Source of the DNA: Arthrobacter citreus
Lineage (GTDB): Bacteria; Actinomycetota; Actinomycetes; Actinomycetales; Micrococcaceae
DNA: 64,000 nt
Reading direction: 5' to 3'
Assembly (NCBI RefSeq): GCF_038405225.1
Contig: NZ_CP151657.1
Span: forward strand, 1,612,001-1,676,000
Positions within the stretch are counted from its first letter, which is position 1; every line of letters starts with the position of its first letter. Below the pieces are notes generated by a model. It was not told the origin of the DNA. It did no database searches and saw only the letters and a program-made list of their open reading frames with translations. Shown piece by piece: positions 1 through 64,000 of the stretch. Made by a program: the position numbers and the translations under genes.

Positions 1-884
1 TGGAAGCGATCGCCCGTGAGCTGCGGATCTCCCGCTCCACGGTCTCCCGTCTGTTGTCCCATGCGCGTGCCACGGGGCTGGTGGAGATCAAGATCCAGAG
101 TGCTGCGGACCGGGCGCCGGCGCTGGAGAAGGAGATCAGTTCGCGGTTCGGCATTCACGCGAAAGTGGTTCCGGTTGCCGAGGGGGTATCCCCCGCGCAG
201 ATCCTGCAGCGGGTTGCCGTTCAGGCGGCGCACCTGATTAATCCGCTGATTGATTCCGACGCGATCGTGGGTGTTGCCTGGGGCTCCACCCTGACCGCAG
301 TCAGCCAGCATCTCTCGGTGAAAAACACGCACGACAGCACAATCGTGCAGATGAACGGGGCCGGCAACTTCCGGACCTCCGGCATCACCTACGCCAGCGA
401 GATCCTGCAGCGGTTCGGCCACGCCTATGGTGCGCGCGTGGTGCAGTTTCCGGTGCCGGCCTTTTTCGACCACAAGGAAACCAAAGAGGCGATGTGGCGC
501 GAGCGGCCGGTGAAGCGCGTGCTGGACCTGCAGGCGCGGATGAACACCGCCATCTTCGGAGTGGGCTCCATGGAGGCCGGCGTGCCCAGCCACGTGTACA
601 ACGGCGCCTACCTGGACGAGGAGGACCTGGACGATCTGATGGCTGAGGAGGTGGTGGGCGACGTCGCCACCATGTTCTACCGCGCTGACGGCACCTGGGA
701 CGGCATTGGCCTCAATGACCGCAGCACCGGCCCGGACCTGGACGTGCTGCGCCTGGTGCCGCGGCGGATTTGCGTGGTGGCTGGTGAGGCGAAAACCGCC
801 AGCCTGCTGGGCGCGCTGCGGGCGGGCCTGGTGACCGATTTGATCCTGGACGAAAACTCCGCCCGCCGGTTGGCGTCCAGCTAG
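1..884 (+). CDS. SorC/DeoR-type sugar-responsive transcriptional regulator (5' truncated)
   Basis: The coding frame is open from base 3, so the gene begins before the window; the TTG at 54 is internal. The first visible residues (EAIARELRISRSTVSRLL) form a helix-turn-helix recognition segment, followed by a long sugar-phosphate-binding domain of the SorC type with the family signatures GVAWGSTLTAV and VGSMEAG. Proteins of this family bind a phosphorylated sugar and control nearby catabolic or transport genes. About 294 residues are present, so only roughly the first 20-30 residues are missing relative to the usual length of about 315. It converges with the alpha-galactosidase gene 80 bases downstream; its own target operon is probably upstream, outside the window. 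Confidence 0.85.
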   Translation, partial: EAIARELRISRSTVSRLLSHARATGLVEIKIQSAADRAPALEKEISSRFGIHAKVVPVAEGVSPAQILQRVAVQAAHLINPLIDSDAIVGVAWGSTLTAVSQHLSVKNTHDSTIVQMNGAGNFRTSGITYASEILQRFGHAYGARVVQFPVPAFFDHKETKEAMWRERPVKRVLDLQARMNTAIFGVGSMEAGVPSHVYNGAYLDEEDLDDLMAEEVVGDVATMFYRADGTWDGIGLNDRSTGPDLDVLRLVPRRICVVAGEAKTASLLGALRAGLVTDLILDENSARRLASS

Positions 885-964
885 CTGCTCCTCCAGCGCC
901 GAACACCCAGGGCCGCCGCATCGGCGCCCCTGGATGCGCCTCAGCGTGCGCCTCAGCTTGCATC

Positions 965-3202
965 TCAGCCCTGGACCGGGTCCGGAGAAAGCGCGTCCAG
1001 CCGGAGGATCCGCAGCTCATCCGGAAGCAGCCCGGGCACGTGCACACCCACTGCCTCGAGGGCCCGGCCGGTCAGGACGGCGCCGTCGCCGTCCGGCCAC
1101 CAGGGCGGCGGGCGGAAACCCTGCGGGGTTGGGCCGGGGGTCACGTCCCGCAGCCGGTAGGAGCGTTTCGGGTCCAGGCCGCGGAGCGTGAACCGGCCCA
1201 GCGGTTCAATGTCGGAAACTGCGGTGCGGACGACGGCGAACAGGGCCCGTGATTCCGAGGCATCCACGACGCCGTGAATCTGCAGCGAGGGGTCGAATGA
1301 ATCAAGGCGGATCATGCGGCCGCCGTGCAGCAGCGCACGGTGCTCCTTGTAGAACTGCACCCAATCCGCCAGTTCCAGGGCATCCTCCCGGGTTGCCTCG
1401 GTCAAGTCCCACTCGATGCCCAGATGCCCCCACACCGCCGTTCCGGCCCGGAAGTGGAGCGAGTGCATGCGGCCGGTGGTATGCGAGCGCAGCGAAGCAA
1501 TGTGGGATCCCATCAGCTCCGGCGGAATCAGCTGCTGCGTCCAGCGGTGCATCCGCTGCCTGTCCAGCGGATCGATGCTGTCAGAGGTCCAGACCCGGTC
1601 CGTGTGCTCCAGCACGCCCAGGTCAACACGGGATCCGCCTGATGAACAGGACTCGATCTCCAGGCCCGGAAACCGTTCCTTCAGCTCAGCCATGAGCCGG
1701 TATGCGGCCAGCGTCTGCGCGTGCACGCCCGGCCGGCCGTCCGGTTGGGTGCCGGCTTCGATCAGGTCCCGGTTATGGTCCCACTTGATGCACGCAATCG
1801 GGTAGCGCTCCAGCAGAGCCACCATCTGGTCCCGCACGTGCCCGTAGGCGCCGGGCATGCCGATGTTGAGGACCTGCTGGCGCCGGGAGGACACGGGAAG
1901 CCGACCGGCAGGAGCCATGATCCATTCCGGGTGGGCGCGGGCCACATCGGAATCCGGGTTGACCATTTCGGGTTCGAACCACAGGCCGAACTCCATCCCG
2001 AGGGAATGCACATGGCTGATCAGCGGATCCAGGCCCTCCGGCCACACGTCAGCGGACACCACCCAGTCCCCCAGCCCGGAGTTATCGTTCCGCCGGGACC
2101 CGAACCAGCCGTCGTCGAGCACAAAACGCTCGACGCCGGCTTCCGCTGCGCGGTCAGCCAGCTCCGTGAGCCGGTCCAGCCGGTGGTCAAAGTAGACGGC
2201 TTCCCACACGTTGAGCGTGACCGGCCGCGGACGCGAAGGATGCTTCGGCCGGGCCCGGAGCCAGGCGTGCAGCCGGGCGGCCTGGTCATCAAGCCCTTTG
2301 CCCCACACTCCGTACAGCCAGGGAGTGGAGTAGCTTTCCCCGGCACCGAGCATCACCTCTCCGGGCAGGAGCAGTTCGGAGCCGCCCAGCACCTGGAGCC
2401 CGTTGGACAGCCGCTCCGCCCAGGCGCGGTGGTTGCCTGAGAAGCCCACGTGGAGCCCCCAGACCTGTCCGTCCGCGAAGCCGAAGCCGGGTTCACCCGC
2501 TGAAAGGACGTAGACGGCGTCGGCGCCCGTGCGCCCCCGGCGTCCTTCTCGCAGGTGGATGCCCACCGGCAGCGGGCCGCGCTGAGGAGCCCGTTCCGCA
2601 CCCCAGTGTCCGGCAAAATCTAGGATTTCCCGTGCGTGGGACGGCAGGGGCAGGATTACCCCCAGTTCCTGCACCCGATAGTCCCCCTCAGCCCTGTTGG
2701 TCAGCCGTGCCCGCGTACGGAGCAGTCCCGATGCGGCAAGCTCAAGCTCAATGACCAGATCCAGCCCGGAACCGGTGTCCACGGCCGTCACGGTCAGAGT
2801 GGCCGGGCCTGCGCTGGTCAAGGAACCATCAGTTTCGGCGGCCTCTCCCGCAGCGGAAGCGAGTTCCACCTGCGTGACGTGGAACTGTGGCGTCCAGGCG
2901 ACGCCGTTCCGGTCGCCCGCCAGCCCCGGCCGCCCGGTCCAACCGGTGTGGAGCGAACCGAGCATGTCCGGCCGGACCGGAACATCCAAGCTGTTGGCCG
3001 AGGGGTGCGGAACAGCGGCGAGGGCCAGCACCGCGGCCTCCTCCGAGCCAAGTTCGGGCAGTTCACCGCACCAGTGCACAATGGAGGGCAACTGATGGTC
3101 GGACAGGTCAAGGAGCACCGAGACACCACCGCCGCGAAGGTGAACACGGCAGGGGCCGGCGGGATCAAGCACACGTGATTCTTCGAGACTGACAGCGGTC
3201 AT
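965..3202 (-). CDS. Alpha-galactosidase, glycoside hydrolase family 36
   Basis: A 745-residue cytoplasmic enzyme expected to release terminal alpha-galactose from melibiose or raffinose-type sugars. The family motifs are in order: FVLDDGWFG near residue 360, FGLWFEPEMVNPDSD near 405-420, CIKWDHNRD with the predicted nucleophile Asp475, and the SCSSGGSRVD / VWTSDSIDP stretch with the predicted acid/base Asp541. The start at 3202 (MTAVSLEES) is preferred over an in-frame start 66 bases further upstream because AGGAG lies 6-8 bases before it. The gene stands alone, with a candidate promoter and operator in the 93-base gap to the upstream SDR gene. No signal peptide is visible. Confidence 0.93.
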   Translation of the reverse strand: MTAVSLEESRVLDPAGPCRVHLRGGGVSVLLDLSDHQLPSIVHWCGELPELGSEEAAVLALAAVPHPSANSLDVPVRPDMLGSLHTGWTGRPGLAGDRNGVAWTPQFHVTQVELASAAGEAAETDGSLTSAGPATLTVTAVDTGSGLDLVIELELAASGLLRTRARLTNRAEGDYRVQELGVILPLPSHAREILDFAGHWGAERAPQRGPLPVGIHLREGRRGRTGADAVYVLSAGEPGFGFADGQVWGLHVGFSGNHRAWAERLSNGLQVLGGSELLLPGEVMLGAGESYSTPWLYGVWGKGLDDQAARLHAWLRARPKHPSRPRPVTLNVWEAVYFDHRLDRLTELADRAAEAGVERFVLDDGWFGSRRNDNSGLGDWVVSADVWPEGLDPLISHVHSLGMEFGLWFEPEMVNPDSDVARAHPEWIMAPAGRLPVSSRRQQVLNIGMPGAYGHVRDQMVALLERYPIACIKWDHNRDLIEAGTQPDGRPGVHAQTLAAYRLMAELKERFPGLEIESCSSGGSRVDLGVLEHTDRVWTSDSIDPLDRQRMHRWTQQLIPPELMGSHIASLRSHTTGRMHSLHFRAGTAVWGHLGIEWDLTEATREDALELADWVQFYKEHRALLHGGRMIRLDSFDPSLQIHGVVDASESRALFAVVRTAVSDIEPLGRFTLRGLDPKRSYRLRDVTPGPTPQGFRPPPWWPDGDGAVLTGRALEAVGVHVPGLLPDELRILRLDALSPDPVQG

Positions 3203-3235
3203 TTCTGCTCCTGCAGGTCGGTCGGGTGGCCGACC

Positions 3236-3274
3236 ATTGCAGTGAACGGCCACTGTGGTGCAGGTCATACTATA
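3236..3274 (-). promoter_or_regulatory. Candidate promoter and operator of the alpha-galactosidase gene
   Basis: Reading on the minus strand, TATAGT (3274-3269) resembles a -10 box. It is followed by an inverted repeat with 5-bp arms, CAGTG and CACTG, at 3240-3244 and 3251-3255 around a 6-base centre. The repeat lies just downstream of the expected transcription start and 37 bases before the ATG, a usual place for a repressor site. No obvious -35 box was identified and no cognate regulator is adjacent, so this is an inference. Confidence 0.35.
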
Positions 3275-3295
3275 GATGGCACTGAAGCAGGGGGC

Positions 3296-4117
3296 TCAGC
3301 GCTCCAGCATCGCCACGCTCCGGTTCCACAGCTGCAGGGTGAGCACTCCGTCACCGGCCTGCCGGTTGGGGCGGGCCACCTTGTTCCGCCGGTAGTACCT
3401 GCCCGTTTCATAGTCCTCTCCGGGAGTTCCCTCGGCGAGGTACACGAGTGTCCGGGAGCCGGTCTCCGGTGTCGGAACCACCCGGCGCAGGGGCGATCGG
3501 AAGGCAGCGCGCAGCAGCGGTCCCTGCCCGTTCAGAAAGCTGGAGCCCACGAACCCCGGGTGAAAGGCCGTGGCGGTGGCTCCGTGCGAGCGGTAGCGCC
3601 GGTCAAATTCCCCGGTGAAGAGGATCTGCTCGAGTTTGGTGGTTGCATAGGCGCGGAAGGGCTTGTACTTCTTTTCCTGTTCCAGGTCATCCAGGTCCAC
3701 GCGCGCCATCAGGTTTGCGGAACTGGAGGTGCTGATGACCGTTCCCCGGGATTCCAGCAGCCGGTCCGTCAACAGCCGGGTCAGCAGGAAAGGGGCGAGG
3801 TAGTTCACTTGAAAGGTCATCTCATGCCCGTCCGCGGTGACCTGCCGTTCCCTGCCGAAGATGGCTCCGGCGTTGTTGGCCAGCACATCTATGCGGGGAA
3901 AGCGCTGCAGGATTTCCGCGGCGAGATTCCGGACGCTGTTCAGGTCTGCGAAGTCGGCCAGGATGTAGTGCCCGCCCGTGTCGGCTGCCACGGCGGCGGT
4001 CCGCTCCGGTGAGCGGCCCACCACCAGAACCTGGTGACCGTCCCTGGCCAGCCGCCGGGCCGCAGCCGCACCAATCCCGTCGCTTGCGCCGGTAATGACA
4101 ATCGTCTTGGAAACCAC
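3296..4117 (-). CDS. SDR-family NAD(P)-dependent oxidoreductase (retinol-dehydrogenase-like)
   Basis: A 273-residue classical short-chain dehydrogenase. The cofactor-binding motif TGASDGIG is at residues 9-16, the NNAG motif at 81-84, the catalytic serine in the STSSSAN segment near 130 and the Tyr-x3-Lys pair at Y157/K161. The spacing and the HPGFV segment after the active site are like the WWOX/retinol-dehydrogenase group rather than the FabG-type group. The substrate cannot be told from the sequence. It stands alone on the minus strand upstream of the alpha-galactosidase gene, with no sign of being in one transcript with it. Confidence 0.88.
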   Translation of the reverse strand: MVSKTIVITGASDGIGAAAARRLARDGHQVLVVGRSPERTAAVAADTGGHYILADFADLNSVRNLAAEILQRFPRIDVLANNAGAIFGRERQVTADGHEMTFQVNYLAPFLLTRLLTDRLLESRGTVISTSSSANLMARVDLDDLEQEKKYKPFRAYATTKLEQILFTGEFDRRYRSHGATATAFHPGFVGSSFLNGQGPLLRAAFRSPLRRVVPTPETGSRTLVYLAEGTPGEDYETGRYYRRNKVARPNRQAGDGVLTLQLWNRSVAMLER

Positions 4118-4219
4118 GGCGGTCCGCTTTCCTCGATGGCCTGAGAAGCCCTCACGCTAGCGGAGAGGTTCCGCGAACGGAACCTCCCGGCTAACCCCGG
4201 ATGGATCACGGCCCGCGTA

Positions 4220-5350
4220 TTAGGCCGAGGCTTCGGCAAGCAGGCGCTCCGAATTGGAGATGGTTCCCTTGAACCGCTCAATCACTGATTCGATACGGCG
4301 AATTTTGACGCCCGCTAAAAGCCGCGGTCCGCTGGGTCGGGGATCATAGGCCAACAAGCAGACAGGAACGGCCAATCCACAAAATGTCACCAACGAAGCC
4401 ACAGCAAAATCCAACATTGACGTCAATATAAAACAGGTGATAAGAAACATCACTACCGCAAAAAATAAATAAAAGAACGCGTAAAAGAACGCAGACACGT
4501 ATTGTCTCTTCCTGAAGAACTCCCCGGTGGCAAGACACATCTCATTTGTTACAAATGCCCACATGGCAGCGATGATCCACAGCAGCAAATACAGCGCGGT
4601 ATTCCACTCAAGGTGGACCAGGGAGCCGGTTCGGATACAGACGACCGCGAAGACAACCGCTAATATGCCAGCGCCCGCACACCACAGAGAGTAGGAAGCC
4701 TTCGGCCGGTGCTCGGAGAATTTACTGAGACTTGTTTGTCGGCCTTTCACTATTCTCAACGCAGCTTCAAAAACCACCAGTTGCTGTCTAGCCTCGAAGA
4801 GCGTCAGACGGTAGACGTCCGCTCGCACCCTGTGCAACGGCATTATGGCCGAGCAGAGTATTCCGGTGCCAGCAGCGATAATCGCATCGGGAAGACTTGC
4901 CAACAGCCGAAGGTCAATACTCAGCAGCGACAACCATGCGAGCAGCGCCGAGAGGCCTGCCACCACCATGGAAAAGTCGTCCAACGCCATTCTCGCCGCG
5001 CGGTTAGTTGTCGTGTCATTTTCCTCAAGGGGTGCCGGCACCGCACTGAGTGCCAAGAAAAGTGCAATCGACAGGGCTGCAAGGGCAACCAACAAAGCTC
5101 CGGGTTGATAATCATCTCGAAAATTGGAGGAAGTACTTCCTGCCCATCGGATAAAGCCCAGTGCGACAGTATCAAGATCGGTGTCCGGCGGGCCCGATGA
5201 CCCGGCAGTAAGATTCACCCAATAAATCAACCATGCCATGGCACCTGCCGAAATAAACATCACCAACGGAAATACCATGAGTTTGATCCGCATCGCACGC
5301 TTTTCGCGGCGCAGCGCCTTTAGACTGTCGTCGTCGAAAATGTTCACCAT
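4220..5350 (-). CDS. Polytopic membrane protein of unknown function
   Basis: A 376-residue protein with about eight hydrophobic segments, a charged cytoplasmic-looking linker near residues 190-215 and a charged C-terminal tail. I do not recognise the family. The start at 5350 has a purine-rich GGGGGGA stretch 9 bases upstream. The base composition is clearly more AT-rich than that of the neighbours, with A-rich runs between 4380 and 4520 and codons such as ATA, AAA and TTA that the surrounding genes avoid. This suggests recent acquisition. There are no operon partners; the next gene downstream (SDR) is 102 bases away. Confidence 0.7.
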   Translation of the reverse strand: MVNIFDDDSLKALRREKRAMRIKLMVFPLVMFISAGAMAWLIYWVNLTAGSSGPPDTDLDTVALGFIRWAGSTSSNFRDDYQPGALLVALAALSIALFLALSAVPAPLEENDTTTNRAARMALDDFSMVVAGLSALLAWLSLLSIDLRLLASLPDAIIAAGTGILCSAIMPLHRVRADVYRLTLFEARQQLVVFEAALRIVKGRQTSLSKFSEHRPKASYSLWCAGAGILAVVFAVVCIRTGSLVHLEWNTALYLLLWIIAAMWAFVTNEMCLATGEFFRKRQYVSAFFYAFFYLFFAVVMFLITCFILTSMLDFAVASLVTFCGLAVPVCLLAYDPRPSGPRLLAGVKIRRIESVIERFKGTISNSERLLAEASA

Positions 5351-5435
5351 GAAGCTGATCCCCCCAGTGACCGCAGGCCTGCCCTCTGGCCGGCATCGGC
5401 CACAATCCTAGCGTCCGTGACTGCCGGTGGCTCGC

Positions 5436-6410
5436 CTAGCTCGTGGGCCGGCGGCGCCAGAAGGCTGCCATCAGGGCGCCGGAGACGTTGTGCCACACCG
5501 AGAATACCGCGGCGGGCAGGGCCGCCTCCGGCGTGAAATAGTCCTTCGCCAAACCGGCCGCCAGTCCCGAGTTTTGCATGCCCACTTCAATGGCCATGGT
5601 GCGCCGTGCGGGAATGGGCTGCCGGAACAGTTTGGCCGCGCCGTACCCCAGCCCCAGCCCAAGGCCGTTGTGCAGCACCACGGCCAGCAGGATCAACCAG
5701 CCGGCGGTAAAGATGGCCTCCGCGCTTCCCGACACCACGGCGATGACCACAAAGGTGATGGCAAGAACCGAAACCCACGGCAGCACCGGCAGCACACGGT
5801 CCACCAGTTTCGGGACCAGATAGCGGACCACCAGCCCCAGCACCACGGGAATCAGCACAATCTGGACGATGGACAGGGCCATGGCGCCTGCGTCCACTGA
5901 CATGTAGCGGTTGGCGAGCCACAGCGCCAGCAGCGGCGTGAGGATGGGCGAGAGAAGGGTGGACACCGAGGTCATGGCCACGGAGAGCGCCAGGTTTCCC
6001 CGCGCCAGGTAGGTGACCACGTTGGAGGCCGTTCCGCCCGGTGCACAGCCCACCAGGATGACGCCGGCGGCGAGCTCGGGGCTGAGCTGCAACGCCCAGG
6101 CCACAGCGACGCCGATAAGCGGCATGATCATGTACTGCGCGATGACGCCGAGCAGCACGGGCAGCGGCTGTCGGATCACCAGGGCGAAGTCCGGCATCGT
6201 CAGGGTCAGGCCCATGCCGAACATGATCAGCATCAGGCCCGGATTGACGTAGGCGGATAATCCGGCTGCGGTGAACGGCTCCGGGAAAAACAGCGCCACT
6301 GCTCCCCCGGTGAGGATCAGCAGGGGAAAGACGGTAACGGCAACGCGGGCGCTGCGCTCCTCGGCCGGTCGGGGGCTTTTGGGAGCTGTGGTGGCAGGGT
6401 GGGAGGACAT
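5436..6410 (-). CDS. Bile acid:sodium symporter (BASS) family transporter
   Basis: A 324-residue inner-membrane protein with nine to ten hydrophobic segments. It carries family signatures: GCAPGGTASNVVTYLARGN in the substrate-binding core and EVGMQNSGLAAGLA near the C-terminus. BASS-family members import organic anions such as pyruvate, pantoate or other carboxylates with sodium; bile acid is only the founding substrate. The start at 6410 (MSSHPATT) gives the usual family length; the frame stays open 32 codons further upstream but without a ribosome-binding site. GGGG directly abuts the chosen ATG, so the start is uncertain. It is monocistronic. Confidence 0.85.
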   Translation of the reverse strand: MSSHPATTAPKSPRPAEERSARVAVTVFPLLILTGGAVALFFPEPFTAAGLSAYVNPGLMLIMFGMGLTLTMPDFALVIRQPLPVLLGVIAQYMIMPLIGVAVAWALQLSPELAAGVILVGCAPGGTASNVVTYLARGNLALSVAMTSVSTLLSPILTPLLALWLANRYMSVDAGAMALSIVQIVLIPVVLGLVVRYLVPKLVDRVLPVLPWVSVLAITFVVIAVVSGSAEAIFTAGWLILLAVVLHNGLGLGLGYGAAKLFRQPIPARRTMAIEVGMQNSGLAAGLAKDYFTPEAALPAAVFSVWHNVSGALMAAFWRRRPTS

Positions 6411-6775
6411 CCCCACATGCTGGCACTGCAGCTGCCCATCCGCTACTTGTGACGCCGTGTCTCCGTTCACACAGTTAATACGGCCTGGGCGGGGTCCAGC
6501 TCGCATACACCGGCATTATTGCGCCAATCCTGCGCCAACCTTGAGCATTAACCGCATCCGGCCCGGGCAGAGTGTCATCCTGGCGGGAACTAGAGACACC
6601 CGCCGCATGGCCGTGCACTCAGGGAGACCCGGGTGCGCAGCCCCGGGGAGCTTTCGATTTGAGACCACCGGAGGCTTCCCGGAATCCCCAGAAAGGCGAA
6701 GGGCCGCTGCGCAAGCAGCGGCCCTTCGTCGTCTTAATACCCCGTCACCGGCACGCCGGTGAGGAATTGTCCCGG
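6411..6775. other. Gene-free stretch between the BASS transporter and the YhgE-like gene
   Basis: This 365-base stretch has no convincing coding frame on either strand. It holds the upstream region of the BASS gene, a small GGCGGG/CCCGCC hairpin (arms 6582-6587 and 6599-6604) and the strong terminator hairpin at 6697-6728. I compared the hairpin-rich part by eye with TPP, SAM and glycine riboswitch cores and saw no match. Confidence 0.5.
6697..6728 (-). terminator. Terminator-like hairpin downstream of the YhgE-like gene
   Basis: A perfect 14-bp stem (CGAAGGGCCGCTGC pairing with its complement) closes a GCAA loop at 6711-6714. On the minus strand it lies 48 bases beyond the stop codon of the YhgE/SNG1-like gene and is followed by a short CCTTTC tract, so the U-run is weak but the stem is very stable. 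Confidence 0.7.
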
Positions 6776-8959
6776 CTAGACCGAAACAGCCGCTTTCCCG
6801 GCGGCCTCAACCGCGGGCCCGGCGGCAGGCTCGTCCACCGGATGCGGCTCGGTGCGCGGAGGCTTCACCCGGTCAATGATGACCAGGAGCGCCAGCGACA
6901 GCGCACCCCAAATGCCCAGGGTCAGCAGATGCGATCCAACGGTGTCGCCGCCGAAGTACAGAATGGAACGGATGGATTCCACGGCCGCGGGCATCGGCAG
7001 GACTTCGTGCAGGAAGCGGAAGATCTCCGGTTCCATGTAGATGGACATCGCGGCACCGGAAGCCGGGACGCCCAGGAACATCAGGAGGCCAATCACCGGC
7101 AGGATGGCCAGCATGCCCATAAACCGCTCAAAGACCGCGGTGAACATGGCCACACAGAACACCGCGACCGCGCCGACGCCGAGGAGTGGCCAGAAATGCC
7201 CGTCGATGGCACCGACAAACACATCGGCAATCACCCAGAGGAAGGCCGAGATGCCGACGGCCCAGGCGGCAACAATCGGGATCAGCCTGCGCAGCGGACG
7301 GCTGGCCGGAGCTGCGGTGGAACCCACCACAATGATCATGAAGCCGGCCATAATCCACCCCATGGCCAGGTACATGGTGGCCATGCCCATGGAGTCGTCG
7401 TCGCGCAGCGGGGCAACATCCTCAGCCGTCAGTTCCACCTGCTGCCCGCCGGCAACCTGGCCGAACACCGAGTTCACCACCTGCTGCTGACTCATGCCGG
7501 CGGCTTCATTGCTGATCAGAACTGCCGTGGGATTCCCGGCGGACGGCAGCACGAAGGCGGCAACAACCGTACGGTCGCGAACATCCTCCCGTGCCTCATC
7601 TGCGGAGTCCATCGCCCGCAGATCGAAGAGTCCGGACATGTTCTCCTCAAGCCCGTCCACTGCCTGCTCTGCCTGCTCAACCGTGGTGCCGACCACGGCG
7701 ACAGGCATGTCGCGCGGAGCCGGCTGGTACATCGCACCCAGCATGAACGAGAGCATCATCGTAACCATGGCCAGCGGGAAACCGGCCAGCGCGGCGTACC
7801 GCCAGCGGCGGCGCTTGGGCCGCGGCCCGCCGTGAAGCGAGGCCACGTTGATGGCCAGCGGGGCGGCGTCGGGCTTGCGGTGCCGCTTCAGGGCGTCAAG
7901 GCCCAGGGTGAGCAAGAGCGCCGCCGCGGCACCGATGGCCAGCACGAGCAGGTGCCCGCCAACACCGTTTCCGTCAAAGAAGAGCACCGACCGCAGCGAC
8001 TCGCCGGTGGCGGCCGCGGGCAGGAAGCTGTGCAGCCACGCGTAGATCCCGGGCATCGTATGCACCGAGATGCTCATGTTGGAGGCCGGAACGCCCAGCA
8101 CCATCAGGAACAGCATGCCCACCAGAACGGCCATCGGTCCGAAGATGCGGGTCAGGAGCAGCTGGACGCTGCCGACGGCGAAAACCGCCAGAGCGCAAAT
8201 GCCCAGCACCGCGGCGGTGTGCCCCTGGACCACTCCCATGACGGGCCCGACGACGGTCCAGACCAGTGCTGCGATCAGCACCGACCAGCCGACCAGCAGC
8301 GGAACAAACCGCCGGAACCGCATCAGTTCCGGGGAGTTGGACAGGATCAGGCTCAGCGGCATGTAGCCGGCGAGCATCAGCGCGGTGGTCATGAACATGG
8401 CGCCCAACCCGGCCGCGTCATTGTCCGGCAGCGGGGCAAGGTCCTCCGGCTGCAGGGTTAGGCCCTGTGCGAGCACCTGCGGGGCCACCAGTGCGGTCAC
8501 CGCGCCGGACTGTGATGCGCCGGCGGCTCCCGCCGTGTACAAAGTGGCGGTGCCGTCTGCCAGTGAAACAGCTCCGGCAACCTCGCGGTCCAGCACCAGC
8601 TGGCGGGCTTCCGCAGCGGTCCCGACCACGCGGACGTCAACGGCGTCCCGGTCCGCGGCCTCGAAGGACTCGGCAAATCCGGAGGCCTGCTGGGCGTTTC
8701 CGGCAACGGCGATCGGCATGTTGTGCGGGGTCGGCGCATGCATGGCCGCCAGGTACCCGCCCACCAGCATGGAGACCATGAGCAGCGGCATGAGGAACAT
8801 GGCGACATAGCGGCCAATCTTCTCTGCCTTGGCCCGCTTCAGCGCGGCAGCTTCGGCGGCAGCGGCCAGATCGCTGCCAGTTGCGGCCGGCTCCCCGCCC
8901 TGGTCCGCCGGAGCGTCGCCCGGCGGATAGTCGGTGGACGTGGGGGAATTGTGACTCAA
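6776..8959 (-). CDS. YhgE/SNG1-like (DUF3533) membrane protein with two fused homologous halves
   Basis: The preferred start is TTG at 8959, with AGGAG 8-12 bases upstream, giving 727 residues. ATG-initiated extension to 9112 would run through the divergent regulatory region. The protein is an internal duplication. Residues about 45-380 and 383-727 repeat the same plan: a TM helix, an extracytoplasmic domain beginning PHNMPIAVAG / PRDMPVAVVG, an APLxDxDxxG segment, four to five TM helices with LGVPAS, and an ESIRS(I/V)L(Y/F)F segment before the last helix. Relatives resemble ABC-2-type permeases and are linked to export or resistance. Divergent transcription from a TetR regulator at 9111 suggests drug-inducible expression. 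Confidence 0.85.
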   Translation of the reverse strand: MSHNSPTSTDYPPGDAPADQGGEPAATGSDLAAAAEAAALKRAKAEKIGRYVAMFLMPLLMVSMLVGGYLAAMHAPTPHNMPIAVAGNAQQASGFAESFEAADRDAVDVRVVGTAAEARQLVLDREVAGAVSLADGTATLYTAGAAGASQSGAVTALVAPQVLAQGLTLQPEDLAPLPDNDAAGLGAMFMTTALMLAGYMPLSLILSNSPELMRFRRFVPLLVGWSVLIAALVWTVVGPVMGVVQGHTAAVLGICALAVFAVGSVQLLLTRIFGPMAVLVGMLFLMVLGVPASNMSISVHTMPGIYAWLHSFLPAAATGESLRSVLFFDGNGVGGHLLVLAIGAAAALLLTLGLDALKRHRKPDAAPLAINVASLHGGPRPKRRRWRYAALAGFPLAMVTMMLSFMLGAMYQPAPRDMPVAVVGTTVEQAEQAVDGLEENMSGLFDLRAMDSADEAREDVRDRTVVAAFVLPSAGNPTAVLISNEAAGMSQQQVVNSVFGQVAGGQQVELTAEDVAPLRDDDSMGMATMYLAMGWIMAGFMIIVVGSTAAPASRPLRRLIPIVAAWAVGISAFLWVIADVFVGAIDGHFWPLLGVGAVAVFCVAMFTAVFERFMGMLAILPVIGLLMFLGVPASGAAMSIYMEPEIFRFLHEVLPMPAAVESIRSILYFGGDTVGSHLLTLGIWGALSLALLVIIDRVKPPRTEPHPVDEPAAGPAVEAAGKAAVSV

Positions 8960-9051
8960 ACTCGTGCTCCTGTGCTGTGGTTCGATGGTGATGCGAGGAA
9001 CGCACCGGCCGGACGGCCGAGTGCGCGGCCTGTGGGACCGACTCGTCAAAA

Positions 9052-9069
9052 TTACGCCATGTGGCGTAA
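9052..9069. promoter_or_regulatory. Candidate TetR operator between the YhgE-like gene and its divergent regulator
   Basis: Arms TTACGCCA (9052-9059) and TGGCGTAA (9062-9069) form a perfect 8-bp inverted repeat around TG. It lies in the 151-base divergent gap, 41 bases before the tetR start codon and 93 bases before the start of the YhgE-like gene. This size and placement fit an autoregulatory TetR site controlling both directions. Confidence 0.6.
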
Positions 9070-9110
9070 ATTTGGTTAATCGAGGCAACCATCGACTGAA
9101 AGCACAACAC

Positions 9111-9773
9111 ATGGGTCAGCACGGGGATCATGCACGGAGCGTCCTGCTCGACGCCGCAGAGGAGCTCTTTGCCCGCCACGGCATTGATGCCGTTTCTAAC
9201 CGGAGGATTGCCGAGCACGCCGGCACGGCCAATCACTCCGCCGTCGCCTACCACTTTGGCGGGCGCGAGGACCTGCTCCGCGCACTGGTCACGCGCCACG
9301 TCGATGAGACGAACCGGCGCCGGTCGGAGCTGGCCGAAACCCTGGGGACCGATGCCTCACTGACGGATCTGCTGGCCTGCCTGATCCTGCCCTGGACCGA
9401 GCATCTTGCATCGCTGCCGGTTCCCAGCTGGCGCGCACGGTTCCTGTCCCAAATCCGCTCGGTGCCCTCCGTGCACGGAACCCTGGCCCAGAGCGCCACA
9501 GCCAGCCCGGTGACCGAGGACCTGATCCGGCGCGTCCAAGCCACCCTCGGGGACATGCCCGCCACGGTGCTTCACGGCCGGTCCTGGATCCTCGGCGGCA
9601 TGGTGCTGGGGGTCTGCGGAGAGTATGAGGCAAGAGTGGCGGACGGCACGGAAACCGCCAACTGGGCCGGCGTCGGCTACTTCCTTATCGACTCCTGCGC
9701 CGGCATGCTCTCGGCCCCCGTGACGCACCCGGGCGACTTCCTCACGCAGCCGTCCCCGCTGTACCTCCTGTAG
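9111..9773 (+). CDS. TetR-family transcriptional regulator
   Basis: A 220-residue repressor. An N-terminal helix-turn-helix covers residues about 10-55 (LLDAAEELFARHGID, then RRIAEHAGTANHSAVAYHFG), followed by an all-helical ligand-binding and dimerisation domain with no recognisable ligand signature. The ATG at 9111 is chosen because the upstream in-frame codons would run through the palindromic operator; the ribosome-binding site (GAAAG) is weak. It is divergent from the YhgE/SNG1-like membrane protein gene, which it probably represses together with its own gene. Confidence 0.88.
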   Translation: MGQHGDHARSVLLDAAEELFARHGIDAVSNRRIAEHAGTANHSAVAYHFGGREDLLRALVTRHVDETNRRRSELAETLGTDASLTDLLACLILPWTEHLASLPVPSWRARFLSQIRSVPSVHGTLAQSATASPVTEDLIRRVQATLGDMPATVLHGRSWILGGMVLGVCGEYEARVADGTETANWAGVGYFLIDSCAGMLSAPVTHPGDFLTQPSPLYLL

Positions 9774-9798
9774 CCGGCGCCGTCACCCGGCGGCGCCC

Positions 9799-10782
9799 CT
9801 ATTTTCGGACCGCTGCCACGGCCGCGGCGGTGTCCTCGGCCATCAAATCACCGTTGATGGCAGCTCCGGCGGCCAGCCCGGCTGCGGCCGCGCCGATCAC
9901 CTGCATCATGGGCATAACCAGGTTTCCGGCGGCGTAGACCCCGGGGACAGTGGTGGCGCCCATCGGATCGGCAGCCACAGCGGTGCCGATGGACAGATCT
10001 CCCATGAACTGTTCCTCGGGCGTGATGCCCAAATCCGCCAGATAGCCGGCCCGCGCGCTAAGGCGCGAGAACACCACCACCGCCTGCCGCGGCACCAGCT
10101 CCCCGGAGTCCAGCCGGACTCCGGACAGCTGGGGACCGCCCTCCACTGCCGCCACCTTGCCATTGACCACCCGAATGCCCCGGGCGGCCAGCTGCCCGGC
10201 CTGATCATGATCCGGCTCGCCGCACCCGTTCAGGAACAGGACGACGTCGTCACTCCACTGCCGCCACAGCAGCGCCTGGTGGACGGACGCCCCAAGGTCC
10301 GTGGCCAGGATGCCGATGGCCTGGTCCTGCACTTCCCAGCCGTGGCAGTACGGGCAGTGCAGCACGCCGGTACCCCAGTGCTCCGCCAGCCCGGCGACGT
10401 CCGGCAGCACATCGCGGGCTCCGGAAGACGCCAGCACCCGGCGCGCCCGCAGCAGGCGCCCGTCATCCAGCCGCACATCAAACCGGCCATCGGGATTCCG
10501 GGTCACGGTGGAAACCTCACCTGCAATCAGGGTGCCGCCGTATCCGGCCACCTCGCCTCGGCCAACCTTGTAGAGTTCACCCGGCGCCGCGCCTTCGCGC
10601 CCCAGGTAGTTGTGCACGTGCGCCGCCGGCGCATTACGCGGGTCTCCGGCGTCAACCACCGCCACGGACCGGCGCGCCCGGACCAGTGCCAGTGCCCCGC
10701 TGAGACCGGCTGCTGCACCGCCGATGACAACGACGTCGTATTCTGCCGCCCCTGACGTGCTTGGATTTTCGTTCGCTGACAT
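9799..10782 (-). CDS. Thioredoxin-reductase-like FAD/NAD(P)-dependent oxidoreductase
   Basis: A 327-residue flavoprotein. The N-terminal FAD-binding segment is VVIGGAAAGLSGAL (residues 18-31), a redox CPYC pair lies at C143/C146 (HCPYCHGWE, the place where thioredoxin reductases have CATC), and the C-terminal FAD segment PGVYAAGN is near residue 280. The NADPH-binding GxGxxA/G motif after the CPYC pair is degenerate, so the electron donor is uncertain. The start at 10782 has GGAGGAATC immediately upstream. It is divergent from an XRE-cupin regulator 110 bases away, which probably controls it. A role in disulfide or thiol redox balance is inferred. Confidence 0.85.
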   Translation of the reverse strand: MSANENPSTSGAAEYDVVVIGGAAAGLSGALALVRARRSVAVVDAGDPRNAPAAHVHNYLGREGAAPGELYKVGRGEVAGYGGTLIAGEVSTVTRNPDGRFDVRLDDGRLLRARRVLASSGARDVLPDVAGLAEHWGTGVLHCPYCHGWEVQDQAIGILATDLGASVHQALLWRQWSDDVVLFLNGCGEPDHDQAGQLAARGIRVVNGKVAAVEGGPQLSGVRLDSGELVPRQAVVVFSRLSARAGYLADLGITPEEQFMGDLSIGTAVAADPMGATTVPGVYAAGNLVMPMMQVIGAAAAGLAAGAAINGDLMAEDTAAAVAAVRK

Positions 10783-10891
10783 GATTCCTCCAGGATTCGT
10801 GCTGCCGGAGACCTCCTCCGGCTGTCCTGCCAGTTTCGATCCGAGCGCAGCAAAGCAGCAATGTTTCTTGCTGGTATGGCAAACTCGAGTC

Positions 10892-11497
10892 ATGAGTACA
10901 GACGAAAACGACACGCTCCGCGGAGTGGGCTCCCGGCTCCGCACCCTGCGGTCGGACCGCAACACCACATTGGCGGCGCTCTCGGCCGCCACCGGCATTT
11001 CCGTCAGCACGCTGTCCCGGCTGGAATCCGGGCAACGCCGGCCCACGTTGGAGCTGCTGCTGCCGCTGGCCAGAACCTACGGCGTGACGATCGACGAGCT
11101 GGTGGGCGGGCCGGCGACCGGGGATCCGCGCGTGCACATGCAGCCCATCAAACGCCACGGAGCAGTCATCATTCCGCTCACCGAAAAGGCCGGTGGCATC
11201 AGCGCCTTCAAGTACATCCTGCCGGCACAGCGCAAACCTTCAGTGCCGGACCCCCGCACCCATGAGGGCTACGAATGGCTCTACGTCCTCAGCGGCAAAC
11301 TCCGGCTGATCCTGGGTGAGCAGGAACTGGTCCTGAAACCGGGAGAAGCCGCGGAGTTCAACACCCGCCTGCCGCATTGGATGGGCACCGCCGATTTGAA
11401 CGCCGTCGAGTTCATCGCCCTGTTTGGCCCGCAGGGTGAGCGTGCGCATCTGCGGGCCAGACCGGCGTCGTCGTCCTCCTCCACAGCCGCCGGCTGA
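10892..11497 (+). CDS. XRE-family regulator with C-terminal cupin domain
   Basis: A 201-residue regulator. The helix-turn-helix covers residues about 14-68 (LRTLRSDRNTTLAALSAATG, then STLSRLESGQRRPTLELLL) and a single cupin barrel covers about 100-185 (EGYEWLYVLSGKLRLILGEQ). Members of this architecture sense small ligands through the cupin. The ATG at 10892 is chosen since translation further upstream would cross the divergent promoter region of the flavoprotein gene. The serine-rich tail at the C-terminus is low complexity. It is divergent from, and likely controls, the thioredoxin-reductase-like gene. Confidence 0.87.
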   Translation: MSTDENDTLRGVGSRLRTLRSDRNTTLAALSAATGISVSTLSRLESGQRRPTLELLLPLARTYGVTIDELVGGPATGDPRVHMQPIKRHGAVIIPLTEKAGGISAFKYILPAQRKPSVPDPRTHEGYEWLYVLSGKLRLILGEQELVLKPGEAAEFNTRLPHWMGTADLNAVEFIALFGPQGERAHLRARPASSSSSTAAG

Positions 11498-11531
11498 CCG
11501 CCGAACGCGAGCCGTCCGCTCCCCGGAGCAC

Positions 11532-12482
11532 TTAATAGATGGCGATAAAGCGCCCGACGACGCCGCCTGCCCGCAGCTTGTCGATGGCCTCCGGGATCTC
11601 CGCCTGGGTGATGACGTTCATGGGCGGGTTAAGCTTGCCGGACTTCATCAGCTCATACAGCGCCTCGAGGTCCTCCTTGGTGCCGGATTTGGAACCCTTG
11701 ATGGATAGCTGGTTGATGATGATCGGGTACGTGTTGATCGTGGCCTCCAACCGGCCCATGCCCACCTGCACCAGTGTGCCGAATTCGGCCAGGGTCTCCA
11801 CGCCGGCCGCCGTGGTGGTGCCAAAACCGGCATAGTCCACAATCAGGTCCAGGTTCTTGTCCTTGAACTCGGTGATGGATTCGGCCACGCCCGCCAGGCC
11901 GATTTCGTCGGCAAGCTTGCGGGTCTCGGAATTGATTTCAGCGCCGTACACCTCGGCGCCGGCCAGCACGGCAACCCGGGCACCGATGTAGCCCAGCCCG
12001 CCGAGGCCGATCACCCCCACCTTCATCCCCTCTTTGGCGCCGCCCACGGCCATAATCGCGTGGTACGCGGTAAGCCCGGCGTCGGTGGCCATGGCCGCGA
12101 GGTCAAAGGGCACCTCGTCCGGCAGGCGCACCAGGTTGTCATCGGTGGCCAGCAGCTTGGGGCCAAACCCTCCGTCCCATTTGCCGTAGCCGAGGGCGTC
12201 GCCGTCGCTCATCACGGGTGCAAGCCCCACCCGGTCGCCCACCTTCCAGTGCTCCATCCCCTCGCCCACCTCGGTGATCACGCCGGCATTCTCGTGGCCC
12301 ATGGTGCGCGGAAGCTCGAAGAAAAGCGGCATCCAGCCGGGATCGTCCAGCGCGGTGACATCGGAGTGGCACACGCCTGCGGCCTTGACCTCGACGACCA
12401 CCTGCCCGGGGCCGGCGTGCGGCTCGGGGACCTCCTTGAGCTGCAGCGGATTGTTGGTGCCGGTGAACTGCCAGGCCTTCAT
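11532..12482 (-). CDS. Zinc-type alcohol dehydrogenase (MDR family), short form without structural zinc
   Basis: A 316-residue medium-chain dehydrogenase. Catalytic zinc ligands are visible at C38 (GVCHSD) and H63/E64 (MGHE), and the Rossmann fold carries GVIGLGGLG near residue 155. The four-cysteine lobe that binds the structural zinc in classical ADHs is absent, and the third catalytic ligand position has ATDAG, with aspartate in place of the usual cysteine, which explains the length below 340. It is expected to oxidise primary alcohols with NAD(P). AAGGAG lies 8 bases before the ATG. The next gene downstream on this strand is far away, so it looks monocistronic. Confidence 0.88.
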   Translation of the reverse strand: MKAWQFTGTNNPLQLKEVPEPHAGPGQVVVEVKAAGVCHSDVTALDDPGWMPLFFELPRTMGHENAGVITEVGEGMEHWKVGDRVGLAPVMSDGDALGYGKWDGGFGPKLLATDDNLVRLPDEVPFDLAAMATDAGLTAYHAIMAVGGAKEGMKVGVIGLGGLGYIGARVAVLAGAEVYGAEINSETRKLADEIGLAGVAESITEFKDKNLDLIVDYAGFGTTTAAGVETLAEFGTLVQVGMGRLEATINTYPIIINQLSIKGSKSGTKEDLEALYELMKSGKLNPPMNVITQAEIPEAIDKLRAGGVVGRFIAIY

Positions 12483-12530
12483 GGAATTGCTCCTTTTCGA
12501 TTGTTCTTCTCCCCGGAACTCCGGGTCAGA

Positions 12531-14054
12531 TCAGGTGCCCGCGTGCCGGGGCGCCGGGCCGGCTGCCGCAGAGGTGGATGGTGCCGCAGCGGCGGATGGT
12601 GATGCAGCGCCGGACCCTGCGGCCAGCTGCGCTTTCCGCGGGCCGAAAGCCCGCTCGTAGAGGACCGCAAAGATCATTGCCACAAGGACTGCGATGATGA
12701 TGAGGATCAGCATTCCGATGATCCCGCTTTGCACTCCAGCGCTGGCATCGGCGTCGAAGTACAGCACCGCCCGGTTCGCCATGGTCATTTGGTACAACGG
12801 TTCGCCGCGGGCAATAAAACGGAAGAACCCGGGCAGCGCCTCCAGCGGCACCACGCCGCTGGCCGCGGGCAGGCCCATGAACACGATGTAGATCATGGAC
12901 ACAATCATTCCGGCGCTGCCCAGCACCGTGATCAGCGCGAACGCTACGGCCGACACTGTGACAATGGACAGCCAGGTGGTGAGGAAGTACCAGCCCCCGT
13001 GTGGGATGGGCATGCCGACGGCGGCGGCCACCCACATCATCAGCCCGGCCGTGGGCAGGGCTGCGAGGGCAACGATTCCCCACTTGGTGAAAAAGGTGAC
13101 CCAGCGGGCCGGACGCACCGGCGGACCCAGGACAAAGCGCGGTCCCAATTCGATGGGCAGCACTCCCAGCCGGGAGTCCACCAAAAAGTGAATGGCCACG
13201 GAACCGGCAACTCCCACGATCATCAGCAGCACCGAGTAGAAGAACGCACCCATGCCCAGCGCCGTCCCTTCCGGCGGTGTTTCGTAGGCGGTGGTGGTGA
13301 CCTGGAGGGGACTGCTCAACAGATCGGCGGACGTACCGGTCAGCTTCGGGGCCAGCTGTTGCTCGAGCTGCGTGGGCAGCTCGGCACCCGCTGTCCGGAG
13401 CTGCCTGTCCAGCTGGGCCTGTGCTGCGGTCTGGGCGGTTTGCGCCGCGGACGTCAGCTGCTCCCCCACGCTCTTGTTGGCCTGATCCAGCGCCGGGTTG
13501 ACGGCGCCCGTCGCCAGGCTGCTGGCCAGCGGGCCGGCCAAAGGATTGGTGTACACGGTAACGGAGGGCCGGGACACCGGGGCCTCCGACAGTGTTCCGC
13601 TTACCAGCGCCAGCGCGTCCGCGGAAAAGGACTCAGGGATGACGACGGCGGCGTGGATCTGCCCTTTGCGCATCTGCTCCTGGGCGTCATCCCAGGACAG
13701 TTGCCTCAGGTCAATCTCGTCATTCCGGGAGAACCCCTCCCGCATTTGGTCAGTGATGGTGGCACCGAGGTCTTCCCGGCCGCCTCCGCCGGGCGATTCG
13801 GCGCCGGTGTCCTCATTCACGACGGCTATCGGAAAGTGGTTGAGGTGCGTGCCGGGGCTGCCCAGCCCGCCGATGTAGAGCGCGGTGCCGGTTCCGCCCA
13901 AGAGCAGAAGCACCAGCAGCGGCAGCAGCCACAGCCGGGGCGAATAATAGGGATGATGCTCCTTGGCGCGGCGGACTCGGCGGGTGTTGGATCCCGCATC
14001 TGTGTTGGAACCGGAGTCATTTTTTGAACCGGAGTCCATGGGGTGGGCGGGCAT
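12531..14054 (-). CDS. YhgE/SNG1-like (DUF3533) membrane protein, single-copy form
   Basis: A 507-residue membrane protein. A charged and Ser/Asn-rich N-terminus leads into TM1 (residues about 40-62). A large extracytoplasmic domain of about 220 residues follows, beginning FPIAVVNEDTG and containing the conserved QIHAAVVIPESFS segment. Five to six TM helices occupy the C-terminal half and an Ala/Pro/Ser-rich tail ends the protein. This is the standard YhgE/Pip-like architecture associated with export or phage infection in Firmicutes; its function here is unknown. GGAGGT lies 8 bases before the chosen ATG at 14054. It belongs to the same broad family as the internally duplicated protein at 6776-8959, without close sequence identity. 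Confidence 0.83.
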   Translation of the reverse strand: MPAHPMDSGSKNDSGSNTDAGSNTRRVRRAKEHHPYYSPRLWLLPLLVLLLLGGTGTALYIGGLGSPGTHLNHFPIAVVNEDTGAESPGGGGREDLGATITDQMREGFSRNDEIDLRQLSWDDAQEQMRKGQIHAAVVIPESFSADALALVSGTLSEAPVSRPSVTVYTNPLAGPLASSLATGAVNPALDQANKSVGEQLTSAAQTAQTAAQAQLDRQLRTAGAELPTQLEQQLAPKLTGTSADLLSSPLQVTTTAYETPPEGTALGMGAFFYSVLLMIVGVAGSVAIHFLVDSRLGVLPIELGPRFVLGPPVRPARWVTFFTKWGIVALAALPTAGLMMWVAAAVGMPIPHGGWYFLTTWLSIVTVSAVAFALITVLGSAGMIVSMIYIVFMGLPAASGVVPLEALPGFFRFIARGEPLYQMTMANRAVLYFDADASAGVQSGIIGMLILIIIAVLVAMIFAVLYERAFGPRKAQLAAGSGAASPSAAAAPSTSAAAGPAPRHAGT

Positions 14055-14264
14055 GGGGCTTACCTCCAGAAGCAGGAGTTCTCGCGCTGACCTACCTTTC
14101 GAGCGTATCGGCGGCGCCGTGCTGCGGATACCTGCCTGCCCCGAAACCGCTGGCCGGGGACACGACTCGCGCCGCCGCCGTCGTTGTTGGTTCCCGTTTT
14201 CCGGAGCCCGTGGCACGGCTGATGGCATACTCGGGCACATGATTTTCCTGCCGATCGCGGAGAA

Positions 14265-15023
14265 TCACTCAGGCTCGTACGTAGAGAGGGGCGTCCAGCC
14301 GGACGGCAAGGGTCCCTTGAATGCTCCCCGCTCGGCGTCTGCCTGCGCTGACCAGCCTTGTGCCGCTTGGCCCGTGGAGAACTCCCCTTTGGCCACCCGG
14401 AGACCGACGTCCGGATGCTTCATTCCGGGGGCGCCGCCGCGGCGGGTGGATGCACGGACGCTCCACGGTTTATCGGCGAATCCGCCTCCCCGGAAAACCC
14501 GGTAGCTACCATAGCGGGCCGGGTCGAGGAAATCCCAGCACCACTCCCAGACGTTCCCCAGCGTGTCATGCAGGCCAAAGGCGTTGGGCAGTTTCAACCC
14601 GACTGCCTGAGGCCCTTCCAGCGCATCATCGGCTGTCCACGCGATGTGTTCGAGGGGTCCGTACTGTGGACCCCTCGTCCCTGCCCGGCAGGCATACTCC
14701 CACTCTGCCTCCGTGGGCAGCCGGTACCCGCCGGCTTCGGTCTGCCACGTCACGCTTTCCTTGTTTACCAGGTAGACGGGCGGAAGCCCGTCCCGAACCG
14801 ACGCGGCGTTACAGAACATGACCGCCTCCAGCCAGCTCAGATTGACCGCGGGCAAACGGGCAGCTGAACCGCCCGCGCCCATAACCTGCGCGTAGCCGGC
14901 CTGGGTGATCGGAACAACGCCAATCTCGAACGGTTCGAGCTCCAGGCACCGGCGGAGTCCGCGCCGCGCGTCGTGCAGCTCCACCTCCCCCGCGGGCAAG
15001 GCTCGAAATTCGAGAGTAGTCAT
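14265..15023 (-). CDS. Formylglycine-generating-enzyme-like (SUMF1-type) protein lacking the active-site cysteines
   Basis: A 252-residue protein with the SUMF1/FGE fold signatures: PAVNLSWLEAVMFCN, YRLPTEAEWEYACRAG near residue 130, LGNVWEWCWD and FRGGGF. In true formylglycine-generating enzymes the segment after the last motif carries two copper-binding cysteines; here it reads ADKPWSVRASTRRGG with none, so sulfatase activation is unlikely. The fold is also used by non-FGE proteins such as ergothioneine-type oxygenases and sugar- or peptide-binding proteins. The ATG at 15023 is chosen over a distant TTG. It is divergent from the P-loop kinase gene at 15081. Confidence 0.75.
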   Translation of the reverse strand: MTTLEFRALPAGEVELHDARRGLRRCLELEPFEIGVVPITQAGYAQVMGAGGSAARLPAVNLSWLEAVMFCNAASVRDGLPPVYLVNKESVTWQTEAGGYRLPTEAEWEYACRAGTRGPQYGPLEHIAWTADDALEGPQAVGLKLPNAFGLHDTLGNVWEWCWDFLDPARYGSYRVFRGGGFADKPWSVRASTRRGGAPGMKHPDVGLRVAKGEFSTGQAAQGWSAQADAERGAFKGPLPSGWTPLSTYEPE

Positions 15024-15080
15024 TCGGCCATGATTCCAGTCAAGAGAGCATTGGACGAGAATATGAGGCAGGATCAAAAC

Positions 15081-15656
15081 ATGTCTCCGTCACCTGCTCT
15101 TTTACTCATTGGCCCGGCGGCAGCTGGAAAATCGACCATCGGCACCCTAACCGCGGACCTCTTGGGTATTCCCTTTGTGGATCTGGATGAGATTGGTGCT
15201 GATTACTATGCCGAGGTTGATTGGAGTATCGACCGGCTGGTGCGGCGCTCAGATGAGGTGGGACGGGTGGCGGCCGAACGGGAGTGGGAACCCGCACGCG
15301 CCCATGCCGTGCGCAGAGCGGTGGAAGACTATCCGGACGCTGTGCTGGCGTTGGGTGCCGGGCATTCCTCCTACACCGACGCTGCCTGTTTTGCGGACGT
15401 ACAGGCAGCCGCGGCCAAGGTCCCAACCGTGGTTCTGTTGCTGCCCAAGGGCGAGCGGGCAGGTGACCTGGCCGAGCTCAGACGGCGGTCCCTGACCACG
15501 AAGGGGACGGATTGGGTCAGTTCGGGGCACGACTTCCTGGCGGAGTGGCTCGATGATCCGGGAATGCACGCGCTCGCCACCGACCTGGTCATCACAGGCA
15601 CCGACACTCCCCGGGAAACCGCCCTGCGTGTCGCCGGGCTGGTTCAAGCGCCGTGA
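15081..15656 (+). CDS. Small P-loop kinase, shikimate-kinase-like
   Basis: A 191-residue nucleotide-binding protein with Walker A GPAAAGKST at residues 11-19 and a VDLDEIGADYY segment near 32-42, as in shikimate and gluconate kinases where the acidic pair binds substrate and magnesium. An alpha-helical lid and a VVLLLP strand follow. It does not carry the full set of shikimate-binding residues, so the substrate is open. The start at 15081 has AGGCAGG 8 bases upstream; an in-frame ATG at 15063 is an alternative. It overlaps the next gene by 4 bases (GTGA), so the two are translationally coupled. Confidence 0.75.
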   Translation: MSPSPALLLIGPAAAGKSTIGTLTADLLGIPFVDLDEIGADYYAEVDWSIDRLVRRSDEVGRVAAEREWEPARAHAVRRAVEDYPDAVLALGAGHSSYTDAACFADVQAAAAKVPTVVLLLPKGERAGDLAELRRRSLTTKGTDWVSSGHDFLAEWLDDPGMHALATDLVITGTDTPRETALRVAGLVQAP

Positions 15657-16204
15657 ACACTCCTCCGGAACACCTTCAGTCCCTCGACCCACATCCGCGC
15701 GCCATCGTGGAGTTCCTTTCGGCGGTCTTGGCGGAGCCTTGGCCGTCGATGAGCAACCAGTTCTGCACCTACTTTGAGCACCTTGGGTGCGAGCTCAAGC
15801 CAGCGGATGATCACAACGACGACGACGTACTGCTGGGAGTCACGCGCGGATCCTTCGTAACCCGCCGCATCACCACGAAGAACGCGTCCTGGATCGCTAC
15901 GGACGGATCCCTTTTTAGTCTCAACTTCTTCGCCTACGAGAATGAACGGGATGTCGTCGCAGCCGTCAAGGCAGGATATGACGGCATCAGGACCGGCCTC
16001 ATTCGGCTGTTCGGGCTCCCGCTCGATGAACGGCTGTCCCTGCACGACAATCGTTCCGCTGTCTGGTTGGTGCGGGACACTGAGATCGAACTGTATGCGC
16101 ACATTGCGCTTGCCCCTGTGCTGCAGGTCGGTATCAGCCACAAGGACCGCAACGCTGTCTACGAAAGCCGCCTTGCCCGGTTGCCGGACAGGCCGACATC
16201 CTAG
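15653..16204 (+). CDS. Hypothetical protein, coupled to the P-loop kinase
   Basis: A 183-residue soluble protein that I do not recognise. It starts with GTG inside the stop region of the kinase gene (GTGA overlap), so both are made from one transcript. It shows a mixed alpha/beta pattern with three conserved-looking segments: FVTRRITTKNASWIATDG, a GLPLDERL turn and WLVRDTEIELYAHIAL. There are no membrane segments, metal-binding clusters or signal peptide. The coupling suggests it acts with the kinase, but no function can be assigned. Confidence 0.65.
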   Translation: MNTPPEHLQSLDPHPRAIVEFLSAVLAEPWPSMSNQFCTYFEHLGCELKPADDHNDDDVLLGVTRGSFVTRRITTKNASWIATDGSLFSLNFFAYENERDVVAAVKAGYDGIRTGLIRLFGLPLDERLSLHDNRSAVWLVRDTEIELYAHIALAPVLQVGISHKDRNAVYESRLARLPDRPTS

Positions 16205-16221
16205 GCACTTTCCGCGTGCCG

Positions 16222-16440
16222 TTATTCCAGCGGTCCTTTGGCGGTACGCCGCTCGTGTCGGCGCCACAGACCAGACCAGACGCTGCCAACAGCAACAGCA
16301 ACAAGAATAGTGATAGTCGTAACCCACCACTGCTGGGCTGCACCTGCAAATATTGGACCGACGATCATGCCGGCAATAAGTGCGCGGTAAAACCAGGTTT
16401 TGGACATTCCGAGATATCCCGGCTCCCTTTCAGTTTCCAT
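16222..16440 (-). CDS. Small membrane protein, two TM segments
   Basis: A 72-residue protein with two hydrophobic helices (residues about 18-38 and 40-58) and a basic C-terminal tail (RRHERRTAKG). It is convergent with the hypothetical gene ending at 16204 and lies 30 bases below a second membrane-protein gene on the same strand, so the two may be co-transcribed. No family recognised. The start is uncertain; an internal ATG at 16407 is an alternative. Confidence 0.5.
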   Translation of the reverse strand: METEREPGYLGMSKTWFYRALIAGMIVGPIFAGAAQQWWVTTITILVAVAVGSVWSGLWRRHERRTAKGPLE

Positions 16441-16470
16441 CAGGTCAGCCTATTCGGCACCGGCAGCGAG

Positions 16471-16923
16471 TCAACTGGATGATTGATCGAACCGCGTTCT
16501 GCGGTTTACATACCCGCTGATATAGGTGGCCAGGAATGCAGCCGATGTACCGCACACGAGGACAAACCCGACCCCAATAAGAAGAACTGCCAGGTTCGAC
16601 CCCAGGTGGGGAAGCAGCAGGAAGGCTGCGAGGGTAGCCGACATTCCCGCCCCCAGCCCGGCTGCTGCGCCGACAGACAGCCCCGGCCGCCCGCGGTGCG
16701 GCTTTCCCGCCAGAAGCAGCAGCCCTGTGGCTGCCCCAAGGAAGCTCACAAGACCGGCCCCGAATCCGACGACAGCTCCAATGACGCCAGCGATGACGGC
16801 GGCGCTCAGCCACGAGGATCCCGATCCCCAACCCACCAACTCCGGGTCAAAATGCGCCTGAAATTCCGAGATGACACTCACCGCTGCTCCAGCCAGGCCG
16901 CCTGCTGCAGCACCGAGCACCAC
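16471..16923 (-). CDS. Hypothetical membrane protein, four TM segments
   Basis: A 150-residue glycine- and alanine-rich protein with four hydrophobic segments, at about residues 2-18, 38-72, 84-103 and 108-136. It begins with GTG at 16923; there is no in-frame ATG upstream before a stop, and a purine-rich GGGGGAAG lies about 30 bases further up, so the start is not firmly settled. No family recognised. Confidence 0.55.
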   Translation of the reverse strand: MVLGAAAGGLAGAAVSVISEFQAHFDPELVGWGSGSSWLSAAVIAGVIGAVVGFGAGLVSFLGAATGLLLLAGKPHRGRPGLSVGAAAGLGAGMSATLAAFLLLPHLGSNLAVLLIGVGFVLVCGTSAAFLATYISGYVNRRTRFDQSSS

Positions 16924-17024
16924 GGCAACAAGACAGAGCGGGCCAAGAAACTTCCCCCGATCCTGAATAATTTAGTTCTCCAATCGAAACTCGTGACCTG
17001 CGGAATCACGCATAGGCATAATTT

Positions 17025-17231
17025 ATGGTGACTCAACAGGCTAACCGGAATTCCGCTCCTTCCATCGTTCTGCCGCTGGCCTTCAGTTTGGTGGTGCTCA
17101 TTCTCGGTTTGTCGGTGAGCGTCGCCACCGGGGAATGGATTGGGGTGATTTGTGCAGCGGGCCTGGTCGTGCTGCCGGCCGGAAGGTACGGCGCGCGGCG
17201 TCGGGCAAAGGCAACGGCAACAGACGGGTAG
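17025..17231 (+). CDS. Small membrane protein, two TM segments
   Basis: A 68-residue protein with two adjacent hydrophobic helices (residues about 14-33 and 37-54) and a basic C-terminus (RYGARRRAKA). It is divergent from the membrane protein ending at 16923. No ribosome-binding site stands out. No family recognised. The next 212 bases up to the isomerase-like gene contain nothing I can assign. Confidence 0.45.
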   Translation: MVTQQANRNSAPSIVLPLAFSLVVLILGLSVSVATGEWIGVICAAGLVVLPAGRYGARRRAKATATDG

Positions 17232-17443
17232 CCGGAAATGAAGCCGGCCTCTTCCTGGAGCCGCCGCCACCACACGGAGCTTTGTCCGTCTCACAGCCCT
17301 GCGCAGAAAATCACCGGTGTCTGCCCTTGGATCCGCACTCGCTCTGTGGTGGGAATGCCTATAATTAAATGATTCGGTTGTGTGGCCGTTGGCCCCTCCG
17401 GACGATCCAATAGATCCATTTCTGTTCCACTTGGTGATGTTAA

Positions 17444-18556
17444 GTGCCCCTCGTGCGTACTGGTTCCGAGTTCTCAAGGTCCGTAGCACCCTCCAACAGA
17501 GCACCACTGCCCTCGCGCGGCCTGCTCATTGATTGGGACCCCGCGACCTATCGGCAAACACTGGAGCGGTTTGCCGGGGAACAGCCGCTGGCAGTCCCGC
17601 CAACGCCGTCCGGGGCGGGCTCGCCGTTTCCCTTCCGTCTGAAGGTCTTGGACGCCGATGTTCCGCCGCCGATCATGCTGCATCCACGCTGGGAACAGGC
17701 TCTGACCGGATTCGTCCGGGAACAGGCCCGGGGTCTGCCGATGGGCGCCGGAAACCGCAATTACAAGGACCGCAACCCAAAGTGTGAGGTCGCTGTAGCC
17801 CTCACGCCTCTGCGTGTGCTTGCCGGGGAGCGGACTAATGAGGAACTTCAAGCCATTGCTTCGGGACTGGAACTGCCCTGGCTGCGTTCCTACCTTTCCT
17901 TCCGCCATGAGACCGCCATTCACTCGATACTGCGCATGTCGTCCTCCGAATTGGCCGCTGCGCTGCGGGAAACGGCCGACGCCGTGGACCGGGTCCAGCC
18001 CCTCGAAGGACCGGCGGCCGAAGCCCTGACCGTAGTACGGCGCCTGCAGCAGCAGTTCCCCCACGACCGGGGTATCCTGCTGGCCGTCTGCATGAAGCTG
18101 ATCCAGCTCGATCCCGGCCATGCTGCAGTGATACCCCCGGGCTGCATGCACACCTATTTGTCCGGCCAGGCCGTGGTGGTTATGGGCATCTCCGATAATG
18201 CGCTGCATGCCGGTTTGACCAAGGGGTGCGTGGATCTCTGCGAACTGCAGCGGCTAACGTCCGCCGGACAGCCCCAGCCCTGCCCCCTGCCCGTGCTCGA
18301 TGTCGGCAACGGCGAGCAGCGGATTCCGCTCTGGAGTGACGATCTGGATCTGCGGCGTGTGGTCGTGGGCGATGATCCCCAACCCGTACGGGTGGGGCCG
18401 TTCAGCGTTGTGCTGGCCGCGATGGAGCCTGCCGCCATCACCGTCAATGAGGTCACCGCGGACATGGAGCCCGAAGCAAAAATCCTGTACGCCGGGGAAC
18501 CGGTTACGGCCACAATCACCGGGCCGGCCCAGCTCTTCGTGGCGTCAACGCGCTAG
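17444..18556 (+). CDS. Class I mannose-6-phosphate isomerase-like protein, degenerate
   Basis: A 370-residue protein related to ManA. Recognisable blocks are FPFRLKVLDADVPPPIMLHP (residues 62-81), RNYKDRNPKCE, GCMHTYLSGQ and GISDNALHAGLTKGCVDLCEL. Class I isomerases bind zinc through Gln and His in IQVHP, a Glu in KPE and a later His in HAYL. Here the Gln is Met78 and the Lys-Pro-Glu reads KCE, while H80, E115 and the later His remain. The family's N-terminal YxWGS segment is missing and an in-frame TAA directly precedes the GTG start, so there is no hidden extension. Activity is doubtful; a related binding or isomerase role is possible. Confidence 0.75.
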   Translation: MPLVRTGSEFSRSVAPSNRAPLPSRGLLIDWDPATYRQTLERFAGEQPLAVPPTPSGAGSPFPFRLKVLDADVPPPIMLHPRWEQALTGFVREQARGLPMGAGNRNYKDRNPKCEVAVALTPLRVLAGERTNEELQAIASGLELPWLRSYLSFRHETAIHSILRMSSSELAAALRETADAVDRVQPLEGPAAEALTVVRRLQQQFPHDRGILLAVCMKLIQLDPGHAAVIPPGCMHTYLSGQAVVVMGISDNALHAGLTKGCVDLCELQRLTSAGQPQPCPLPVLDVGNGEQRIPLWSDDLDLRRVVVGDDPQPVRVGPFSVVLAAMEPAAITVNEVTADMEPEAKILYAGEPVTATITGPAQLFVASTR

Positions 18557-18605
18557 CCGCCCCCGGCCCGCCGCAGGATAATCAGGTTTGGGCCGTGCAT
18601 TTCCT

Positions 18606-18639
18606 CGAGCACTCCTATCGGGCCCGATAGGAGTGCTCG
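18606..18639. repeat. Perfect 34-bp palindrome upstream of the DUF1254 gene
   Basis: CGAGCACTCCTATCGGG (18606-18622) is followed immediately by its exact reverse complement (18623-18639). The palindrome ends 12 bases before the ATG at 18652. It contains the only AGGAG nearby (18629-18633), which is too far from the ATG for a normal ribosome-binding site and would be paired in a hairpin. It could be a dimer-binding operator, a transcription terminator for the isomerase-like gene, or a structure that controls translation. Confidence 0.8.
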
Positions 18640-18651
18640 GATACTGAACGT

Positions 18652-19947
18652 ATGCCGAACAATGACATCGCTGCTGTACGCGCAATCGCTGCCGAGGCCT
18701 ACACCTTCGGTTACGCCATGGTAGAGAACTACCGCACTCTGTACGAGCAGGCCGTGGATCTTGAGGATCCGCGCTCGGTCGGTGGTTTCGGACTGTTCCG
18801 CCACTACTCAGAGCCGTTCACGCCTGCAAACACCGACATTGTCACGCCCAACAATGACACGCCGTATTCCTGGGGCTGGTTCGACCTGCGGGCGGAGCCG
18901 TGGGTGGTCACCGTTCCGGCGATTGAGCGCTTCTACATCCTGCCGTTCCATGACCTGTACACCGTTTATGCCGGCTATGTCAGTTCGGCAACCACCGGCA
19001 CGGGGCCCGGCCGTTATCTGCTGGCGGGGCCGTCCTGGTCCGGCGGCACACCCGAGGGATTTGATGGGGTCATCCATGCTTCGACCGGCGTCGTCGGATG
19101 CCTGGGGCGGACCGCTTTCACCGACGGTGACCTAGCGGCCCTGCGGGAGATCCAACACTCCTACGATGTTCGGCCGTGGCACGACTACGCCGGCACCGCC
19201 CCGCCGGCCGTTGAACCCGCCGACTGGCCGGAGTGGAACGAAGAGTCAGCAACAGGGCTGGGTTTCTATGACTATCTGGACATGCTGCTGGGATTCGCCC
19301 CGGTGCTGGACGAGGACCGCGAGGTGCGGGAACGGCTCGCGTCCATCGGGTTGGACGGCAGCGGGCGGTTCCGCACGCTAAAGCTCGACGACGCCACCCG
19401 CGGAGCCTTCACCCAGGGACTTGCTGAGGGGAAGGCCCATCTGGATCAGGTTGCAGGCGCTGCCAGCAACTCAACCGGCATGTTCGGCACCCGTGAAGAG
19501 ATGGCAGGCGGCTACGACCGGCGCAACGTCGGCGCCAAGAAGGGCCTCTACGGGCTGCCGCCGGCCATCGCATGTTACGGCGGCTGGCTTGTCGACGCAG
19601 CCGGCAACCGCATCACCGGAGCGACCGACTACACGATCACCTTCACTTCGGACACGCTTCCCAAAGCACGGTTCTTCTGGTCAGCAACTCTTTACACCCT
19701 GCCCGAGCGTCTGCTGTCCGCCAACGAACTGGACCGCTACTCGATCGGAGACCGGACTCCGGGATTAATCTACGACGACGACGGGTCACTAACCCTCGAG
19801 GTGCGGCACACACGTCCGGCAGAGACGGCAGTACCGAACTGGCTTCCATCACCGGAAGGACCTTATACCGTCATCATCCGCGCGTACGGCGGCGACTCCG
19901 AGATCGTCGACGGAACATACCAGCTTCCCCCCATCGTTCCGGCCTGA
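18652..19947 (+). CDS. DUF1254/DUF1214 domain protein
   Basis: A 431-residue soluble protein. The N-terminal DUF1254 part shows the typical AEAYTFGYAMVENYRTLY, NTDIVTPNNDTPYS and FYILPFHDLYTVYAG segments. The C-terminal DUF1214 part shows AxNSTGMFG-type and GLYGLPPAIACYGGW segments and ends with YTVIIRAYGG. No signal peptide is evident, unlike many relatives that are secreted. The biochemical role of the family is unknown. It is the first gene of a plus-strand cluster with the SulP transporter (12-base gap) and the GAP-family protein, and lies directly behind the perfect palindrome. Confidence 0.85.
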   Translation: MPNNDIAAVRAIAAEAYTFGYAMVENYRTLYEQAVDLEDPRSVGGFGLFRHYSEPFTPANTDIVTPNNDTPYSWGWFDLRAEPWVVTVPAIERFYILPFHDLYTVYAGYVSSATTGTGPGRYLLAGPSWSGGTPEGFDGVIHASTGVVGCLGRTAFTDGDLAALREIQHSYDVRPWHDYAGTAPPAVEPADWPEWNEESATGLGFYDYLDMLLGFAPVLDEDREVRERLASIGLDGSGRFRTLKLDDATRGAFTQGLAEGKAHLDQVAGAASNSTGMFGTREEMAGGYDRRNVGAKKGLYGLPPAIACYGGWLVDAAGNRITGATDYTITFTSDTLPKARFFWSATLYTLPERLLSANELDRYSIGDRTPGLIYDDDGSLTLEVRHTRPAETAVPNWLPSPEGPYTVIIRAYGGDSEIVDGTYQLPPIVPA

Positions 19948-19959
19948 CGGACACCCCCC

Positions 19960-21408
19960 ATGCAGCGACCGTTGGCGGGGCTCACCCGGCGCAATGCCGC
20001 CAGCGAGGCCGTCGCCGGCGTGACACTGCTGGCCATCGCTGTGCCGCTGAACATCGGGTACGCCCAAATTGCCGGCCTGCCGGCCACGGCGGGCTTATAC
20101 GCCCTGGTGGTTCCAGGTCTCGTTTACGCTCTGCTGGTGTCATCGCGTCAAGTCGTCGCATCCCCCGATGCCGCGGCGGCAGCCCTCGTCGCCTCCTCCA
20201 TCGGTGGCCTGGCAGTTGCAGGCAACGCCGATTATCTCGCCCTGGCCGGCGCACAGGCCATCCTCTCCGGAGCACTGTTCATACTCGCTGCGGTTTTTAA
20301 GCTCGGGTTCCTGGCCAACTTCCTGTCCAAACCGATACTTATCGGATTTGTTGGCGGGCTTGCGCTGGACATTCTCGTGAGCCAGCTCGCCAAAATGATC
20401 GGCGTCACGATCAACTCCGGTGGTGGGTTTGCCGAAAAGATCCGCGGGCTCCTACTGGGACTGCCGGCCCTCAACGGCTGGTCGGTGTTGCTCTCTGCCC
20501 TGGCAGTCACGGTGCTGATGTACGGACGACACTTGGCGCCCGCCGTGCCCTGGGCGCTCATCGTTCTGATCACCGCGACAACGGCTGTCGCAACGAGCGG
20601 GCTCGAGGCAGAGGGAGTCTCCGTCCTTGGCCCGGTCGACGCCGGACCTCCATCCCTTACCTGGCCGATTGTCGACTGGAACATGTGGCTTGTGCTCATA
20701 CCGTCGGCAATCGCCCTGACCATGGTGACGATGGCGGAAGGACTGCTTGTCGCCCGCAGTTACAGCCAGAAGCGTGGTTACGGCACAAGACCCAACCGCG
20801 ACCTGCTCGCGTTCGGTGCCGCCAATGCCGCGGCCGGAGCCACCGGCGGCTTTGCGGTCGGCTCCTCCACCTCCCGGACCGCTGCCATGGATCAGCTGGG
20901 CTCCCGGACACAGCTTCCCACCATCGTGGCAGCAGGGGGAACGCTGCTGCTCCTCCTGTACGGGACAGCCCTGCTCGAACACATTCCGTCACCGGCCATC
21001 GGAGCGATTGTCGGCGTCGCAATCCTGCCGCTGCTCGGCATCCGCGACTTCCTTATGCTGTGGCGGCAGGACCGCTTCGAATTCCTTATCGCCGCTGTCT
21101 GCTTCCTGGCCACCCTCCTCATCGGCGCCATTCCCGGCATCCTCATTGCCTTCGTGCTTGCCCTCGTCAACCTCGCCAGACGAGCCTCCACACCGGCCAT
21201 CGACATCCTCGCCGTGGACGACGGGCCCGGCTCGTCCCTCCTTGACCCCGCGCCCGTCGGGTCACCCACGGCTCCGGGAGTGCTCGTCATCCGAATGGCA
21301 GCGCCACTGTTTTTTGCCAATGGGTCGGTGCTGACCGAAGCAGTTCAGCGAGCGGTGTCTTCGATCCCGGAGGTTCACCACGTCGTCATCGACCCCAGCG
21401 GTGACTGA
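19960..21408 (+). CDS. SulP-family anion transporter, membrane domain plus first part of STAS domain
   Basis: A 482-residue protein with about eleven to twelve TM segments and SulP hallmarks: IAVPLNIGYAQIAGLPATAGLY at the N-terminus and GGFAVGSSTSRTA in the core. Family members carry sulfate, bicarbonate or dicarboxylates. The C-terminal STAS domain starts (VLVIRMAAPLFFANGSVL) but the frame ends after HHVVIDPSGD at a TGA. The rest of the STAS domain continues in the +1 frame from 21401. So the ancestral gene spanned 19960-21622 and is now split. No ribosome-binding site is apparent at the ATG. Confidence 0.85.
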   Translation: MQRPLAGLTRRNAASEAVAGVTLLAIAVPLNIGYAQIAGLPATAGLYALVVPGLVYALLVSSRQVVASPDAAAAALVASSIGGLAVAGNADYLALAGAQAILSGALFILAAVFKLGFLANFLSKPILIGFVGGLALDILVSQLAKMIGVTINSGGGFAEKIRGLLLGLPALNGWSVLLSALAVTVLMYGRHLAPAVPWALIVLITATTAVATSGLEAEGVSVLGPVDAGPPSLTWPIVDWNMWLVLIPSAIALTMVTMAEGLLVARSYSQKRGYGTRPNRDLLAFGAANAAAGATGGFAVGSSTSRTAAMDQLGSRTQLPTIVAAGGTLLLLLYGTALLEHIPSPAIGAIVGVAILPLLGIRDFLMLWRQDRFEFLIAAVCFLATLLIGAIPGILIAFVLALVNLARRASTPAIDILAVDDGPGSSLLDPAPVGSPTAPGVLVIRMAAPLFFANGSVLTEAVQRAVSSIPEVHHVVIDPSGD

Positions 21409-21622
21409 CGTCGATGTCACGGGTGCCGAAGCATTCGGCGCCCTTGCGGACTGGCTCTCCCGACGCAGGGTGGAATTGTCTTACAGCCGTCCCCGCCGGC
21501 GAATTGTCGATCGCATGAGTGCTTTGGGAATGGCCCGCGGCGCAACCTTCTACTCCACCAACAGGGAGGCACTCGCCGCTCTGGCTGACCCGTCCGCAGG
21601 ACATGACCAGGAGAAACCATGA
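21401..21622 (+). pseudogene. Second part of the SulP STAS domain in the shifted frame
   Basis: This 73-residue frame reads VTDVDVTGAEAFGALADWLS, then SYSRPR and GATFYSTNREALAALA, the usual C-terminal half of a SulP STAS domain. It overlaps the TGA of the transporter frame by 8 bases and begins with a GTG, so it could be made as a separate polypeptide by coupled re-initiation, be fused by frameshifting, or be debris of a broken gene. An extra or missing base around 21397-21401 would restore one continuous protein. It overlaps the start of the GAP gene (ATGA). Confidence 0.7.
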
Positions 21623-22290
21623 CTGTTGTTATCGGAGAGATCCTTCCCCTCGCGCTCGGGATCGCTATCAGTCCGATTCCCGTCATCGCGGCGATCCTCA
21701 TGCTGCTCTCCCCCCAGGCCCGCGGCACCAGCATCGGCTTCCTGATCGGTTGGCTGCTCGGCATCGTTGTCGCCGTCGTGGTTTTTACCCTGCTGTCCTC
21801 GATCATCCATCAAGGCGACAGCGACGAGTCAAAACCCATCGCGGGAATCATCAAGATCCTGCTCGGTGCCGGGTTGCTGTTCCTCGCAGTGAAGCAATGG
21901 CGGTCCCGGCCCGCAGAGGGCGATGAGCCCGCCATGCCGAAATGGATGAGCGCCATCGACACCATGACGCCTGTCCGCGGGCTAGCCCTCGGCGTCGCGC
22001 TGTCCGGCCTGAACCCCAAGAATCTTTTGATGGGCGTGGGCGCAGGCCTGTCCATAGGCTCGGCAGCTCTTGGCAGCGGTCAGGTGACCGTCACGGTCAT
22101 CATTTACACCATCATCGCATCGGTCACAGTCGCCGGCCCCGTCATTGCCTACCTCGCTGCCTCCGCCCGTATGGCCAGCCCGCTGGAATCACTCCGCACC
22201 TGGCTGCTGCACAACAACGCAACCGTAATGACCGTGTTGCTGCTGGTCATCGGCGTGGTGATGATCGGGAAAGGCATTGGCTCGTTCTAA
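21619..22290 (+). CDS. GAP-family (SfLAP-type) membrane protein
   Basis: A 223-residue protein with six hydrophobic segments, beginning EILPLALGIAISPIPVIAAI and containing GLALGVALSGLNPKNLLMGVGAG, both typical of the GAP/Sap family related to LysE-type exporters. Mycobacterial members are tied to surface glycolipid export; the substrate here is unknown. Translation is coupled to the upstream STAS fragment by an ATGA overlap, with AGGAG 6-10 bases before the start. It is the last gene of the DUF1254-SulP-GAP cluster and converges with the GNAT gene, the stop codons overlapping by 4 bases. Confidence 0.85.
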   Translation: MTVVIGEILPLALGIAISPIPVIAAILMLLSPQARGTSIGFLIGWLLGIVVAVVVFTLLSSIIHQGDSDESKPIAGIIKILLGAGLLFLAVKQWRSRPAEGDEPAMPKWMSAIDTMTPVRGLALGVALSGLNPKNLLMGVGAGLSIGSAALGSGQVTVTVIIYTIIASVTVAGPVIAYLAASARMASPLESLRTWLLHNNATVMTVLLLVIGVVMIGKGIGSF

Positions 22291-22739
22291 CGGCTGAGGA
22301 CCTTCTGGAACAGCACGTACTCGCCGTCGTCGCCCGTGCTCTCATACTCCGCGCCCTCGTACAGCAGGCGTGCCTGGTTGGTTCGGTGAACACCAAGCTC
22401 CACAACGCGGGCACCGCTGGGAGCGACCGCCTGTTCAAACGCCTCCAGGAGGAGCCGCCCGAGTCCTTCGCGACGACGGCTGCCGAGGACATTGATCGAA
22501 ACCAGGGTTGCGGTGTCACCATCGATGCTCCACATCGCGTACCCGAGCGGGTTCCCGTCTGCATCAATGCAGAACAGCGTCCGGGGAAGGGAATCGATCC
22601 AGTCCGCCAGGTTTAGGTCCAGAGCAGCCAGCCACCCCTGATGGGCATCCGGCTCGATGGTCTCGATGTACTCCCGCTCCTGGCGGAAGATGAACGGCAG
22701 ATCGCTTACTTCCGCGGGTCGAAGGCGTGGTGTGCTCAT
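22287..22739 (-). CDS. GNAT-family N-acetyltransferase
   Basis: A 150-residue acetyltransferase with the acetyl-CoA-binding motif RRREGLGRLLLEAFEQAV in the middle and a C-terminal NQARLLYEGAEYEST segment typical of the fold. The substrate is unknown. The ATG at 22739 overlaps the TGA of the LysR gene by 4 bases (ATGA), which makes it the likely start and indicates one transcript; an ATG at 22751 would be an alternative. It converges with the GAP gene. Confidence 0.82.
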   Translation of the reverse strand: MSTPRLRPAEVSDLPFIFRQEREYIETIEPDAHQGWLAALDLNLADWIDSLPRTLFCIDADGNPLGYAMWSIDGDTATLVSINVLGSRRREGLGRLLLEAFEQAVAPSGARVVELGVHRTNQARLLYEGAEYESTGDDGEYVLFQKVLSR

Positions 22740-23650
22740 GACCCCGAGCATCCCACATCGTCCACCTGCATCCGTCGAAGGGCGTCAACAACCTGTTGGA
22801 CTGCGGTCCGCTGGAGGGCTTCCGGCCGGCAGAGGATGTCAACGCGCCTGGCTAACGGCAAATCACGGATCGGCTTGAGGACAATTCCGCTGCCGGGCGG
22901 CGGGGACGCGGTGTGGCGGGGCATCAGCGCGATGGCCGGGCCGGCCGCCACGACTGCGGCGGCAATGAAGAACTCGTTGATCCGGTGCGTGATGTTGAGG
23001 GGCTGACCGGCATGGACGGCAATGGCCTGCAGGGCTGGCAGGAGAGGAAAACCGTCCTGAACGGACACCCATTCTTCATTGGTGAGGTCGGCGATGCTGA
23101 CGCTTGGTGCGCCGGCCAGCCGGTGCCGGCCCGACATGGCGACGTCCAGGGGCTCGCGCAGCAGCGGCCGGACGGTGACCGAGTCGGGCCACGGTGGACT
23201 GTGCTCGAGGCGGTGCGCGATAACCAAGTCGTAATCGGCGGTCAGGGCCGGGAAATCCTCCTGTCCCACGTCCCTGTCGTAGCAGGTCAGCCGCGGGCTG
23301 CCAGGACCGGACAGGGCCTGAAGGAGGGGGCCAAAGTAGGTCAGGCCGGCACTGTTGAACGCACAAAGGCTCACTGTCGCGCTGGGATCCTGAAGGTACT
23401 GGCTGACGGCCTGCTCGGCGGAGTGCATCGCGACGCTGATGTCGACGGCAGCTCGGGCCAGCGCCTGACCGGCACTGGTCAGGACGAGATTCCTCCCCCG
23501 CCGTTCGGTCAGAGGAACCTCTACCCGGCGCTGCAGCGCCGTGAGTTGCTGCGAAACCGCCGATGCCGAGACATGAAGTGAGCGGGCGACGGCGGCCAGG
23601 CTGCCGCGGTCGCCCAGCTCCCTCAGTAAACGCAACTGATGAAGATCCAT
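22736..23650 (-). CDS. LysR-family transcriptional regulator
   Basis: A 304-residue regulator. The N-terminal winged helix-turn-helix covers residues 1-60 (LHQLRLLRELGDRGSLAAVA, then SASAVSQQLTALQRRV) and a periplasmic-binding-like effector domain follows. It is divergent from the EamA transporter gene with 72 bases between them, the usual arrangement in which the regulator controls the transporter. A GNAT gene is translationally coupled downstream. Confidence 0.88.
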   Translation of the reverse strand: MDLHQLRLLRELGDRGSLAAVARSLHVSASAVSQQLTALQRRVEVPLTERRGRNLVLTSAGQALARAAVDISVAMHSAEQAVSQYLQDPSATVSLCAFNSAGLTYFGPLLQALSGPGSPRLTCYDRDVGQEDFPALTADYDLVIAHRLEHSPPWPDSVTVRPLLREPLDVAMSGRHRLAGAPSVSIADLTNEEWVSVQDGFPLLPALQAIAVHAGQPLNITHRINEFFIAAAVVAAGPAIALMPRHTASPPPGSGIVLKPIRDLPLARRVDILCRPEALQRTAVQQVVDALRRMQVDDVGCSGS

Positions 23651-23722
23651 AAGGACAACCTAAACCATTAGTTCACCGATTGCCCTCTTGTCTTACCGAT
23701 GTGGCCCCGTAAGGCTTAGGGC

Positions 23723-24691
23723 GTGATCTCTCCCTTACAGATTCCCCTCCAGCGAGTACGTGGTGGACGACAAAGCCCGTTTGCTTCGTTCCTTGCTGCG
23801 CACAGGGTGGACCTTTTCCTGCTCCTGGTCGCCATTGTGTGGGGCAGCAGCTACCTTGCAGCCAAAACCCTCACCGACACGGTGGGCGTCACCGTAATCC
23901 TCTCGCTGCGCTTCCTCATCACCACGGCGGCCCTGGCACTGATCTGGTTGTTTTGGAACCGCCGCCGGAGCGGACGCCGCGAAATCGTCGTCGGCGTCAT
24001 CCTGGGCCTCACGCAGGCTGCGGTACTCATCCTCGAAACCCACGGGATCGCCGGCACCAGCGCCACAAACGCCGGACTGATCATCAGTCTCGTCATTGTT
24101 TTTACCCCCTTTACTGAAAGCGTGGCCTTCCGGGTACGGGTGCCGCGCGCGGTATTCGCCGCTGGCGTCATCGCTGTCACGGGTGTTTGCCTGCTGGTCT
24201 CCGGCGACGGGTTCGCCACGCCAACCCTTGGGGACATGCTCGTGCTCGCGGCAGCCTTCGTACGCGCCATCCATGTCACCGCAGTCTCCGCTCTTACCCG
24301 GGGACGCGGCTACCGCGCACTGAATTTGACCCTCATCCAGAGCGCGGTCTGCGCCGTCATCTATACCTCAGCTGATTACCCGGGTGTGCTCCGAGCAGTA
24401 AAGAGCTTCGACGCGGGTGAATGGATGGGTGTTCTTTACCTGGGGCTGGCGTGCAGCGTGTTCGCCTTCCTCATCCAAACCTGGGCCATTCAACAAACAT
24501 CAGCGTCCCGGGTCAGCCTCCTTATGGGAACCGAACCCATCTGGGCCGTCCTCATCGGAGTCACCATTGGCCGGGAAACCCTCGCCCTGCCGGGAATCGC
24601 CGGTGCCGCACTCATCATCGCCGGGACCTACCTGGGGCTGCGGGCCGAAACACGCCACCGCGAGGCATCAAGGCCCGCGAACTCCGGGTGA
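23723..24691 (+). CDS. EamA (DMT superfamily) transporter
   Basis: A 322-residue protein with ten hydrophobic segments arranged as two EamA repeats. The first starts LLLVAIVWGSSYLAAKTL and the second contains ACSVFAFLIQTWAIQQTSAS and LLMGTEPIWAVLIGV. Members export amino acids, purines or other metabolites; no substrate is suggested by the sequence. The frame begins with GTG behind AAGGCTTAGGG. The divergent LysR gene probably regulates it. Confidence 0.85.
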   Translation: MISPLQIPLQRVRGGRQSPFASFLAAHRVDLFLLLVAIVWGSSYLAAKTLTDTVGVTVILSLRFLITTAALALIWLFWNRRRSGRREIVVGVILGLTQAAVLILETHGIAGTSATNAGLIISLVIVFTPFTESVAFRVRVPRAVFAAGVIAVTGVCLLVSGDGFATPTLGDMLVLAAAFVRAIHVTAVSALTRGRGYRALNLTLIQSAVCAVIYTSADYPGVLRAVKSFDAGEWMGVLYLGLACSVFAFLIQTWAIQQTSASRVSLLMGTEPIWAVLIGVTIGRETLALPGIAGAALIIAGTYLGLRAETRHREASRPANSG

Positions 24692-24739
24692 GCGGCGCCG
24701 TCCGTTTGGTGGCGGCTCAGCCCTGCGGCTTCCATCGCT

Positions 24740-25300
24740 TTAGGTGCCGGCCTGCAGCATGCGCTCGACGGCGGTGACTACCGCTTGCCGGCGAGCGGCA
24801 ACTTCCCCGCCGCGAACCGGGTTTTCCGCCAGACCGGTAAGCCCCTCCGGCGACAGCTGCCAGGCCTGCGCGATGGCGTAAATGAAGACCAGGACGTCCA
24901 CGGCCGACAGGGGGCGTGCGGCCGCCGCTGCCACGGTGAGCGCCTTGTTCCGGTAGACATCGCTCGGCTCAGCGGTGGCCTCCGGCCGCTCGAGCTGAGC
25001 CCACATGCTCAGGCGGAGCACCTCAGGGAAGCGCTGGTGATGGTCAAACACGTCCCCGGCCCAGCCCGCGAGGTCCCCGGGCCGCGGGGGGACATTTTCG
25101 GCCATGCGGCGCAGGGCGTCCGCAACGGTGGCATCGAACAGGCCGCTCTTGCTGCCGTAGTACGCGTAGATCATCCTCACGTTGCTCTGCGCCTGGCCTG
25201 CGATCCGCTCCACCCGTCCGCCGGCGAAACCGTGGGCCGCAAATTCCTCGGTCGCCGCGGTGAGTATCCGCTCCCTCGTGGCTTCAGCGTCACGTGCCAT
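24740..25300 (-). CDS. TetR-family transcriptional regulator
   Basis: A 186-residue repressor with an N-terminal helix-turn-helix (ERILTAATEEFAAHGFAGGR, then IYAYYGSKSGLFDATV) at residues about 10-55 and a helical effector domain. GAGGGGAAA precedes the ATG. It is divergent from an SDR gene with 83 bases between starts; an inverted repeat in that gap is its likely operator. It converges with the EamA gene. Confidence 0.88.
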   Translation of the reverse strand: MARDAEATRERILTAATEEFAAHGFAGGRVERIAGQAQSNVRMIYAYYGSKSGLFDATVADALRRMAENVPPRPGDLAGWAGDVFDHHQRFPEVLRLSMWAQLERPEATAEPSDVYRNKALTVAAAAARPLSAVDVLVFIYAIAQAWQLSPEGLTGLAENPVRGGEVAARRQAVVTAVERMLQAGT

Positions 25301-25348
25301 GCGTTTCCCCTCGGTAGGTATTGACGGGCCCGTGCCCAGACACTAGCT

Positions 25349-25374
25349 TACAAGTAAGTATCCATTTACTTATA
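25349..25374. promoter_or_regulatory. Candidate TetR operator upstream of the SDR gene
   Basis: TACAAGTAA (25349-25357) and TTACTTATA (25366-25374) form an inverted repeat matching at 8 of 9 positions around an 8-base centre. It abuts the ribosome-binding site (AGGAG from 25374) of the SDR gene and lies 48 bases before the tetR start, so binding would block both genes. A similar layout is common for TetR-SDR pairs. Confidence 0.6.
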
Positions 25375-25383
25375 GGAGTCGAC

Positions 25384-26130
25384 ATGACCCGCATTGCCCT
25401 GGTAACCGGAGCCAACCGTGGACTCGGACGGGCCACCGCGCTCGCTTTGGCCCGGAACAAGATCAACGTCGTCGCCGCCTCGAGGGGTGGTGCGGGCGAG
25501 GTCGTTGACGAAATCCTTGAAATGGGCGGCGAAGCCATCGCCATCCAGCTGGACGTCGCAGATCTGTCCTCCATCGAGGCGGCCCGCGCCGCAGTGCTCG
25601 CCGGGATCGGGCAGGAGTGGAACGCCGGCACTATTGATGTGCTGGTCAACAACGCCGGGGTGGGACTGTTCGCACCGCTGGGCGCCATCACGGCAGAAGA
25701 TTTCGATACCACCTTCGCCGTCAACGTCCGTGGTCCACTCTTCGTCATCCAGGCCTTCCTCCCCCATTTGTCGGAGGGAGCAAGCATCGTGAACGTCTCG
25801 AGTTCACTCAGCCGCCACGTCAGCCCGGCCACCTCCGTCTATGCGGCATCGAAGAAGGCGCTCGAGGCACTTACCCGCAGCCTCGCCGTCGAACTGGGTC
25901 CGCGGGGCATCCGGGTCAATTCGATCGCCCCCGGACCTACCGCAACCGACTTCAACGGCGGAGCCATGCGCGACAGCAAAGACATGCGCGCCTCATTGTC
26001 CGGCCAAACCGCTCTCGGTCGGGTGGGCGACCCGGCGGACATCGCGGACGCCATCTCCGCCCTGGTGTCCCACGAGTTCCGCTGGGCAACAGGTGAGCGC
26101 ATCGAGGTGTCCGGTGGGGTGCTGTTGTGA
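25384..26130 (+). CDS. SDR-family oxidoreductase
   Basis: A 248-residue classical short-chain dehydrogenase: cofactor motif TGANRGLG at residues 8-15, NNAG near 88, catalytic SSS near 138 and YAASKKA (Tyr-x3-Lys) near 151, and a C-terminal GERIEVSGGVLL typical of the FabG-like group. The ATG at 25384 has AGGAG 5 bases upstream. It is probably repressed by the divergent TetR. The TGA overlaps the ATG of the small frame at 26130 by one base. Confidence 0.9.
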   Translation: MTRIALVTGANRGLGRATALALARNKINVVAASRGGAGEVVDEILEMGGEAIAIQLDVADLSSIEAARAAVLAGIGQEWNAGTIDVLVNNAGVGLFAPLGAITAEDFDTTFAVNVRGPLFVIQAFLPHLSEGASIVNVSSSLSRHVSPATSVYAASKKALEALTRSLAVELGPRGIRVNSIAPGPTATDFNGGAMRDSKDMRASLSGQTALGRVGDPADIADAISALVSHEFRWATGERIEVSGGVLL

Positions 26131-26273
26131 TGGATGAACGCATCGACCGCGCCCTAGCCATCACTCCGTCGTCGTCCCCGCTGCACCGTGCCTACATCTC
26201 TCAGCCAGTCCAGCCCCTCGAAGAGTGGATGACCGGCAGCCCGCTCATGCAGGTCACCTTCCAGCAGGACTGA
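26130..26273 (+). pseudogene. 47-codon frame coupled to the SDR gene, possible 5' remnant of a nitroreductase-like gene
   Basis: ATG at 26130 overlaps the SDR stop (TGATG), so it would be translated by coupling. The first 16 residues (MDERIDRALAITPSSS) resemble, from memory, the N-terminus of F420/deazaflavin-type nitroreductase family proteins. The remaining 31 residues do not continue that family, which suggests a deletion remnant. It could equally be a genuine small protein. There are no membrane segments or cysteines. Confidence 0.4.
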
Positions 26274-26285
26274 AGGGGGCACCCC

Positions 26286-26564
26286 TTATCTGGCGCTGCC
26301 TTCAGTGCTGTTTCCGGCGTTGTGATTGGTGGTGCTGGCGCGGCGGCCGATGACCAGCCACAGAACCGGACCCATCACGGGGAAGGCCAGCACCACGAGT
26401 GCCCACACCGCCTGTGCGACGCCGGAGAGGTGGCGAGAGCGCGCAATGTCGATGACAGCCACGATGAGAAAGAGCAGCACGAGCGCCCCGATGCCAAGAA
26501 CGGTGAACTCCCACCGATCGGGAATGACCGGGTTTGCACCTTCAGTTGCCATCCATACCGGCAT
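26286..26564 (-). CDS. Small PLDc_N-domain membrane protein
   Basis: A 92-residue protein with two TM helices (residues about 20-40 and 50-70) in the order of the phospholipase-D-nuclease N-terminal domain: WEFTVLGIGALVLLFLIVAV, a conserved charged turn, then FPVMGPVLWLVIGRR. It has no catalytic domain. GGGGGA lies 7 bases before the chosen ATG at 26564. The function of stand-alone PLDc_N proteins is unknown. A second protein with this domain is encoded at 45448-45837. Confidence 0.75.
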   Translation of the reverse strand: MPVWMATEGANPVIPDRWEFTVLGIGALVLLFLIVAVIDIARSRHLSGVAQAVWALVVLAFPVMGPVLWLVIGRRASTTNHNAGNSTEGSAR

Positions 26565-26672
26565 TAGAGTCCCCCTTTTTGCGCCCCGAAGATCGGATGC
26601 TGTCTCCACCCTAGGCGAACATCTCAAGCTTCCTCAGAGGTCCGTGGACCGGACGCTTCCTCTGGACTCTGT

Positions 26673-27446
26673 CTAAACCGACTCCATGGGCCTGGTAGCC
26701 ATGACGAGGAAACGCTGGCTGCGAACTTCGAACCCGCCGGTTTGGCCGATCTGCTCGTGAATGCGCCGGAGATGACGTCGGTGAATCGTGGCATCGAAAC
26801 CAGGTGCTTGCCACGGAACCGCACGCAACTGATATACGACAGCTCCCACATCAAGAAAACGTGTTGAGACCATTGCTTCGCTCACCTGGCAGTTGACGAA
26901 TCCTGCTCGGCTTAAGCTTTTTCGAAGGTCCAGAGCAGAGGCCGGCGCATTGGCGCTAATTGTTGCCGGGATCCCCAGCGCTTCGTTGAACTCGAGGTCG
27001 TTCAGTCCTCCAACCTGCTGCGTCAGCAGCACGCCCCCAGGGGTCAGCACCCGGCGGAACTCCTCAAGATTCAGGTAGCCGTGGCGGTTGAGGACCAGGT
27101 CGAAGGAGGCATCCCCGAGAGGCAAAAGTGCAGATGTGCGTTCTTTTACTTCTACGCCAAGGGGCTGGAGACGCTGCGTGCTGAGAGCAAAGTTCGGGTT
27201 GTAGGGCTCGACGGCCACACTCCCACGCCGGGGTTGAAGAGACTCGAAGATTTCTCCACCGCCAGTATCAATGTCGAGCGTTCGGTGTCCACGGGAGACT
27301 AAGCCCGATGCCATCTGTTGGTAGTTCCAGGGGAGAGCGTCTCCCACGGTACGACCCTTGAGGAAACTAAAGTCCCATCCTGCCAGTGGAACGGTGTTCG
27401 CTTCTTGCACGAGGTCATCAAAGGCATGGAGCGGTGATGCTGACAA
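26673..27446 (-). CDS. Class I SAM-dependent methyltransferase
   Basis: A 257-residue protein with the seven-strand methyltransferase pattern: TLDIDTGGGEIFESL (motif I, with aspartates in place of some usual residues) near residue 56, VAVEPYNPNF (motif II), LLPLGDASFDLVLNRHGYLN (motif IV) and EFRRVLTPGGVLLTQQVGG (motif post-IV). The substrate is unknown. The start is TTG at 27446 with AAGGGG about 8 bases upstream. Base composition is slightly lower in GC than the neighbourhood. Confidence 0.82.
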   Translation of the reverse strand: MSASPLHAFDDLVQEANTVPLAGWDFSFLKGRTVGDALPWNYQQMASGLVSRGHRTLDIDTGGGEIFESLQPRRGSVAVEPYNPNFALSTQRLQPLGVEVKERTSALLPLGDASFDLVLNRHGYLNLEEFRRVLTPGGVLLTQQVGGLNDLEFNEALGIPATISANAPASALDLRKSLSRAGFVNCQVSEAMVSTRFLDVGAVVYQLRAVPWQAPGFDATIHRRHLRRIHEQIGQTGGFEVRSQRFLVMATRPMESV

Positions 27447-27473
27447 GTGCGATCCCCTTCAAAGTTTGAGTCC

Positions 27474-27719
27474 TCAGCGGGACGCTCGGTGTAAGCGATT
27501 GATGCAGTACCCGAGCGCAACGAGACTGATCAGTGCCAAGAAGAAACTGCCTGGCCAGCCAAGGGCCGGTCCAGACACGCAAGATGAGACCGCTCCGGAT
27601 TCGGGTATGTAATCGACGCACAGCCCGGATTGAAGACCGTAATTCAGGGCGTTCAACAAAACGATCAGACCGCAGATCAAGACCCAGGCCTTCTTGGATC
27701 GGGGCGCAGTGTTGGCCAT
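27474..27719 (-). CDS. Small membrane protein, two TM segments
   Basis: An 81-residue protein with hydrophobic segments at about residues 10-30 and 52-74 separated by an extracytoplasmic loop carrying two cysteines, which could form a disulfide. The family is not recognised. It lies 27 bases upstream of the methyltransferase gene on the same strand and may be co-transcribed. Confidence 0.5.
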   Translation of the reverse strand: MANTAPRSKKAWVLICGLIVLLNALNYGLQSGLCVDYIPESGAVSSCVSGPALGWPGSFFLALISLVALGYCINRLHRASR

Positions 27720-27747
27720 GGGCGAAGCCTATGCGCTGGAGGGTGCT

Positions 27748-29088
27748 TTAGCCCGCGTTCAGGCGTTCCTCGCGTTTGCGTCCCGCCCGGGCAGCGAGGA
27801 ACAACAGGGATCCAACCACGATGTAGGCCGCGGCGCCGAGCCAGATGATGCCGGTCTGCTGGGAGAGGAGCGCGATGCTCGCAATGATCGCGAGGATTGG
27901 CATGATTCGCGGGGCGCTGAAGTGGTCATGGTCCACTTTGTCCTTTTTGAGGACGAGGACGCTGACGTTTGCGGACAGGAACACCAGTAGCAGCAGCAGC
28001 ACGGTGGTTTCGGCCAATGTGGCGACATTTCCCACGAGGGTGAGGACGATCGTCAGTCCGGCAACAACAAGAATGGAGACCCAGGGGGTGCGGCGGCCCG
28101 GCAGCACGCGGGCGAAGGCCCGAGGGAGCAGTTCTGCTTCCGCCAATCCGTAGCCGACACGGCTGGCCATAACCATGAACAGCAGTGCTCCGTTGGCAAT
28201 GGCAATCAGGGCGATGATGCTGAATACTCCAGGTGGGATTCCGACGCCACTGGCGGCGACGACGTCGAGCAGGGGTCCCGTGGACTCGGCCAGTTCGGCC
28301 GGGGGCATCACGATGACCGCGCCCAAAGCAATGAGGAGATAAACGACGCCGGCGGTGCAGATGGCGCCGAAAAGTGCGCGGGGGTAGGCCTTGGAGGGGT
28401 TCCGCACTTCCTCGGCCATGTTTGCCGCCGCCTCGAAGCCGAGGAAGGAGAAAAAAGCGACGATCGATGCCGCGAAGGCGCCTTGGAGAGGCGGTACATC
28501 CGGTGCGAACTCGAGGAGCCGGGAAGGTTCCCCGTTGCCGGAGGTAAAGACAATGGCGGCGACGACGATCACAATGACGAGACCGGTTACCTCAATGATG
28601 GAAGCGACGAGGTTCGCGGCGAGGGACTCCTTGACGCCGCGAAGGTTGATCAGGGTCAGCAGGATGATGAATGCGACCGCTGCGGGGGCTGCCGGCACAT
28701 CGATGAGCGCTGTGAGGTAATCGCCCGCGAAGGCGTTCGCGAGGGCAGCGGCTGTGGTGATTCCCGAGGCCATCATCAGGAAGCCCACGAGGAAGGACAC
28801 ATAGGGGATGCCAAAAGCCCGGTCGGCGTAGCGCGCGGCTCCCCCGGCGTGCGGGTACTTGGTGATCAGTTCCGCGTAAGTCGCGGCAGTGAGCAGCGCA
28901 ACCACCAGCGCGATCAGCAGGGGTATCCAAATTGCGCCGCCGACGTCGGCCGCCATGGTCCCCACGAGGGTGTAGATGCCGGCGCCGAGGGTGTCGCCCA
29001 CGATAAACGCGAACAGCAGCGGCACACCGATGGCCCGCTTCAGTCCGGTTTGTGTTTTTGATGTGGCCGTGCCGGGATCTTTCGTCAT
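27748..29088 (-). CDS. APC-family amino acid permease
   Basis: A 446-residue transporter with twelve hydrophobic segments. TM1 carries GVPLLFAFIVGDTLGAGIYT, the glycine-rich substrate-binding break of the APC superfamily; SFLGFEAAANMAEEVRNP is the conserved TM6-TM7 region. The substrate is probably an amino acid or polyamine. The ATG at 29088 (MTKDPGT) is chosen; a GTG 60 bases upstream keeps the frame open but lacks a ribosome-binding site. It appears monocistronic. Confidence 0.87.
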   Translation of the reverse strand: MTKDPGTATSKTQTGLKRAIGVPLLFAFIVGDTLGAGIYTLVGTMAADVGGAIWIPLLIALVVALLTAATYAELITKYPHAGGAARYADRAFGIPYVSFLVGFLMMASGITTAAALANAFAGDYLTALIDVPAAPAAVAFIILLTLINLRGVKESLAANLVASIIEVTGLVIVIVVAAIVFTSGNGEPSRLLEFAPDVPPLQGAFAASIVAFFSFLGFEAAANMAEEVRNPSKAYPRALFGAICTAGVVYLLIALGAVIVMPPAELAESTGPLLDVVAASGVGIPPGVFSIIALIAIANGALLFMVMASRVGYGLAEAELLPRAFARVLPGRRTPWVSILVVAGLTIVLTLVGNVATLAETTVLLLLLVFLSANVSVLVLKKDKVDHDHFSAPRIMPILAIIASIALLSQQTGIIWLGAAAYIVVGSLLFLAARAGRKREERLNAG

Positions 29089-29202
29089 TGGGCTATTGGA
29101 TTCCGTTTGCTGTCCCTGCGCAAGCACTTGGGCGAAATCGGGTAGCACAAAGGTGCTGGGCCAGACAGGCGAAGATCCTCCTGGGAGATCCTTAGCGAGG
29201 AG

Positions 29203-29418
29203 TTATGGGGCGACCTGCTTCTCCAAAGTGCCTGCTTCCGCGGTCCCGCGCCGGTACTCGAGCAGGGAGCACGTGAGGAAAGCAGAGGCAGCCAGGACCA
29301 TGACGACGACCGACAGCGGCCCCCACCATTCCGGGAGCTTCTCAGCGAGGAACATCACGCCCACACCGAAGACGATCGAGACCCCGAACACGTAGCGGCT
29401 CCATGCAGTCATAGCCAC
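29203..29418 (-). CDS. Small membrane protein, two TM segments
   Basis: A 71-residue protein with two hydrophobic helices (residues about 6-26 and 33-53) and a charged C-terminus. The family is not recognised. It is divergent from the GNAT gene starting at 29453; an internal ATG at 29412 is an alternative start. Confidence 0.5.
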   Translation of the reverse strand: MAMTAWSRYVFGVSIVFGVGVMFLAEKLPEWWGPLSVVVMVLAASAFLTCSLLEYRRGTAEAGTLEKQVAP

Positions 29419-29452
29419 AGCCTAGCTGTTGCAGGAGATAGCCTGAGCCACT

Positions 29453-30016
29453 ATGAGAGCCACTGACCAGGAAGTTGAATACGTCCGGTTTGAGCATGGT
29501 GCCCCGGACGAGATTTGGGCTGAGATCGTCAGTCTCTTCGTCTCGAGCTTCGCAGCTCCTCCTTACAATGAAGCGCCGGACGCACTCCAGAGTATTGCTC
29601 AATGGGGTCCCGCCGCACTTGCCAGTCCTGGCGGCCGGCTTATCGCGGCGAGACACGACGGACGCGTGATCGGCTTTGCGTTATCGCAGAGGCTTGACCA
29701 GGACAGCTCCTGGCTGCGGCGGCTCGACGTTATGGTGCCAACACTGGAAGGGGTAATCGCGCCGTCGACAACCGTTATTGTCCAGGAACTTGCTGTCGCC
29801 GAGAGCTTTCGGAGCCGTGGGGTGGCCAAACAGTGCATCCGGGAGCTCCTCTCGGGCCGCGTCGAACAGGATGCCGTCCTGGGGGTTTTCGGCCAGGCAT
29901 CCCGGGTGCGGGAAATGTATGCACACTGGGGTTTTTCGGAACTCGGCACCTCCCCCCTTTACGGCGGAACCGTGACCCTGCATGCCTTGCACCACAAACT
30001 TCCCTGGCCCGCCTAG
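29453..30016 (+). CDS. GNAT-family N-acetyltransferase
   Basis: A 187-residue acetyltransferase. The acetyl-CoA motif is VQELAVAESFRSRGVAKQCI near residue 105-125, and a MYAHWGFSELGTS segment near the C-terminus is the usual fold end. The substrate is unknown. It converges with the MFS gene, with 9 bases between stop codons. Confidence 0.8.
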   Translation: MRATDQEVEYVRFEHGAPDEIWAEIVSLFVSSFAAPPYNEAPDALQSIAQWGPAALASPGGRLIAARHDGRVIGFALSQRLDQDSSWLRRLDVMVPTLEGVIAPSTTVIVQELAVAESFRSRGVAKQCIRELLSGRVEQDAVLGVFGQASRVREMYAHWGFSELGTSPLYGGTVTLHALHHKLPWPA

Positions 30017-30025
30017 CCACCCCGT

Positions 30026-31279
30026 TTATTCGTGGTCCACCTCGGCGGCACTGATGGCCTTGTCCGTGAGGATGGGCATCATCAGCAACAGGGCGAGGGT
30101 GAGCACTCCCATAATGCCAAACATGGCTTGAAGGCCCAGCCATTGTGCCAGCAGTCCCCCGGCGGCTGCTCCGATGGGCATGGTTCCCCAGGCTAGAAGA
30201 CGGTAGGCACTGTTGACTCTGCCCAGTAGCCGGTTTGGGGCTATGCGTTGGCGCAGCGACACTGTGATGACATTCCACAACACAATCAGTACCCCTCCCA
30301 CGAGGAGCACGAGTCCCAGTACGTAGGGGTTGTTGGTCAGTGCCGGCGCCCCGACGAACAGTGCGCAGCCCAGGATGCTCAGCGCCAGGGATTTGGACCG
30401 GCCCAGTTTCGCCTCCACTGATTCAGAGATGAACGAGCCGATAAAGGCACCGACGGCGGAGGTCGTCAGCAGTATGCCGAAACCAACTTCGGATAGCCCC
30501 ATTTCTGAACCAGGCCCGACGGCGAACAGAACGAGGACAGCGAAGGCAGCGCTGGACGCAAAGTTAACGACGCCGGTCATGACTGCGAGTGTGCGAAGAA
30601 TTTTCTGATTCCAGAGAAACCGCAGGCCCTCCTTGATGTCGAACCGCAGTGTCGTCTTCTGTTCTCGTTCCACTCGAAAGCCGCCGGGCAACAGGAGCAG
30701 GCCGCCCACCGCTGCCAGCCACAGCGCCGCCGGGACAGCAAAACCCGCTGCTACACCCACACCTATCAGCAGCCCACCGAGCGGAGGGCCGATGAACTGA
30801 TTGGCTGTGAGTTCAGCTGCGTAGAGCCGTCCATTGGCGCGTGAAAGCTGACCTTTGTTCACGATTTGGGGCAGGATCGATTGCGCCGAGGTGTCGTACA
30901 GGGTTTCCGCCACCCCCACCGTCAAAGCGACAACATACAGGGCCCAGATGGACCCGAGGTCGAGAAGGATCACCGCTATCAGCAAAGCGGGCAGGACAGC
31001 CCGGCTCAGGTTGGCCCACAGCATGAGCTTCCGTCGATCAACCCGGTCTGCCAGTGCTCCGGCGGTCAATGCGAAGAAAAGCCACGGAAGGGTTGCGGCA
31101 ACGGTGAGTCCGGCGATCAGCGTCGGAGACTGCGTGAGCTGAATCGCCATGAGCGGTAACGCAATCTTAAACACCCCATCCGCGAGGTTGGAGAGCCCCG
31201 TTGACGTCCAAAGCTTCCAGTAGGAAGCACCGAGAGGTAAGCGGTCCGTCGTTCTCACGTGCGGGGCGTTAGGTTTCAT
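30026..31279 (-). CDS. MFS transporter (MFS_3 / enterobactin-exporter-like)
   Basis: A 417-residue protein with twelve TM segments. The TM2-TM3 loop reads GALADRVDRRKLMLW, the MFS signature, and the second half has LLGRVNSAYRLLAWGTMPIG, typical of the MFS_3 group that includes siderophore and drug exporters. The ATG at 31279 (MKPNAPHV) has GAGGG 6-10 bases upstream. The upstream region carries TTGAAC and TATAAA-like elements around 31295-31310, a plausible promoter. It is separated from zur by 115 bases. Confidence 0.86.
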   Translation of the reverse strand: MKPNAPHVRTTDRLPLGASYWKLWTSTGLSNLADGVFKIALPLMAIQLTQSPTLIAGLTVAATLPWLFFALTAGALADRVDRRKLMLWANLSRAVLPALLIAVILLDLGSIWALYVVALTVGVAETLYDTSAQSILPQIVNKGQLSRANGRLYAAELTANQFIGPPLGGLLIGVGVAAGFAVPAALWLAAVGGLLLLPGGFRVEREQKTTLRFDIKEGLRFLWNQKILRTLAVMTGVVNFASSAAFAVLVLFAVGPGSEMGLSEVGFGILLTTSAVGAFIGSFISESVEAKLGRSKSLALSILGCALFVGAPALTNNPYVLGLVLLVGGVLIVLWNVITVSLRQRIAPNRLLGRVNSAYRLLAWGTMPIGAAAGGLLAQWLGLQAMFGIMGVLTLALLLMMPILTDKAISAAEVDHE

Positions 31280-31394
31280 CCCTGAACCCTCGCACAGCAA
31301 TTTATAAAGTTCAAGGGGATTGAGTTTTCTAAATACCCCCTCGTGTGACGCCTAACGACGCTACCGGGAGACCTTCCAGGCGACAGGTTTGCAA

Positions 31395-31784
31395 CTAGTG
31401 CGACTCGCAATCCGCGCAGGTTCCGGCTATCTCAGTGACATGGGAAATATTCTTGAAGCCGCGGTCCCGGCTGAGCTCAGCAGCCCATATATCAATATCG
31501 ACTGCGGCTACCCCCAGCTCCTCCGCTTTCCCACAGATGCGGCAGATCAAGTGGCCGTGATGGTCCGTTCGACCGCACCGGCGGTAGCGGGTTTCGCCGT
31601 CCGGCGAGTGGAATACGTCAACATCGCCGCTCTCAACGAACTGCTGCAGCGCGCGGTAGACCGTGGAAAGCGCCAGCGGTTCACCCTGCCTGGACAGGGT
31701 TGCGTGAAGCTCTCGGGCGCACTGGAAACGGCCACTACTTTCCAGCAGTTCCATCAGTGCTGTGCGCCGCCGGGTATTGCGCAT
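31395..31784 (-). CDS. zur: Zinc uptake regulator of the Fur family
   Basis: A 129-residue Fur-family repressor, co-transcribed behind a zinc transporter. The DNA-binding domain contains STVYRALQQFVESGDVDV. Structural zinc ligands are the two cysteine pairs CRIC and CADC, and the HHGH segment at residues 74-77 belongs to the regulatory metal site. It would repress the zinc-starvation genes when zinc is sufficient by binding the boxes at 35864-35878 and 37782-37796. Its first 50 bases overlap the 3' end of the permease gene, and AGGAAGGA precedes the ATG. Confidence 0.88.
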   Translation of the reverse strand: MRNTRRRTALMELLESSGRFQCARELHATLSRQGEPLALSTVYRALQQFVESGDVDVFHSPDGETRYRRCGRTDHHGHLICRICGKAEELGVAAVDIDIWAAELSRDRGFKNISHVTEIAGTCADCESH

Positions 31785-32706
31785 CGCTCATCCTTCCTTC
31801 CTCGATAGGTGGGCTTCCTCCCGTTCCGTGTGGCTTCGCGCGGCTGTGGAAGGGCCGAAGGACAGGCCGCAACACTGCGAGAGCCGCGTAGAGCGCAATC
31901 GAGATCATGGTGATCGTGGCGCCTGGGGACAGTGGGTGGAAGTAAGTGATGGATAGTCCGATAACGCAGACGGTCCCGCCGATACCCATGGCAAATACCA
32001 TCGTGTGCCGGAATGAGGTCGCGATCAGTTGCGCGACTGCGACCGGTACGATCATGAGCGCCGACACCAGGAGCACTCCCACCACCCGCATGGAAATTGC
32101 GACAGTCAGCGCTGCAGTGACAGCGACAAGAATGTTCAGGGCCCGGACGGGGAGCCCGCTTGCCCGGGCGAATTCCTCATCGTGGCAGAGGGCGAAGAGT
32201 GCCGGCCGAAGTCCCAGACCGACGCCCAGGATGAGCGCTGAAAGGCCCACGGTCAACCAGACATCGAGCTGATCCACCGTGGAAATGGAGCCGAAGAGGT
32301 ACCCGGTGAGGTTGGCTGAGGTCCCCCCGGCAAGGCCGATGATGAGCACACCGCCGGCGATTCCGCCGTAGAACAAAAGGGCAAGGGCCACGTCGGCACT
32401 GCTTTTGCCCTTCTCTCGGACGTATTCGATCATGAGAGCTCCAGCGACGGAGGCGCAGATCGCCCCAGGTATGGCCCAAGCGTCCACCGATGCGCTGCCC
32501 GCGGCCGCGCCGACCAGCCAGCCCATTGCGACCCCTACGAGCGCAACATGCCCAATGCCATCGCCGAGGAGGGCCAGCTTGCGTTGCACCAGGTAGGTCC
32601 CAATCACCGGTGCCGTTGTTCCGACCAGCACAGCAATTATCAGCGCGCGTTGCATGAGCGGGCTTGCGAGCATGGCCACGAACGTATCCCAGAATTCCGC
32701 GCTCAT
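31735..32706 (-). CDS. aztB: Zinc ABC transporter permease, AztB type
   Basis: A 323-residue inner-membrane protein with about eight to nine TM segments of the ABC-3 family: LLGDGIGHVALVGVAMG near residue 47 and RASGLPVRALNILVAV at the coupling helix. It forms the channel of the zinc importer with the ATPase encoded immediately upstream (ATGA overlap of 4 bases) and the binding protein AztC. The C-terminal 30 residues are hydrophilic and lie in the region overlapping zur. Confidence 0.9.
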   Translation of the reverse strand: MSAEFWDTFVAMLASPLMQRALIIAVLVGTTAPVIGTYLVQRKLALLGDGIGHVALVGVAMGWLVGAAAGSASVDAWAIPGAICASVAGALMIEYVREKGKSSADVALALLFYGGIAGGVLIIGLAGGTSANLTGYLFGSISTVDQLDVWLTVGLSALILGVGLGLRPALFALCHDEEFARASGLPVRALNILVAVTAALTVAISMRVVGVLLVSALMIVPVAVAQLIATSFRHTMVFAMGIGGTVCVIGLSITYFHPLSPGATITMISIALYAALAVLRPVLRPFHSRAKPHGTGGSPPIEEGRMSDAQYPAAHSTDGTAGK

Positions 32707-33407
32707 TGATGCATCCCTGCCAGCGGGCCGTCCTGGAGTACTTTCCCCTGCTCAAGGACCACGGCACGCTCAATCATGCTGCCCAGTTCGGCCAGCTCGT
32801 GCAGTACCACCACGATGGTTGTTCCGGCGCCGCGTAGTCGTTGCAGACTGGCAGCCAGCGCAGCTTTGGACGCCCGATCGATGCCTGATAGTGGTTCATC
32901 AACGATCAGCAGGCCCGGCTCACGGATCAGGGCCCTGGCGATCAGGACACGCTGCTGCTGGCCGCCCGAGAACAAGTGCACGCTCTCGTCTGCACGCTCG
33001 GCAAGACCCACCTCCGCGAGGGCATTCCGCACTCGGTCCCGGCTCCCCGGTCCCGGGCGCAGGCGCCGACCGCTGAGCAACCCGGACATGACGACCTCTT
33101 CGGCCGTTGCTGACATCGAAGGACTTGAGTTGACGCGCTGAGGCACGTATCCGATACGTGACCACGGGACCGTGCTCCGGGCCGAGACATCGGAGCCGTA
33201 CAGGACCGCCCTCCCGGAGCTGAGCGGGACCAAACCCATCAGCGCCTTCACCAAGGTGGTCTTACCCGAACCATTAGCGCCCAGGAGTGCCACTGTCTCA
33301 CCGCGGGCTACCTGCAGATTAATTCCGCTGAGGATTGCACCAGCCCCGAGGTCGACAGAAAGATCTTCGAGGAGGACCGCTGGTGCAGCCGTAGTCTGAC
33401 TATTCAC
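32703..33407 (-). CDS. aztA: Zinc ABC transporter ATP-binding protein, AztA type
   Basis: A 234-residue ABC ATPase with Walker A GANGSGKTT (residues about 43-51), signature LFSGGQQQR, Walker B LLIVDEP and the switch histidine in VVLHELAEL. It powers zinc import through AztB. The gene overlaps aztC upstream by 8 bases and aztB downstream by 4, so the three are one translationally coupled unit. Confidence 0.92.
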   Translation of the reverse strand: MNSQTTAAPAVLLEDLSVDLGAGAILSGINLQVARGETVALLGANGSGKTTLVKALMGLVPLSSGRAVLYGSDVSARSTVPWSRIGYVPQRVNSSPSMSATAEEVVMSGLLSGRRLRPGPGSRDRVRNALAEVGLAERADESVHLFSGGQQQRVLIARALIREPGLLIVDEPLSGIDRASKAALAASLQRLRGAGTTIVVVLHELAELGSMIERAVVLEQGKVLQDGPLAGMHQ

Positions 33408-34326
33408 AGCCGAGCGCCTCCTGTAAGGCGGCCAGGTTGGAGCGCATCACCGAGAGGTAGTCGGTATTGGGATCAGCCAAGGTTTCCAGCGGATCCAGCA
33501 CCGCGGTCCGGATCCCCAGGTCAGCGGCTATGGTTTCGGCGACCTTAGGGTTTACCAGCGATTCGGTAAAGATCGTTGAGACATCTTCACCTTCGATGAC
33601 CCGCTGGATCTTCGCCACTCGCGCAGGGGCAGGCTCGGATTCGGGATCGATTCCCGCAATGCCCATCTGCTGCAGGCCGTACCGTGTGACCAGATATCCG
33701 TAGGCTTCGTGCGAGACGACAATGGTGTCCCGCTCACACGTGGCCAGACCCGCGGCATAGTCTTCATCCAGGGCTGAAAGTTCCTGAATGAGTTGGTCCG
33801 CGTTGGCTTCGTACGTCGCCGCGTTGTCGGGGTCAATCTCGCTGAGGGTCACTTCAACTTGCTCAGCAACTGCCGCCAACCGGGTGGGGTCAAGCCAGAA
33901 ATGAGGATCAGCCGAGGCGTTACCCGCCCCTTCGCTGAGACTGGATCCGTCGGCGTTCTGCAGATTCACTGATTCGGCAACATCGATGGCGTGGTCCGGA
34001 TTGGTCTCTTCGATTGCCTCATCAACGGCAGGCTGGAAGCCGGACGAATACACCACCACCGACGCTTCAGCCAGATCGCTCACCATGGCCGGGGAGAGCT
34101 CAAGGTTGTGCGGCTCCGCGCCCGGAGGCGTTACCGAGCCGACGTCGACGGCGTCCCCTCCGACGGTCTGCATGACAAATTGCAGGGGGTAAAAAGAAGC
34201 TAACGCTTTCACAGCTGTTTCACTGCCGCTGCCGTCAGCGGTGCCCCCGCTCGAGCCGCAGGCGGAAAGAGCCAAGGTAAGTACTGCAGCGGGTAGAACT
34301 AGTGAGCGACGCAGTAAGGCCGTCAT
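33400..34326 (-). CDS. aztC: Zinc ABC transporter substrate-binding lipoprotein, AztC type
   Basis: A 308-residue cluster A-I binding protein. The signal peptide ends in LSAC, a lipobox, so it is anchored outside the membrane. Zinc ligands of the family are visible as His in GAEPHNLEL, His in ADPHFWLDP, His in VSHEAYGY and an acidic residue near the C-terminus. The loop that is His-rich in ZnuA proteins is short and lacks histidines here, as in AztC, where AztD delivers zinc. The ATG at 34326 is chosen because GAGG lies 6 bases upstream; an ATG at 34338 has no such site. Confidence 0.88.
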   Translation of the reverse strand: MTALLRRSLVLPAAVLTLALSACGSSGGTADGSGSETAVKALASFYPLQFVMQTVGGDAVDVGSVTPPGAEPHNLELSPAMVSDLAEASVVVYSSGFQPAVDEAIEETNPDHAIDVAESVNLQNADGSSLSEGAGNASADPHFWLDPTRLAAVAEQVEVTLSEIDPDNAATYEANADQLIQELSALDEDYAAGLATCERDTIVVSHEAYGYLVTRYGLQQMGIAGIDPESEPAPARVAKIQRVIEGEDVSTIFTESLVNPKVAETIAADLGIRTAVLDPLETLADPNTDYLSVMRSNLAALQEALGCE

Positions 34327-34357
34327 TGGTATCCTCATCGTGATAGTAAAAGCGGAA

Positions 34358-34390
34358 CCCGGCGGTCTCGGGTGAACCGAGACCGCCGGG
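34358..34390 (-). terminator. Strong hairpin between aztD and aztC
   Basis: CCCGGCGGTCTCGG (34358-34371) pairs perfectly with 34377-34390 around a 5-base GTGAA loop. On the minus strand it is followed by TTCCGCTTTTAC, a broken U-tract. It sits between the stop of aztD (34452) and the start of aztC, so it can act as a partial terminator or mRNA-stabilising structure that makes aztD more abundant than the transporter. Confidence 0.7.
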
Positions 34391-34451
34391 AAAGTGTTGC
34401 GGGATCAGCAGGACTCAGCGTGAATCCCGGCTCTGGACACGGCTCAAGGTT

Positions 34452-35849
34452 CTATCCCTTGTGCTCTTCGTTCTCGTGATCGTGACCCTCATGGCCTTCG
34501 TGGTCCCCGTGATCGTGACCCTCGTGGTCCTCGTGGCGTGATGACTCCGGGTCGCCGGTGACAACAACGAGCTCGGTCGGTGTCTCAGGCAGGTCGAAGC
34601 TATCCAGGACAGTGCCGGCTTCAATGTCGATGACGTGGAGCTTCTGGGCAGCGGCATCAGTCACGTAGGCGAATCCGTCCGCGCCGACCTTGACGATCGG
34701 GCCCGGTGACTGCCATTCGTCCGGCTCTTCCCACGCGTCGACTACATCGATCTCGTGAATCATTTCGCCGGTCTCTTCATCGAGGACGTTGAGCTGTCCG
34801 TCGTAGGTCAGGACCAGGGCTTCACCGTCGGCGCCGCGTGCGAGTGAGCGGAACCAGTAGGCGGACCCGAGATCCACGGTGGTGACCGAGTCAGAGAGGG
34901 TATCAAACAGGCCGATCCTCGTGGGGCGTTCCTTCTCAGCATCGGCGTCCACCTTGTAGTCGCCGAGGATGATCGATGATGCGTGGTGACCGAACAGGTT
35001 GCCCGAGCGCTGGTAGTCCTCTTCGACAGTGACCTTGTGGAACTCGCCGTCCCGGAAGACGACAGGTCCGTTCTCGCAGCCGAGCGCGACCACGTCGCCC
35101 TCAGCCGTGGGTGCGGCGGCGGCTTCCCCGTGGACGCCGGGGCAGTCCGTGGTTTCGGCGATCACATCACCTTCCGGGGACTGCACCTGAACGGTGTTGC
35201 GGGCGTCAGCAGTGCCTTGCGTGAGGAGAAGATCCCCGCTGGCCAGAGGAACGGCCACACCGTGGTGAGCGCTGTCGGTGGAGTATTCCTCGATCTCGTC
35301 GTCGCTGATTTCGCCGTCGTTGATGGCTTCGGAATCCATCACCGTGATAGCGCCGGTTCCGTCAGAGAATAGGGCGGTTTTGCCGTCATGGACCACTACG
35401 TGGCCAGGCTCGGGAGCCTCGACGGTTTCCTCGGTGAGGGTCGGTGCGCTCTCGAAGTAGTGGTTGTGGTCCCCATGACCCTGAACAATCAGTCCCGAAT
35501 CGAAGAGGCTGAATCCCCCGGTGGAGCTGACCATGACGTGCCGGCCGTCTCCGGCGTTGTTGACGCGCAGGAAGCCGTCCATCTCGGTGGTGGCAAGGAC
35601 CTCACCGGATTCGGTGTCAACAGTCATCATGCCGCCGTCGTACGTCAGAACGGCGCGGGGCGCCAGCGCCGCAACCTCAGTTTGACCTTCGCCTTCGGTG
35701 TGATGCCCGTCGGCTGCCGCGGAGCCGGAGCCCGAAGCCGACGGTGTGGAGCCGCTCGAATCCCCCGAAGCAGTTGAGGAACATGCGGATATAAGAAGTG
35801 CCGCGGCAATGGCCGTGGACAGTGCAAGTGGTGGTTTAGAAATCGACAT
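34452..35849 (-). CDS. aztD: Zinc metallochaperone AztD
   Basis: A 465-residue exported lipoprotein (signal peptide ending ISAC). It is a beta-propeller-like protein with repeated LYDGxxTVxD-type strands (LTYDGGMMTVDTESGEVLAT, VLTYDGQLNVLDEETGEM) and interior histidines HGDHNHYF, DSAHHGVAV and FGHHASS, as in AztD, which hands zinc to AztC. The C-terminal 27 residues are extremely rich in His and acidic residues (HEDHEGHDHGDHEGHEGHDH and on), a flexible zinc-collecting tail. It is the first gene of the azt transcript and has a Zur-box candidate 15 bases before the ATG. Confidence 0.9.
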   Translation of the reverse strand: MSISKPPLALSTAIAAALLISACSSTASGDSSGSTPSASGSGSAAADGHHTEGEGQTEVAALAPRAVLTYDGGMMTVDTESGEVLATTEMDGFLRVNNAGDGRHVMVSSTGGFSLFDSGLIVQGHGDHNHYFESAPTLTEETVEAPEPGHVVVHDGKTALFSDGTGAITVMDSEAINDGEISDDEIEEYSTDSAHHGVAVPLASGDLLLTQGTADARNTVQVQSPEGDVIAETTDCPGVHGEAAAAPTAEGDVVALGCENGPVVFRDGEFHKVTVEEDYQRSGNLFGHHASSIILGDYKVDADAEKERPTRIGLFDTLSDSVTTVDLGSAYWFRSLARGADGEALVLTYDGQLNVLDEETGEMIHEIDVVDAWEEPDEWQSPGPIVKVGADGFAYVTDAAAQKLHVIDIEAGTVLDSFDLPETPTELVVVTGDPESSRHEDHEGHDHGDHEGHEGHDHENEEHKG

Positions 35850-35863
35850 GGCTACAACCTAAA

Positions 35864-35878
35864 TGCAAATGGATCTCA
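35864..35878 (-). promoter_or_regulatory. Candidate Zur box upstream of aztD
   Basis: TGCAAATGGATCTCA on the plus strand matches the box at 37782-37796 (TGAGAATGGTTCTCA in the opposite orientation) at 12 of 15 positions and keeps the TGNNAATG...TCA frame of actinobacterial Zur sites. It ends 15 bases before the aztD start codon, the same placement as the other box. Confidence 0.6.
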
Positions 35879-35975
35879 TTAGCAACTACGTGACGCATTG
35901 GTGACACCCGCTGCTGCGGAAGGCCCTGCAGCACGGCAGCCATCCGTCCATGACGGGCACCGCGGCGCCAATGAC

Positions 35976-36026
35976 GATGGCCACTACGGCGAGCACCAGA
36001 TCTTCTCGCTCGCCGTAGTGGCCATC
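35976..36026 (-). terminator. Perfect 19-bp stem-loop downstream of the ferredoxin-like gene
   Basis: GATGGCCACTACGGCGAGC (35976-35994) pairs perfectly with 36008-36026 around a 13-base loop. It lies 68 bases beyond the stop of the ferredoxin-like gene and about 100 bases before the aztD Zur box. There is no U-tract on either strand, so it may be a factor-dependent terminator, a 3'-end stabiliser or a regulatory structure. Confidence 0.55.
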
Positions 36027-36094
36027 AATGCCACCCCCCTGAGGACCATCACGGGGACAGGCTGCTCACCTCCGCGCATTACGGGGTCGACACG

Positions 36095-36472
36095 TTATGA
36101 CCCCGCCGGTGTCAGGGTGATGGGCGGTCCGTACCCGATCAGAGCGTCATGGAGGGTCTCCGGCAGCGTGTTGGCTTCCTTCGCATCGGGGCGCCAGTGT
36201 TCGACCCAGTGACCCAGGTCCTGCAGGCGCCCTTCACCGTCGAGCCCGCCCAACCAGACGGACCGGCCGGTGGACCCAGCCCTTTCAGCACGAATCGCGA
36301 CAGCCCCAACAGCGCCGTGAGCGCACTGCTGCAAGCAGGGTGCAGAGATCAGGACCGCGCCCGGTGACCGCGCCACGGCCCCCGGCAGTCCGCCGTCGTC
36401 CAGGGACCGGGTTAGCGCAGCACAGCGGTGGCCGGTGCACATCGCAACGACAACACCCGCGGACCCGTTCAT
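36095..36472 (-). CDS. (2Fe-2S) ferredoxin-like protein of the thioredoxin-fold type
   Basis: A 125-residue soluble protein. Cysteines are spaced as C-x4-C (MCTGHRCAALTR, residues 12-17) and C-x3-C (APCLQQCAHGAV, near residue 46-50), the order used by thioredoxin-like [2Fe-2S] ferredoxins. The segment VAIRAERAG then corresponds to the strand after the cluster loop. The usual first pair is CxxGR-type; here it is CTGHRC. The gene follows the rpmJ and COG0523 genes on the same strand and is likely under the same Zur box. GGGGGAAGAGG precedes the ATG, partly inside a hairpin. Its role in zinc limitation is not known. Confidence 0.65.
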   Translation of the reverse strand: MNGSAGVVVAMCTGHRCAALTRSLDDGGLPGAVARSPGAVLISAPCLQQCAHGAVGAVAIRAERAGSTGRSVWLGGLDGEGRLQDLGHWVEHWRPDAKEANTLPETLHDALIGYGPPITLTPAGS

Positions 36473-36477
36473 TGCCT

Positions 36478-36515
36478 CTTCCCCCGATCTTCACCCGGAG
36501 CACGGCCGGGGGAAG
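36478..36515 (-). promoter_or_regulatory. Hairpin covering the ribosome-binding site of the ferredoxin-like gene
   Basis: CTTCCCCCG (36478-36486) can pair with CGGGGGAAG (36507-36515). On the minus strand the arm nearest the gene reads CGGGGGAAG and contains the ribosome-binding site, only 5 bases before the ATG at 36472. The structure could limit translation of the ferredoxin-like protein relative to L36. Confidence 0.4.
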
Positions 36516-36566
36516 TGCCGGAGCGGGTTTGGCTGGTCCGGGGTTGTCTCCTCATCGCGGCCGCCC

Positions 36567-36689
36567 TTAACCCTGGCGGGCCTTCATTCGAGGGTTCTTC
36601 TTGTTGATGACGAAGGTCTTCCCTCGACGACGCACAACCTGGGCGCCGGGAATCTTCTTCAGGGACCGCAGTGAGTTACGTACTTTCAT
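36567..36689 (-). CDS. rpmJ: Ribosomal protein bL36, type B (cysteine-free paralogue)
   Basis: A 40-residue protein, [20 protein letters not shown] and on, ending [11 protein letters not shown]. It matches the longer type B form of L36, which lacks the three cysteines and one histidine that bind zinc in the 37-residue type A protein. In many bacteria such cysteine-free copies are made under zinc starvation so that the zinc-containing version can be replaced in ribosomes. AAGGAG lies 5 bases before the ATG. It sits between the COG0523 gene (21-base gap) and the ferredoxin-like gene, downstream of a Zur box. Confidence 0.95.
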
Positions 36690-36710
36690 GATGCTCCTTA
36701 TGAGTTGTTG

Positions 36711-37769
36711 TTAGTGGTGCTCGGGGGCAAAGGGGGCTGGGAAGGTGATGCGTGCGGATTCCAGTTCCTCATCAGTCAGGGCGCAGGCATCGAGTAGACC
36801 AGCAATGTCGTCGTCGTCGAGGTCATCACCGGTAAGGGCCAAATGGGTGCCCCGGCACAGTTCGTCTTGCGGGGGTTCCGCACCCCACGCTCCGCCGTCC
36901 CCCAAAGAAATACGGGGGCCGACCCCGTGCACAGCCACCCGCAAGTCCAACATTCCCGCGATCCAGGCGCTGCCGCGAACAAAGCAACACCCCACAGAGA
37001 TGGCACCTAAGGCAGTTTGGAACCGCTCCGGATGTAACGGGCGGCTGACTCGATGTTCGACTGTGCGGAACGGCTGCGACGACAGGGTCGGCGTGAAAAC
37101 CGCTCCGGGAAGGTTCCGGTTACGCGCCTGTTCGCAGCTGTGTGAGCCTAGTGCTGCGGCGTCAAGACCGTCACTGGGCACCAGGCGGGCATGTGGAGCC
37201 AACTCGCGCAGGAGTTGCTGACCGCGCGCCGACAAGGCTGCGTCATCACATATCAACTCGCTGCTGGTTGTCAGGATCGTATCCGCGAAAAGCAGCTCTC
37301 CCATCAGGAATTCACCTGGCGTTCGTGAATCCTCCGGCACTGCCGTGTAACCCGCACCAAACAACGTGTGGTGATCCCACAACTGGTCCTCAATATCCTC
37401 GGGCCTTGCCGCGAGAGCCACTGTATCCACGGTGAACACGCCCGGGGCGACCGCGCGTAATCCGTCGATGGCGTTTTCCGCAGTGGTACCCGGCGGAAGA
37501 CCAACAATGGCTCTGGTCTCCCCCGCGGCCGCCAGACGCAAAAGGGCCGGGGCGAGGTCGAAGCGGACGGTGCAGCTTAAGCAGCCATGCTCCAGTACCG
37601 TCGACTCACGCTCGATGAGCTGATCGTCAGAATGAATCCGGCGCATCACCACACCGCCGTCCAATAGATCATGGAGAACCACCGGAACATGAGGGAACTC
37701 ATCCGCCACCAGGGACGCGGCAGTGTTCCGGCTAAGCACGTCAAGGGACGTGAGGATAATGAGATGCAT
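36711..37769 (-). CDS. COG0523 (CobW/YeiR-like) family protein lacking GTPase motifs
   Basis: A 352-residue protein with the COG0523 layout. The N-terminal strand is LIILTSLDVLSRNTAAS where GTPases have GxxGxGKT, so the P-loop is lost. The metal motif, normally CxCC, reads GCLSC (near residue 62). The NKxD guanine-specificity motif is replaced by TTSSEL. The C-terminal CobW_C-like domain is present with RPLHPERF and RGSAWIAG. COG0523 proteins act as zinc metallochaperones fuelled by GTP; this one can at most bind metal or a partner. It begins 12 bases from a Zur box and is followed by rpmJ, so it is the first gene of a Zur-controlled transcript. Confidence 0.8.
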   Translation of the reverse strand: MHLIILTSLDVLSRNTAASLVADEFPHVPVVLHDLLDGGVVMRRIHSDDQLIERESTVLEHGCLSCTVRFDLAPALLRLAAAGETRAIVGLPPGTTAENAIDGLRAVAPGVFTVDTVALAARPEDIEDQLWDHHTLFGAGYTAVPEDSRTPGEFLMGELLFADTILTTSSELICDDAALSARGQQLLRELAPHARLVPSDGLDAAALGSHSCEQARNRNLPGAVFTPTLSSQPFRTVEHRVSRPLHPERFQTALGAISVGCCFVRGSAWIAGMLDLRVAVHGVGPRISLGDGGAWGAEPPQDELCRGTHLALTGDDLDDDDIAGLLDACALTDEELESARITFPAPFAPEHH

Positions 37770-37775
37770 GCCCTC

Positions 37776-37796
37776 ACTATATGAGAACCATTCTCA
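37776..37796 (-). promoter_or_regulatory. Zur box and -10 element upstream of the COG0523 gene
   Basis: TGAGAATGGTTCTCA (minus strand, 37796-37782) is a near-perfect palindrome: 6-bp arms TGAGAA and TTCTCA around TGG. It agrees with the Zur-box pattern of actinobacteria (TGAAAATGATTTTCA-like). It directly abuts TATAGT (37781-37776), a good -10 element, followed by GAGGG and the ATG at 37769. Repressor bound here would block RNA polymerase. Confidence 0.75.
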
Positions 37797-37806
37797 AAAG
37801 CCAAGG

Positions 37807-37923
37807 ATGGGCTCTACCCGCGACGCCCTTGCCGAATCAGGGCAGGACGAAAGCATCTGGATGTTGCTTCGAAGCTGGCTGCCCGATACAGCCGAGACCA
37901 GTGAGCAGGAGCTTACGGAATGA
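37807..37923 (+). other. Possible 38-residue ORF on the other side of the Zur box
   Basis: ATG at 37807 opens a frame reading MGSTRDALAESGQDESIWML and ending SEQELTE at 37923. It starts 10 bases beyond the Zur box on the opposite strand, with AAGG immediately before the ATG, and its last 11 bases overlap the 3' end of panE in a convergent way. The composition is protein-like, but no family is recognised and no -10 element is visible on this strand, so it may be spurious. Confidence 0.25.
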
Positions 37924-38839
37924 GTGGGGCGTCCAGAATGCTGAGCGCACGATAGATCGTGCTGTTGATGGGAACCGGCACGCCGTGCTCGGCTGCGATC
38001 CGGACGACCGCGCCGTTTTGTTCCTCGAGTTCGGAGGGACGTCCTGCGATGAGATCGCGCTGCATGGATGCCGTGCTGTCGGGGGTGAATGCGTCGTACT
38101 GGCCCATGGTGAAGTCCACATCGTCATGGGTGAGGTTTGCGCCGGCAGCGGCCCCGACGGCGGCGACTTCACGCATGGCGTCCTCGACCAGCGCCCGGGT
38201 GGGCGGGTGGCTGCGGGTTTCGCCGACGTTCTTGCGGCAGAGTGCGCCAACGCCTCCGTAGGAGGTGATGAGCATGAACTTCCGCCACAGGTCCGTGGTG
38301 ATATCACCCGAGATCCGAGCCGTAATACCGGCGGAGGTTAGTGCGTCAGCGAGCTCCCGGGTGCGGGCGGTGGGTGTGCCGTCGAGTTCGCCGAGGGTGA
38401 CGGCGGGTTGGCCCCCGACATGGTGCACATGACCTGGTTCGACCAGGTAAGAGATGATCATGCACAGCCCGCCTAAGGCATGCCCGGGACCGGCGGCGGC
38501 AGCGATCTGTTCGGCCGCCGTGACCCCGTTTTGCAGGGGCAGGACCGGCGTGTCCGAGCCCAGAAGTGGCAGGGCTGCCGCCAGGACCTCTTCCACGGAG
38601 CCCGCCTTGCAGGCGACGATGACGGCATCGCACGGCCCAATGACGGAAGCATCCGTGGATACACCTGCGACAGGAATCAGCTCGTCCCGCCCCTCACCGG
38701 TGGTGAGACGGATTCCGTTCTGCCTTAGGGGTGCCAGGTGGCGGGGTGTCACGAGGAGATGGACGTCATGACCTGCCTGTGACAGGGCAGCGGCGAAGTA
38801 TGCTCCGACGCCTCCCGCTCCGATGATCCCGATTTTCAT
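37913..38839 (-). CDS. 2-dehydropantoate 2-reductase family protein (ApbA/PanE)
   Basis: A 308-residue oxidoreductase. The N-terminal NADP-binding motif is KIGIIGAGGVGAYFA (GxGxxG at residues 7-12), the linker reads PLQNGV and the C-terminal helical domain has DLWRKFMLITSYGGVGAL and IAGRPSELEEQNGAVV, typical of ketopantoate reductases where the lysine in WxK is catalytic. It would reduce 2-dehydropantoate to pantoate in pantothenate synthesis, but actinobacteria often carry several paralogues with other 2-oxoacid substrates, so the exact substrate is uncertain. It stands alone. Confidence 0.85.
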   Translation of the reverse strand: MKIGIIGAGGVGAYFAAALSQAGHDVHLLVTPRHLAPLRQNGIRLTTGEGRDELIPVAGVSTDASVIGPCDAVIVACKAGSVEEVLAAALPLLGSDTPVLPLQNGVTAAEQIAAAAGPGHALGGLCMIISYLVEPGHVHHVGGQPAVTLGELDGTPTARTRELADALTSAGITARISGDITTDLWRKFMLITSYGGVGALCRKNVGETRSHPPTRALVEDAMREVAAVGAAAGANLTHDDVDFTMGQYDAFTPDSTASMQRDLIAGRPSELEEQNGAVVRIAAEHGVPVPINSTIYRALSILDAPLIP

Positions 38840-38867
38840 GGTTGCGTCCTTCCGGTTGCCAACTTTT

Positions 38868-39344
38868 TCAGATCCCTGCCGCAGGCCCGCCGAGGCTGCG
38901 CATCAGCGCATCCAGGACCTGCACCTGTCCCTTGACCAGCTTGGTGCGGGCCACGGACTCGGGGAACCACCCGGCGTCGTCAATCTCCGGGTACTCCCGC
39001 ACTTTGCCCGAGCCCGGCGGCCACTCCAGTGCAAAGGTGTTGCTGTAGATCCGGTCCGGCGCGAACCCGGCCTCAGCGGCAAACACGGTAATCGACTTTT
39101 TCGAGGACTGCCGGAAGGTGCCCAGCAGGCTGTACTCGGCGTCGGGCGCCGGCGAGCCCATTTCCTCGCCGAACTCGCGCAGGGCCGCAGCCAGGGGCTC
39201 CTCGCCCTCCAGGTACTCCCCCTTGGGAATCGACCAGGCGTGGGTATCCTTCCGGGCCCAAAACGGCCCGCCCATGTGCCCGATCCACACGTCCAGTCCG
39301 GCGCCAGAGCGCCGGTACAGCAGGATTCCAGCGCTGGTGATCAA
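38868..39344 (-). CDS. NUDIX hydrolase
   Basis: A 158-residue protein with the complete Nudix box GEYLEGEEPLAAALREFGEE (G-x5-E-x7-REFxEE) near residue 50-72, preceded by WSIPKGE. It hydrolyses a nucleoside-diphosphate-linked substrate; KG-E spacing resembles the ADP-ribose/diadenosine group. TTG at 39344 is the preferred start: AAGGA lies 6-10 bases upstream and the length then fits the family. Starting at 39446 would add a Gly/Pro-rich stretch with no ribosome-binding site. It is divergent from the exonuclease gene. Confidence 0.85.
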   Translation of the reverse strand: MITSAGILLYRRSGAGLDVWIGHMGGPFWARKDTHAWSIPKGEYLEGEEPLAAALREFGEEMGSPAPDAEYSLLGTFRQSSKKSITVFAAEAGFAPDRIYSNTFALEWPPGSGKVREYPEIDDAGWFPESVARTKLVKGQVQVLDALMRSLGGPAAGI

Positions 39345-39488
39345 AAGGGTCCTTCCCGACGGCGGCGCAGACGTTCCCGGCCAGCCTAGGCGACCTCCTC
39401 CCCCGCTGCGAACAACTGGGCCCAACTGCGACTTACCGGCCCCCACCGCCTCCTCCCCGCGCCGGACAATTCATGCAAGGATCGGCGT

Positions 39489-40427
39489 ATGCCCCCGCGC
39501 TTGATGCTGCTCGATACCGCGTCCCTGTACTTCCGCGCCTTCTACGGCGTTCCCGATACGATCCGCCGCAGCGACGGCACCCCGGTCAACGCCGTGCGCG
39601 GCCTGCTGGACATGATTGCCCGGCTCACCACCGACTACGAGGCCACTCATCTGATCGCCTGCTGGGACGATGACTGGCGGCCCCAGTGGCGGGTGGACCT
39701 GCTCCCCACCTACAAAACACACCGGGTCGCCGAGGTGGTGGAGGCCGGGCCCGACGTCGAGGTGGTCCCGGATCCGCTGGAGGCGCAGATCCCGATGATC
39801 CTGCGCACGCTGGAACTGGCCGGCATCGCCGTCGTCGGCGCTCCGGAACATGAGGCCGACGACGTGATCGGCACGTACGCCAGCTCCGCGGACCTGCCGG
39901 TGGACGTGGTAACCGGTGACCGGGACCTGTTCCAGCTGATCGACGACAACCGGAACGTGCGCGTGATTTACACCGCCCGCGGCATGAAGAACCTGGATGT
40001 GCTGACCGAGGCGTCCATTGTCGAGAAGTACCGGGTGCTGCCGGTGCAGTACGCGGACTATGCCACGCTGCGCGGAGATGCCTCCGACGGTTTGCCCGGC
40101 GTCTCCGGGATTGGCGAAAAGACGGCGGCATCGCTGCTGGGCGAGTACGGTTCGCTCGAGTCGCTGCTGGCGGCCTCGGAGGATCCGAAGAGCGGGTTGT
40201 CCGCTTCGATGCGGGTGAAGCTCACTGCGGCAGCCGACTATCTGGCGGTGGCCCCGACCGTTGTCCGGGTGGTCCGCGACCTGGACCTGCCAACGCCCGA
40301 CGACGCCGGGGCCGAGCTGCGCCCGATTACCGGAGACGCGCGGGCCGAGCTGGAGAAGCTGGGCAAGGAATGGAATCTGGGCGGTTCGGTCACCCGGCTG
40401 TTGGAAGCGTTTGACCGTTTGAAGTGA
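39489..40427 (+). CDS. 5'-3' exonuclease (DNA polymerase I N-terminal domain type)
   Basis: A 312-residue FEN-family nuclease without a polymerase domain. Metal-binding aspartates are in LLLDTASLYFRAFYG, CWDDDWRPQWR, EHEADDVIG and VVTGDRDLFQL, followed by the helix-hairpin-helix DNA-binding segment GLPGVSGIGEKTAASLL near residue 205. Stand-alone versions occur beside full-length PolI in actinobacteria and process RNA primers or flaps. It begins 144 bases upstream of the divergent NUDIX gene; no partner genes follow. Confidence 0.92.
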   Translation: MPPRLMLLDTASLYFRAFYGVPDTIRRSDGTPVNAVRGLLDMIARLTTDYEATHLIACWDDDWRPQWRVDLLPTYKTHRVAEVVEAGPDVEVVPDPLEAQIPMILRTLELAGIAVVGAPEHEADDVIGTYASSADLPVDVVTGDRDLFQLIDDNRNVRVIYTARGMKNLDVLTEASIVEKYRVLPVQYADYATLRGDASDGLPGVSGIGEKTAASLLGEYGSLESLLAASEDPKSGLSASMRVKLTAAADYLAVAPTVVRVVRDLDLPTPDDAGAELRPITGDARAELEKLGKEWNLGGSVTRLLEAFDRLK

Positions 40428-40429
40428 GC

Positions 40430-40573
40430 TCAGGGGTCCACTTTCACCGGTACGCCGGTCAGCAGGGACAGCTGGGCGGCGTCGGCGGCCTGGGACGCAG
40501 CCACTGAATCCTCCGGCGGGCACGGGTTTTCGCGCCGGCCCCGGACCAGTTCCGCGAAAGCCAGCATTTCCTT
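40430..40573 (-). pseudogene. 3' remnant of a Gfo/Idh/MocA-type oxidoreductase gene
   Basis: The minus-strand frame ends with MLAFAELVRGRRENPCPPED, then SVAASQAADAAQLSLLTGVPVKV. This is the usual C-terminal end of Gfo/Idh/MocA sugar or inositol dehydrogenases (F-x-x-x-V-R-G, then P-x-x-x-x-x-A-x-x-x-x-x-A). Upstream of it the frame runs directly into the tandem repeat, and nothing of the N-terminal NAD-binding domain is left. Confidence 0.6.
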
Positions 40574-40790
40574 TGTGCACCAACGTGACCAGGGGGACCT
40601 CATGAGCCCCACCAGCACCGAAGAGCGGGAACCCGTGTACGGCCAGCTGGCGAGGGCGGCCGACCCGCGCACTCCTTCCCGCCCTTTGTGCACCAATGTG
40701 ACCAGCGGGACCTCATGAGCCCCACCAGCACCAAAGAGTGGGAACCCGTGTACGGGGGTGCCGGCGACGGCGGCCGACCCGCGCTCTGAT
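40570..40790. repeat. Two tandem copies of a 113-base repeat
   Basis: Copy 1 begins CCTTTGTGCACCAACGTGAC at 40570 and copy 2 begins CCTTTGTGCACCAATGTGAC at 40683. Both continue with GGGACCTCATGAGCCCCACC, the GGGAACCCGTGTACGG segment and GGCGGCCGACCCGCGC. They differ at scattered positions, so the duplication is not very recent. No transposase or inverted termini are seen. Confidence 0.8.
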
Positions 40791-40810
40791 GCCGGCATAG
40801 AGGCCAAACA

Positions 40811-40847
40811 GGGAAAAAGAAAACACCCCGGTAAAAACCGGGGTGTT
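40811..40847 (-). terminator. Rho-independent terminator of tRNA-Leu
   Basis: AACACCCCGGT (40822-40832) pairs perfectly with ACCGGGGTGTT (40837-40847) around an AAAA loop; on the minus strand the stem is followed by TTTTCTTTTTCCC, a classical U-tract. It lies about 50 bases downstream of the tRNA gene. Confidence 0.9.
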
Positions 40848-40898
40848 GCCTATGCAGCGACTCATGCGGAAACAATGTCTCGACTCATCACACAAAGG

Positions 40899-40980
40899 TG
40901 CCCGAAGTGGGACTCGAACCCACACACCTCTCGATACTGCATTTTGAGTGCAGCGCGTCTGCCAATTCCGCCATTCGGGC
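40899..40980 (-). tRNA. tRNA-Leu (anticodon CAA)
   Basis: On the minus strand the 82-base gene begins GCCCGAATGGCGGAATTGGC and ends with the T-loop GGTTCGAGTCC and acceptor arm TTCGGGC plus discriminator A. The 7-bp acceptor stem GCCCGAA/TTCGGGC pairs perfectly. The anticodon arm CTGCA-CTCAAAA-TGCAG places CAA, so it reads UUG. The variable arm is long, as in leucine tRNAs. The 3' CCA is not fully encoded (ACC then T). Confidence 0.96.
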
Positions 40981-41109
40981 CGGCCCTGCGGCGTGAATCA
41001 CAAAGTTCACAATCCGTGTTGGGCGCGAATCTACTCTACATGCGGATAGGCTATTTCTGTGAACTGTCAGTTCGCACACGGCAGTCCAACCGCATTCTGA
41101 GGAGCACCT

Positions 41110-41715
41110 GTGTCTGAGTCAACCGAGCCCGCCCCCTCCAATACACCGGCGCGGCGCGTCATCGTCGCCGAAGACGAGACGCTGATCCGCCTCGACATCG
41201 TGGAAATCCTCACCGGTGAGGGATACGACGTCGTCGGCGAGGCCGACAATGGCGAGAAGGCCGTCCAGCTGGCCACCGAGCTCAAGCCGGACCTCGTCCT
41301 GATGGACGTCAAGATGCCGGTCATGGATGGCATCACCGCCGCCGAGCAGATCGTCAAGGCCCGCATCGCACCCGTGGTTCTGCTGACCGCGTTCAGCCAG
41401 AAGGAACTGGTGGAGCGTGCCCGCGAAGCCGGCGCCATGGCCTACGTGGTCAAGCCCTTCACCCCGGCGGACCTGATCCCGGCCATCGAGATTGCCCTCT
41501 CCCGCCATGAGGAAATCAAGGCGCTCGAGGAAGAGGTCAGCGACCTGAAGGAACAGTTCGCCACCCGCAAGCTGGTGGAGCGGGCCAAGTCGCTGCTGAC
41601 CACCAAGATGGGCCTGACCGAGCCTGAGGCCTTCCGCTGGATCCAGAAGACCTCCATGGACCGCCGCCTGAGCATGCGTGAAGTTGCCGAGACCATCATC
41701 AACCAGGTCAACTAG
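41110..41715 (+). CDS. pdtaR: Response regulator with ANTAR RNA-binding domain (PdtaR-like)
   Basis: A 201-residue protein. The receiver domain has the acidic pocket AEDE, the phosphorylation aspartate in VLMDVKMPVMDG near residue 68, LLTAFS and VVKPF. The C-terminal ANTAR domain (RKLVERAKSLLTTKMGLTEP, then AFRWIQKTSMDRRLSMREVA) binds paired RNA hairpins to prevent transcription termination, as in Mycobacterium PdtaR (Rv1626). The GTG start has GAGGAG 6-11 bases upstream. The partner histidine kinase is not nearby. A terminator follows 35 bases after the stop. Confidence 0.93.
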   Translation: MSESTEPAPSNTPARRVIVAEDETLIRLDIVEILTGEGYDVVGEADNGEKAVQLATELKPDLVLMDVKMPVMDGITAAEQIVKARIAPVVLLTAFSQKELVERAREAGAMAYVVKPFTPADLIPAIEIALSRHEEIKALEEEVSDLKEQFATRKLVERAKSLLTTKMGLTEPEAFRWIQKTSMDRRLSMREVAETIINQVN

Positions 41716-41749
41716 GCTTCCGCCGCACTCCTAAAGTAAAGAGAAAAGC

Positions 41750-41791
41750 AAACGGTCTTGCCCGACGCCGGGCAGGACCGTTTTTGTTTTT
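41750..41791 (+). terminator. Rho-independent terminator of pdtaR
   Basis: AAACGGTCTTGCCCG (41750-41764) pairs with CGGGCAGGACCGTTT (41769-41783), with one G-U wobble, and is followed by TTGTTTTT. It lies 35 bases after the pdtaR stop. Confidence 0.9.
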
Positions 41792-41981
41792 CCTCTCGTT
41801 TGGTGGTCCGCCCGCTGATTCGCCGGTTCCGCCCCGGGACGCCGGCAACGCCGGTGGAACCTATCAGCCCGGACCCGCCCCGCCCTATATTGGTGGCAGG
41901 AACTATCGGTGCCACAAGTCGGAGCTGCCGGATCCCCAGGGCAAAGAGTCCGGGCCCTCCGCGGAGCCCCGAGGAGGAACC

Positions 41982-43169
41982 ATGGCTGCCAGTCCGCATT
42001 TCCTTGCTGCACCTCCTATCCCGGGTGTTGCGCTGTCCCGGCCACGGCTGGCAATGGCCCCCGGCACCGGCACCACTCTGATCTGGTCCTGTGCCGGCTC
42101 GGGGAAAACAACTCTTCTGGCCCAGTGGGCTGCCGAGCTGAAAGCCGCCGGCGAAGCCGCAGCTTGGATCAGCCTGCCGGCGGCCGGAACCCTGCGTCAC
42201 CGGCTGGCCGCCATGACCCGGGACTCGGTTGCCGCCGCCAGAGGCCCTGTCGGTTCCCCAAGCGCAGGCGGAGGACAATTAAACCTGCTTCTTGACGACG
42301 TCCACCACCTGAACGATCCCGGCGACATTCAGTGGCTGGCCCAACTCATCGAATCCCGGCCGCGGCACGTGCGTTTTGTCCTCACCGGGCGGCACCCGCC
42401 AGACGTTAACGGCAGCCCCCTGTTCGCCGGCACCCCCGAGAACGGCGCCGCGTACGGCACCACCGACCTGGCCTTCACTCCGGCCGAGACAGCAGATTTC
42501 CTCGCTCTCCGCGGCCTTCGCCTGTCGCCGCCGGACATTGAAACCATCCAGCGGCGCACCGGCGGGTGGGCGGCTGCACTTACCCTGCTGGCCGGACTCC
42601 TCCCCCGGGCAGCCACACCCCTTCTGTTGGATTTCGAGCCCGGGCACCGGGCCGCCGCCGACTATCTCGTCGCGGAGATTCTGGATTTGCTGCCGGCGAC
42701 CTACTTCGGCTTTCTGCTCAGTCTCTGCGTGGCTGACGCGGTGACCGTTCCGCTTGCAGTCCGGCTCACGCAGCGGGGAGACGCCGGTTGGTTGCTGAAC
42801 CATTTGGAGCGGCAGACAGGTTTGTTGAGCCGGTCCATGGCCGGGGGAACACCCGTGTATGTGTTCCATCCGGTCCTGCTGAGGTACCTGCGCACCGAAT
42901 TCCGCCGGCAGGACCTTGCAGGATATGCCCGGGCGCTTGGCGCGGCTCCGGTGGGCGCCTCTCCCCCGGCGGCTGCGGACCCCCTCACCCCGAAGGAACA
43001 GGAGATTCTCCAGGAGCTGCCGCACCATCAGACCATCAGGGATATAGCCGCCCGCCAGCGTGTCAGCCCCAACACTGTGAAGACTCACCTGCGGGTCCTC
43101 TACCAAAAGCTCGGCGTTCGAAACCGTACAGCGGCAGTGGAAAAGGCCGTTGAACAGGGCCTCCTCTAG
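41982..43169 (+). CDS. Short MalT-like (LuxR-type) regulator with P-loop ATPase domain
   Basis: A 395-residue protein. A STAND-type ATPase domain carries Walker A SCAGSGKTT (residues 36-44) and Walker B LNLLLDDVHHL (100-110), with LTGRHPPD as sensor segment. A C-terminal LuxR helix-turn-helix (PLTPKEQEILQELPHHQTIR, then VSPNTVKTHLRVLYQKLGVR) covers the last 65 residues. MalT-like regulators are normally about 900 residues because of a long superhelical TPR sensor; here the TPR part is almost entirely missing. GAGGAGG precedes the ATG at 41982. The inducer and targets are unknown. Confidence 0.85.
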   Translation: MAASPHFLAAPPIPGVALSRPRLAMAPGTGTTLIWSCAGSGKTTLLAQWAAELKAAGEAAAWISLPAAGTLRHRLAAMTRDSVAAARGPVGSPSAGGGQLNLLLDDVHHLNDPGDIQWLAQLIESRPRHVRFVLTGRHPPDVNGSPLFAGTPENGAAYGTTDLAFTPAETADFLALRGLRLSPPDIETIQRRTGGWAAALTLLAGLLPRAATPLLLDFEPGHRAAADYLVAEILDLLPATYFGFLLSLCVADAVTVPLAVRLTQRGDAGWLLNHLERQTGLLSRSMAGGTPVYVFHPVLLRYLRTEFRRQDLAGYARALGAAPVGASPPAAADPLTPKEQEILQELPHHQTIRDIAARQRVSPNTVKTHLRVLYQKLGVRNRTAAVEKAVEQGLL

Positions 43170-43196
43170 TCCGCCCGAATCTGGCTGGACAGGACA

Positions 43197-43221
43197 AAAC
43201 CCCGGCCATAGCCGGGGCTTT
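43197..43221. terminator. Bidirectional terminator between the luxR-type and small membrane protein genes
   Basis: CCCCGGC (43200-43206) pairs with GCCGGGG (43211-43217) around CATA. It is flanked by AAAA on one side and CTTTG on the other, so it can serve both converging genes. It lies in the 62-base gap between their stop codons. Confidence 0.7.
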
Positions 43222-43231
43222 GAACCTCAGT

Positions 43232-43372
43232 TCATTCCCTGCGGCGTGCCGTGCGCCTGACAACGCGCTGCGGCACACCTTTTCGCGCGACGTAGACGAT
43301 CCCGAAGACCACCGCGGCAATCACGAGAATCAAGAGGAACACGGTCAAGGTCCAGCCTGCGATAACACCCAA
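43232..43372 (-). CDS. Small single-pass membrane protein
   Basis: A 46-residue protein: one hydrophobic helix (GVIAGWTLTVFLLILVIAAV continuing VFGIVYVA) followed by a strongly basic tail with RRTARRRE. TTG at 43372 is the likely start because AAGGA lies 8 bases upstream; the frame continues upstream but through a low-complexity Gly/Pro region. No family recognised. Confidence 0.5.
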   Translation of the reverse strand: MGVIAGWTLTVFLLILVIAAVVFGIVYVARKGVPQRVVRRTARRRE

Positions 43373-43474
43373 TTCATTTGTCCTTCCGTCGAGCCTGCAG
43401 CTATTCGGAGTAGGTCCTTTACGCCCCACCGTAGCCGACAGTGAGCTGCACCCAGCATGTAAAAGCTCGGCTCC

Positions 43475-43521
43475 CCCCTCCGGGGCGGCCCGGGAACCCC
43501 CTCCGGGGACGGCCCGGGAAC
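43475..43521. repeat. Two tandem copies of a 23-24-base GC-rich unit
   Basis: CCCCTCCGGGGCGGCCCGGG and CCCCTCCGGGGACGGCCCGG, each continuing with GAA-type ends, are adjacent at 43475-43497 and 43498-43521. They lie between the small membrane protein and the metallohydrolase stop. Each unit can form a CCGGGG hairpin. The function is unknown. Confidence 0.6.
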
Positions 43522-43544
43522 TCCCGGAGAACGACGCAGCGCCC

Positions 43545-45413
43545 TTAAGGGGTGACGATGTTGAAAGCCGGATTGCCGGCCGTGAGGACATTCAGCAGCG
43601 CCGGCAGGACCGCTTCGCTGCCGGTGATCTCCAGTCCCGGTGAGCTGGTGTCCCCGCCGAGCATGGCGAGCAGCCTCGGCTTGCTGAGCCGGATGTCAGT
43701 ATCGGCCGGCTCCCCCGCCACCTCCCGGTGAATGAGGACGCCGTTGCGCAGGCTGAGATGGTGGACGGTATCCAGGTCCGTAAACACCACGTTCACCGAC
43801 AGCTCCAGGTCCCAGGCCGCCGGTCCGTCCACCGAGATGGCGAGCGACTCGAAAAGCTGCTCGGGAGTCAGCTGCGCGAGGACCGCCGACGAGGACGCAA
43901 CGCTCGGAGTCCCGAAGTTTCCTGTCCGCAGCTCCGCGGCACCGGAGAGGAAGAAGTTCCGCCAGGTGCCGTTTTCCGCGCCGTACCCCAGCTGTTCCAG
44001 CGTATCGGCGTACAGTTCCCGGGCCTGCGGATGGTCCGGATCGGTAAAGACGGCATGATCCAGCAGCGTTGCCGCCCACCGGTAGTCGCCGTCGTGAAAG
44101 GCTGTCCGTGCGGCGTCGAGCACACGGTCCAACCCGCCCATGGCACGGACATACCGGGCCGCAAGCTCGGCGGGAGGATGCGGCCACAGCCGGCCCGGAT
44201 TTCCGTCAAACCATCCCATGTAGCGCTGATAAACAGCTTTCACGTTGTGGCTGACGGATCCGTAGTACCCGCGGGCATGCCAGGCATTCCGCAGGGCCGG
44301 CGGCAACTCGATGAGCTCCGCAATTTCAGTGCCGGTGTAGCCCTGGTTGATGTAGCGCAGTGTCTGATCGTGCAGATATGCATACAGATCCCGGTGCAGG
44401 GAAAGGAAGGAGGCGATTTCCTCCTGCCCCCAGGTGGGCCAATGATGCGAGGCGAAGACGACGTCGGACCGCCCGCCGAATACAACGAGCGCCTCCGTGA
44501 TGTAGCCGGCCCAGGCATGGGGGTCACGAACAGGTGCACCGCGGAGGGTCAGCAGATTGTGCTGGGTGTGGGTGGCGTTTTCCGCCATGCACAACGCCCG
44601 GAAGCGCGGAAAGTAGAAGTGCATTTCCGCCGGTGCTTCGGTTCCCGGTGCCATCTGGAATTCAATGTCGACGCCGTCGACAGTGTGCCGTTCGCCGGTC
44701 TCCGTAATTTCCAGAGTGGGCGCTATGAGACCCACTTCCCCGGTGGACGTCGTCTGGCCCAGCCCCGCCCCCACCCTGGACTGCGGACCGGCTTGAAGCG
44801 AGGCACCGTACATGTATCCCGCGCGCCGGGCCATCGCCGTTCCGGCAAAGACATTTTCAGACACGGCATGGTGCACAAAGCCCTCCGGGGCGATGACCGT
44901 TATCCGGCCGTCGTCCACCTCGGCCTGGCTGGCGACTCCAAAGACGCCGCCAAAGTGGTCAATGTGGCTGTGCGTGTAGATCACCGCCGTCACGGCACGG
45001 TCCCCCCGGTGCGCCCGGTACAGTCCGAGGGCTGCGGCAGCTGTCTCGGTGGAGATGAGCGGATCAATAACGATGACGCCGGTGTCTCCCTCGACAAACG
45101 TGATGTTGGAGAGATCCAGTCCGCGAACCTGGTAAATGCCCGGCACAACCTCGAACAGGCCCTGCTTGGCCACCAGACCGGACTGGCGCCACAAGCTGGG
45201 ATGGACTGAGGCCGGGGAATCCCCGGCCAGGAATCCGTACTCGTCGCTGTCCCACACGACCCGCCCGTCCTGTGCATGGACGATGCCGGGGTTCAGGGCT
45301 GCGATGAAGCCACGCCCGGCATTCTCCTGATCGGTGGTATCCGCGTACGGCAGCGATGCGGCACTTTGCCGCTGCGCGGCTTCAATTGTGGGTTCGGTTG
45401 GTTTATGCAGCAC
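43545..45413 (-). CDS. Alkyl-sulfatase-type metallo-beta-lactamase-fold hydrolase
   Basis: A 622-residue protein like SdsA1/BDS1. It has an N-terminal metallo-beta-lactamase domain with GVIVIDPLISTETAAAAL and the zinc motif THSHIDHFGG, then HTQHNLLTLRGA and FASHHWPTWG as further metal-binding blocks. A helical dimerisation domain follows (YDGNxxxLWPHPP-type segment, here WFDGNPGRLWPHPP). A C-terminal SCP2-like lipid-binding domain ends the protein from about residue 500. Such enzymes hydrolyse linear alkyl sulfates such as SDS. No signal peptide is visible, so the protein is probably cytoplasmic. It converges on no partner genes; the SHOCT gene lies 34 bases upstream. Confidence 0.9.
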   Translation of the reverse strand: MLHKPTEPTIEAAQRQSAASLPYADTTDQENAGRGFIAALNPGIVHAQDGRVVWDSDEYGFLAGDSPASVHPSLWRQSGLVAKQGLFEVVPGIYQVRGLDLSNITFVEGDTGVIVIDPLISTETAAAALGLYRAHRGDRAVTAVIYTHSHIDHFGGVFGVASQAEVDDGRITVIAPEGFVHHAVSENVFAGTAMARRAGYMYGASLQAGPQSRVGAGLGQTTSTGEVGLIAPTLEITETGERHTVDGVDIEFQMAPGTEAPAEMHFYFPRFRALCMAENATHTQHNLLTLRGAPVRDPHAWAGYITEALVVFGGRSDVVFASHHWPTWGQEEIASFLSLHRDLYAYLHDQTLRYINQGYTGTEIAELIELPPALRNAWHARGYYGSVSHNVKAVYQRYMGWFDGNPGRLWPHPPAELAARYVRAMGGLDRVLDAARTAFHDGDYRWAATLLDHAVFTDPDHPQARELYADTLEQLGYGAENGTWRNFFLSGAAELRTGNFGTPSVASSSAVLAQLTPEQLFESLAISVDGPAAWDLELSVNVVFTDLDTVHHLSLRNGVLIHREVAGEPADTDIRLSKPRLLAMLGGDTSSPGLEITGSEAVLPALLNVLTAGNPAFNIVTP

Positions 45414-45447
45414 CGGCCCTTATCTCCTCCGTACCCCGGCACCTGGC

Positions 45448-45837
45448 CTATACCGGGACAGTCCTGCTCTTGATGGCCTGGAATTCGTCCGGCGTGATGG
45501 CTCCGGCGTCAAGAAGGTCCTTGGCTTTGGCGATCTCATCACTGGGGCTGTTCCCGGCGACGCGGCGAATGTACGCTTCAGTCGATTCCCGGCTCGCCTG
45601 CGCGTCCTCCTGCGCCCGCTCATTCATGCCCCTGCCGCGCGCAATGAGATAGACGAGGACGGTGAGGACGGGAAAGAACAGCAGGAAAATCAGCCAGACG
45701 GCCTTTCCCCAACCGCTCATTCCGCGGTCCCGAAACAGGTCACTAATGACCGCAAACAGGGCCATGAGGTACGCAAAGAAAACCGTGGCGGCAAAAACCC
45801 ACCAGATGATGCTCCAAAAGTCGTCCCAAAAGTCCAT
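45448..45837 (-). CDS. PLDc_N plus SHOCT domain membrane protein
   Basis: A 129-residue protein. Two TM helices in the N-terminal half (residues about 5-30 and 40-65) match the PLDc_N pattern (FPVLTVLVYLIARGRGM). The C-terminal SHOCT motif, IAKAKDLLDAGAITPDEFQA near residue 100-120, is the short helical domain often found at the end of small membrane proteins. The ATG at 45837 (MDFWDDFW) has AGGGCC upstream; extending the frame to 45879 would add a basic, unlikely N-terminus. The function is unknown. Confidence 0.82.
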   Translation of the reverse strand: MDFWDDFWSIIWWVFAATVFFAYLMALFAVISDLFRDRGMSGWGKAVWLIFLLFFPVLTVLVYLIARGRGMNERAQEDAQASRESTEAYIRRVAGNSPSDEIAKAKDLLDAGAITPDEFQAIKSRTVPV

Positions 45838-46060
45838 GCCAGGCCCTACTTCCTGTGTGTGGCGGCGGCGTGGCCGCACGCTGCATCACCAGTATGGAGT
45901 TGGCACAGGCCCGGGCGCCTCACCCATAAAAGGTGAGATGTCCGGATCGGCAGGGTGGCACTCCTCCGTCCATGCTGTTTTTTGGGGTGCAGTTTGGTGA
46001 GGTGCACAGGGCCGGGCGTATATCCGAGAAACTGGATATGAATGGATGGGAGTGGATATT

Positions 46061-46105
46061 AAAAAGGAAAAAAGCTGCCCGGCCGGTAGAACCGGCCGGG
46101 CAGCT
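46061..46105 (-). terminator. Rho-independent terminator of pyk
   Basis: AGCTGCCCGGCCGGT (46073-46087) pairs perfectly with 46091-46105 around AGA. On the minus strand it is followed by TTTTTTCCTTTTT. It lies 26 bases beyond the pyk stop codon. Confidence 0.92.
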
Positions 46106-46131
46106 CCCGGAAATGGATCGGGAAAGGGTTC

Positions 46132-47643
46132 CTAGATGGACTTGGCCTTGCCCTTGTTGGCGTCCTTGATCGGCCACGGGCCGACCTTCTCCTTGACCTG
46201 CATCTGCCCCTCAAGGCGCTGACCGGCGTCGGCGATGTCCCCCACCTTGTGAACCTTGATGGAGTTGGTGGATCCGGCCTGTCCGGGAGGCGAACCGGCG
46301 GCGATGACCACCAGGTCATCGAGCTCCACGAGGTTGTTCTCGAACAGCGTGCGGTCCACCTGGGCCGTCATCTGATCGGTGTTCTCGGCGAACTCCACGA
46401 GCATCGGCTGGATGCCCCAGAAGAGGCTCATGTAGCGGTACGTCTGCTCCACCGGGGTGAAGGCCAGGACCGGCTTCTTGGGGCGGAGGCGTGACAGGCG
46501 GCGGGCCGAGTCACCGGACTGGGTGAAGGTACACACGTACTTCGCGTCCAGCTGGTCGGCGATTTCAACCGCGGCGCGGGTGATGGCACCGCCGCGGGTG
46601 CGCGGCTTGGAGCCCAAGGCCGGCACGCGGTTCAGGCCGTGCTCTTCGGTGGACTCGATGATGCGTGCCATGGTGGTCACGGTTTCGATCGGGTACTTGC
46701 CCACTGAGGTTTCGCCGGAGAGCATGACGGCGTCGGCACCGTCAAGGACGGCGTTGGCGCAGTCGGAGGCCTCGGCGCGGGTGGGGCGCGGGCTGTCGAT
46801 CATGGATTCCAGGACCTGCGTGGCCACGATGACCGGCTTCGCCCAGCGGCGGGCCAGCTCGATGGCGTTCTTCTGCACCAGCGGAACGTCTTCCAGCGGA
46901 AGCTCCACGCCCAGATCGCCGCGGGCGACCATGATGGCGTCGAAGGCGTCGATGATTTCCTCGATGGCGGCAACAGCCTGCGGCTTTTCAACCTTGGCGA
47001 TGACCGGCACGCGGCGGCCTTCCTCGTCCATGATCTCGTGAACGCGGCGCACGTCGACGGCGTTGCGGACGAAGGACAGGGCAACCATGTCCACGCCGGT
47101 GCGGATGGCCCACCGGAGGTCGGCCTCGTCCTTGTCACTCATGGCGGGAACGCTCACGGCGACGCCGGGCAGGTTCAGGCCCTTGTTGTTCGACACGGCT
47201 CCGGGCACGGTGACCTCGGTGACAACCTTGACGTCGTCCACGGCGGTGGCGCGGACTGCAACCTTGCCGTCGTCGATCAGCAGGGTGTCCCCCACGCTGA
47301 CGTCGTTGGGCAGACCGGTGTGCGTGGTGGAGACGATGTCCTTGGTGCCCGGCACGTCCTCGATGGTGATCGTGAAAACGTCACCCTTGTTCAGGAAGTG
47401 CGGTCCGTCCACAAAGCGGCCCAGTCGGATTTTGGGACCCTGGAGGTCGGCGAAAATACCGACGGGCTTGCCCAGTTCCTCGGAGGCACGGCGCACGTTG
47501 TCGTACACGGATTTGTGCACGTCGTGATCGCCATGGCTCATGTTCATGCGGGCTACGTCAACACCGGCGCGCAGAACAGCGACGGTGTTTTCATAGCTTG
47601 CGATTGCGGGGCCAAATGTGGCCACAATTTTTGCGCGTCTCAT
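46132..47643 (-). CDS. pyk: Pyruvate kinase
   Basis: A 503-residue glycolytic enzyme converting phosphoenolpyruvate and ADP to pyruvate and ATP. It starts MRRAKIVATFGPAIASYENT and has RMNMSHGDH, the B domain (residues about 75-170), the active-site signature VPVIAKVEKPQAVAAIEEII with the catalytic lysine, MVARGDLGVE and the metal-binding CANAVLDGADAVMLSGETS. The C-terminal effector domain is complete. ATG at 47643 has GGAG 4 bases upstream. The gene is monocistronic with its own terminator. Confidence 0.97.
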   Translation of the reverse strand: MRRAKIVATFGPAIASYENTVAVLRAGVDVARMNMSHGDHDVHKSVYDNVRRASEELGKPVGIFADLQGPKIRLGRFVDGPHFLNKGDVFTITIEDVPGTKDIVSTTHTGLPNDVSVGDTLLIDDGKVAVRATAVDDVKVVTEVTVPGAVSNNKGLNLPGVAVSVPAMSDKDEADLRWAIRTGVDMVALSFVRNAVDVRRVHEIMDEEGRRVPVIAKVEKPQAVAAIEEIIDAFDAIMVARGDLGVELPLEDVPLVQKNAIELARRWAKPVIVATQVLESMIDSPRPTRAEASDCANAVLDGADAVMLSGETSVGKYPIETVTTMARIIESTEEHGLNRVPALGSKPRTRGGAITRAAVEIADQLDAKYVCTFTQSGDSARRLSRLRPKKPVLAFTPVEQTYRYMSLFWGIQPMLVEFAENTDQMTAQVDRTLFENNLVELDDLVVIAAGSPPGQAGSTNSIKVHKVGDIADAGQRLEGQMQVKEKVGPWPIKDANKGKAKSI

Positions 47644-47734
47644 ATGCTCCAGCCTAGTCGCCTTGCGGCGATTCCGCATGGAGACGGGCCGCAGACGACG
47701 TAACGGCCCACAAGTGTGACCCGTGTTTTGTCTC

Positions 47735-48133
47735 TCATCCGCTGTGCGGGAGTGGGTGACCGCCCTCCGTTGTCCCTAAAGCGTCCGGATCGGGCAGATT
47801 CACGAGGCTGGTGTTGATTCCGGCCAGGAACTGCGACCCGACGCCGGTGAGGGACAGGTTTTTGCGTTTGGCTCCGGTGCGCTCGGCGTCAACCTCGGCC
47901 CCGTGCAGAAAGCCGGCGTCCTGGAGGCGTTTGAGCGTGCGGTACAGGCTGCGTTCGGTGATGGTCCATCCGGTCGCGGATGCGACGTCGGCTGCGATCC
48001 CGGCCACGGTGGCGGGCTGCCGGGCGGCGACGGCGCTGAGGATCACCGGGGTCAGCATGGATTTTTTGTAGGTTTCCACCCAGGATTCGATCCGGGACTG
48101 GACCCATTCCTGTTCCTCGGTGGGGCGGGCCAT
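47735..48133 (-). CDS. PadR-family transcriptional regulator
   Basis: A 132-residue regulator with a winged helix-turn-helix (VAGIAADVASATGWTITERS, then LYRTLKRLQDAGFL) and a short C-terminal dimerisation tail. GGGAGGA lies 7 bases before the ATG at 48133. Two bases separate it from the membrane protein gene upstream, so the two form an operon, the usual arrangement in which PadR represses itself and a membrane partner. Confidence 0.82.
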   Translation of the reverse strand: MARPTEEQEWVQSRIESWVETYKKSMLTPVILSAVAARQPATVAGIAADVASATGWTITERSLYRTLKRLQDAGFLHGAEVDAERTGAKRKNLSLTGVGSQFLAGINTSLVNLPDPDALGTTEGGHPLPHSG

Positions 48134-48135
48134 GT

Positions 48136-48585
48136 TCAGTCCTCCCAGCCGCGGCCCAGGACGGAGCCCGCCAGATGGAGGAGCAGCCCGATTCCCCATG
48201 CCGCGCTCATGAGCAGGGTTGCGCCGAACCACGGCGTGGCCAGGAGCTCCCAGGCAACGGCGCCCTCTCCCCCGGACCATCCCAAGCTGATGGCCCGGAG
48301 CACGGCGTGCGCGTTGAAGGACGTGGTGACGGTGAGGAAGGCAATCACATGGGCGACGGCGAACCCGAACCGGATGCGCGTGAGCTTGACCCGGTTCAGC
48401 CCCAGCCAGGCGGCGGTCCCGGCCGCCACAACGGCGGTGAGGAGTCCGGCGAGGACACCGATCTCTCCCCCGGTCAGGGCGATGATCACTTGAATGAGCA
48501 GCATAACGGCCGCCAGGGCGAGCAGGTACGGCAGCAGCAGGGAGCGTGCGTTGACGGTGGATGAAGGCAGCGCTTGTGTGGTCAT
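48136..48585 (-). CDS. Membrane protein co-transcribed with the PadR regulator
   Basis: A 149-residue protein with four hydrophobic segments, at about residues 18-38, 42-62, 76-98 and 118-140. The ATG at 48585 is chosen as it lies immediately behind the candidate operator. No family recognised. The 2-base spacing to padR indicates a shared transcript and suggests that PadR controls its level. Confidence 0.65.
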   Translation of the reverse strand: MTTQALPSSTVNARSLLLPYLLALAAVMLLIQVIIALTGGEIGVLAGLLTAVVAAGTAAWLGLNRVKLTRIRFGFAVAHVIAFLTVTTSFNAHAVLRAISLGWSGGEGAVAWELLATPWFGATLLMSAAWGIGLLLHLAGSVLGRGWED

Positions 48586-48593
48586 GCCGGCAC

Positions 48594-48608
48594 TGTACCA
48601 ATGGAACA
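48594..48608 (-). promoter_or_regulatory. Candidate PadR operator
   Basis: TGTACCAATGGAACA is a near-palindrome, TGT-N-CC and GG-N-ACA around a 3-base centre. It begins 8 bases upstream of the start of the PadR-operon membrane protein gene. PadR sites often have TGTA...TACA-like ends, so this is a reasonable candidate for autoregulation. Confidence 0.45.
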
Positions 48609-48616
48609 CTACCAAC

Positions 48617-48652
48617 GGAAGGGTTCTGCGCCGACCAGCGCAGAACCCTTCC
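48617..48652 (-). terminator. Terminator hairpin of the gltBD operon
   Basis: GGAAGGGTTCTGCGC (48617-48631) pairs perfectly with GCGCAGAACCCTTCC (48638-48652) around a 6-base loop. On the minus strand it lies 8 bases after the gltD stop and before the PadR-operon promoter. The U-tract is weak (GTTGG). Confidence 0.8.
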
Positions 48653-48660
48653 CCGACGGC

Positions 48661-50110
<1,450 letters not shown>

Positions 50111-50118
<8 letters not shown>

Positions 50119-53100
50119 CGGTTACCTCCAAGATTCGGGTCCATGCCTCGGCGCCGTCGGGGTCAAGACCCGCTTCGGCGGCGGAGGCGCGGGCATCCAG
50201 CACGGCCGCGTAGTCGCGCGGCAGCACTTTGGTCATGCGACGGGCAGTGGCATCAAAATCTTCCAGCAGGGAAGCGGCCAGGACGGACTCGGTCTCCTCG
50301 ACGTGCCGGATCAGCAGGCCGCGGACAATGTCGGCGTCCTCCGCATCCAGCGGCTCCAGGCGCAGTTCGCCCTTTTCGAGGGAGTCCTTGTTCATGCGCT
50401 CGGGCACCAGGTCCAGCAGGTACGCGGTGCCGCCGGACATCCCGGCCCCGAAGTTGCGCCCGGTGGGGCCCAGGATCAGGGCTTGCCCGCCGGTCATGTA
50501 TTCGCAGCCGTGGTCGCCGATGCCTTCGACGACGGCGGTGGCTCCGGAGTTACGGACCAGGAAGCGTTCGCCCACCTGCCCGCGCAGGAACATTTCGCCG
50601 CTTGTGGCGCCGTAGCCGATCACGTTTCCGGCAATGACGTTGCGCGCTGCGTCAAAGACGTTGGCGCGGTCCGGGCGGACAATGATGCGGCCGCCGGAGA
50701 GGCCCTTGCCCACGTAGTCGTTGGAGTCGCCGAGCAGGCGCAGCGTGATGCCGGCCGGCAGGAAGGCGCCCAGTGACTGACCGGCCTGGCCGGTAAGGGT
50801 CACGTCGATGGTGTCGGTGGCCAGGGTGTCGATGCCGAACGTCTTGGTCACGGTATGGCCGAGCATGGTGCCCACGGACCGGTCGGTGTTCACCACGTCC
50901 AGGGTGATGCGCACCGGGTTCCGGTTGGCCAGCGCGTCGGCGCTCATCTCGATCAGCTTGTTGTCGAAGTGCGAGTCCAGGTCATGGTTCTGCGGCACCA
51001 TGTTGCGCAGTGGCGCACCAGATTCTGCAACCTCGGAACCGCGCAGCACGGGTTCCAGATCCAGGCCGTCGGCCTTCCAATGATCAATGGCCGCTTTGGT
51101 GTCCAGCAGTTCGGTGTGCCCGATGGCCTCCTCGAGGGAGCGGAAGCCCAGCTCCGCGAGGATCTCGCGGACCTCCTCGGCCAGGAACTCGAAGAAGTTC
51201 ACCACGAACTCCGGCTTGCCGGAGAAGCGTGCCCGCAGTTCAGGGTTCTGCGTCGCCACGCCCACCGGACAGGTGTCCAGATGGCACACGCGCATCATGA
51301 TGCAGCCCGAGACCACCAGCGGAGCGGTGGCGAAACCGAACTCCTCGCCGCCGAGCAGCGCGGCAATGACGACGTCGCGCCCGGTTTTGAGCTGCCCGTC
51401 CACCTGCACCACCACGCGGTCGCGCAGGCCGTTGATCATCAGCGTTTGCTGGGTCTCGGCCAGGCCCAGCTCCCACGGCGCGCCGGCATGCTTGAGCGAG
51501 TTCAGCGGCGATGCGCCGGTGCCGCCGTCGTGCCCGGAGACGAGGACGACGTCGGCCTTGGCCTTGGTCACGCCCGCCGCCACGGTGCCGATCCCGGCCT
51601 CGGACACCAGCTTCACATGGACCCGGGCGCTGGGGTTGGAGCGCTTGAGGTCATAAATCAGCTGGGCGAGGTCCTCAATGGAGTAAATGTCGTGGTGCGG
51701 CGGCGGGGAAATGAGCCCGACGCCGGGCGTGGAGTGACGCGTCCGCGCCACCCATGGATATACCTTCTGCGCCATCAGCTGGCCGCCCTCGCCGGGCTTG
51801 GCGCCCTGGGCCATCTTGATCTGGATGTCATCGGCGTTGGTCAGGTACAGGCTGGTGACCCCGAAGCGTCCGGAGGCAACCTGCTTGATGGCGGAGCGGC
51901 GCTCCGGGTCCAGCAGCCGTTCCACGTCCTCGCCGCCCTCGCCGGTGTTGGACTTGGCGCCCAGCCGGTTCATGGCGATGGCCAGGGTTTCGTGTGCCTC
52001 CTGGGAGATGGAGCCGTAGCTCATGGCGCCGGTGGAGAAGCGCTTGACGATGCTGGAAACGGGCTCCACCTCGTCAAGCGGCACCGGGGTGCGGCCGGCG
52101 GTGTTGAAATCGAGCAGCCCGCGCAGGGTCATCAGCGACTTGGACTGGTCATCCACGCCGGAGGTGTACGCCTTGAAGATGTCATAGCGGCGTTCGCGGG
52201 TGGCGTGCTGAAGCCGGAACACGGTTTCGGGGTTGAACAGGTGCGGCGGGCCCTCCCGGCGCCACTGGTACTCCCCGCCGTTCTCCAGCGGCCGGTGCGG
52301 ATCCTCGATTTCGTCGTCGGGGTATGCGCTGGCGTGCCGGGCCGCGGCTTCGGCGGCAATGACGTCCAGGCCAACACCGCCAAGCTGGGACTGCGTGCCG
52401 TGGAAGAACTCGTCCACCAGCTCCTGGCCCAGGCCCAGGGCCTCGAATGTCTGCGCTCCGCAGTAGGAAGCCACGGTGGAGATGCCCATCTTGGACATGA
52501 TCTTCAGGACGCCCTTGCCCAGGCCCTTGATCAGGTTGGCCACGGCCTCCTCGCGGCTGACGCCGGTGATGTCGCCGTTGCGGACCAGTTCCTCGCAGCT
52601 TTCCATGGCCAGGTACGGGTTAACCGCGGAGGCGCCGTAGCCCATGAGCACGGCCACGTGGTGCACCTCGCGGACGTCGCCGGCTTCCACCAGCAGCGAG
52701 ATCTTGGTGCGGTTGGCGCTCTTGAGCAGGTGGTGGTGCACGGCGGAGAGCAGCAGCAGCGACGGGATGGGCGCCCACTGCGCGCTGGAATCGCGGTCGG
52801 ACAGCACAATGTACTCGATGCCGCGGTTGACGGCGCCGGAGACCTTTTCGCAGATCTCGGCGATCCGGGCCCGGAGCTCGGATTCCCCGCCCTGCGGCCG
52901 GTACAGCCCGCGCACCTTCAGTGCGATCTTCTCGCCGTCATTGTTGGTCAGCTTGGCAATCTTGGCCAGCTGGTCATTGGTGATGACCGGGAAGTTCAGC
53001 GCGATCTGGTGGTTGCGGACCTGGCCGGTGGCCAGCAGGTTGCCCACCGGGCCAATCGAGGCGCGCATGGAGGTGACCAGTTCCTCGCGGATGGCGTCCA

Positions 53101-54700
53101 GCGGCGGGTTGGTGACCTGGGCGAAGGACTGCACAAAGTAGTCGAACAGCAGCCGCGGGCGCTGGGACAGCACGGCAATGGGAGTGTCCGAACCCATGGC
53201 GCCCAGGGGTTCGGCGCCGGTACGTGCCATCGGGCCGAGCAGGATGCGCAGTTCCTCCTGCGTGTAGCCGAAGGTCCGCTGGCGCCGGTTGATCGAGGCC
53301 TTGGTGTGCAGCACGTGTTCGCGCTCAGGCAGCTCTTCCAGGGACACCTGGTTTTCCCGGACCCAGTCGGCCCACGGATTGGCGGCGGCCATCTCGGCCT
53401 TGATCTCGGCGTCTTCAATCAGGCGGCCGGCTTCGGTGTCCACCAGGAACATCTTGCCCGGGGAAACGCGGCCCTTGCGGACCACCTTGGCCGGATCAAT
53501 GTCCACCACGCCCACCTCGGAGGCCAGAACCACCAGGCCGTCCTCCATGACCCAGTAGCGGGCCGGACGGAGTCCGTTGCGGTCCAGGACCGCGCCCACC
53601 TGGGTGCCGTCGGTGAAGGACACGGCGGCGGGCCCGTCCCAGGGCTCCATGAGCATGGAGTGGTACTGGTAGAAGGCACGGCGTGCCGGATCCATGGTGG
53701 CGTGGTTTTCCCAGGCCTCGGGGATCATCATCATGATCGCGTGCGTGATCGGGCGGCCGGAAAGCATCAGCAGCTCGGCCACCTCATCGAAGGACGCCGA
53801 GTCCGAGGCCCCCGGGGTGCAGATCGGGAACAGCTCTTCGGGGGTGTCCCCCAGCAGCGGGTTCTTCAGCTGGGACTGCCGGGCGCGCATCCAGTTCCGG
53901 TTGCCCTTGACCGTGTTGATTTCGCCGTTATGCGCAATGGTGCGGAACGGCTGGGCCAGCGGCCAGGAGGGGAAAGTGTTCGTGGAGAACCGGGAGTGGA
54001 CAATGCCCAGTCGGGTCTTGAACCGGGGGTCGGAGAGGTCCGGATAGAACGGCTCCAGCTGCGCGGTGGTGAGCATGCCTTTGTAGACCATGGTCTTGGA
54101 GGACAGCGAGGGGAAGTACACGCCGAACTTGTTCTGGGAACGCTTCCGGACGCGGAACGCGCGGGCGTCCAGGTCGGAGGCGTCGCCGTCGGCCGGGGCA
54201 AGGAACACCTGGACGAAGTGCGGCATGCAGGCCCGGGACATGGCGCCCACGAGGTCCGCGACAATCGGCACTTCACGCCAGCCCAGGACGGTGAGTCCTT
54301 CGGATTCGGCGATGGCTTCCACGCCGGCACGCGCCGTGTCCTGTTCCCGGCCCTCGGTGGGCAGGAACGCGGTGCCGACAGCGTAGGTGCCGGCGTCGGG
54401 CAGTTCAAAGGCGGTGACCGCGCGGAAGAATTCGTCGGGCACCTGGGTCAGCAGGCCGGCGCCGTCGCCGGTTCCTTCGTCAGCGCCCACCGCGCCGCGG
54501 TGTTCCAGGTTGCGCAGGGCGGTGAGGGCGGCGTCCACGATGTCGTGCCCGGGTTCGCCGCGCAGGGTGGCGATAACGGCCAGCCCGCACGCGTCCTTTT
54601 CATTCTCGGCGCGGTACAGCCCGGTGTCCGCCGGGAATCCGGCAAAGCGGGTGAACGGCGAAACAGCGGAAGCTCCGCCGGGCGGAAACTGATCAGTCAT
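50111..54700 (-). CDS. gltB: Glutamate synthase, large (alpha) subunit
   Basis: A 1529-residue enzyme that transfers the amide nitrogen of glutamine to 2-oxoglutarate. The N-terminal amidotransferase domain has its catalytic Cys38 in KDACGLAVI, preceded by a propeptide of 37 residues that is presumably removed. The central FMN-binding synthase domain carries the [3Fe-4S] motif [16 protein letters not shown] (C-x5-C-x4-C when counted from the preceding cysteine). The C-terminal beta-helix domain has the GxxG repeats [19 protein letters not shown]. It is followed by gltD with an 8-base overlap. Confidence 0.97.
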
Positions 54701-54889
54701 GAGAGGTAAGTCCTTCCCCCTGATTGAGCGGTGGGAGGGGACAACGCTGGCCCCACGGCGGAAGGCAGAACGTTCCGCGGTGTTTAGGAATTCACCAAAA
54801 GGGCGCCCGGGGTTGTTCCCGGAATCCCTTCAGGGGCGGCCACTGCTACGTGGCGGAAGCACCCTGCCGGGAGGTGACCCGACGGGGTG

Positions 54890-55930
54890 CTACTTGGCAG
54901 TACCCGGTGTCCCGGGCTTGCGAGAACCAGTGTCCTCGTTTTTTGTCTCTGCGAGATTAGCACGCTGCTGTGACGCGGGAGACTCCGCGACGGAATTCCG
55001 CTGTTCTGTTTCGATCTTGTGATCTTCCGGTAACGCTTCAGTTTCCACCGCAGGTTCGTGTCCGGGCAGGTACAGGGACTCATTTCCGCCTTTTCGGGCG
55101 CGGAAAGTCAGGTAAATGAACATGGCGACGGAGAACACGAGCAGCGCCACGCTGGTCCAGACGTTCAGCCGCTGTGTGACGCCGAAGAGCGTAATCATTT
55201 CGGCGTCGTCGATGCGCAGGATCTCGATCCACAACCGTCCAACGGTGTAGTACGCGGCATAAAGCCAGAACAGGCGCCCGCCACGCAGCTTGAACCGCTT
55301 ATCCAGCGCGAGCAGCAGTACGACGCCGGCCAGGCACCACAGCGATTCATACAGGAAGGTGGGATGGAACAGTGTTCCGGGGGCTGTTCCATCCGGGAAG
55401 TTGGCGTTGTTGGCGTCAATTTCCAGTCCCCAGGGCCGGTCAGTGGGGCTGCCGAACAGCTCCTGGTTGAACCAGTTGCCCCAGCGGCCCACCGCCTGCG
55501 CGAGCAGAAGCCCGGGAACGCCCACGTCGGCAAAGGTGGAGAGCTTGATGCCCGCGCGCCGGCAGCCGATCCAGGCGCCCACGGCGCCGAGCGCGACGGC
55601 GCCCCAGATGCCGAGCCCGCCGCGCCAGATCTGCGGAATCAGGGACAGGTCCCCGTTCACGCCGAAGTAGGCGTCCGGGGACGAGATCACGTGATAGAGC
55701 CGGCCGCCGATGATGCCGAACGGAATGGCCCAGATGGCAATGTCCCAGACAGCTTCTTCGGGCAGTCCGCGGCGCTTCCACCGCACCGACGTCATCCACA
55801 GGGCGAGGATGATGCCGGCCAGGATGCACAGGGCATAGGTGTGGACTGTGAGGGGGCCCAGCGAGAAGCTGCTGAAGTCCGCGGGCGGGCTGGGAATGCT
55901 GGCCGGAGCCGTCACGGACATCAGGTTCAT
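54890..55930 (-). CDS. lgt: Prolipoprotein diacylglyceryl transferase
   Basis: A 346-residue membrane enzyme with seven TM segments that attaches a diacylglyceryl group to the cysteine of lipoprotein precursors such as AztC and AztD. Conserved blocks are FGIIGGRLYHV, GGLGIWGA and the signature VGRWGNWFNQELFG. A 60-residue charged C-terminal extension follows the last TM helix, common in actinobacteria. The ATG overlaps the TAA of trpA by one base (TAATG), so lgt is translated as part of the trp transcript. The 189 bases after its stop, up to gltB, hold nothing I can assign. Confidence 0.96.
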   Translation of the reverse strand: MNLMSVTAPASIPSPPADFSSFSLGPLTVHTYALCILAGIILALWMTSVRWKRRGLPEEAVWDIAIWAIPFGIIGGRLYHVISSPDAYFGVNGDLSLIPQIWRGGLGIWGAVALGAVGAWIGCRRAGIKLSTFADVGVPGLLLAQAVGRWGNWFNQELFGSPTDRPWGLEIDANNANFPDGTAPGTLFHPTFLYESLWCLAGVVLLLALDKRFKLRGGRLFWLYAAYYTVGRLWIEILRIDDAEMITLFGVTQRLNVWTSVALLVFSVAMFIYLTFRARKGGNESLYLPGHEPAVETEALPEDHKIETEQRNSVAESPASQQRANLAETKNEDTGSRKPGTPGTAK

Positions 55931-56759
55931 TAAATGCTCTTTCGGGTACCGGTGCTGAGTTCACGGGTGAGTTCGGCGACTGCGGGAACTCCGCCGTCGC
56001 GCAGTGCGGCCACCAGTGCGGTGCCGACGATCACGCCGTCGGCGTAGGCACCGATTTCCCGGACGTGGCCGGAGTTCGATACCCCCAGGCCAACGCAGAC
56101 GCGCTGGGCGCCGGCTGCGCGGGCTGCTGAGACAACATCCTTGGCCGCGGTGCTCACTGAGCTGCGGGCACCGGTGACGCCCATGATGGACACGGCGTAG
56201 ACAAAGCCGCGGCTGGCCGCGACGGTGCTCTTCATGCGTTCGGGGGTGGAGGACGGGGCCACCAGGAACACCCGGTCCAGGCCGTATCTGTCCGAGGCCT
56301 CCATCCATTCCGAAGCTTCGTCGGGGATGAGATCGGGAGTGATCAGGCCCGCTCCCCCGGCCTCGGCCAGGCGGCGGGAGAATTCATCCACACCCAGCCG
56401 GACCACGGGATTCCAGTACGTCATGACCAGCACGGCGGCGTCAGTGGCGGCGGTGATGCCGGCGACCACGTCGAACACCTCCGAGACGCGGAAACCCTGC
56501 GCCAGTGCCTGCGTGGTGGCAGCCTGGATGACGTGTCCGTCCATGACCGGGTCGGAGTACGGGATGCCGATCTCAATGAGGTCGGCGCCGTTTTCCGCCA
56601 GGGCGATGCCGGCGTTGATGGTGTCCTGGACGGACGGGAAGCCGGCGGGCAGGTAGCCGATCAGCGCGGCGCGGCCGTCGGCGGCGGCGCGGTCTATGGC
56701 TGCGGCGGCCTTGCTGCGGGAGTTTGTTCCCGCGCCGGACGTGTCGTGAACGGCGGTGC

Positions 56760-56763
<4 letters not shown>
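55930..56763 (-). CDS. trpA: Tryptophan synthase, alpha subunit
   Basis: A 277-residue TIM-barrel enzyme that cleaves indole-3-glycerol phosphate to indole. The active-site pair lies in [16 protein letters not shown] (Glu and Asp), and GVTGARS and [10 protein letters not shown] are the phosphate-binding loops. The GTG start overlaps the trpB stop by 4 bases (GTGA), so the two subunits are translated together. It is followed by lgt with a one-base overlap. Confidence 0.96.
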
Positions 56764-58169
<1,406 letters not shown>

Positions 58170-58237
58170 GGGGCTGGTTCCTGTCCTGCTTTGGTCCGGG
58201 CGGCGGGCCGCCCGGACAGGGAATTGTTGCGTTTGTG

Positions 58238-59068
58238 TCAGCCTTTGCCGTGCCCGCGCGCGGCCAGTGCGCCGCTGCCGGTTCGCATGAACTCGGCAAT
58301 GGTGGCTGCGGGATCGTTGTGGCGCACCAGGGCTTCGCCCACGAGGACGGCATTGGCGCCAACGGACGCGTACTGCTCGACGTCGGCGGCGTCCCGGACA
58401 CCCGATTCGGCCACCATGACGGCTGCGCCGGGGATGCTGGAAGCCAGCGATGCGAACACCGAGCGGTCAACGTCCAGGGTTTTCAGGTTGCGCACGTTCA
58501 CGCCGATGATCTTCGCGCCCACTGCAACGGCACGCTCGATTTCCTGCGCGGTGTGCGTTTCCACGAGCGCGTTCATGCCGAGCTCATGGGTAAGCGCCAG
58601 GAAATCCTTCAGCCGTGCGTCGTCCAGGGCTGCAACGATCAGCAGCACCAGGTCGGCGCCGTGGGCGCGGGCCTCCCAGATTTGGTATTCGTCAACGGTG
58701 AAGTCCTTGCGCAGCAGCGGGATCTTCACGGCCTTCCGGACGGCGTCAAAATCGGCCAGTGAACCGCCAAAGCGGCGCTGCTCGGTGAGCACGCTGATCA
58801 CTGCGGCCCCGCCGGCTTCGTAGCTCGCTGCCAGTGCGGCCGGGTCGGTGATCTCGGCGAGGGCGCCCTTGGACGGGCTGCTGCGCTTGACCTCGGCGAT
58901 GACCCGCAGCTGCGTGCGCTCGGGGTCGCTGCCGCCCAGTGCGGCAAAGGCGTCCAGTGCCGGAGCCGCCGCGCGGGCGCGCTCCTGCATCTGCTCCAGC
59001 GGAACCGTGCGCCGGCGTGCCTCGAGGTCTTCGGCGACGCCGGCGACGATGTCGTCCAGAACGCTCAT
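58238..59068 (-). CDS. trpC: Indole-3-glycerol phosphate synthase
   Basis: A 276-residue TIM-barrel enzyme that closes the indole ring. The motifs [13 protein letters not shown] (with the catalytic lysine), [32 protein letters not shown] and VAESGV are all in place. The ATG directly follows the TAA of the HGxxPAAW gene (TAAATG), so it is coupled. 68 bases separate its stop from trpB. Confidence 0.96.
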
Positions 59069-59362
59069 TTAGTGACCGTTGTTGGAGAGCTTCGAGCCGC
59101 CTACGCCGTAGCCGGCCTTCCGCAGAATGAAGCCAACAATCAAGCCAACCACCATGACGCCCAGGCCCACGATGAACCACAGGGTGCTGGCGGCGATGAA
59201 GGCGATGCTGGACACCAGGCCGCCGACCATCATGATCAGGACGCAGGTCCATGCGGCGGGGGTGTTGCCGTGGCCGATGGTCTCATCGTGGATGCTGGCG
59301 TGACGCTCGGCCGAGTTTTCGGGCTTGATGTCGACGTTGGTGTTGGTGGCGTTTGAGCCCAT
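59069..59362 (-). CDS. HGxxPAAW-type small membrane protein
   Basis: A 97-residue protein. The signature HGNTPAAWTC (residues 31-40) opens the first of two TM helices, followed by a second helix and a glycine-rich C-terminus KAGYGVGGSK. Proteins of this family are conserved in the trp operons of actinobacteria; their function is unknown, and they may work with the Trp-associated membrane protein encoded upstream. GAGGAG lies 7 bases before the ATG. It abuts trpC. Confidence 0.88.
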   Translation of the reverse strand: MGSNATNTNVDIKPENSAERHASIHDETIGHGNTPAAWTCVLIMMVGGLVSSIAFIAASTLWFIVGLGVMVVGLIVGFILRKAGYGVGGSKLSNNGH

Positions 59363-59540
59363 GGTAAATCTCCTCTAAACGAATCTGTTTCCATTCTGCC
59401 ATTGACTGGCGGAAACTCTTTCACATATTGCGTACCCGCGTCGGCGGCACCGATGGTTCCGGGTGATTCCGGGTGATGCCGGATGGTTTCGGACCGGCTT
59501 GGGGCTGGCTCCTGCTGGTTCCGGCGGCGGCCCGCAGGGA

Positions 59541-60266
59541 TCAGCGGTAGTTCGTGGGGTCGTCTCCGCGGGTCAGCCGGTCCCAGCTGTCGATTTCGTC
59601 GATGGGCTCGGGGCCGTTGTCCTCATCAGCGGGCGAGGCGGCTGCTTCAGCGGAGGCTGCTGCTTCGGACGCGGCCTCCGGGGATGTGCCGTTCGCCGCT
59701 GAGCCCGCGGACGGCGTGCCGGCCGCCTCGGCGGAAGCCGCCGTCGTCGTCGTGCCGGCCGCCGGCGCCGGCGCGTAGCGGCGCGATGACTTCCAGCCGC
59801 GGCTCGCAACAGCCAGCCAGACGCCGGTGAGGGCGATCAGGACACCGGACACCAGGGCCGCCCACGGCAGTGCCGTGAGCGTGACCACGGTGCCGGTGGC
59901 TCCGCTGACGCCGATCGCCTGGCCGATGGCACCGGCGGCGCCCTGGACGGGATCGCTGATCACGGTGTAGCTGGCGGCGGCCACGCCGACGCCGGAGATC
60001 AGCAGGATCACGCTGACAATCCAGCGGGCCACCGGGCCGGCGATGGATGCTGCCAGGCCGGCCGTGATGGCCACGACGGCGAAGGCGGTCACCGCGGTGG
60101 CGGCGTCGGATCCGGAAACGGCCAGGTCCGGGGTTTGGACGGCCGTCCGCGGCAGCTGGACGTTCAGCCAGGTGCGCGTGGTGGTGGCGAAGGCTGCAAT
60201 GCCGAAGAGCACCGCCGCCATAATGACGGTTCCCTTGCGCTGCCACCTCTTCATGGGTGTGCTCAC
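59541..60266 (-). CDS. Trp biosynthesis-associated membrane protein
   Basis: A 241-residue protein of the Trp_oprn_chp family. Four TM segments (residues about 13-32, 55-75, 82-102 and 130-155) with TTRTWLNVQLP between the first two, the typical family segment with an extracytoplasmic TW motif. The C-terminal 80 residues are Ala/Glu/Ser-rich and disordered. GTG at 60266 has AGGAA upstream. It is the gene after trpE in the operon. No biochemical function is established. Confidence 0.88.
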   Translation of the reverse strand: MSTPMKRWQRKGTVIMAAVLFGIAAFATTTRTWLNVQLPRTAVQTPDLAVSGSDAATAVTAFAVVAITAGLAASIAGPVARWIVSVILLISGVGVAAASYTVISDPVQGAAGAIGQAIGVSGATGTVVTLTALPWAALVSGVLIALTGVWLAVASRGWKSSRRYAPAPAAGTTTTAASAEAAGTPSAGSAANGTSPEAASEAAASAEAAASPADEDNGPEPIDEIDSWDRLTRGDDPTNYR

Positions 60267-60299
60267 TGCGGTACTTCCTGCTCTGGTGGTGGGGCTGTA

Positions 60300-61880
60300 T
60301 TAAAGACTGGGCTGTGCCGGGGTTGGAACGGAAGGCCCGCCGGAAACGGTTTCCAGGCTTCCGGCGATCAGGGCCGCGCGCAGCGGGGCCGCAGCCTTGT
60401 TCACCGTCTCCTGGGCCTCGGCTTCCAGATCCGAGTCAGCGACGATTCCGCCGCCGGCCTGGACAAACGCCTTGCCGTCGCGCAGCAGCGCCGACCGGAT
60501 GGCGATTGCCATGTCCATGTCGCCGGCGAAGTCCAGGTACCCGACAACGCCGCCGTAGATTCCGCGGCGGTGCGGCTCCAGCTCGTCCAGCAGGCGCAGG
60601 GCGCGGGGCTTGGGCGCGCCGGAGAGGGTTCCGGCCGGGAAGGTGGCGGCGAGGACGTCATAGGCGCTGCGCTGCGGTGACAGTTCGCCGACGACGGTGG
60701 AGACCAGGTGCATGATGTGGCTGAACCGCTCCACCTCCATGAACTGGGTGACCTCCACGCTGCCCGGCACGCACACCTTGGAGAGGTCGTTGCGGGCCAG
60801 ATCCACCAGCATCAGGTGTTCGGCGCGTTCCTTTTCATCCGCCAGCAGCTCCTCGGCCAGGGCCCGGTCCGCTTCGGTTCCCTTGCCGCGCGGACGCGAG
60901 CCGGCAATGGGATGGGTGATCACTTCGCTGCCGGTGACCGTGACCAGGGCCTCCGGGGAGGAGCCGACGACGGCGAACGGGTTGCCGCGGGAGTCCTCGA
61001 AGTTGAACAGGTACATGTACGGGCTCGGGTTGGTGTTGCGCAGCACCCGGTAAACCTCGAGCGGTTCGGCTCCGCACTCGATTTCGAAGCGGCGGGATAT
61101 GACCACCTGGAAGACTTCGCCGTCCACGATGGCTTCCTTGCCGCGCTGCACGGCTTTGGTGTATTCGGGCTTGGGCCAGGATTCCTTTACGCGCCCGGTG
61201 AGCGCGGCCAGGTCCACGGTGCCGCCGCGCAGCACTGACGCGGGCTGCGGCGTGGGTTCGGCGAGGCGCTGCAGCATTGAGTTCAGCCGGGCCACGGCGT
61301 CGTGCCAGGCTTCATCCACCCGCTCGTCTGATCCGTCGCTGTTGATGGCGTTGGCCACCAGCATGACGGTGCCGTTGGAATTGTCATGGACCGCCATGTC
61401 CGAGACCAGGTTCATGGCCAGTTCCGGCAGGTCCAGGTCATCCACGGGCGGGTTGGGCAGCTTTTCCCAGTGCCGCACGGTTTCCCAGCCGACAAAGCCG
61501 ACAAGCCCGGAGGTGAACGGGGGAACATCACCCAGGCGTTCGGTCTGCAGCAGTTTTATGGTGCGGGCCATGGCCTCCACGGGGTTTCCGTCCAGCGGTA
61601 CCCCGGCCGGCGGCTGGCCCATCCAGTGGGTTTCGCCGTCGTGCGTGGTCAGCGTGGCGCGGGAGGCTGCACCGATGAAGGAGTACCGGGACCAGACCCC
61701 GCCGGCTGCCGCGGACTCCATCAGGAAGGTTCCCGGTGCGCCGGCGGTGAGCTTGCGGTAGATCCCGATGGGCGTGTGCGCGTCGGCCAGCACGCTCAGG
61801 TGCACCGGCACCACCCGGTGCTCGGCTGCCAGTGCCCGGAATTCCTCGAGGCCGGGGCGGATAACTCCAAGATCCTGCAT
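60300..61880 (-). CDS. trpE: Anthranilate synthase component I
   Basis: A 526-residue enzyme that makes anthranilate from chorismate with ammonia from a TrpG partner. FLMESAA (near residue 55) is the tryptophan-binding feedback motif (usually LLES); the catalytic core carries NPSPYMYLFNF, GSSPEALV, HPIAGSRPRGKG, DLARNDL and SGAPKPRAL. A retained LxES-type site suggests feedback inhibition by tryptophan. No trpG or trpD is present in the window, so these must be elsewhere. Confidence 0.96.
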   Translation of the reverse strand: MQDLGVIRPGLEEFRALAAEHRVVPVHLSVLADAHTPIGIYRKLTAGAPGTFLMESAAAGGVWSRYSFIGAASRATLTTHDGETHWMGQPPAGVPLDGNPVEAMARTIKLLQTERLGDVPPFTSGLVGFVGWETVRHWEKLPNPPVDDLDLPELAMNLVSDMAVHDNSNGTVMLVANAINSDGSDERVDEAWHDAVARLNSMLQRLAEPTPQPASVLRGGTVDLAALTGRVKESWPKPEYTKAVQRGKEAIVDGEVFQVVISRRFEIECGAEPLEVYRVLRNTNPSPYMYLFNFEDSRGNPFAVVGSSPEALVTVTGSEVITHPIAGSRPRGKGTEADRALAEELLADEKERAEHLMLVDLARNDLSKVCVPGSVEVTQFMEVERFSHIMHLVSTVVGELSPQRSAYDVLAATFPAGTLSGAPKPRALRLLDELEPHRRGIYGGVVGYLDFAGDMDMAIAIRSALLRDGKAFVQAGGGIVADSDLEAEAQETVNKAAAPLRAALIAGSLETVSGGPSVPTPAQPSL

Positions 61881-61958
61881 GTGTCTGGTTTCTTTCCGGG
61901 TCAGCGCGCCGGTGCGGGGTGCCGGCGGCGCGGGGGATGCAGCGCTGGGATGCGCGGT

Positions 61959-62432
61959 CTAGCTCTGCGGGTCGGCGGCGGCCTGGGGCTCAGTGGATGT
62001 CTGGGGCTCCATGGATGTCTGGGGCTCCACGGCCGTCTGTGGCTCGGTGGCCGCCAGGACCGGGAGGTCCCGGCCGTCAAAACAGGTGCGGGTACCGGTG
62101 TGGCATGCGGCGCCCACCTGGTCCACGCGGACCAGCAGGGCATCGCCGTCGCAGTCCAGCGCCACGGACTTGACCCACTGGACATGTCCGGAGGTGTCGC
62201 CCTTGCGCCAGTATTCCTGCCGGGAGCGGGACCAGAAGGTCACCCGGCCGGTGGTCAGGGTGCGGTGCAGGGCTTCGTCGTCCATCCAGCCAAGCATCAG
62301 CACGTCACCGGTGTCGTACTGCTGAACGACGGCGGCCACCAGGCCGGCGTCGTCGCGCTTCAGGGATGCGCTGATCGCGGGGTCCAGGCCGGGTGCCGGC
62401 GGGAATTCGGAGGAAGAAATTAAGGAAGACAT
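61959..62432 (-). CDS. hisI: Phosphoribosyl-AMP cyclohydrolase with a repetitive C-terminal tail
   Basis: A 157-residue histidine-synthesis enzyme that opens the purine ring of PR-AMP. Core motifs are [36 protein letters not shown] and the metal-binding [20 protein letters not shown] with [10 protein letters not shown] tail of about 30 residues made of EPQT(S/A) repeats follows and is not part of the usual fold. It is upstream of trpE with 78 bases between, consistent with a his-trp junction seen in related bacteria. Confidence 0.94.
61983..62054 (-). repeat. Four 18-base tandem units encoding the HisI tail
   Basis: CTGGGGCTCAGTGGATGT, CTGGGGCTCCATGGATGT, CTGGGGCTCCACGGCCGT and CTGTGGCTCGGTGGCCGC follow each other in register from 61983. 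The 6-codon unit is in frame, so copy number can change without breaking hisI. Confidence 0.8.
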
Positions 62433-62521
62433 CGTATCGATTCTAGTAGGTCCGGCTGCGCCGTATTCCCTGCGCCTGTCACCCGAGCCAAATGACGCTT
62501 AACGTGCTAGTTTCAGCTGTG

Positions 62522-63166
62522 ATGCGATTTGTAGAACCCTCCCGTGAAGTCCTGGCCGAAACGTTGCTTGCGGCCGGTCCTCAAGCACCCACTTTGTGCG
62601 AAGGCTGGCTCACCAAGGACCTGGCCGCGCACCTCTATTTGCGGGAGCACCGCCCGGCCGCGGCCCTCGGATTTTTCCTGAAGCCGTTCGCGGCCAAGAC
62701 CGGCAAGGCCATGGAAGAGACCGCCGCCAAGGCGTCCACCGTTGAGGGCTACAACAAGCTTGTCCGTGCCTTCCGCGCCGGCCCTCCGCGCCTGTCCCCC
62801 ATGCACCTGAAAGCCGTGGACAACAGCGCCAACCTCGTGGAGTACTTCATCCACACCGAAGACGTGCGCCGCGCCGGTGACCGCTGGGCTCCGCGCGCCC
62901 TGGATTCCGATTACTCCGACGCCCTGTGGGCCGACCTGATCAAGCGTGCCGCCCTCCTGTACCGCGGCGTGGATCTGGGCATCGTCCTGGTCCGGCCCGA
63001 CGGTCCCCGCCATGTGGCCAAGCGCGCTCCGGTGTCAGTGGCCATCATTGGCGAGCCGGGTGAGCTGCTGATGCACGCGCACGGCCGCACCAAGCAGGCC
63101 CTGGTGATGTTCGAGGGCCAGCCGGACGCCGTCGCGCTTCTGGAAAGCGCGGACATCGGGCTCTAG
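62522..63166 (+). CDS. TIGR03085-family metal-binding protein (DinB/MDMPI-like)
   Basis: A 214-residue protein. The N-terminal part has the DinB/maleylpyruvate-isomerase-like pattern: PTLCEGWLTKDLAAHLYLRE with a likely metal histidine, then YFIHTEDVRRA with the second histidine, which together would bind a divalent metal. The role of the TIGR03085 family is unknown. The ATG at 62522 (MRFVEPS) lacks a clear ribosome-binding site; the transcript may be leaderless. It is divergent from hisI. Confidence 0.82.
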   Translation: MRFVEPSREVLAETLLAAGPQAPTLCEGWLTKDLAAHLYLREHRPAAALGFFLKPFAAKTGKAMEETAAKASTVEGYNKLVRAFRAGPPRLSPMHLKAVDNSANLVEYFIHTEDVRRAGDRWAPRALDSDYSDALWADLIKRAALLYRGVDLGIVLVRPDGPRHVAKRAPVSVAIIGEPGELLMHAHGRTKQALVMFEGQPDAVALLESADIGL

Positions 63167-63187
63167 CGCCCCCTTCCCCTTTGTCCG

Positions 63188-63243
63188 CGAGATGGCAGAA
63201 AGTGCCCTTCTCAGCGCTGGGAAGGGCACTTTCCGCCATCTCG
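63188..63243. repeat. Long stem-loop, 23-bp arms
   Basis: CGAGATGGCAGAAAGTGCCC... (63188-63210) pairs with 63221-63243 over 23 positions with a single A/C mismatch, around a 10-base loop containing AGCGCT. It lies 22 bases after the stop of the TIGR03085 gene and 48 bases before the next ATG. It can act as a terminator (no U-tract) and has the look of a dispersed intergenic repeat. Confidence 0.75.
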
Positions 63244-63291
63244 GCGGGGGCGGGGACATGCCCCGCCCGCCCTTTTAGTGGAGGCACACCT

Positions 63292-63801
63292 ATGGAAAAC
63301 CTGCGTCCTGACCCGTCAGTCATCCGGCTCTTTCCCGGCTGGGCTAATTCTCCGGTGTGGATTCCGGGCGGCCCGGTGGACCTGGAGGATTCACTGCTGA
63401 CCCGCGAGCTAATTGAGGACTTGCTGGCCTGGGAAACCCGTTATTACGACAGCTCCCCGCAGAACTCACACAGTGGAAACACCGGAAGTCATTCCGGAGC
63501 CCAGGGACGGCAACACCTCGCTGACGGAAAGGACCTGGCCAAGCGGCTGGCTGCGGAAGTGGGAGATTCCTTCGCGGTTACTTTTGAATCAGGACTTGAA
63601 GAGCATCATGTGGCCCGGAGCGGCGATTCTGCCACCAACCCCGCCGCGGCGCGCTTTTTCGCCAAGGAGTTTGAGGAAGCGGCGGCTGAGGAGGAACGAC
63701 TTCGAGCCGCGGGACCGCTGCACGCCTACGCACCCCTTTCGGGTAAGACCTTCGGCCCGCCTGTTCCGGGCTCCGGGCCTCAGGAGCCTGACCAGCCCTG
63801 A
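63292..63801 (+). CDS. Hypothetical protein
   Basis: A 169-residue soluble, acidic protein without cysteines or membrane segments. The N-terminal half has a compact pattern (RLFPGWANSPVWIPGGPVDL, then TRELIEDLLAWETRYYD); the C-terminal half is helical and charged (AKEFEEAAAEEERLRAAG). GGAGG lies 8 bases before the ATG. The family is not recognised. It converges with the partial gene at the window end. Confidence 0.7.
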   Translation: MENLRPDPSVIRLFPGWANSPVWIPGGPVDLEDSLLTRELIEDLLAWETRYYDSSPQNSHSGNTGSHSGAQGRQHLADGKDLAKRLAAEVGDSFAVTFESGLEEHHVARSGDSATNPAAARFFAKEFEEAAAEEERLRAAGPLHAYAPLSGKTFGPPVPGSGPQEPDQP

Positions 63802-63836
63802 GGAGTTGGCACTCTGGCGGGCGGGAGGGAACCGCC

Positions 63837-64000
63837 TCACGGGCGAAGGATCGCACCGCCGTCGCTGACCAAAGCGGCGGCAACGCCATGCTTTGCAGCC
63901 AGCGAAGTGAAAAGAGGCCTCGCCCTGGACTCTTGACTCCAGGCAAAGGCGCCATAAACCACGCTCGTTCCGATCGAGTAATTAGTCAGCCGGACTTCCA
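63837..64000 (-). CDS. 3' end of an unidentified gene (truncated by the window edge)
   Basis: The minus-strand frame is open from the window end to a TGA at 63839-63837. It encodes 54 residues reading EVRLTNYSIGTSVVYGAFAW ... LAAKHGVAAALVSDGGAILR and P. The pattern of strands and helix is clearly protein-like and the codon use matches the neighbours. I do not recognise the family from this fragment. Confidence 0.6.
   Translation of the reverse strand, partial: EVRLTNYSIGTSVVYGAFAWSQESRARPLFTSLAAKHGVAAALVSDGGAILRP

Follow-up and report, generated by a model that had tools for sequence, protein, structure and literature searches.

The locus considered here raises the question of what a protein laid out like a COG0523 GTPase can still do once its P-loop, CxCC and NKxD motifs are gone. 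The gene lies in a 64,000-nucleotide stretch of the genome of Arthrobacter citreus (NZ_CP151657.1, positions 1,612,001 to 1,676,000), referred to hereafter as the window, in which all coordinates are counted. A sequence-only reading had described its product as a Zur-regulated pseudo-GTPase that may serve a true COG0523 protein as metal-binding partner or as regulator. The gene and its diagnostic parts are the following:

36711..37769, minus strand: gene of an MRF-like P-loop-less COG0523 protein, 352 aa (open reading frame, CobW_C, NCBIfam MRF match below cut-off, tree)
37719..37754, minus strand: lost Walker A position, residues 6-17, reading LTSLDVLSRNTA (alignment columns)
37572..37586, minus strand: GCLSC (residues 62-66) with the kept CxxC pair C63/C66 (alignment)
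36783..37067, minus strand: CobW_C domain, residues 235-329 (Pfam PF07683, 8.8e-10, above cut-off)

The open reading frame is intact and begins with an ATG. As had been claimed, the Walker A position reads LTSLDVLSRNTA and the metal motif is GCLSC; in the alignment the latter differs from CxCC in that the middle cysteine is a serine and the outer cysteines alone are retained. The terminal columns of Walker A, which are 100% G, K and T in 22 P-loop COG0523 proteins, are occupied by S13, R14 and N15 in the window protein, the Walker B column (100% E in the same 22 proteins) by G90, and the K and D columns of NKxD (likewise 100%) by S169 and E171, so that the guanine-specificity motif is indeed gone. 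Of the cobW nucleotide-binding domain a mere trace is found by Pfam (0.056, 13.5 bits vs a cut-off of 20.7). With regard to the features that mark COG0523 membership, the protein thus lacks Walker A, CxCC, NKxD and the Walker B Glu and possesses CobW_C and the two-domain fold. Judged from its sequence, it appears to descend from the COG0523 GTPases as a pseudo-GTPase, with nucleotide binding probably lost and a cysteine pair kept, in agreement with the sequence-only reading on this point.

The COG0523 layout is borne out by the CobW_C match at 8.8e-10 and by the predicted structure. An AlphaFold model, built on a 35-row alignment, reached a pLDDT of 69, with residues 8-16 of the lost P-loop under 50, and its top structural match is YjiA (4ixm; Z 14.3, rmsd 5.7, 272 residues aligned, both domains), followed by the MeaB family, which matches residues 1-220 only (Z 10.6). 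A sequence search of the PDB with the window protein alone gave no match at E 1; the same search with the A2 profile, made from the alignment of relatives, gave YjiA as the sole match (E 8.7e-4). YjiA (PDB 1nij, 4ixm) therefore shares the two-domain fold with the window protein (Z 14.3), but it is a GTPase with CICC in the alignment, whereas the window protein has Ser for the middle Cys. According to the title of PDB entry 4ixn, C66 and C67 of YjiA were mutated there together with E37.

The loss of three motifs, together with the presence of the gene in 1/29 genomes of the genus (its own included; it is absent from all 28 congeners), could suggest a COG0523 gene in decay. The gene is carried by 9/59 genomes of the genus, family and order (own included), i.e., the window's own genome, G034 (another genus of the family, 43% identity) and seven of the order. 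The eight relatives from these genomes are all without P-loop and all with HxCxxC, and no orthologue with intact GTPase motifs, which would have spoken for simple decay, was met among them. A phylum-wide profile search gave a match in 42/296 genomes, P-loop proteins counted in. In a tree of 69 rows, 45 P-loop-less and 24 with P-loop, one branch (support 100/98.7) parts the 45 from the 24; the P-loop-less side includes the window, Mycobacterium, Rhodococcus, Tsukamurella, Nocardia, Streptomyces and other genomes, and the tree program flagged seven terminal branches as long and nine rows as atypical in composition. Since the two kinds lie on opposite sides of one branch, a single loss of the P-loop suffices for the pattern. 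C63 and C66 are present in 45/45 P-loop-less rows, as are D147, R149, P247, R249, G266 and G284, and H33 in 88% of them, at a position where Asn is invariant in the 22 P-loop rows. The motif losses are thus shared by the relatives, as the sequence-only reading had asked to be verified, and decay is rejected on the grounds of clade-wide losses and invariant outer cysteines; the intact reading frame, the eight residues invariant in 45/45 rows and an operator of the gene's own with an exact box (see below) likewise speak against it, so that decay is very improbable. Both the motif loss and the common descent with the mycobacterial MRFs, as opposed to the P-loop COG0523 proteins, are established by these data.

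Inside the P-loop-less side the window groups with its order-level relatives (98/85) and not with the mycobacterial MRFs, although the split of these relatives from the mycobacterial group is weak (87/63). The middle cysteine is kept in just seven P-loop-less rows, a Streptomyces-type group (CACC) of which one is named Streptomyces. These relatives (L015-L020 and L047) have no P-loop and a complete CACC, and they lie beside L31 and L33 genes. The Streptomyces type, without P-loop and with CxCC, looks like an intermediate stage, on a branching inside the P-loop-less side that is weak (87/63). As a separate observation, L037 (1246-2529) and L172 encode a COG0523 protein with CLCC and an unusual P-loop, GFLRAGKS, which is the sister of L040 in the tree and was counted as P-loop despite missing the strict pattern GxxGxGK[ST]. 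In L150 (G132; 5441-8194) a type B L31 gene separates a P-loop and a P-loop-less COG0523 gene that are arranged in tandem, a candidate picture of an ancestral duplication.

To which kind of protein the window protein belongs is indicated by its best-scoring families. Among the NCBIfam models it scores best with NF047431 (1.6e-26, 93.2 bits), named "ribosome hibernation factor-recruiting GTPase MRF", and second best with ZigA (9.6e-12); at 93.2 bits vs an equivalog cut-off of 375, the protein falls far below the level required by NF047431 and, on this curated standard, does not count as an MRF equivalog. MRF ranks above ZigA for the window protein, for L004, L039 and L042 and for 10/10 further P-loop-less proteins, and ZigA above MRF for 10/10 proteins from the P-loop side. 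These 10 P-loop proteins score 107-217 bits on the MRF model, all of them more than the window protein, and it is therefore the ranking of MRF and ZigA that counts and not the score.

The MRF kind and its motif losses have already been described, and the window protein is a further member. Rv0106, now MRF, was reported as P-loop-less with CxxC (Haas et al., 2009). In the passages available from a 2026 review (PMC13418864), MRF (MPY recruitment factor; MSMEG_6069, Rv0106) is described as helping the hibernation factor MPY to bind ribosomes of the zinc-free type, as having a CXXC motif and, in its zinc-bound form, as being degraded through Clp. Excerpts of another paper (PMC7174638) report that MSMEG_6069 of M. 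smegmatis is strongly induced when zinc is chelated or zur is deleted, and that it has a predicted Zur box. The window protein resembles MRF (MSMEG_6069; Rv0106; NF047431) in the absence of the P-loop, in CxxC in place of CxCC, in CobW_C, in the Zur-type box, in the adjoining zinc-free ribosomal-protein genes and in its side of the tree. It differs from it in sequence, being 25-29% identical to the 34 mycobacterial and nocardial proteins compared and reaching 93 of the 375 bits needed, and in its surroundings, because the window gene adjoins L36 only whereas most mycobacterial loci hold L28, L33, S14, S18 and L31 genes. With the Zur-regulated COG0523 GTPases of the ZigA/YciC type it has in common COG0523 descent, predicted zinc control and a cysteine motif at the same place, but those have P-loop, CxCC and NKxD, all three of which it has lost. 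Sequence comparison, then, makes the window protein a genuine and conserved pseudo-GTPase that belongs with the MRF kind, although far out in the range which that kind spans.

The adjoining gene fits this kinship:

36567..36689, minus strand: rpmJ2, type B cysteine-free ribosomal protein L36, 40 aa (open reading frame; NCBIfam NF002021, 74.9 bits, cut-off 70)

It lies 21 bp downstream of the mrf-like gene and, given this spacing, the two probably form one operon. The sequence-only reading mentioned neither the adjoining L36 gene nor a link to MRF. In records of Rhodococcus rhodochrous and Tsukamurella, the MRF-type gene stands between rpmB-rpmG-rpsN(-rpsR) and type B L31. Neighbours within 3 kb were searched by tblastn in the fetched loci, with the ribosomal proteins of Rhodococcus and Tsukamurella and the window L36 as queries. 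The comparison-genome cases come from 40 regions picked by hand among the top matches, and the Mycobacteriales set comes from a profile scan with the narrow alignment A3 (best 80 of 225 relatives), which gives an unfair picture of other orders. P-loop-less genes were found within 3 kb of a Cys-poor ribosomal-protein gene in 21/23 cases in the comparison genomes, 4/4 on plasmids and 80/81 in Mycobacteriales, the exceptions being L137 and L134 in the comparison genomes, the latter on a contig that stops at the gene, and L113 in the Mycobacteriales set. For P-loop genes the corresponding counts are 7/20, 0/3 (two of the three with flanks of only 2 kb) and 6/6, and the last six all share a locus with a P-loop-less gene. 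Fisher's p for P-loop-less vs P-loop linkage is 0.0002, a guide only with regions chosen by hand. Within the aligned segments, the matched neighbours of the P-loop-less genes are without Cys in 86/86 cases for S14, 95/97 for L33, 91/92 for L31, 81/82 for S18, 7/8 for L36 and 16/16 for L32, and L28 has at most one Cys in 96/98. The G034 relative shows the same reduction to a pair with L36 (92.5% identical), none of the other queried ribosomal proteins being found within 15 kb. Type B L36 occurs in 2/29 genomes of the genus, the second match being weak (61% over 31 residues). Linkage to Cys-poor ribosomal-protein genes is thus established for the P-loop-less kind in the loci fetched.

The control of the pair and its relation to the zinc-uptake genes are seen in the following features:

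37782..37796, plus strand: palindromic Zur-type operator TGAGAACCATTCTCA, 12 bp upstream of the ATG of the mrf-like gene (sequence match)
35864..35878, minus strand: diverged operator copy before aztD, TGAGATCCATTTGCA (two mismatches; stretch conserved in the four congeners compared)
34452..35849, minus strand: gene of an AztD-like zinc metallochaperone that leads the zinc-uptake cluster (NCBIfam AztD, 2.4e-108, 362 bits, cut-off 400)
33400..34338, minus strand: znuA (Pfam PF01297, 6.9e-79)
32703..33407, minus strand: znuC (Pfam PF00005, 1e-31)
31735..32706, minus strand: znuB (Pfam PF00950, 1.1e-53)
31395..31784, minus strand: Fur-family regulator (Pfam PF01475, 4.1e-22)

The operator sequence is likewise established: TGAGAACCATTCTCA is the sole exact match to TGANAANNNTTNTCA in the window (mean of shuffles 0.00) and the sole exact site in the 3.88-Mb genome, where the backward control pattern also occurs once. 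An exact box stands in front of the G034 relative too (L131). A box with at most one mismatch was found in the ~200 bp upstream of 14/26 P-loop-less genes from comparison genomes and plasmids (L134, with its upstream region cut off, left out) and of 78/81 from Mycobacteriales, compared with 6/540 and 53/1620 random stretches of the same loci, respectively. P-loop genes also carry it (8/22 in comparison genomes or plasmids, 5/6 in Mycobacteriales), and the box therefore does not set the P-loop-less kind apart. No box stands upstream of the seven Streptomyces-type genes, perhaps owing to a position inside an operon. Copies with two mismatches number 10 in the window against 7.2 expected, which is chance level; the copy before aztD is nevertheless believed because its surroundings are conserved in congeners, two of the four compared reading TGAGAACCATTTGCA at this place. 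By their sequences, the operators of the mrf-rpmJ2 pair and of the zinc-uptake cluster are probably of one type. The Fur-family protein exceeds no NCBIfam cut-off, and iron-regulator models rank above Zur for it; its gene is taken to be that of Zur from its position after znuB. Of the earlier description as Zur-regulated, the Zur-type box has thus held, as sequence, while the naming of the regulator follows from gene position. In the parts consulted of a 2010 study (PMC2823685), ribosomal-protein paralogues including RpmJ (L36) are placed in predicted Zur regulons of several actinobacteria.

The AztD-like gene is found in 12/29 genomes of the genus, that of the window included. In one congener (G013, L188; 94% complete) the zinc cluster is ~92% identical in DNA, and the locus lacks window positions 35886-38565, which hold mrf, rpmJ2 and the 3' portion of a putative ketopantoate-reductase-like gene next to them, as well as 27160-31827, with the Fur-family gene within. 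A deletion in G013 seems likelier than an insertion in the window, because a remnant of the next gene remains in G013.

The vicinity of the znuACB/AztD genes with the same operator type, the COG0523 descent and the outer cysteines present in 45/45 P-loop-less rows would also be expected if the protein stored or delivered zinc without using nucleotide and took no part in hibernation; C63/C66 would then take zinc, from a source such as the displaced zinc L36, and hand it to apo-proteins. NCBIfam, however, ranks MRF over ZigA for the window protein, the linkage goes to genes of zinc-free ribosomal proteins, and the mycobacterial MRF, as presented in portions of the review cited above (PMC13418864), acts on MPY; this explanation is hence regarded as somewhat unlikely.

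The proposal that the protein is the partner of a COG0523 GTPase with intact motifs, or regulates one, finds some ground in other genomes, since six P-loop genes lie in the flanks of 80 Mycobacteriales loci (best 80 of 225), with both kinds within a few kb, and L150 has them side by side. In the window genome it is rejected: this single-contig genome has no match to PF02492 (which covers CobW, HypB and UreG) at E 0.001, a search positive in 13/14 control genomes, and no CobW_C above the cut-off besides that of the window gene. Such a role is accordingly highly improbable in this organism, unless a COG0523 partner escaped both profiles; the MRF kinship points to the ribosome.

The ribosomal proteins of the genome were searched for the four families L36, L28, L33 and S14. 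L36 has two copies above the cut-off, one with three Cys and the type B copy of the window, whereas a single copy above the cut-off was found for each of L28, L33 and S14; these three lie together in one cluster and contain one, no and no Cys, respectively. Given these single copies, L36 is the only one of the four families that could be switched. The MRF described so far belongs to ribosomes in which several proteins are exchanged, and that two copies exist here for L36 alone, of the four families covered, counts against the MRF-like reading, as do the low identity and bit score and the grouping with order-level relatives. The genome also encodes a long HPF, in which both domains are present.

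We therefore favour, with a probability of about 0.55, an MRF-like zinc-sensing pseudo-GTPase that would link zinc shortage to ribosome protection, its function being deduced by analogy with MRF; the figure is 0.55 rather than 0.6 because P-loop proteins outscore the window protein on the MRF model. With nucleotide binding probably lost, as the motifs suggest, this protein would work as a zinc-sensitive ribosome adaptor. When zinc falls, the Zur-type repressor would leave the operator and the mrf-rpmJ2 pair would be expressed, as the operator suggests; the cysteine-free L36 may then take the place of the three-Cys L36 encoded elsewhere in the genome. The pseudo-GTPase would sense the remaining zinc through C63/C66, perhaps with H33, and in its zinc-free form might bring the long HPF to ribosomes for hibernation, as in the case of the mycobacterial MRF.

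The special feature of this case is the reduction to two genes in a genome whose L28, L33 and S14 are Cys-poor and present once each. The literature search, with most subscription papers outside it, found nothing in print on a two-gene form with L36 alone and, by title or passage among the papers listed, no work on MRF outside mycobacteria. A stripped zinc-to-ribosome switch, in which the only copies of L28, L33 and S14 are Cys-poor and the Zur-controlled module has shrunk to the pseudo-GTPase and L36, is a rather doubtful extension of the MRF-like reading; if true, L36 would be a sufficient mark for an MRF-like protein to recognise ribosomes for hibernation.

For the family as a whole, the MRF kind extends beyond mycobacteria to Streptomyces and several other families of the class. 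The loss of the P-loop fits a single event in the tree, and P-loop-less proteins should not carry a GTPase annotation, as they do in the NCBIfam name "GTPase MRF" and in the copies of Rhodococcus and Tsukamurella annotated as "GTP-binding protein". With its two genes, the form found in the window is simple enough to serve for finding out which feature of the ribosome MRF recognises.
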